DNA from: a virus
Length of the DNA: 20,277 nucleotides
Reading direction: 5' to 3' (one strand)
Virus record (IMG/VR): IMGVR_UViG_3300033148_002343
Coordinates: 1 to 20,277 of that record
Part shown: positions 1-20,277 of the stretch, one piece after another
How positions within the stretch are numbered: position 1 is the stretch's first letter
Layout: each line of letters begins with the position of its first letter
Program-made: the position numbers and the translations under genes
The notes under the pieces: generated by a model
Told to the model about the DNA's origin: nothing
What the model saw: only the letters and a program-made list of their open reading frames with translations
The model's database searches: none

Positions 1-173
1 TCTCCTGCTTTACTTGACAAGTAGTTAACCATTTTCTCCACCCCTTCCTGCGTGGCGATGTGCCTCTCTAAAATTGGCTTCAATGAGCGAGAAGTGATAG
101 GCTTCCTGTATTTCACAAACCACTTAACAAGGTCTTTAACTATCTCTTGAACCGGGGCTTGTCGTGATGTCAT
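1..173 (-). CDS. Hypothetical protein, 3' end cut by window edge
   Basis: This leftward reading frame starts at ATG (complement of 171-173) and stays open to the window edge, giving at least 57 residues that begin MTSRQAPVQEIVKDLVKWF. The start overlaps the stop of the upstream gene as ATGA, a typical translational-coupling junction, and an SD-like GGAGTGA lies just upstream inside that gene. The visible part is basic and probably helical, with no recognisable motif or membrane segment. It is the sixth gene of the leftward operon. I do not recognise the family. The reading frame is well supported by the coupling, but its function is unknown. Confidence 0.6.
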   Translation of the reverse strand, partial: MTSRQAPVQEIVKDLVKWFVKYRKPITSRSLKPILERHIATQEGVEKMVNYLSSKAG

Positions 174-361
174 TTATTCACTCCTTCAGGTTGGTTAATC
201 TGCTTGGCACTCCGCAGAGCCTGGCTTTCAAACTCTATGTTCTTAATCTCTGGTAGTAAGTTTTTGAGCCTGCGTTCTATACTGCCTAGCTCACCAATCA
301 GACGGGCAACCCTCCGTGTAGTCGGGGACATTGACCGCAGTGTCTTTTTGCGATATGCCAT
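170..361 (-). CDS. Small basic coiled-coil-like hypothetical protein
   Basis: This gene encodes 63 residues beginning MAYRKKTLRSMSPTTRRVAR. The N-terminus is strongly basic. Residues about 18-52 have a heptad-like spacing of L/I and charged residues (LIGELGSIERRLKNLLPEI), suggesting a short coiled coil. A good ribosome binding site (AAGGAG, six bases before ATG) fixes the start, and the stop overlaps the next gene as ATGA. It belongs to the leftward operon. The basic N-terminus plus helix could suit a small nucleic-acid-binding or regulatory protein, but that is only inference; no family is recognised. Confidence 0.65.
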   Translation of the reverse strand: MAYRKKTLRSMSPTTRRVARLIGELGSIERRLKNLLPEIKNIEFESQALRSAKQINQPEGVNK

Positions 362-420
362 AAACTACTCCTTCCCCAGCCCAGCCAACAGAACACTAAC
401 TCTATTCTATTTTCCCAGCG

Positions 421-837
421 TTACCGCTTGAGTCCTCTCCTTTTGACTTGTGATTGTATCTGTTTGAGTAATTTATTCTTACCGGGTAGTTCTTTCATTC
501 TGGCACTGTCCACAAAACATCCATAGCCATACCCGTATGCCTTGCCATAGCCCGCCTTAATTCTAATGTTAGCCAGTTTCCAACTCACGGCATATAGCCA
601 CCAGTGAGGCTTGGTCTTGTAGATGATATGCAATAGTTCGTGAATGTAGGTAGCTAGCCGTTCACCACGTCTTACATAGTAAACCCTGTGCTTATAAGAA
701 GCTATGCCTAGATTAGTGCTAACCGTATATCCTGTTATATTGCGAAACTCACTTGGGCTAACAATTCTAATCTTGTTAGCATCTACTCCGAGTAATCGGC
801 GGGCTTTGTTATGTAGTTTTAGTTTTGCCTTTTCCAT
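421..837 (-). CDS. Putative HExxH zinc metallopeptidase-like protein
   Basis: The product of 138 residues contains HELLHIIYKTKPHWW at about residues 65-79. This is an HExxH zinc-protease signature followed eight residues later by another His and two Trp. That layout loosely recalls SprT-like or other small gluzincin-type proteins, where HExxH gives two zinc ligands and the catalytic Glu and a later His gives the third. A glycine/tyrosine-rich stretch (GYGKAYGYGYGCF) follows, then a basic C-terminus. The start at 837 is chosen because GGAAGGGG stands just before this ATG; a GTG 24 bases upstream is in frame but lacks such a site. No signal peptide is seen. A role in host takeover or protein processing is possible but unproven. 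Confidence 0.65.
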   Translation of the reverse strand: MEKAKLKLHNKARRLLGVDANKIRIVSPSEFRNITGYTVSTNLGIASYKHRVYYVRRGERLATYIHELLHIIYKTKPHWWLYAVSWKLANIRIKAGYGKAYGYGYGCFVDSARMKELPGKNKLLKQIQSQVKRRGLKR

Positions 838-866
838 TTTAACCCCTTCCACACTAGGCACTAACT

Positions 867-1130
867 TTAGTCATATCCCTTAATCATTTCTGTTATTTCG
901 CCTTCTGATAGAACTGTGCCGAAATCCTCTTGCATTTCAGCGTAGAAATCTTCTATTTTGTCGCTTAATCTATCTCTGGCTTCCCACTTACCTTTTTCTA
1001 CTAGAGCGTTGGCACGGGAGTTGTGAAATCCTAATATAATGTCTTCATATCCTTGTTCCACCAACTTTACTTGGGCATTGGAATGGTTCCTCTTTTCCTC
1101 TTCTGTAATCGCTTCAATTTTGTAATCCAT
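867..1130 (-). CDS. Acidic hypothetical protein
   Basis: This gene encodes 87 residues beginning MDYKIEAITEEEKRNHSNAQ, acidic overall, and probably mostly helical. The ribosome binding site AAGGAG stands eight bases before the ATG. A 17-base sequence present in the leader of this gene is repeated exactly in the leader of the gene upstream (1150-1166 and 1444-1460), hinting at shared post-transcriptional control. It is the third gene of the leftward operon. No domain, cysteine cluster or membrane segment is visible. Small acidic early proteins are common in phages and often bind host proteins, but nothing here proves that. Confidence 0.65.
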   Translation of the reverse strand: MDYKIEAITEEEKRNHSNAQVKLVEQGYEDIILGFHNSRANALVEKGKWEARDRLSDKIEDFYAEMQEDFGTVLSEGEITEMIKGYD

Positions 1131-1149
1131 CTTAATACTCCTTAATGCC

Positions 1150-1166
1150 TAGTCTGTAAAGTGTTA
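1150..1166 (-). repeat. 17-base direct repeat, copy 1
   Basis: Read on the minus strand this is TAACACTTTACAGACTA. It is identical to 1444-1460. It starts with the stop codon of the gene ending at 1164 and sits eight bases before the SD of the gene starting at 1130. Confidence 0.85.
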
Positions 1167-1427
1167 CTGCGATTTTGCTCTATCAGCAATCCATTGCCCA
1201 ATTTCAGCGATGGCGTTAGCAAGTGCCATTTTGCCCTCATCCTCGGTAACATTAGCATTGAAGTTCCGCCAGATAGTATAGGCTAAATTGGTGGCTCGTT
1301 GCTTTACCAATTCATCAGACCATTGAGTTTGGTTGATAAGCCAAGCCGTGGCTATCTCGGCATTGCGTGGGATAAAGTAAGTATTTTCTCCCACAATTAC
1401 GATTTTGTGAATTTCCATTGCCTTCAT
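1164..1427 (-). CDS. Hypothetical protein
   Basis: This gene encodes 87 residues beginning MKAMEIHKIVIVGENTYFIP. The N-terminus looks like two beta strands (IHKIVIVGENTYFI). The rest is probably helical, with many Ala and Trp residues (IATAWLINQTQW, ALANAIAEIGQWIADRA). GGAGGG at a suitable distance supports ATG 1427 as the start; a second ATG three codons later is less well placed. It is the second gene of the leftward operon. Its stop codon forms the first bases of the 17-base repeat that reaches into the leader of the next gene. No family is recognised. Confidence 0.65.
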   Translation of the reverse strand: MKAMEIHKIVIVGENTYFIPRNAEIATAWLINQTQWSDELVKQRATNLAYTIWRNFNANVTEDEGKMALANAIAEIGQWIADRAKSQ

Positions 1428-1443
1428 TGTCTCCCTCCTAGTT

Positions 1444-1460
1444 TAGTCTGTAAAGTGTTA
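1444..1460 (-). repeat. 17-base direct repeat, copy 2
   Basis: An exact copy of the 1150-1166 element, 294 bases away. It lies between the stop at 1475 and the GGAGGG ribosome binding site of the gene starting at 1427, so both copies occupy the same place in a gene leader. Confidence 0.85.
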
Positions 1461-1474
1461 ATCTACCCATTGTA

Positions 1475-1657
1475 TTATGCTTCAGTTCTCTCATCATACG
1501 GGATTGTTATTACAGCTACTATTGCTGACTGGTCGCCCTCTGATTTATGTTCCCACACAAACCGGCAATTTTCTGTATCAGGCTCATTGTCTAACAACAC
1601 CCCGATATACTTTGCCAGTTCCCTTGCCTCATCTGCGGTTCTTTTTGTAGCTATCAT
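1475..1657 (-). CDS. First gene of the leftward operon, hypothetical protein
   Basis: The product of 60 residues begins MIATKRTADEARELAKYIGV. The longer in-frame reading from 1732 is rejected because the promoter at 1689-1717 lies within it and because GGAGGG stands six bases before ATG 1657. The sequence reads as a helix (TADEARELAKYIGVLLD), then two strands (CRFVWEHK and SAIVAVITIPYD), a compact alpha-beta layout common in small phage proteins of unknown role. As the promoter-proximal gene it is probably made early. No function can be assigned. Confidence 0.65.
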   Translation of the reverse strand: MIATKRTADEARELAKYIGVLLDNEPDTENCRFVWEHKSEGDQSAIVAVITIPYDERTEA

Positions 1658-1688
1658 TTCTACCCTCCTATTATTTAACCCTACACCT

Positions 1689-1717
1689 ATAATATACCTA
1701 TTAAATATCCTTGTCAA
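1689..1717 (-). promoter_or_regulatory. Sigma70-type promoter of the leftward operon
   Basis: On the minus strand TTGACA (1712-1717) and TATTAT (1689-1694) are separated by 17 bases, an almost ideal sigma70 layout. Transcription would start near 1682, about 25 bases before the ATG at 1657, and read through all the leftward genes. Confidence 0.75.
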
Positions 1718-1782
1718 TAGTTTATTAGACATAATGTTACCATTTTAATAAAAATAGTTTTAGTAGTATGATTTAAGGTAAC

Positions 1783-1801
1783 TTGACGAATGTGGTATAA
1801 T
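1783..1801 (+). promoter_or_regulatory. Extended -10 promoter for the HTH-HNH gene
   Basis: TATAAT at 1796-1801 is preceded by TGG, giving the TGn extension that lets RNA polymerase work without a good -35. A TTGACG lies at 1783-1788, only seven bases away, too close to be a -35 but perhaps an operator or part of the motif shared with other phage promoters here. It diverges from the leftward promoter at 1689-1717. Confidence 0.6.
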
Positions 1802-1821
1802 AAGAGGTGGAGGTATTGACA

Positions 1822-2343
1822 GTGGTAGATAGAGAAGAATTACTAGAGTTAAGGGGGCAAGGGAAAAGCTATCAGGAAATAGGTAATATTTGTGGGATAA
1901 GTAGGCAAAGGGTGCATCAGATATTATCCCCTAAATATACTGCGGGGGGATGGAGAAAGAGAGATAAGAATGATACTCCGCAAAGTTTAAGGGGGTTAGG
2001 TAAATTTAATGGCAACTGGAAAGGTGGCAGGTATATAGACAAAGGCAGATATATCCTTGTAAAGCTTCCGCCTGATGATTTCTTTTATCCGATGGCTGGT
2101 GTAAGGGGATATGTTCTTGAGCACCGCTTGGTGGTGGCTAAGGCATTGGGAAGGAATTTACATCGGTGGGAAATAGTCCACCACAAGAATGGTGTTAAAG
2201 ATGATAATAGGAAGAGAAACCTTGTGCTTCTTACAGAAGCAGGACATAATCAGATAACCCATTTTGAGAAGATACTTGCAAGGCAGGAGAAACGGATAGG
2301 GTATTTAGAAGGAGTGTTATCTAGGAATCGTATTGATTATTAA
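1822..2343 (+). CDS. HNH endonuclease with N-terminal helix-turn-helix
   Basis: This product of 173 residues is a probable site-specific DNA endonuclease of the HNH type. Residues about 16-35 (SYQEIGNICGISRQRVHQIL) form a typical helix-turn-helix. After a GKFNGNWKGG linker the HNH core follows: EHR at about 100-102, then VHHKNG at about 119-124 and DDNR...NL. This gives the paired His of the first HNH strand and the downstream Asn. The C-terminus is a short coiled coil. GTG 1822 is chosen because GGAGG lies eight bases upstream and the promoter ends at 1801; an earlier GTG at 1807 would be at or before the transcript start. It may be a homing endonuclease or phage-borne mobile gene. A role in packaging is less likely at this distance from terminase. 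Confidence 0.85.
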   Translation: MVDREELLELRGQGKSYQEIGNICGISRQRVHQILSPKYTAGGWRKRDKNDTPQSLRGLGKFNGNWKGGRYIDKGRYILVKLPPDDFFYPMAGVRGYVLEHRLVVAKALGRNLHRWEIVHHKNGVKDDNRKRNLVLLTEAGHNQITHFEKILARQEKRIGYLEGVLSRNRIDY

Positions 2344-2411
2344 GGAGCGGGCTTGACGTATCTTGACGATGAAGGGGGATTGTAGCTCTCGTAGGTGAGA
2401 ACGCTGAGCTC

Positions 2412-2446
2412 GGCTTATCCAAATTATCTATAGAAGAGTATAAGCC
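2412..2446. repeat. Inverted repeat GGCTTAT/ATAAGCC
   Basis: GGCTTAT at 2412-2418 pairs perfectly with ATAAGCC at 2440-2446 across a 21-base loop. No T-run follows, so it does not look like a terminator of the HNH gene. Confidence 0.45.
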
Positions 2447-2525
2447 CCGGTATGTTAGAACGTTGGTCCATAATTATCATTTGAGCCTTTGGGTGTAACT
2501 CTATTAAACGGGGGACTCCTGCTAA

Positions 2526-2561
2526 TCGTATAATCGTGTATTGGTATATTCGTATATTGGT
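2526..2561. repeat. Short TCGTRTA repeats, iteron-like
   Basis: TCGTRTA occurs at 2526, 2534 and 2550; the last two copies extend to TCGTRTATTGGT, 16 bases apart. A CGTATA recurs near 2717. The close spacing resembles small iterons or repeated operator half-sites, but the copies are short and the region is AT-rich, so chance is possible. Confidence 0.4.
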
Positions 2562-2604
2562 TAGACACGCCCAAACCCACACACAAACACAACACTTATA
2601 AGAC

Positions 2605-2623
2605 TCATAAGAATAACTTATGA
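2605..2623. promoter_or_regulatory. Operator-like dyad
   Basis: TCATAAG (2605-2611) and CTTATGA (2617-2623) form a perfect seven-base dyad with a five-base centre, the size of a dimeric HTH repressor site. A CTTATAAG palindrome lies just upstream at 2595-2602 and another CTTATA occurs near 2658. Confidence 0.4.
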
Positions 2624-2749
2624 ATAGTATAAGGATAATAGACCAGATTACATAATACTTATAGTGCGTTCCAGACATAATGTTATTAGCTAGAGATAAT
2701 AAGACCGTAGACACACCGTATACCGATTATGAGAAGCCACCAGACGCTC

Positions 2750-2772
2750 ATAGGGGCGTTTTAGCCCCCTAT
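2750..2772. repeat. GC-rich hairpin
   Basis: ATAGGGG (2750-2756) pairs with CCCCTAT (2766-2772) around a short loop. It is GC-rich in an AT-rich stretch, but no T-run follows on either strand, so a plain intrinsic terminator is not supported. Confidence 0.45.
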
Positions 2773-2905
2773 TGGTATCCTACTATGGTATATTCTCTAT
2801 TACGAAGGGTTAGTTGACATAATGGATGTCTTATTAAGTATTGTTTAACCGAACCCCGACATTTAAGTTAAAAAAGTCCAGATAGGGGGTTAAGAAACGA
2901 TATGT

Positions 2906-2911
2906 TATAAT
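2906..2911 (+). promoter_or_regulatory. Possible promoter of the small-gene operon
   Basis: TATAAT at 2906-2911 in the context ACGATATGTTATAATAG resembles the other -10 elements here, with TG one base further away than the ideal extension. No good -35 is seen 17 bases upstream. It stands before the run of plus-strand genes starting at 2968. Confidence 0.45.
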
Positions 2912-2967
2912 AGAAGGAGGAGATTAAATATAGAAGCCCGATATATCTTAATGAAGAAGTTAAAGAA

Positions 2968-3246
2968 ATGAGTCCATACAAAGACAAGGAGACAGCGAAG
3001 AAGGCGAGCAAGGAAAGGATGAGGAGGTTTAGGGGCGTAACATCGGGCGTAACAAATGAGGTTGTAACGGAGAAGGGTGTAACAAAATATCCAGCGATAA
3101 TCCACGCATTGGTAGACCCTGAAAAGAGAAAGAAATTAGAAAGAATACACCAATCATTAAAGAATCACGGGGTAGTAGATGAAGTCCACTTTGGGATGGG
3201 GTGGGCGACCTTTGGTGATATAGGACAGATGTTAGAGGTAACGTAA
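2968..3246 (+). CDS. Basic phage protein with repeated GVT motif
   Basis: The 92-residue product begins MSPYKDKETAKKASKERMRR, the lysine/arginine-rich opening seen in many small phage proteins. A low-complexity part follows where V-T is repeated (GVTSGVTNEVVTEKGVT, residues about 23-39). The C-terminal half (ALVDPEKRKKLERIHQSLKN onwards) looks helical and folded. The start is preceded only by a weak GAAGAAG, which itself lies in a tiny reading frame ending ATGA at this start, so translation may be coupled to it. The stop overlaps the next start as TAATG. No enzyme motif is visible. The basic N-terminus suggests DNA or RNA contact, an inference only. Confidence 0.65.
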   Translation: MSPYKDKETAKKASKERMRRFRGVTSGVTNEVVTEKGVTKYPAIIHALVDPEKRKKLERIHQSLKNHGVVDEVHFGMGWATFGDIGQMLEVT

Positions 3247-3440
3247 TGGTAACTGATATACAAAGGGAAAGAATACTAACTCACTTCTGTAATTTATATG
3301 AGAGCAGAGAAAAAGAGATAGTCTGTGCTCCTTTAGTATATGGAGACTTGTTGCTAATTGCAGAGAAGATGTCTCTACCCGTAGAGGATGTAGCTATGGT
3401 GCTTTGTAATGAGTTAGATAGTATATTAGGGGTAACATAA
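3246..3440 (+). CDS. Small hypothetical protein
   Basis: The 64-residue product begins MVTDIQRERILTHFCNLYES and is probably all helical. It contains PLVYGDLLLIAEKMSLPVED, which could form a helix-turn-helix-like pair, though the fit is too weak to claim. The ATG uses the last A of the preceding stop (TAATG), so it is probably translationally coupled. It ends LGVT, echoing the VT-rich neighbour. No family is recognised. Confidence 0.6.
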   Translation: MVTDIQRERILTHFCNLYESREKEIVCAPLVYGDLLLIAEKMSLPVEDVAMVLCNELDSILGVT

Positions 3441-3452
3441 GAAGCGTAAATA

Positions 3453-3644
3453 ATGACTAAACAAGAAGAGATAAAGAAAGCGGCAAAGAATATACTTTTA
3501 CATATGCGCTTGACCCCAGAGTTGACCCCTGATGATGTGGTTGATAAAATCCTTACCAAGCGGTCTGAATTAGGTGCGGTAATAAAGGTAGAATACCCTG
3601 AATGTTCTATGATAGAACCACTAATAGATACAGAGGCAAATTAG
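3453..3644 (+). CDS. Small hypothetical protein
   Basis: The 63-residue product begins MTKQEEIKKAAKNILLHMRL. An amphipathic N-terminal helix is followed by LTPELTPDDVVDKILTKRSE, probably a second helix, and a short acidic tail. It starts 12 bases after the previous gene with only a weak purine-rich ribosome binding site. It is co-directional with and close to its neighbours, so it is probably part of the same operon. I cannot assign a function. Confidence 0.55.
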   Translation: MTKQEEIKKAAKNILLHMRLTPELTPDDVVDKILTKRSELGAVIKVEYPECSMIEPLIDTEAN

Positions 3645-3729
3645 ACGGGTTATGTAGACCATTAGTATGATAGCTGAAGAAGAAAGGTGGGGGGAACCCC
3701 CTTCTTATGACTCTTTGGAGGTGTATGCT

Positions 3730-3969
3730 ATGGGAACTTATCTTATGCGAAAATGTAACAGGTGCGGACTAGAGGAGGAGATATTTGAGGATATACCTAT
3801 ACGAGTAGGCAATGGTGGCTTTCTATCTCTCTGTGATGGGTGCAGGAAGGGATATCATACCCTCAAGTATGATTTAGAGAAGAGAATGGACGAGACGTTA
3901 GAGAAGTGGTTAGAGGAAGGTGGGGCATACAAAAAGCCCTCTATAGCGTTTAAGGATGAAATAGATTAA
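3730..3969 (+). CDS. Small zinc-ribbon protein
   Basis: The 79-residue product has two Cys pairs: CNRC at residues about 9-12 and CDGC at about 35-38. This is a CxxC...CxxC layout expected to bind one zinc ion. The C-terminal part is an acidic, probably helical stretch. ATG 3730 is chosen because GGAGG lies eight bases upstream. The frame opens earlier at ATG 3667, but no ribosome binding site precedes that codon. Zinc ribbons of this size in phages often bind nucleic acids or regulate transcription; which one applies here cannot be told from sequence. Confidence 0.65.
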   Translation: MGTYLMRKCNRCGLEEEIFEDIPIRVGNGGFLSLCDGCRKGYHTLKYDLEKRMDETLEKWLEEGGAYKKPSIAFKDEID

Positions 3970-3979
3970 GGAGATAAAT

Positions 3980-4135
3980 ATGGAAGCACAAGAATTAAAG
4001 GACAAATATTTGAGGGAAGAGGTCAAAGGCAAGGTGGGGGTTATAGCTATTGGGGAAGATTACTGGTATCACGTTCACAATAATGAAGAAATCCCTAAAG
4101 ATTTAACGATAGCCTTACACCCAAGAGTTGATTAG
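3980..4135 (+). CDS. Very small acidic hypothetical protein
   Basis: This short gene encodes 51 residues beginning MEAQELKDKYLREEVKGKVG and ending ALHPRVD. Its AAGGAG ribosome binding site stands six bases before ATG and follows the previous stop almost directly, so co-translation is likely. A helix (AQELKDKYLREE) is followed by strands (GVIAIGEDYWYHVH), a compact pattern. No family is recognised. The reading frame is short, but its ribosome binding site and spacing support it. Confidence 0.6.
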   Translation: MEAQELKDKYLREEVKGKVGVIAIGEDYWYHVHNNEEIPKDLTIALHPRVD

Positions 4136-4213
4136 TCTAAATAGAACTTACTGGTGGCGGAATAGGTGGAACTCCCAGCCTTAAATGGTAGAGGTTAATA
4201 GAGGTTCATATGA

Positions 4214-4573
4214 ATGTCAAGAAATATTCAGACATATGTTGCGAGACGAATGGAATTTTGGGGCACTAAAGCCTTCGGAAATATTAAGCCCTCATATGCA
4301 GCGTATGGTATAGTATGTAATGCCAACGATTTGCATAAACTATTGTGCCATATAGAGGAACACAATGAGGATTGCGAAGCTGGATGCGTAGAGGTAGAAT
4401 TGGCACTCGGAGATATAATAGCAATGTGTCAGAGAATTTGCACTATGTTACATCTAAATATTAATGACATGCACTTTGACGGATGTGTTCGGATAGCAGA
4501 GAAATCAAGGGAAATAGTCGAAGGAGATACATCCCACGATGATGACCCGCGATATATTCTCAAAAATAGATAA
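4214..4573 (+). CDS. Hypothetical protein, faint MazG-like pattern
   Basis: The 119-residue product begins MSRNIQTYVARRMEFWGTKA. Residues about 45-100 look like a helical bundle: two adjacent Glu (HIEEH, 48-49), then EVELALGDIIAMCQRI with acidic residues at 60, 62 and 66, then LHLNINDM. The spacing of EE and ExxxGD recalls the metal-binding helices of MazG-type nucleotide pyrophosphohydrolases, but the canonical EExxE is not complete, so the call is tentative. Seven Cys residues in a cytosolic-looking protein of this size are notable. GAGG nine bases upstream supports the start. The gene lies between two tRNA-like fragments (see findings). Confidence 0.5.
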   Translation: MSRNIQTYVARRMEFWGTKAFGNIKPSYAAYGIVCNANDLHKLLCHIEEHNEDCEAGCVEVELALGDIIAMCQRICTMLHLNINDMHFDGCVRIAEKSREIVEGDTSHDDDPRYILKNR

Positions 4574-4690
4574 CTGGTGCAGGGTGCAAATCCCTAGTTA
4601 GTAAGTGAATAGAATAATATAGGTGAGTCCTTCGGGGCGGGAGAAATAGTCCCTGCTAAATTGGGTGGGCTTTAGGGGCTAGGAGAAGAT

Positions 4691-4846
4691 ATGCCATATA
4701 AGAGGTCTGGGAAACAGATATTACACAAAAAGGGTGGGAAGTGGAAGGTCAAGCAAACGGCAACCAGTATTGCCAATGCCAAGAAAGCCCTTAGATTGTT
4801 AAGGGGTATAGAACACGGGATGGTAGTTAGGGGGAAAGGGAAATAA
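4691..4846 (+). CDS. Small lysine-rich phage protein
   Basis: The 51-residue product begins MPYKRSGKQILHKKGGKWKV and ends MVVRGKGK. It is extremely basic, with a short strand-strand-helix pattern (GGKWKVKQTATSIANAKKAL). Small basic phage proteins that open MPY(K/R) and carry a GGKW turn are familiar from many phage genomes, but their role is not established. AGGAGA upstream supports the start. The last 20 bases overlap the 3' end of the convergent HNH gene. The gene is short, but its composition and ribosome binding site make it credible. Confidence 0.65.
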   Translation: MPYKRSGKQILHKKGGKWKVKQTATSIANAKKALRLLRGIEHGMVVRGKGK

Positions 4847-5267
4847 TTTTAGCTTTAAGCCTTTCATTTTCTTGTTCCAATTCCTGAACCCGCTTAAAGA
4901 GGATAAAATGTTTACGAGAATGGTTTTTCTTATCAAGCACATAGAGGTTTTCGGGGCGGTTATCAAGTCCGTCGCCATTGATGTGATGCACCTCCTCTCC
5001 GCTGGTAAGGGGTCTGCCCAAGATTTGCTCCATTACGTATCTGTGTTCTGCAACTCGGCGGCGAGAACCTCTAATATAGCGATAAGACATACCCTTCTTA
5101 TTTGTGTAAACAACAGTGCCACCCTTGTAAGCAGGATTGTTCTTCCCCGACTGGATTTGCGATGGGAGTTTGGAACGACACTTAATACTACAAGTTTTCT
5201 TTGTGTTTATAGCAGAGGGAGAGACCTTAATTATGTTATCGCAAAATAAGCATTTTCTTAATATCAT
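4827..5267 (-). CDS. HNH endonuclease with N-terminal zinc finger
   Basis: This 146-residue product is a probable HNH homing-type endonuclease. Cys 6, 9, 26 and 30 (CLFC...CSIKC) form a CxxC-CxxxC zinc finger. Next come a GKNNPAYKGG linker and the HNH core: EHR at 74-76, VHHING at 93-98, LDNR at 101-104, ENL at 106-108 and KKNH at 113-116. Residues 122-140 form a coiled coil (VQELEQENERLKAKI). AAAGGGGG before ATG 5267 fixes the start, and an own promoter lies at 5287-5292. The gene runs against its neighbours and overlaps the end of the gene at 4691, consistent with mobile insertion. HNH proteins near terminase can assist cos cleavage, but the orientation makes a mobile role more likely. Confidence 0.85.
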   Translation of the reverse strand: MILRKCLFCDNIIKVSPSAINTKKTCSIKCRSKLPSQIQSGKNNPAYKGGTVVYTNKKGMSYRYIRGSRRRVAEHRYVMEQILGRPLTSGEEVHHINGDGLDNRPENLYVLDKKNHSRKHFILFKRVQELEQENERLKAKIISLSP

Positions 5268-5286
5268 TTATATTCCCCCTTTACTT

Positions 5287-5292
5287 ATTATA
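5287..5292 (-). promoter_or_regulatory. Extended -10 promoter of the zinc-finger HNH gene
   Basis: On the minus strand the sequence reads ACGTGGTATAATAAG, with TATAAT preceded by TGG. No good -35 is seen 17 bases upstream. Transcription would begin a few bases before the AAAGGGGG ribosome binding site of the gene starting at 5267. Confidence 0.6.
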
Positions 5293-5327
5293 CCACGTTG
5301 CAAACCGCAAAACGGAATGAAACCCAA

Positions 5328-5492
5328 ATGATTGCCATAGAAGAAAAAGGTCGCTTTAACATAATTCAATATGACCTCAATCGTTTAGACCAGAAGTTTC
5401 TTGATATTATAGAAAAAGAAACTGACCTTAATTTAATGCAGATACTCACACTGAAACAACAGATGTGGATGGTTTACTGTAGAAATAATTGA
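5328..5492 (+). CDS. Small hypothetical protein
   Basis: The 54-residue product begins MIAIEEKGRFNIIQYDLNRL. A beta hairpin (IAIEEKGRFNIIQYD) is followed by helices (QKFLDIIEKETDLNLMQILTL). ATG 5328 is preferred over a TTG at 5298, which would overlap the opposing HNH promoter; neither has a strong ribosome binding site. The stop overlaps the next start as TGATG, which supports both reading frames. No function is recognised. Confidence 0.5.
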   Translation: MIAIEEKGRFNIIQYDLNRLDQKFLDIIEKETDLNLMQILTLKQQMWMVYCRNN

Positions 5493-5671
5493 TGAAGAGA
5501 CAAGGTTTTACCAAGCCATATTTTCTCGACCCTCAAGTGATGGCGTGGGTTGAGTCTTGTGCATCTTGTGCGATTGAAGGCAATGAGTGGGCAATTGAGA
5601 TGTGCAAATTATGGCGGGAGGGGAAACACGAAGAGTTTGTTAAACAATTGGAGGATTGCCGGGGTGTATAA
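5492..5671 (+). CDS. Small hypothetical protein
   Basis: The 59-residue product begins MKRQGFTKPYFLDPQVMAWV and is acidic in its second half. ATG 5492 uses the last base of the preceding TGA, so translation is probably coupled. Four Cys are present (SCASCAIEG, EMCKLW, EDCRGV), but their spacing does not make a standard zinc ribbon. It is the last gene before the terminator-like hairpin and the terminase genes. No family is recognised. Confidence 0.55.
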   Translation: MKRQGFTKPYFLDPQVMAWVESCASCAIEGNEWAIEMCKLWREGKHEEFVKQLEDCRGV

Positions 5672-5677
5672 GGTTGT

Positions 5678-5719
5678 GCTGAAACCTAGTGGATAACCCT
5701 TAAGCAAGGTTTTTTCAGC
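5678..5719 (+). terminator. Possible weak terminator before the terminase genes
   Basis: A short stem (AACCCTT/AAGGTT with one bulged C, four-base loop) ends in a run of six T at 5710-5715. A wider imperfect stem GCTGAAACCT/AGGTTTTTTCAGC encloses it. The inner stem is weak and partly overlaps the T-run, so termination may be partial or conditional. Confidence 0.4.
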
Positions 5720-5735
5720 CCCAGCAAGATATTAA

Positions 5736-6242
5736 ATGAAAGCAAAGACAAGAAATAAACATATAGAGCAATTAGCTCAATGGTTAGCTTTGCCTGAAGA
5801 TGAGCGAGAACCAAAGACATTAGTAGATTGGTCAAAACAACACGGGGTTACTGATGTTACTGCGTGGAACTGGAAAAAACAAATAACAGTCAAACCCGAA
5901 TTGAGCGAAGTTGAACTATTCAAGATGCGTCTTTACAAAGAAGCTACTAAAGTTGGTGCCCCTGCCAAGACGATGGAATTATGGGCAAAGTTAAACGGAT
6001 TATTTGAAGATAAGACAGAGAGGAAGGAGTTTGAGTTTAAGCCCAGCGACTATATTAAGAACAGAGAAAAAGCCCGAAGAGAGCTTGAAGAAGAAGGCTT
6101 TGGAAGTAGAGAAGTGCAGTCAATCCCCTCACTACTTCCTGACGAAGTTTTGCTACATTCAGGACAGGGCGAAGAAGCAGACGGTGAAGTGGCAGGCGTG
6201 GGAGAGCCTTCTAGACCTGCTGACCTTATTCCAACAGCATAA
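5736..6242 (+). CDS. terS: Probable terminase small subunit
   Basis: This product of 168 residues lies directly before the large terminase gene, where the DNA-recognition subunit usually stands. Residues about 20-50 (REPKTLVDWSKQHGVTDVTAWNWKKQ region) fit the helix-turn-helix that TerS proteins use to bind packaging sites. Residues about 55-120 look helical and charged, as in an oligomerising core. From about residue 121 the frame reads through the large-subunit gene in another phase and looks like low-quality sequence (PSLLPDEVLLHSGQGEEADG). The true functional C-terminus may therefore be near residue 120, or ribosomes may change frame there. Identification rests on position and HTH pattern, not on a strong signature. 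Confidence 0.65.
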   Translation: MKAKTRNKHIEQLAQWLALPEDEREPKTLVDWSKQHGVTDVTAWNWKKQITVKPELSEVELFKMRLYKEATKVGAPAKTMELWAKLNGLFEDKTERKEFEFKPSDYIKNREKARRELEEEGFGSREVQSIPSLLPDEVLLHSGQGEEADGEVAGVGEPSRPADLIPTA

Positions 6243-7530
6243 AGAACTAATCATAGGCAAGGCACGACAAAATGGCATATCGTGGTTGGTGTGTGGTTAT
6301 TGTTTGTGGTTATGCCTTTTTAATGAGAATGTTAAGGTCTTATTTCTTTCACAGGGGGAATCGGAGGCGTGGGACTTGGTGGCAAAGTGTCGTTTTATAT
6401 GGAATCATTTGCCTGATTTCTTAAAAGAACCTATAGGTCATACCTCTAAGGGGTTTTTGGACTTCCCTGGGAACGGGAGCGAGATAAGAGCCTATCCCTC
6501 AACGGAAAAGGCGGGCAGGTCAACGGATGCTTCTATCGTTATAAGGGATGAGTTGGAGTTTCACCCCTATGGGGCGGCAAACTTCTCTGCTATTGGTCCG
6601 ACAATAGATGCTGGAGGAGCACAGTTGATTGAGCTTTCAACTAGGGATAAATTAAAGAAAGACAGCCACTTTATGAAGCGGTTTAGGTCTGCTTTAGGGG
6701 GAGGGAGTTCATACCCCGTTTTTCTTGGGTGGCGAGCACGACCCAATAGAGAAGAGGGGATGACACAAGATGAGTGGTTTCAGAAACGGATTAAAAGTAA
6801 ATACTCTGAAATACAGGTAGAGCAGGAATACCCTGAAACATTAGACGAATTTTTAGGTGAGGTTGTATCAAGTGCTTTCTTTGATATTACGGCATTAAAT
6901 CATATGTTGAGTGATTTGAAGAAACCGATAGACCACGAATTAGGCAGGAAGTATCCCTTGGTTATGGTTTATCAAGATAGGGTGGTGGGAGAAAGATACT
7001 GTTGTTTTACCGACCCCTCTGATGGCAAAGATGACCCTCACGCTTTGGGTGTAATGAAGATTAAGACTGGAACCGTGGTTGCCATATCTCACGGAAAGAT
7101 ACCTGCTGATGAGGTGGCGAAGATACACGATGCGGTATGCCGTTATTATAATAATGCCTATAACACGTTTGAAGCCAATGCCTCTGCTGGTGGGAAGATG
7201 GCAGCTACCATAGTTAATTTAGGCACGCCCAATATGCACATTCAGAAAAAAGATAGGGTGGGTTGGTTTACAAGCAATATCTCAAAAAGAGATACCTACT
7301 ATGGGTTAGAAGAAGCTATAAGATTATATCAGATTAGCATACCAAACAGGGAAGCGATAGAAGAATTGAGAAGTGTATATCAAGTAAAGTCCAAAAGTGG
7401 CAAATTAAAATTCCACAGCGAGGGACATAACGACTTTGTTATTATGCTAGCTGGTTTGTGGGCAATAAGCAAGGTTATGCCCAGAGGTGGGGTTAAGTCG
7501 TTTTCATTCCACTATAAGGAGAGTCAATGA
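6085..7530 (+). CDS. terL: Terminase large subunit (packaging ATPase-nuclease)
   Basis: TerL powers DNA translocation into the procapsid and cuts the concatemer. Numbering from an earlier TTG at 6004, the motifs are GKARQNGIS (85-93, Walker A-like), IVIRDELEF (178-186, Walker B with catalytic DE), then the RNase H-like nuclease acids: D337 in TDPSDGKDD, E390 in NTFEAN and D477 in GHNDFV. All are in the expected order and spacing. No in-frame ATG precedes the Walker A motif. I place the start at TTG 6085 because the product then begins close to the first plausible TerL residues (LKKKALEVEKCSQSPHYFL); TTG 6004 and 6100 are alternatives and none has a good ribosome binding site. The gene overlaps terS out of frame and its stop overlaps the portal start as ATGA. 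Confidence 0.93.
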   Translation: MKKKALEVEKCSQSPHYFLTKFCYIQDRAKKQTVKWQAWESLLDLLTLFQQHKELIIGKARQNGISWLVCGYCLWLCLFNENVKVLFLSQGESEAWDLVAKCRFIWNHLPDFLKEPIGHTSKGFLDFPGNGSEIRAYPSTEKAGRSTDASIVIRDELEFHPYGAANFSAIGPTIDAGGAQLIELSTRDKLKKDSHFMKRFRSALGGGSSYPVFLGWRARPNREEGMTQDEWFQKRIKSKYSEIQVEQEYPETLDEFLGEVVSSAFFDITALNHMLSDLKKPIDHELGRKYPLVMVYQDRVVGERYCCFTDPSDGKDDPHALGVMKIKTGTVVAISHGKIPADEVAKIHDAVCRYYNNAYNTFEANASAGGKMAATIVNLGTPNMHIQKKDRVGWFTSNISKRDTYYGLEEAIRLYQISIPNREAIEELRSVYQVKSKSGKLKFHSEGHNDFVIMLAGLWAISKVMPRGGVKSFSFHYKESQ

Positions 7531-9233
7531 TAACTAGAGAAGAAATTAAAAAGCTGGAAAAATATTTAATAGATGACTTTCACGGTGCTAGAGTTAGTCA
7601 ACAGAGAGAGGAACAGCAGTTCTATGATGATAAATTTCCTGTTCCAATGATTAAACCCCCTCAATATTTATCCAGAACGGGGACATCAAAGTGGCTTATT
7701 GACGGACCCGCTGCCCATATTATAACTAGAAACCCACAAGTATTTGTAGACCCCAAGAGGGAAACTGACAAGGCTAGGGAGTCAGCTAACAAGGTTAATC
7801 TACTAGAAAACCATTGGGTTAAAAGGATTTTAATGCAATCCCCCCAACCATTTAAGGAACACGTTAAGGATTTGCTTCTGCGTGGCGAGGGGTGGATACA
7901 TCCTGTATTAAATGAAAACTGGGACAAGAGTCCTGATATATTGCCAGTTCTATTTCTTATTCCTGACCCATTAAACATCTTTGCCTCACCCGAAGAAGAA
8001 TACGGTATTCCCAAACAGGTGATTGTTAGATATGAGAGGTCTCCTTATTTAGTTGAGATGATGTATCCTAAGTGGTCTAATCCTAAAAACGCTGGGAGTA
8101 ATAAAAGAAAGAAAACTGTTGAGTGGTTGGAGTATTGGGATAAGGATGTTAGGTATTTTGAAGCTGATGGAGTTCCAGTTCTTAAAAACGAGATAAACCC
8201 CAATATTTATGGCTTTGTTCCCTTTATTCATTCCTACTCTGGGTTTGGGAGAAGGTCGCCTGGCGGCAATCCTGAAACTTTAGTTGTAGGCAGGATAAAT
8301 AAAGTCAAGGATTTACTCATTCAGGAATGTGCTATTAACAGTGATATTGATAGCACACACCATTTATTCGCCCACCCTCACAGAACGCTTATTGTTCCAG
8401 CAGGAACAGAGTTTAACGAAGAGGAATTTAAGGGGCACGCTGATTTTGGGGCTGGTATTTTGAGTGTTGTATTCCTACCAGCAGGGGCTACGTTTGACGA
8501 GGGTCAGAGGCTTGAGCCTTCAGAGAAGGCGTTTATTTTAATGCAGTCCATTCGTGCTAGAATTTTTACAGAAGCACCTCCGATAATGTCTGGCTTACCG
8601 CAGGGTTCAAGCGGTAGGCAAGAGGATATAGTTGGGGCTAACTTTATCAGGCGGTTTGACTCCATTGTAGAAGAAACAGAAAAAGCGTTTGCTAAAGCAC
8701 TTGACCAGGGAAGGAATATATTGAAGAAAGTTCCCACTTGGTTGCCAATAACACAATGGCTTGAGAAACCCGAAGGCGGTAGTAAGGAGATTATAATCAC
8801 TGAAAAGGATATAGATGCCTGTGCCCCTTCAAGAATAGAACTAAAGTCTGCTGACCCAATTGAAGATGACAGAAAACTAATGGCTGGTAGGGCTTTATAT
8901 GAAGGGGGGATAATTAACTGGGAAGAATTTTTGGTTGAGTATGCTGGTTATACCCCCGATAAGGCTAAAAAGATAATGCAGAAAACTATAGCTGAAAAGG
9001 TTGTAATGACTAATCCTCTTATTTTGGAACTTATCGCAAGGAAGGCTATGGAGCAGTTGGGGATGACTGAAGAGATAAATATATTAGAACAAGAGGTGGC
9101 ACAACAGACGGGGGGAGTTGGTTCGCAGGGGGGTCCGCCCAGGACTCAAAACATCCGAACTCCTCAAGGTAGGGAGATGATGGATGTGGCGTTGACGCAA
9201 AGGGGCGTGCGAGGACCCGCAAGGCAGGTATGA
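7527..9233 (+). CDS. Portal protein
   Basis: The 568-residue product follows terL with an ATGA overlap and an AAGGAGAG ribosome binding site, the normal place for the dodecameric portal that forms the DNA channel and docks terminase. The N-terminus is charged and helical. Segments such as SRTGTSKWLIDGPAAHII and FVPFIHSYSGFGRRSPGGNP suit the wing and clip parts, and a later stretch (GLPQGSSGRQEDIVGANFI onwards, with long helices to ALDQGRNILKK) resembles the stem-to-crown helices of portals. The C-terminus is Gln/Gly/Arg-rich and probably disordered. Length lies in the range of P22- or T7-like portals. The assignment rests on position, size and overall pattern rather than a diagnostic motif. 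Confidence 0.85.
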   Translation: MITREEIKKLEKYLIDDFHGARVSQQREEQQFYDDKFPVPMIKPPQYLSRTGTSKWLIDGPAAHIITRNPQVFVDPKRETDKARESANKVNLLENHWVKRILMQSPQPFKEHVKDLLLRGEGWIHPVLNENWDKSPDILPVLFLIPDPLNIFASPEEEYGIPKQVIVRYERSPYLVEMMYPKWSNPKNAGSNKRKKTVEWLEYWDKDVRYFEADGVPVLKNEINPNIYGFVPFIHSYSGFGRRSPGGNPETLVVGRINKVKDLLIQECAINSDIDSTHHLFAHPHRTLIVPAGTEFNEEEFKGHADFGAGILSVVFLPAGATFDEGQRLEPSEKAFILMQSIRARIFTEAPPIMSGLPQGSSGRQEDIVGANFIRRFDSIVEETEKAFAKALDQGRNILKKVPTWLPITQWLEKPEGGSKEIIITEKDIDACAPSRIELKSADPIEDDRKLMAGRALYEGGIINWEEFLVEYAGYTPDKAKKIMQKTIAEKVVMTNPLILELIARKAMEQLGMTEEINILEQEVAQQTGGVGSQGGPPRTQNIRTPQGREMMDVALTQRGVRGPARQV

Positions 9234-9514
9234 TGAAAGAAAATACATTTGATGGAGTCTTGGCTGAAGTAACTAATATAGTTAATTCTGTTAGTGGTTT
9301 TTTGGGGACAGAGTATAAGAATGTGAAACCATTTAATAAAAGAAAGCGTTCTGTAGATGAACGATTGGCTGAATATGAGCAGTATAAACTCAACCCACAA
9401 AAGATGATTGATTTAATGGGAACTATGGGAGTTACTCAAACTAATCAATACATTGGGGAAATGGAACAATTGCTAGAAAGGAGGAGGCAACGAAATGCCC
9501 AAATATTATACTGA
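9233..9514 (+). CDS. Small virion-region protein
   Basis: The 93-residue product begins MKENTFDGVLAEVTNIVNSV. The N-terminal third is hydrophobic-helical (LAEVTNIVNSVSGFLGTEY). The C-terminal half is helical and charged, ending MEQLLERRRQRNAQILY. ATG 9233 gives a TGATG overlap with the portal stop and better spacing from AAGGCAGG than the adjacent ATG at 9230. Its last 20 bases contain the ribosome binding site of the next gene. Small proteins here in podovirus-like genomes may be connector or accessory proteins, but I do not recognise a family. Confidence 0.65.
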   Translation: MKENTFDGVLAEVTNIVNSVSGFLGTEYKNVKPFNKRKRSVDERLAEYEQYKLNPQKMIDLMGTMGVTQTNQYIGEMEQLLERRRQRNAQILY

Positions 9515-10685
9515 AGGGGAAGCTGGTAAAAGGTGGGATAAATATCCCCGTGAGTTTGGTGAGTGGTTAATTGCCGCATTTGGGCAAAAGATTGGTGGGG
9601 AGATATGGAGTAGAATAATAAATAGGGAGGACCCAAGCGATAATCCTCTATATGTAGATTGGGTTGCTTCGGAGGGAGCGGGGCAACCAGTTCGGTATCC
9701 CTCAATAAGCGAGGCGGAATTTAGGCGTAGCCTCGGGTCTTATATGGGTAGCCTTGAGGCACTTGGTTATATTAAGTCTGGAGAGATGGAAGAGGCTATT
9801 GCCGAAATAGAAGGGATGGTTGATATAAGGGGTTTGTCGCCACAAACACCTCTTTATGGTGTTTTAGCTTCTCGTAGAATTACCCCTGAATGGATAGCAG
9901 CAGAACGTAGGGAAGCGGAAGTTGAAAAGGGTAAGAAGGGTCTTGAATGGATAGAGGCTGCCAGAAAAGCTGAGGAGTCAAGGTGGGAAGTTGGGGTTCG
10001 TGAGAGAGAAGCAGAGGCACAGCGGGCTTGGTGGGGTGGGCAAACACAAGCATTTGGTTTAGCGCAAGTTCAAGCAGAGAGGGCAAGGCAAGCTGATATT
10101 GCCAGACAATCTATGTGGCAACCATCAGGGCTTCCTGAGGAACCACAGAATTGGATTGAAAGGTTCTTTGATGAGAATATGCCTGGATATTTAGAGCAGG
10201 TGAGACAACAGTGGGAGGAAGAAGAGTATCTAGGACAGCGAAGAGAAAGATTGGGCGAATTAGAGACTGAAGTTCTAGGGGCATCTGAACAATTAACGAT
10301 GCCAGGGCAAGCTACAACCCTTTCTAGCCGTGTGCAGCAACTCTCCAAATTAAGAAAAGAATTACTTGAAGTAGAAACTGAGTTAGGTAGGTTGGAAGTA
10401 GAAGAGACAGAACAGCCTAGAAGACCAGTGGGACCGCCTGTCCCCTCTTGGTTGACTGAATATGCACCACAATTAAAGGCAGGGCAACCCTTGCCCGAAA
10501 CAGGACGACTTGGAATACCTAGTGGTCAATTAGTAGCTAGAACCACACCTACTCAATGGGCACAACTAGCAGGCGTATCTAGGCATTGGGATGCTAGAAC
10601 TCCACAAGATTTATTGTTTGAGGCACAAAGAAGATGGCCAACTAAAGCACCATCTCCCAGAGGATGGAGAACCCCAAGACAATAG
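9495..10685 (+). CDS. Virion-region protein with long charged helices
   Basis: The 396-residue product begins MPKYYTEGEAGKRWDKYPRE. The first 130 residues look folded and Trp-rich. Residues about 130-220 are a continuous, Glu/Arg/Ala-rich helical region (EAEVEKGKKGLEWIEAARKA, QVQAERARQADIARQSMW). A further coiled-coil-like stretch lies near 245-300. The C-terminal 90 residues are Pro/Arg-rich and probably flexible. AGGAGG upstream fixes the start, inside the end of the previous gene. It precedes the 1225-residue gene by nine bases, so the two probably act in one structure. A minor head or internal virion protein is a reasonable guess; no known family is recognised. Confidence 0.7.
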   Translation: MPKYYTEGEAGKRWDKYPREFGEWLIAAFGQKIGGEIWSRIINREDPSDNPLYVDWVASEGAGQPVRYPSISEAEFRRSLGSYMGSLEALGYIKSGEMEEAIAEIEGMVDIRGLSPQTPLYGVLASRRITPEWIAAERREAEVEKGKKGLEWIEAARKAEESRWEVGVREREAEAQRAWWGGQTQAFGLAQVQAERARQADIARQSMWQPSGLPEEPQNWIERFFDENMPGYLEQVRQQWEEEEYLGQRRERLGELETEVLGASEQLTMPGQATTLSSRVQQLSKLRKELLEVETELGRLEVEETEQPRRPVGPPVPSWLTEYAPQLKAGQPLPETGRLGIPSGQLVARTTPTQWAQLAGVSRHWDARTPQDLLFEAQRRWPTKAPSPRGWRTPRQ

Positions 10686-10694
10686 GAGAATTAA

Positions 10695-13600
10695 ATGGCA
10701 GAACCGTGGAAGTGGGAACCTGAAAATACGGGGTTAGAAGAGAAATATACCGACCTCTGGAATAAGTCAAAAAGATGGGTGGCAGCTTTATGGGAACCCA
10801 AAGGACCTCCCGCAAGAGAACCCGTTGATTATAGACCTATATCCCCAATTACAGCAGAATTAGAAGGGGCAAAACTTGGTATAGAAACTCTTCCCCAGAC
10901 TGAATTTGGTCAGAAGTTGGGCGAAATTTGGGATGTTATAGGGAAAAGGCTTTATTCTGGTTTTGCTAATATAGGACAACTCGGCAAGGATTATCTTACA
11001 ACCACATTACCCAGAGCAGTGGCTATTAGTCAGCAATATGAACCAGGTTTGCTTTTATTACCCGAAGAGCAGGAAAGGCGACAGAAGGAAATCTTACAGG
11101 AAGCTCGCATTGCAATTGATATAAAGTATCAAGAAAGCCAGCAAAAGTATCAAGAGTGGATAAAAGAACATCCCGAACTGGCTGTAAAGCCAGAATGGAC
11201 AAGGGATGTAATAAGCACTATTAGAGATAAACCAGAGGTGGCAAAAGACCCTGCATATTGGGCTTATCTTATATCTGATTCGGCAGCCTTTTCCTTATCG
11301 GCTTTGGCTGCTGGTGGAGTTGTTATGCTTGCTACGGGGGGTAATCCTGTATTGGGTGCTATGGCAGCTGGTGTGGTTGCTATTCCCATAGAGTCCCAGG
11401 ATTTATATAATGATTTAATTCGCAGTGGAGCTACCCCCGACGAAGCTACTGCCATTACATTACCAGTTGGTTCGTTTATTGGAATGATTGAAGCTGCTAG
11501 TGATTTACCTTTGTTGGGAGCATTGGCTAGACCAGTAAAGAATTTACTTACCAAAACTCTGATGAGGGAAGTTGGTAGAGCGACTTGGAAAACTCTATTG
11601 GCTAGGGGTGTTAAAACCTTTACTCAGGTTGAAGCTGCTGAAGTAATGGAAGAAATTGCCCAAGATATTATTCATAACGCAACGGCTAAAATATTTGATA
11701 AAAACCGCCAAGTATTTGAGAATATCCCTGATGTAGCGGTAAGAGCGGCTATCGCTACACTTCCATTTGGCGTTCTTGGTGCTGGTGGTGAGATAGTGGG
11801 CGGGATTACACAACAAGGTGAACCTACAGTTCCAACAGGGATAACCCCAGAAATAATTCCTGAAATGGAAGTTCCCGCTAAAGTTGCAAGAGCGATTGTT
11901 CCTGTTCCCAGAGAGGTTACTATAAAGCCAGCACCCGAAGCACCCGTAGTAAACACCTATGTTCCCATTAGTAGTCTAAAACAAGAAGAAATTCAGGAAC
12001 TTGGCGTTAAGGGGCTTGTGGGTAAGTTTAAGAAGCTGGATATTAAGACTCTCCCATTAGAATACAAGCAACAAGTTAAGGATATTTTGGATGCTTATGA
12101 CATTGGTTTTAGAACCAATAAAACTATTAGCAGACGTGAGTCTCTACTCGCACATATTGATAGACTAGAAGCGGAGGGTATGCCAGTTGAAATACCAGAG
12201 AAGTATATTGAGATGGCAAGCAAAGTGCCATTGCGTGAATTATCTTTCAATCAACTTCAAATGCTTTATGATGAAGCGAGTGCTGCTGTTAAACTTGGTA
12301 GATTAAAGAATAAACTAATTAAGATTCAAGCCAATAGAAGGGTGGAGAGTGCTGTTAATGATTTGATTGACCACATTGGCAAGCCACCCCCATTGCCAGA
12401 AGCAATTACTGAAGCGAGTTTAAGAGAGGGTCGGTGGCATAAGGTCGGAGAGCAAGCTAAGGGGTTTATTAGTCGCTCCGATAGAGTGGAGCGTATCTTC
12501 TTCCGTATGGATGGCTATAGAGAAACTGGTTTAATGCAAGATGTTTTCTATAAGCCTATTAACGAAGCAACTAATCAAAAGTTGCAGGGTATCTATACTA
12601 TGATGGATGAATTTAGAAATTTGGTTAGGGAGAGCAATATTGATTTGGGTTCAATAATCAGTAATGAGGAAGATATAGCAGGGCTAACACTTACATCACA
12701 AGAAAAGATTGGTGTATATCTTTCTAGTCTGAATAATGACAACCTACTCCATATGGAGCACGGAAATAATTACACCGATACGCAGATTAAAGAAATTGTT
12801 AATAGTCTAACCGCCCAAGAACGAATATTGGCTGATTGGCTCCATAGTTACTTTCAAAGAGATGGTGAGGCTATAAGCAAAGTCAGAACGCAGGTTGAGG
12901 GGAAACCGCTTTCTATTGTAGATGATTATTTCCCTATTATGTTGAGATGGGAGGGTAAAATAGCTCCTGAATTTAGTCTGCAACAGCAGATGGCACAAGA
13001 ATCCATATATCGTTTCACGGCTCAATGGGCTTCTTCCAAAATAACTAAACGATTCTTGAGGGAGAGAAGCCATAAGGCGATGCAACCCGTAAATCTAAAT
13101 GCAGTAGAGATTTTTATAAGGCATTTACAGAATGTAGAACACTATAAAGCCTTTGCTCCAGCAGTGAGGGATTTACAGTTGATAGTGCATAATGCCCAAT
13201 TTAAGAGAGCCTTCGTGGTTAAAGAGGGAGCGGAAACATATAAGGTTATTGATAAATGGTTAAGGCAAGTTGCCGAAACCGACCCCTTACGAATTACATC
13301 TAGTGGAGAAATGCTGGGTAGATTTTTAAGGGTAAACGCAACTGCATCTATATTGGGTGTTAATCTGACTGTTGCCCCCAAGCAGTTCGCTTCATACTTT
13401 ATTGGTATGGCTGAAATAGGCGAACTTCCAGCAATAAAGGGGCTTTTTACATATGTAGCACACCCCCAAGAAACGGGCCAATTGATTAAGAAATACTCCC
13501 CTCAGATGCACCAAAGGACATTTGAAAGAGAGATTGCCGAAGCAAGACAGATGCGGAAATTAAAAAGCAAGGTAATGAATAAGATTTCCCCCAAAGAAGC

Positions 13601-14372
13601 CTTTATGATTTTAACTACTACTTGTGATAGGATAACAGTTCGTTCTTTGTGGCGTGGTGCATTTGACGACTTCTTGTCTCGCAATCCAGGGATGATGACC
13701 GAAGCAGCTGAATATGCAGACAGAGGCATCCGGCGCACCCAACCAATATTTAGTATTAAGGATGTGGCTGAATATTACCGCTCTGGCGAGTTTATGAAAG
13801 CTGTTACTCGTTTTACCAACCAGTTAAATCAAAACTGGAATTTCTTTAGGCACGAATTATTGGGGCGATATACAACTAAGCAATTATCCTTCCCCCAACT
13901 GGTATTAAAAGCAATAGAATCCTTTGTTATCCCTGCCTTAATAATCGGGGCTATATCCCGTAGCCGCCCAGCCAAGAATGCGAAGGAACTACTATCCGAT
14001 TTCGGAGCAATGGCGTTAGCTATGATTCCCGTAATGGGGACTTATTTATCGGGAGGGGTGCGGGGCTATTATGAAAATGCAGGAATTGTTACCACCCAGG
14101 CGTTAAGGGAGATGCAGACTATTGCCTATAACATAGCAGAAGCAGAATGGGTAAGAGCCTTGCAGGATTTCCCAGAATTGGCTGGTTATCTACTGGGTGT
14201 TCCTATCACACAGCCCAAGAGAACACTAAATGCAATTATAAGATTAGCCCAAGGCAAGTCAGATGATTGGCTTGAACTTATCTGGGGGCAATATACGAGA
14301 GAGAAGGCTGCGAGAGAAGACGAGACCCCTTCATCTGCGAGAAAAGCAGCTCGCAGAATACTTGGAAGATAG
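10695..14372 (+). CDS. Very large protein, possible internal or ejected virion protein
   Basis: The 1225-residue product has no signal peptide. Hydrophobic, Ala/Gly-rich stretches lie at residues about 192-232, 255-278 and 348-372, and near the C-terminus at about 1077-1087 and 1103-1122, while the middle is helical and hydrophilic. This layout, in a giant protein of the head module, recalls internal virion proteins ejected with DNA, and also the large polyvalent proteins of some phages whose C-terminal domains have no known activity. No Walker, peptidoglycan hydrolase or polymerase motif was found by eye. The start follows GGAG; the same context (GGAGAATTAAATGGC) precedes the capsid gene. 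The protein ends with a basic tail (SSARKAARRILGR). Function is inferred from size, position and hydrophobicity. Confidence 0.75.
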   Translation: MAEPWKWEPENTGLEEKYTDLWNKSKRWVAALWEPKGPPAREPVDYRPISPITAELEGAKLGIETLPQTEFGQKLGEIWDVIGKRLYSGFANIGQLGKDYLTTTLPRAVAISQQYEPGLLLLPEEQERRQKEILQEARIAIDIKYQESQQKYQEWIKEHPELAVKPEWTRDVISTIRDKPEVAKDPAYWAYLISDSAAFSLSALAAGGVVMLATGGNPVLGAMAAGVVAIPIESQDLYNDLIRSGATPDEATAITLPVGSFIGMIEAASDLPLLGALARPVKNLLTKTLMREVGRATWKTLLARGVKTFTQVEAAEVMEEIAQDIIHNATAKIFDKNRQVFENIPDVAVRAAIATLPFGVLGAGGEIVGGITQQGEPTVPTGITPEIIPEMEVPAKVARAIVPVPREVTIKPAPEAPVVNTYVPISSLKQEEIQELGVKGLVGKFKKLDIKTLPLEYKQQVKDILDAYDIGFRTNKTISRRESLLAHIDRLEAEGMPVEIPEKYIEMASKVPLRELSFNQLQMLYDEASAAVKLGRLKNKLIKIQANRRVESAVNDLIDHIGKPPPLPEAITEASLREGRWHKVGEQAKGFISRSDRVERIFFRMDGYRETGLMQDVFYKPINEATNQKLQGIYTMMDEFRNLVRESNIDLGSIISNEEDIAGLTLTSQEKIGVYLSSLNNDNLLHMEHGNNYTDTQIKEIVNSLTAQERILADWLHSYFQRDGEAISKVRTQVEGKPLSIVDDYFPIMLRWEGKIAPEFSLQQQMAQESIYRFTAQWASSKITKRFLRERSHKAMQPVNLNAVEIFIRHLQNVEHYKAFAPAVRDLQLIVHNAQFKRAFVVKEGAETYKVIDKWLRQVAETDPLRITSSGEMLGRFLRVNATASILGVNLTVAPKQFASYFIGMAEIGELPAIKGLFTYVAHPQETGQLIKKYSPQMHQRTFEREIAEARQMRKLKSKVMNKISPKEAFMILTTTCDRITVRSLWRGAFDDFLSRNPGMMTEAAEYADRGIRRTQPIFSIKDVAEYYRSGEFMKAVTRFTNQLNQNWNFFRHELLGRYTTKQLSFPQLVLKAIESFVIPALIIGAISRSRPAKNAKELLSDFGAMALAMIPVMGTYLSGGVRGYYENAGIVTTQALREMQTIAYNIAEAEWVRALQDFPELAGYLLGVPITQPKRTLNAIIRLAQGKSDDWLELIWGQYTREKAAREDETPSSARKAARRILGR

Positions 14373-14397
14373 TTGACATAACGACTTATGGTATAAT
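14373..14397 (+). promoter_or_regulatory. Extended -10 promoter for the scaffold-capsid block
   Basis: TATAAT at 14392-14397 is preceded by TGG (TGn extension). TTGACA at 14373-14378 is only 13 bases away, too close for a normal -35. The promoter starts inside the two bases after the preceding stop and should drive the scaffold-capsid genes. It shares the ACGA-then-TGGTATAATA pattern with other promoters in the window. Confidence 0.65.
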
Positions 14398-14405
14398 AGA
14401 TATAA

Positions 14406-14448
14406 GGGCAAGTATGCCCAACTAGAGTGCCATCCAAGGACGGCATAC
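14406..14448 (+). promoter_or_regulatory. Scaffold leader with alternative RNA hairpins
   Basis: GGGCA (14406-14410) can pair with TGCCC (14415-14419), and GTGCC (14427-14431) with GGCAT (14442-14446). Alternatively GTATGCC (14412-14418) pairs perfectly with GGCATAC (14442-14448). The two states exclude each other, and the second ends two bases before the AGGAGG ribosome binding site (14451-14456). Confidence 0.5.
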
Positions 14449-14464
14449 TAAGGAGGACATTAAA

Positions 14465-15208
14465 ATGGTAAAAGAGATTGTGGAAGGGAAAGAGACTCAG
14501 GCAGAAGAGACTCTTTCCGCAGAGCAAAGAATTAAGGCTTTGGAACAAGCAAAGGCCGAATCAGATGCTAAAGCGACTGAAAAGGAAAAAGGTTTCAAGA
14601 CGCTTCAGCAACAATTCAATGAAGTTTCCAGAGAACTTCAACGTGCCAAAAGGGTTTTGGATGACCGAGAGTTTGACAGGGAATACCAAAAGGCTTTGGC
14701 TGCTATTATCGCTGAAACAAAGGGGCAATCTGAGGAGGAATTTGACTCCACTGTTAAGGCGAAGAAAGGCGACCTCACAAAACTATTTGATGACAGGATT
14801 AGTGAGATAGAGAAAAAGAGGGAAGCAAGCCGAAGGCAGGCAGAATTTGAGGAAAAGATTACCAGTTACCAGAAAAAGGTAGAAGCGGCTGGATTGACTG
14901 AAGAGGATGACGAATACTGGGATATTAGAGATTGCGTTCTCCGAAGACAATACCAAAGAGCAGATAATAAATTAAGGAAACTGGCAGTAAAGAAAGAAAC
15001 CCCTAAAGAAGAAGAAATTCAGAAGATGGTTGATGAAAGGGCTAAAGAAAAAGCGTTGGAGATATTGAAGGAAAAGGATGTATTAACCCAAGAAACTGGT
15101 GGACCAACGGGTGCCAGTGATGTCCCTATTAAAATAGGAGATTTCCGAAAAGCCTCTGATGAGGCGAGGACGCCACAGGAGCTTCTGGATAGGTATAAGA
15201 AGAAATAA
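14465..15208 (+). CDS. Probable capsid scaffolding protein
   Basis: The 247-residue product is rich in Lys, Glu and Gln and is nearly all predicted helix. Long coiled-coil-like stretches lie at about residues 15-70 (AEQRIKALEQAKAESDAKAT onwards) and 105-145. It lies upstream of the capsid gene, where scaffolding proteins are normally encoded; these form the internal core that guides shell assembly and then leave or are degraded. The C-terminus is Gly/Thr-rich then basic (ELLDRYKKK), a common capsid-docking type of tail. AGGAGG upstream and a dedicated promoter support strong expression. The call is based on composition and position, not on a family signature. Confidence 0.75.
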   Translation: MVKEIVEGKETQAEETLSAEQRIKALEQAKAESDAKATEKEKGFKTLQQQFNEVSRELQRAKRVLDDREFDREYQKALAAIIAETKGQSEEEFDSTVKAKKGDLTKLFDDRISEIEKKREASRRQAEFEEKITSYQKKVEAAGLTEEDDEYWDIRDCVLRRQYQRADNKLRKLAVKKETPKEEEIQKMVDERAKEKALEILKEKDVLTQETGGPTGASDVPIKIGDFRKASDEARTPQELLDRYKKK

Positions 15209-15487
15209 ATGATTCAAATACCACCGAGGTATAGGTTTAAGCCAAAAGAGGGCGGCAGACCTATTCTGATTAGGAGAATACACTGTGGGCAGTGCAATCA
15301 CGTTCTTGCTGAAGAAGTAGGCGATTTGCACAAGACTGCTATTGAGTGGTTTTCAATAACCCGAGAGGGTTTATGGATTAAGGGTAAATGGTGGGGCAAC
15401 TCATATATTTGCCCATATTGTGGGAAGAAGGGAAATCTACCAATGGATAAACCATTAACGGAGGGATGTTATGGCAACCAAGACTAA
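15209..15487 (+). CDS. Zinc-ribbon protein in the capsid module
   Basis: The 92-residue product has CGQC at residues about 26-29 and CPYC at about 68-71, a CxxC...CxxC zinc ribbon, with a Trp-rich middle (GLWIKGKWWGNSYI). The N-terminus is basic (PPRYRFKPKEGGRP). It begins directly after the scaffold stop (TAAATG) and its end overlaps the next gene. Its place among head genes suggests a small virion or assembly factor, but a regulatory protein is equally possible. No family is recognised. Confidence 0.65.
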   Translation: MIQIPPRYRFKPKEGGRPILIRRIHCGQCNHVLAEEVGDLHKTAIEWFSITREGLWIKGKWWGNSYICPYCGKKGNLPMDKPLTEGCYGNQD

Positions 15488-15845
15488 AAAGAGGAATATA
15501 GTCAAGGAGGCGTTTAATAAGCTTGAGGGTCAGACTGGACGAGTAGCTTCTGGCATAAAAGCAAATCAAGGTGCGGAAATCTTTACAAAGGATAGAAGTA
15601 AACCAGAACCAGAGCAACTCACACCTTTTGACCAAATAAAGAAACGGGTTTATATTGACTTGCTCCTGAAGTGGATAAGCCCAACAAAACTATCTGCAAA
15701 ATCCACACCAGAGCAGGACAAGGGTATGCTTGTTAAGAAGATGGAAAAGCAAACACTACCCGACTTGAGTAGATTCTTTGAATTAGAGTTACCTGTTGAG
15801 ATACAGGTGCAAATACAGAATAAATACAGGGACTTGAGTCCTTAG
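15471..15845 (+). CDS. Hypothetical protein before the capsid gene
   Basis: The 124-residue product begins MATKTKKRNIVKEAFNKLEG with a basic N-terminus. It continues with a helical C-terminal half (FDQIKKRVYIDLLLKWISPT, LVKKMEKQTLPDLSRFFELE). GGAGGG upstream fixes the start, 17 bases inside the end of the zinc-ribbon gene. It ends 10 bases before the capsid gene. Small genes in this place can encode decoration or head-completion proteins, but no recognisable motif is present. Confidence 0.65.
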   Translation: MATKTKKRNIVKEAFNKLEGQTGRVASGIKANQGAEIFTKDRSKPEPEQLTPFDQIKKRVYIDLLLKWISPTKLSAKSTPEQDKGMLVKKMEKQTLPDLSRFFELELPVEIQVQIQNKYRDLSP

Positions 15846-15855
15846 GGAGAATTAA

Positions 15856-16713
15856 ATGGCTACAGGCGCAACTACATTTATGGACAATACCACTCAGGAT
15901 GAATATATTCCTGAAATTTGGAGTCCGTATGTTTTAGAAGAAAGGGAAAACAACTTACTATACGCTACCCTTTGCGACACGAAATATGAAAAGGGATTAA
16001 CCAAAGGTGATGTAATTCACGTCAACGATGTGCTCAATCTGGCAGCGAGAGCGAAAACCGAAAATAGTGCTGTTGACTATGAGACGGTTACTGTTACTCA
16101 ATTAGACATCAACATTGACCAATACTACTATGCTGCTATTGCAGTTGAAGTTGAAACCGATGCTCAGGCACTACAAGACCAAGCTGCACTATGGGCACCT
16201 AAGCTTGGTTATGCACTAGCTTTGCAGATTGATGATACTCTGGCGGGATTGCCTGACAGCTTTAGTCAAACAGTAGGGACGCTGGCAACAGCAACTACTG
16301 TTGACAACTGGATTAGGGCAGTGCAATACCTTGATGATGCCAATGCACCAGACGAGGATAGGAGTGCTGTGGTATCACCTGCGGAATGGGGTAGCTTGAT
16401 TAAACAGGATTTCTTCACTCGTATGGAGTATAAGGAGTCCGTGGGGCAATTATCGGCTAAGGCAAAGAGAGGCTTTTTCGGCTCTGCTCTTGGTGTGAAC
16501 TTTTATAAGAGTTCAAACACTGAAGGAGACAACACCAATGGGCACGACAACACTCTCTTCCATAAGTCGGCTATGGCTTTGGTAAGGCAGATAGCCCCAA
16601 CAACCGTTAGCCAATTTGACATTGATTATCTAGCAAGGAAGGTTGTTTCTTACGAACTGTTTGGAACAAGAGAGATGCGAGATGACCACGGCGTTTGGGT
16701 TAAAGGATTATAA
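15856..16713 (+). CDS. Probable major capsid protein
   Basis: The 285-residue product begins MATGATTFMDNTTQDEYIPE. The opening IPEIWSPYVLEERENNLLYA, the strand-rich GDVIHVNDV, the TVTQLDINIDQYYYAAIAVE strand region, the long helix QALQDQAALWAPKLGYALAL and the late VSPAEWGSLIKQDF segment match the pattern of HK97-fold major capsid proteins, including those of P22-like phages. The length is short to normal for that fold. AGGGAGA before ATG gives strong translation, and it follows the scaffold block. It is followed by a terminator-like hairpin. The fold assignment is from pattern and position; no structure-based comparison was possible. Confidence 0.88.
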   Translation: MATGATTFMDNTTQDEYIPEIWSPYVLEERENNLLYATLCDTKYEKGLTKGDVIHVNDVLNLAARAKTENSAVDYETVTVTQLDINIDQYYYAAIAVEVETDAQALQDQAALWAPKLGYALALQIDDTLAGLPDSFSQTVGTLATATTVDNWIRAVQYLDDANAPDEDRSAVVSPAEWGSLIKQDFFTRMEYKESVGQLSAKAKRGFFGSALGVNFYKSSNTEGDNTNGHDNTLFHKSAMALVRQIAPTTVSQFDIDYLARKVVSYELFGTREMRDDHGVWVKGL

Positions 16714-16733
16714 ACCGCCAAAGAAAATAACAT

Positions 16734-16777
16734 AAGAACGGAGAGAGGGGGCGGATTAAATACCTTGCTCCGTTCTT
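16734..16777 (+). terminator. Terminator-like hairpin after the capsid gene
   Basis: AAGAACGGAG (16734-16743) pairs perfectly with CTCCGTTCTT (16768-16777) across a 24-base loop and is followed by TCT. The stem is strong but the loop is long and the T-run short. It may be a partial terminator or a 3' stabiliser that sets capsid mRNA above that of the fibre gene. Confidence 0.55.
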
Positions 16778-16791
16778 TCTAAAGGGAATAA

Positions 16792-19353
16792 ATGGATACT
16801 CTAAAAATTGATAGAAAACTACTCAAGACACAAGGGGCAGTTAGTATAAGGCGTTGTCAGAATAAGGATGACCTAGAGTTATGGGCTGGTGATGTGGTTG
16901 TTTTGGATACCGCTAATTCTACTGCTACGAACATTGCTGTTAAGGCATCAAGCACATCAGACGATATTGATGTCTATGGTGTCGCTATACAGCATATAGC
17001 CGCTGGTGAGTATGGTGAAATCCAGACTGAAGGTCCACTTGACCCAGTTTGGGTAGATGGTAACTCCGATATTGCTGTTGGTGATGAACTGGCAATGATA
17101 GATGGTTCTACTTACGGTGATACTGATATTAACTCCACACTGGGCTTTACTCTTGACAGCACGGCTGTTACTGATAGTGGTAGCAACTTTACCGCTGCGA
17201 TGGTGGGTAGGTATATCTATAAGGACAGTGCAACTACTAAATATCGGATAACTACCGTTACTGACAGTGATAACATTGTGATTACTCCTGCCTATCGTGA
17301 AGCCACTGCTTCTTCGGCAAGTGGTATAGTTACTGCTGAATGCCGAGCTATGAAGGCTACAGCTGGTAAGGGCGGAGCTTTTGCTACCGCACTTGAGGCT
17401 TATACTAGCAATAATTCTGGTGGGCATATTTCTGCCGTATTGTTTAGGGCACCGAGGGTAGATTCTACTGCTGCTGCGGCTGGAGACCTTTTAGCTGATG
17501 GCTCTGTGCCACTTACGGCTAATTGGGATGTTGGGGCATATACCATAACTGGCTTAACCTTTACTTCAGACCAAGCTACTGGCACTGCTCCGTTTACTGT
17601 AGCATCAACTACAAAAGTCACCAACCTAAATGCCGACCAACTTGATGGCAATACAGCTGCTGATTTTGCTGTGGCTTCTCACGCTATGTCTACTCATAGT
17701 GATGAGGATACCTACAACATATCCACTAGTGGAACGCTGGCAACTGGTAATGCAACCATTACTGGAGACCTAGTAGTATCAGGTAATATGACTTGGTCTT
17801 CTACTTTGACGGTAGATGAACTGGTTCTTGACACTGATGGTGTGGCTCCTGCTGCAACAAATTGCTACTTAGTAAGAGACAATTCAGGTGATTTAACGGT
17901 TAATGCTAAAACTGGACAGGAATTCCATATAGCGATAGCAGGCAATGATGAGGTTGATGTATCAGCCACCGAGGTTGACATTCACGGCAACTCATTGGTT
18001 TTAGATGCCGATGATGATACTTCTATAACCGCTGATACTGATGACCAGATAGACATTGAGATAGCTGGTGCTGACGACTTTACTTTCACCGCTAACTCAT
18101 TCAACGTTTTGTCTGGGTCAGACCTAAACATAGCTGATGACGAGCACCTTCAGCTAGGAACTACCGATGACATTGTGCTACTGAATTGCAGTGCTGGTAT
18201 TGCTGCCGATACGACAATAACTGGTGTTCTAGAAGGCACGGTAAAGTCTTACGCACTGGCTGCCAATTCAGGGATTATCAGTAACATCACCGATGATGGG
18301 GATATTCTGATAGCCGTTAGCAAAGCGGGGAGTTCGCATACAGCATTCTGGGCAGACGGCTCCACGGGGGACACTACACTCAATGCTGCATCAGGTCAAT
18401 CAGTTGACATTAGTATAGACACTACCAAGGAATACGACTTCAGTGCGAGTGCAGTGGATATGAATGCCAACCACATAGATAACGCTGGCTACATTGTCTT
18501 GAACGCCATCACGTGGGTTACTGGCGAGACGGGTATATGGAATGAGACTGCTGGCGAACTTCACCTTAATGCAGTAACTGGTAAAAATGTTAAGGTGGAG
18601 ATAGCTGATGCCCTAGAATACACCTTTGATGCCACTCACCTTACGCTTGAGAGTGGTAACTTTATCAAGTTCTTGGGTAATAACGGTATCCAAGATAGTG
18701 CTGGAAATGAGGTTCTCTATATTGAGGCGGTTGGCTCTGCAACCCAATATCTTAATGTTAAGAATGCCAACGCTGCAAATGTGGTGTTAGAGAACTTGGG
18801 TAGCACTGCAGACTTGGGCTTCACCTTTACCAATGACCAAGATGAGGAAATCCTAATCCTGAATTCCGCAGCTGGCTCAGTGAACGAACTTACCATAGCC
18901 AGCTCGGCTACTGGTGTAGCCCCAACAATAACTGCTAGTGGTGAGACCAACGTTCCGCTAGAGCTTGTTCCGAAGGGCACTGGGTGTCTCTTGTTTAGCG
19001 GTCCGATAACTGAAAAGATAACTCAGACAGCTAAGACAGACTCAGTAACCCTAACCATTGCCGAACTTCTAACCAAGGTTATTGATGGAACACCAACAGC
19101 GGCAGCTAACTACACACTACCAACGGCAGCAGCTTTGGTTGCTGGAATTGTGGACTGTGCGGTTGGCACCAGTTTCCACTTCTACATTAACAACAAGTCT
19201 GCTGGGGCTAATACCATTACCGTGGTTGCGGGAGGTGCAACACTTGATGGCACAGTAACCGTAGCACAGAACGTAGTTCGGGAATTCGTGATAATCGTTA
19301 CTAATGTTACGGGTTCTTCGGAGGCATACTCCTGTTATGGTCTAGGTGCATAA
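16792..19353 (+). CDS. Large repetitive fibre-like protein, possible head fibre
   Basis: The 853-residue product is rich in Thr, Ser, Ala, Asp and Gly and nearly free of charged helices, as in beta-structured fibres. Residues 1-105 (WAGDVVVLDT, VYGVAIQHIAAGEYGEIQTE) resemble the small beta domain of capsid decoration proteins of the DUF2190 type. A LNADQLDGNTAADFA element at 279-293 matches the LDG segments common in phage fibres. A motif of about 30 residues then occurs four times, starting near 368, 411, 528 and 590, each with a hydrophobic-I-A core and a (Y/F)x(F/V)(S/T)A ending. The C-terminus ends Gly-rich with two Cys. It lies directly after the capsid gene, so a capsid-bound fibre is a likely role; a tail fibre remains possible. 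Confidence 0.7.
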   Translation: MDTLKIDRKLLKTQGAVSIRRCQNKDDLELWAGDVVVLDTANSTATNIAVKASSTSDDIDVYGVAIQHIAAGEYGEIQTEGPLDPVWVDGNSDIAVGDELAMIDGSTYGDTDINSTLGFTLDSTAVTDSGSNFTAAMVGRYIYKDSATTKYRITTVTDSDNIVITPAYREATASSASGIVTAECRAMKATAGKGGAFATALEAYTSNNSGGHISAVLFRAPRVDSTAAAAGDLLADGSVPLTANWDVGAYTITGLTFTSDQATGTAPFTVASTTKVTNLNADQLDGNTAADFAVASHAMSTHSDEDTYNISTSGTLATGNATITGDLVVSGNMTWSSTLTVDELVLDTDGVAPAATNCYLVRDNSGDLTVNAKTGQEFHIAIAGNDEVDVSATEVDIHGNSLVLDADDDTSITADTDDQIDIEIAGADDFTFTANSFNVLSGSDLNIADDEHLQLGTTDDIVLLNCSAGIAADTTITGVLEGTVKSYALAANSGIISNITDDGDILIAVSKAGSSHTAFWADGSTGDTTLNAASGQSVDISIDTTKEYDFSASAVDMNANHIDNAGYIVLNAITWVTGETGIWNETAGELHLNAVTGKNVKVEIADALEYTFDATHLTLESGNFIKFLGNNGIQDSAGNEVLYIEAVGSATQYLNVKNANAANVVLENLGSTADLGFTFTNDQDEEILILNSAAGSVNELTIASSATGVAPTITASGETNVPLELVPKGTGCLLFSGPITEKITQTAKTDSVTLTIAELLTKVIDGTPTAAANYTLPTAAALVAGIVDCAVGTSFHFYINNKSAGANTITVVAGGATLDGTVTVAQNVVREFVIIVTNVTGSSEAYSCYGLGA

Positions 19354-19375
19354 ACATAATTTAGAAGGTTTTTCG

Positions 19376-19402
19376 GGGGGCTTCGCCTGAAAGTAAGCCC
19401 CC
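19376..19402 (+). repeat. Strong intergenic hairpin
   Basis: GGGGGCTT (19376-19383) pairs perfectly with AAGCCCCC (19395-19402) around an 11-base loop. It is followed by AAATTAG, not a T-run, so it is more likely an RNA stabiliser or processing stop than a simple intrinsic terminator. Confidence 0.55.
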
Positions 19403-19421
19403 AAATTAGAAAGGGGAAAGA

Positions 19422-19637
19422 ATGAAGAATATTAAGAAAATCCTAGAAGCACAATTAAAAGAGGTTGAGGAGCAATTCAGTCAGTTTGAACAGAGAAGAC
19501 AGGGGATTATTCAAAGTAGTCAAAAGCTACAGACTGAATTAAATGCTATCTTAACCGAGATGGCTCGTTTACAAGGCGAGCACAGGAGAATTACCAAACT
19601 ACAAACTGATTTTCAAGACGAGCCAAAAGAAAAATAA
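19422..19637 (+). CDS. Small coiled-coil protein
   Basis: The 71-residue product begins MKNIKKILEAQLKEVEEQFS and is one continuous predicted helix to about residue 62, with heptad spacing of L/I/F and many Gln/Glu (QSSQKLQTELNAILTEMARL). AAAGGGGAAAG before the ATG supports the start. It sits between two virion-like proteins. It could be a trimerisation or chaperone-like partner of the fibre protein, or a small regulatory helix; neither is shown. No family is recognised. Confidence 0.65.
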   Translation: MKNIKKILEAQLKEVEEQFSQFEQRRQGIIQSSQKLQTELNAILTEMARLQGEHRRITKLQTDFQDEPKEK

Positions 19638-19655
19638 ATAAAGAGGTGAACTAGA

Positions 19656-20277
19656 ATGGCTACTCCTACCTATACAGTTCCCATACTAGATTTTTATGGG
19701 GAAGATGCAATCACACTTAATAGCTCAACTGTGGGCTATATCAACACCCTCAATGGTTTTCGTGGTGTAAAGGTTTACTGTGCTGATAACTGGAAACTCC
19801 ACCTAACTCCACGAATTCATTATGTCCTATTCTATGATGCTAGTGCGACATCTTATACAAACTATACTGCCAACGCATTAGATAAGGATGCTTCTACTGA
19901 TGTTACTCTAGGAGCAATGACCACTTCTGACTATCTCTATATCTTTACCCCCGAAGTTATTGGAGGCTTGGGAATAGATATGGATGCCACTGCCGTCAAT
20001 GCGAATACAGCAGCACTGGATATGGAATACTACAAATCCACAGGCTGGACGGATGTAACAGGCGATAGTGATGGCACAGACTCCACTGGAAACGAGACTG
20101 GGGCTACACTAGAGCAAGATGGGATTTATACTTGGACAGCCCCAACCGATGCAATCAAACTTCCAGCTAGTGCAGCGGTGGATGGTATATCAGGTCTTTA
20201 CGGCATAAGGTTTACACCAAGTGCCACATTATCCGCTAATACCGCCATAAACGGATTGGTTGCTATACATAAAAATA
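19656..20277 (+). CDS. Virion-like beta-rich protein, 3' end beyond window
   Basis: The frame starts at ATG 19656 after AGAGGTG and stays open to the window edge, giving at least 207 residues that begin MATPTYTVPILDFYGEDAIT. It is rich in Thr, Tyr, Asp, Ala and Gly with short beta-like stretches (VKVYCADNWKLHLTPRIHYV, YLYIFTPEVIGGLG) and resembles virion surface or adaptor proteins in composition. It follows the fibre-like gene and the coiled-coil gene. Because the end is missing, its size and family cannot be judged. A decoration, head-tail joining or further fibre protein are all possible. Confidence 0.65.
   Translation, partial: MATPTYTVPILDFYGEDAITLNSSTVGYINTLNGFRGVKVYCADNWKLHLTPRIHYVLFYDASATSYTNYTANALDKDASTDVTLGAMTTSDYLYIFTPEVIGGLGIDMDATAVNANTAALDMEYYKSTGWTDVTGDSDGTDSTGNETGATLEQDGIYTWTAPTDAIKLPASAAVDGISGLYGIRFTPSATLSANTAINGLVAIHKN

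What the first reader, a model, noticed from the sequence alone, without database searches (positions are those of the whole stretch)
5736..6242. Large out-of-frame overlap of the terminase genes with no ATG for TerL
The small-terminase frame runs to 6242 while the large-subunit frame (+1 relative to it) is open from 6004. There is no in-frame ATG before the TerL Walker A motif, and the TTG candidates (6004, 6085, 6100) lack good ribosome binding sites. The TerS frame looks genuine only to about residue 120 and then degrades where TerL-like sequence begins. This fits TTG initiation by re-initiation, or a programmed +1 shift that makes a TerS-TerL fusion; an SD-like AGGAAGGAG at about 6022-6030 precedes a TTTG site.
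Basis: partly seen in the sequence, partly recalled or inferred. Interest (0 to 1): 0.6.

Follow-up and report, generated by a model that had tools for sequence, protein, structure and literature searches.

The report
Overlapping phage terminase genes, TTG start
Two neighbouring genes of a virus's DNA-packaging motor share about 200 bases read in two frames, and the second gene most likely starts at an ordinary but less common start codon (TTG) inside the first; its relatives show the same overlap, so it is real but of a familiar kind.

Summary
The overlap is real and not a sequencing artefact. TerS runs 5736-6242; TerL's frame, +1 to it, is open from 5995 to 7530 and has no ATG. The 14 nearest distinct TerL relatives (36-49% identical) all have TerS overlapping TerL in the same frame. 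Twelve have an ATG 71-85 codons before Walker A; one, like the window (codon -76), has only TTG with a good SD (-75). The window's TerS residues there cannot encode an ATG in the +1 frame. Given the TerS proteins, SD-preceded starts are over-represented (13 seen, 6.3 expected), as is an open TerL frame (15 seen, 6.6 expected). This favours independent internal initiation over a frameshift fusion or re-initiation. TerS folds to residue 121; its disordered tail is overprinted on TerL, and about 25 tail residues are more conserved than TerL coding explains. Lambda and T4 also overlap these genes (26 and 17 nt), so this is a long member of a known kind. No translation data exist.

The parts
5736..6242 (+). 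terS, small terminase subunit ORF, 168 aa, ATG start with no clear SD; helices to residue 121 (nt 6098), disordered tail 122-168
   Evidence: ORF; predicted structure; relatives match PHROG terminase small subunit families, the window protein itself does not
6021..6029 (+). AGGAAGGAG, Shine-Dalgarno proposed for TerL, lying inside terS
   Evidence: duplex with anti-SD -7.6 kcal/mol
6031..6033 (+). TTG, proposed TerL start codon (MSLSPATIL...)
   Evidence: 76 codons before Walker A, where relatives have ATG at -71 to -85 or TTG at -75; best SD of the candidates
6031..7530 (+). terL, gp17-like large terminase subunit, 499 aa from 6031
   Evidence: phrog_2 and phrog_5989, T4 gp17 by sequence and by fold
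6031..6242 (+). terS-terL overlap, 212 nt, terL in the +1 frame
   Evidence: conserved in 15 of 15 clade members
6099..6169 (+). part of the TerS tail under apparent dual-coding constraint
   Evidence: TerS-frame similarity above a TerL-preserving null, z 5.2 and 4.5 in the two windows
6170..6239 (+). last ~24 TerS codons, no sign of conservation; likely a passively open extension
   Evidence: z 1.0, few sequences
7527..9233 (+). portal gene, overlaps the TerL stop by ATGA
   Evidence: ORF; phrog_64

Best explanation
terS and terL are two separate genes with a long overlap. TerL is translated by internal initiation at TTG 6031, using AGGAAGGAG inside terS as its Shine-Dalgarno; TerS is translated in its own frame to 6242. 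There is no ATG because the TerS amino acids in the start zone cannot be coded with an ATG in the +1 frame (that needs Asn, Asp, His or Tyr followed by Gly, Ala, Val, Asp or Glu), whereas Phe-Glu pairs give TTG. The overlap probably grew when TerS stop codons were lost, so that a disordered TerS tail became overprinted on TerL. Shown by comparison: the overlap, its conservation in the clade, the enrichment of SD-preceded starts, the conservation of part of the tail. Inferred: actual use of TTG 6031, function of the tail, and how the overlap arose.
For: Same +1 overlap in all 15 distinct clade members. Start codon at -71 to -85 before Walker A in 14 of 15; L124 also TTG only, with AAGGAG. SD duplex of 6031 best of the four candidates. 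Given TerS proteins, SD-preceded starts 13 seen vs 6.3 +/- 1.7 expected, open TerL frame 15 vs 6.6, ATG 12 vs 8.0, and ATG impossible in the window and L124. Predicted TerL helix 14-31 counted from 6031 would be cut by starts at 6085 or 6100.
Against: No expression data. 8.7% of TTGs at 2901-20000 have as good an SD, and a start with such an SD arises in 4.8% of synonymous TerS recodings. TTG 6004, 27 nt upstream, is not excluded. L113 lacks any ATG, GTG or TTG in the start zone, so a downstream start is possible in at least one relative.
Confidence: 0.8

Rival explanations
1. TerL is made as a TerS-TerL fusion by a programmed +1 frameshift in the overlap, for example at TTT-G (6030-6033) stimulated by AGGAAGGAG.
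For: Both frames are open over the whole overlap; the +1 relation is constant in the clade; an SD-like element precedes TTTG.
Against: Twelve of 15 members have a TerL ATG, and SD-preceded starts are enriched beyond TerS coding. No stop codon follows the site and there is no spacer between SD and site; the only shift-like codons shared by the clade spell the TerL Tyr-Phe motif, downstream of conserved TerL-frame residues.
Confidence: 0.04
2. TerL starts at another codon: TTG 6004, or TTG 6085 / 6100 as a shorter protein.
For: Homology strong enough for BLAST begins only near the Lys-Cys motif. L113 has only a TTG at -62. TTG 6004 is in frame and upstream.
Against: SD duplexes are weak, -3.3, -1.7 and -2.1; 6085 and 6100 lie inside a predicted helix; most relatives start at -71 to -76.
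Confidence: 0.14
3. The overlap is an assembly or sequencing error (one-base indel).
For: Single metagenomic record, no reads held; the last ~24 TerS codons show no conservation.
Against: Same frame relation and overlap in 14 other distinct records; conserved TerS-frame residues extend past the point where TerL coding begins.
Confidence: 0.02

Closest known systems
Phage lambda nu1/A (NC_001416)
   Same: terS and terL adjacent and overlapping out of frame: nu1 191-736, A 711-2636, 26 nt
   Different: overlap about eight times shorter
Phage T4 genes 16/17 (AF158101)
   Same: terL of the same gp17 family; gene 17 begins inside gene 16 (96672 against 96688, 17 nt); internal in-frame gene 17 products are annotated
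   Different: short overlap; gp17 has a longer N-terminus
Long +1 (phase 1) same-strand gene overlaps in bacteria and viruses (PMC2542354, PMC7017920)
   Same: downstream gene in the phase in which long overlaps are more numerous, explained by start codon frequency; 16% of reported viral overlaps are 50 nt or longer
   Different: those are surveys; here one overlap is followed through a clade and both frames are tested

Membership tests
gp17-like terminase large subunit | sequence and fold match to T4 gp17 with ATPase and nuclease domains | tested here: met
   phrog_2 8e-22; PDB 3ezk 3.5e-13; Foldseek 3cpe 3.7e-29
terminase small subunit | adjacent upstream of terL, N-terminal helix-turn-helix, family match | tested here: inconclusive
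   position and helical N-terminus fit; four of 17 homologues match phrog_24579 (4e-8), the window protein matches nothing; no significant PDB fold
overlapping same-strand gene pair with internal initiation | two frames both conserved, downstream gene with its own start and SD inside the upstream gene | tested here: met
overlapping same-strand gene pair with internal initiation | measured translation from the internal start | not testable with these tools
   no expression data
programmed +1 frameshift fusion | conserved shift site with stimulators, in place of an independent start | tested here: not met
   no shared site apart from TerL Tyr-Phe codons; independent starts present and enriched

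The most novel reading that the evidence does not exclude
The overlap is kept by selection because one stretch of DNA encodes, in two frames, both halves of a TerS-TerL contact: the TerS C-terminal tail and the TerL N-terminus, the parts that bind each other in P22 (PMC9611059). The interface would then evolve under dual-coding constraint, and the weak TTG start would help set the subunit ratio.
Probability: 0.12. Interest if true: 0.6.

Novelty: new member of a known kind. Interest (0 to 1): 0.27.

Why it matters
It explains a gene that automatic annotation could start wrongly or truncate: the upstream protein's sequence forbids an ATG, so a TTG is used. It also shows a long, clade-wide dual-coding stretch at the ends of two proteins whose counterparts bind each other in P22, a tractable case for studying overprinting and terminase subunit ratio. 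It needs no new translation mechanism.

Tried and rejected
A single-sequence scan of viral contigs with TerL found nothing; relatives came through the head protein and portal, then alignments. TerS found no relative among annotated phages or by alignment scan. Pfam gave nothing for TerS or TerL. Foldseek of the TerS model gave no significant hit. Promoter and terminator scan, Rfam and tRNA searches gave nothing that explains the locus. Frameshift: shift-prone codons were listed across the clade and no convincing shared site was found. Stop-coupled re-initiation was rejected on distance (about 210 nt backwards). Tail openness alone is only suggestive for the window (P 0.07). dN/dS was not possible: no relative above 49% TerL identity was found. 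Literature searches showed no description of this overlap in the titles, abstracts and passages seen.

Full report
Observation. The window is the whole of a 20,277-base IMG/VR virus record. terS is an ATG ORF at 5736-6242. AGGAAGGAG (6021-6029) then sits at a usable distance. Its duplex energy with the anti-SD is -7.6 kcal/mol, against -3.3, -1.7 and -2.1 for the others; likely genes of the window range from -0.7 to -12.1. Of the TTGs at 2901-20000, 8.7% do as well, so this alone is modest evidence.

Relatives. A single-sequence scan found no close relative. Through the head protein and portal, then by alignment, 176 TerL-bearing sequences were gathered, 127 of them distinct. The nearest clade has 15 distinct sequences including the window (TerL 36-49% identical to it). 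In every one terS overlaps terL, always with terL in +1; the TerS stop lies between -169 and +20 nt of Walker A, the window's at -19. The window is a long but not extreme case (L120 overlaps further), and a sequencing slip is very unlikely. TerL starts fall 71-85 codons before Walker A: ATG in 12, only TTG in the window (-76 and -85) and in L124 (-75, with AAGGAG), and none in L113, which has a TTG at -62. In several relatives the ATG is written inside the TerS motif Ala-Asp-Asp/Glu.

Why no ATG. An ATG in the +1 frame needs a TerS codon ending in AT (Asn, Asp, His, Tyr) followed by one that starts with G. The window's TerS has no such pair in the start zone: synonymous recoding of TerS gives an ATG there with frequency 0.00, and the same holds for L124. 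Phe-Glu pairs supply the TTGs.

Mechanism. With the TerS proteins held fixed and codons drawn at random, SD-preceded starts in the zone were expected in 6.3 +/- 1.7 of 15 and found in 13; an ATG was expected in 8.0 and found in 12; an open TerL frame from -68 to -56 was expected in 6.6 and found in 15. This is what an independently initiated gene should look like. A +1 fusion is not needed, and the clade shares no shift site except codons at about -124 nt that spell the TerL Tyr-Phe motif. Re-initiation by ribosomes that finished TerS would need a backward move of about 210 nt. In the TerL model, counted from 6031, residues 1-13 are disordered and helix 14-31 follows; starts at 6085 or 6100 would cut this helix. 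TerL is gp17-like by sequence and by fold.

TerS tail. The TerS model has helices to residue 121 and then a disordered tail; the tail lies entirely over TerL coding. Holding TerL fixed and recoding, TerS-frame similarity exceeds the null at codons -78..-66 (z 5.3), -66..-54 (3.8), -54..-42 (5.2) and -42..-30 (4.5), and not at -30..-18 (1.0). Thirty-eight downstream control windows average 0.4 with a maximum of 3.8. So about 25 tail residues, to about nt 6169, look constrained, and the last ~24 codons do not. Limits: the relatives are distant, the sequences are not independent, and no close pair allows a two-frame dN/dS.

Comparison with the known. Overlapping terS-terL pairs are familiar: lambda nu1/A by 26 nt, T4 16/17 by 17 nt, SPP1 by AUGA (PMC6316719). 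Same-strand +1 overlaps are the commoner long type in bacteria, for which a compositional cause has been proposed (PMC2542354). TTG starts are ordinary in bacteria and phages (general knowledge). What is a little special here is the length, its persistence in a clade, and that the shared DNA encodes the TerS C-terminus and the TerL N-terminus, which bind each other in P22; in lambda the TerS C-terminal region binds TerL (PMC9611059). Whether that is why the overlap persists is untested.

Verdict. A real, conserved gene overlap with a probable TTG start at 6031; a frameshift fusion is not supported. Interest is modest.

Noticed in passing
L021/L022 (same TerL as L113; frame open from 2474 / 1196): TerL with no ATG, GTG or TTG where relatives start; ACG-ATT stands at the ATG position and the first usable codon is TTG 62 codons before Walker A.
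   Followed up: partly
window 5736: The TerS ATG has almost no Shine-Dalgarno (-0.7 kcal/mol), unlike most other likely genes of the window.
   Followed up: no
L003, L004, L018: Mosaic relatives: major head protein 75-79% identical (L003, L004) or portal 59% (L018) beside TerL only about 30% identical.
   Followed up: no
window 10695-14372: 1225-aa protein related to phrog_9880 and to Bbp10 of Bordetella phage BPP-1 and similar proteins of phages of about 40 kb, although TerL is gp17-like.
   Followed up: no
window 1807-2343 (+) and 4827-5267 (-): Two HNH endonuclease ORFs; the first also matches a sigma-70 region 4 / helix-turn-helix family.
   Followed up: no
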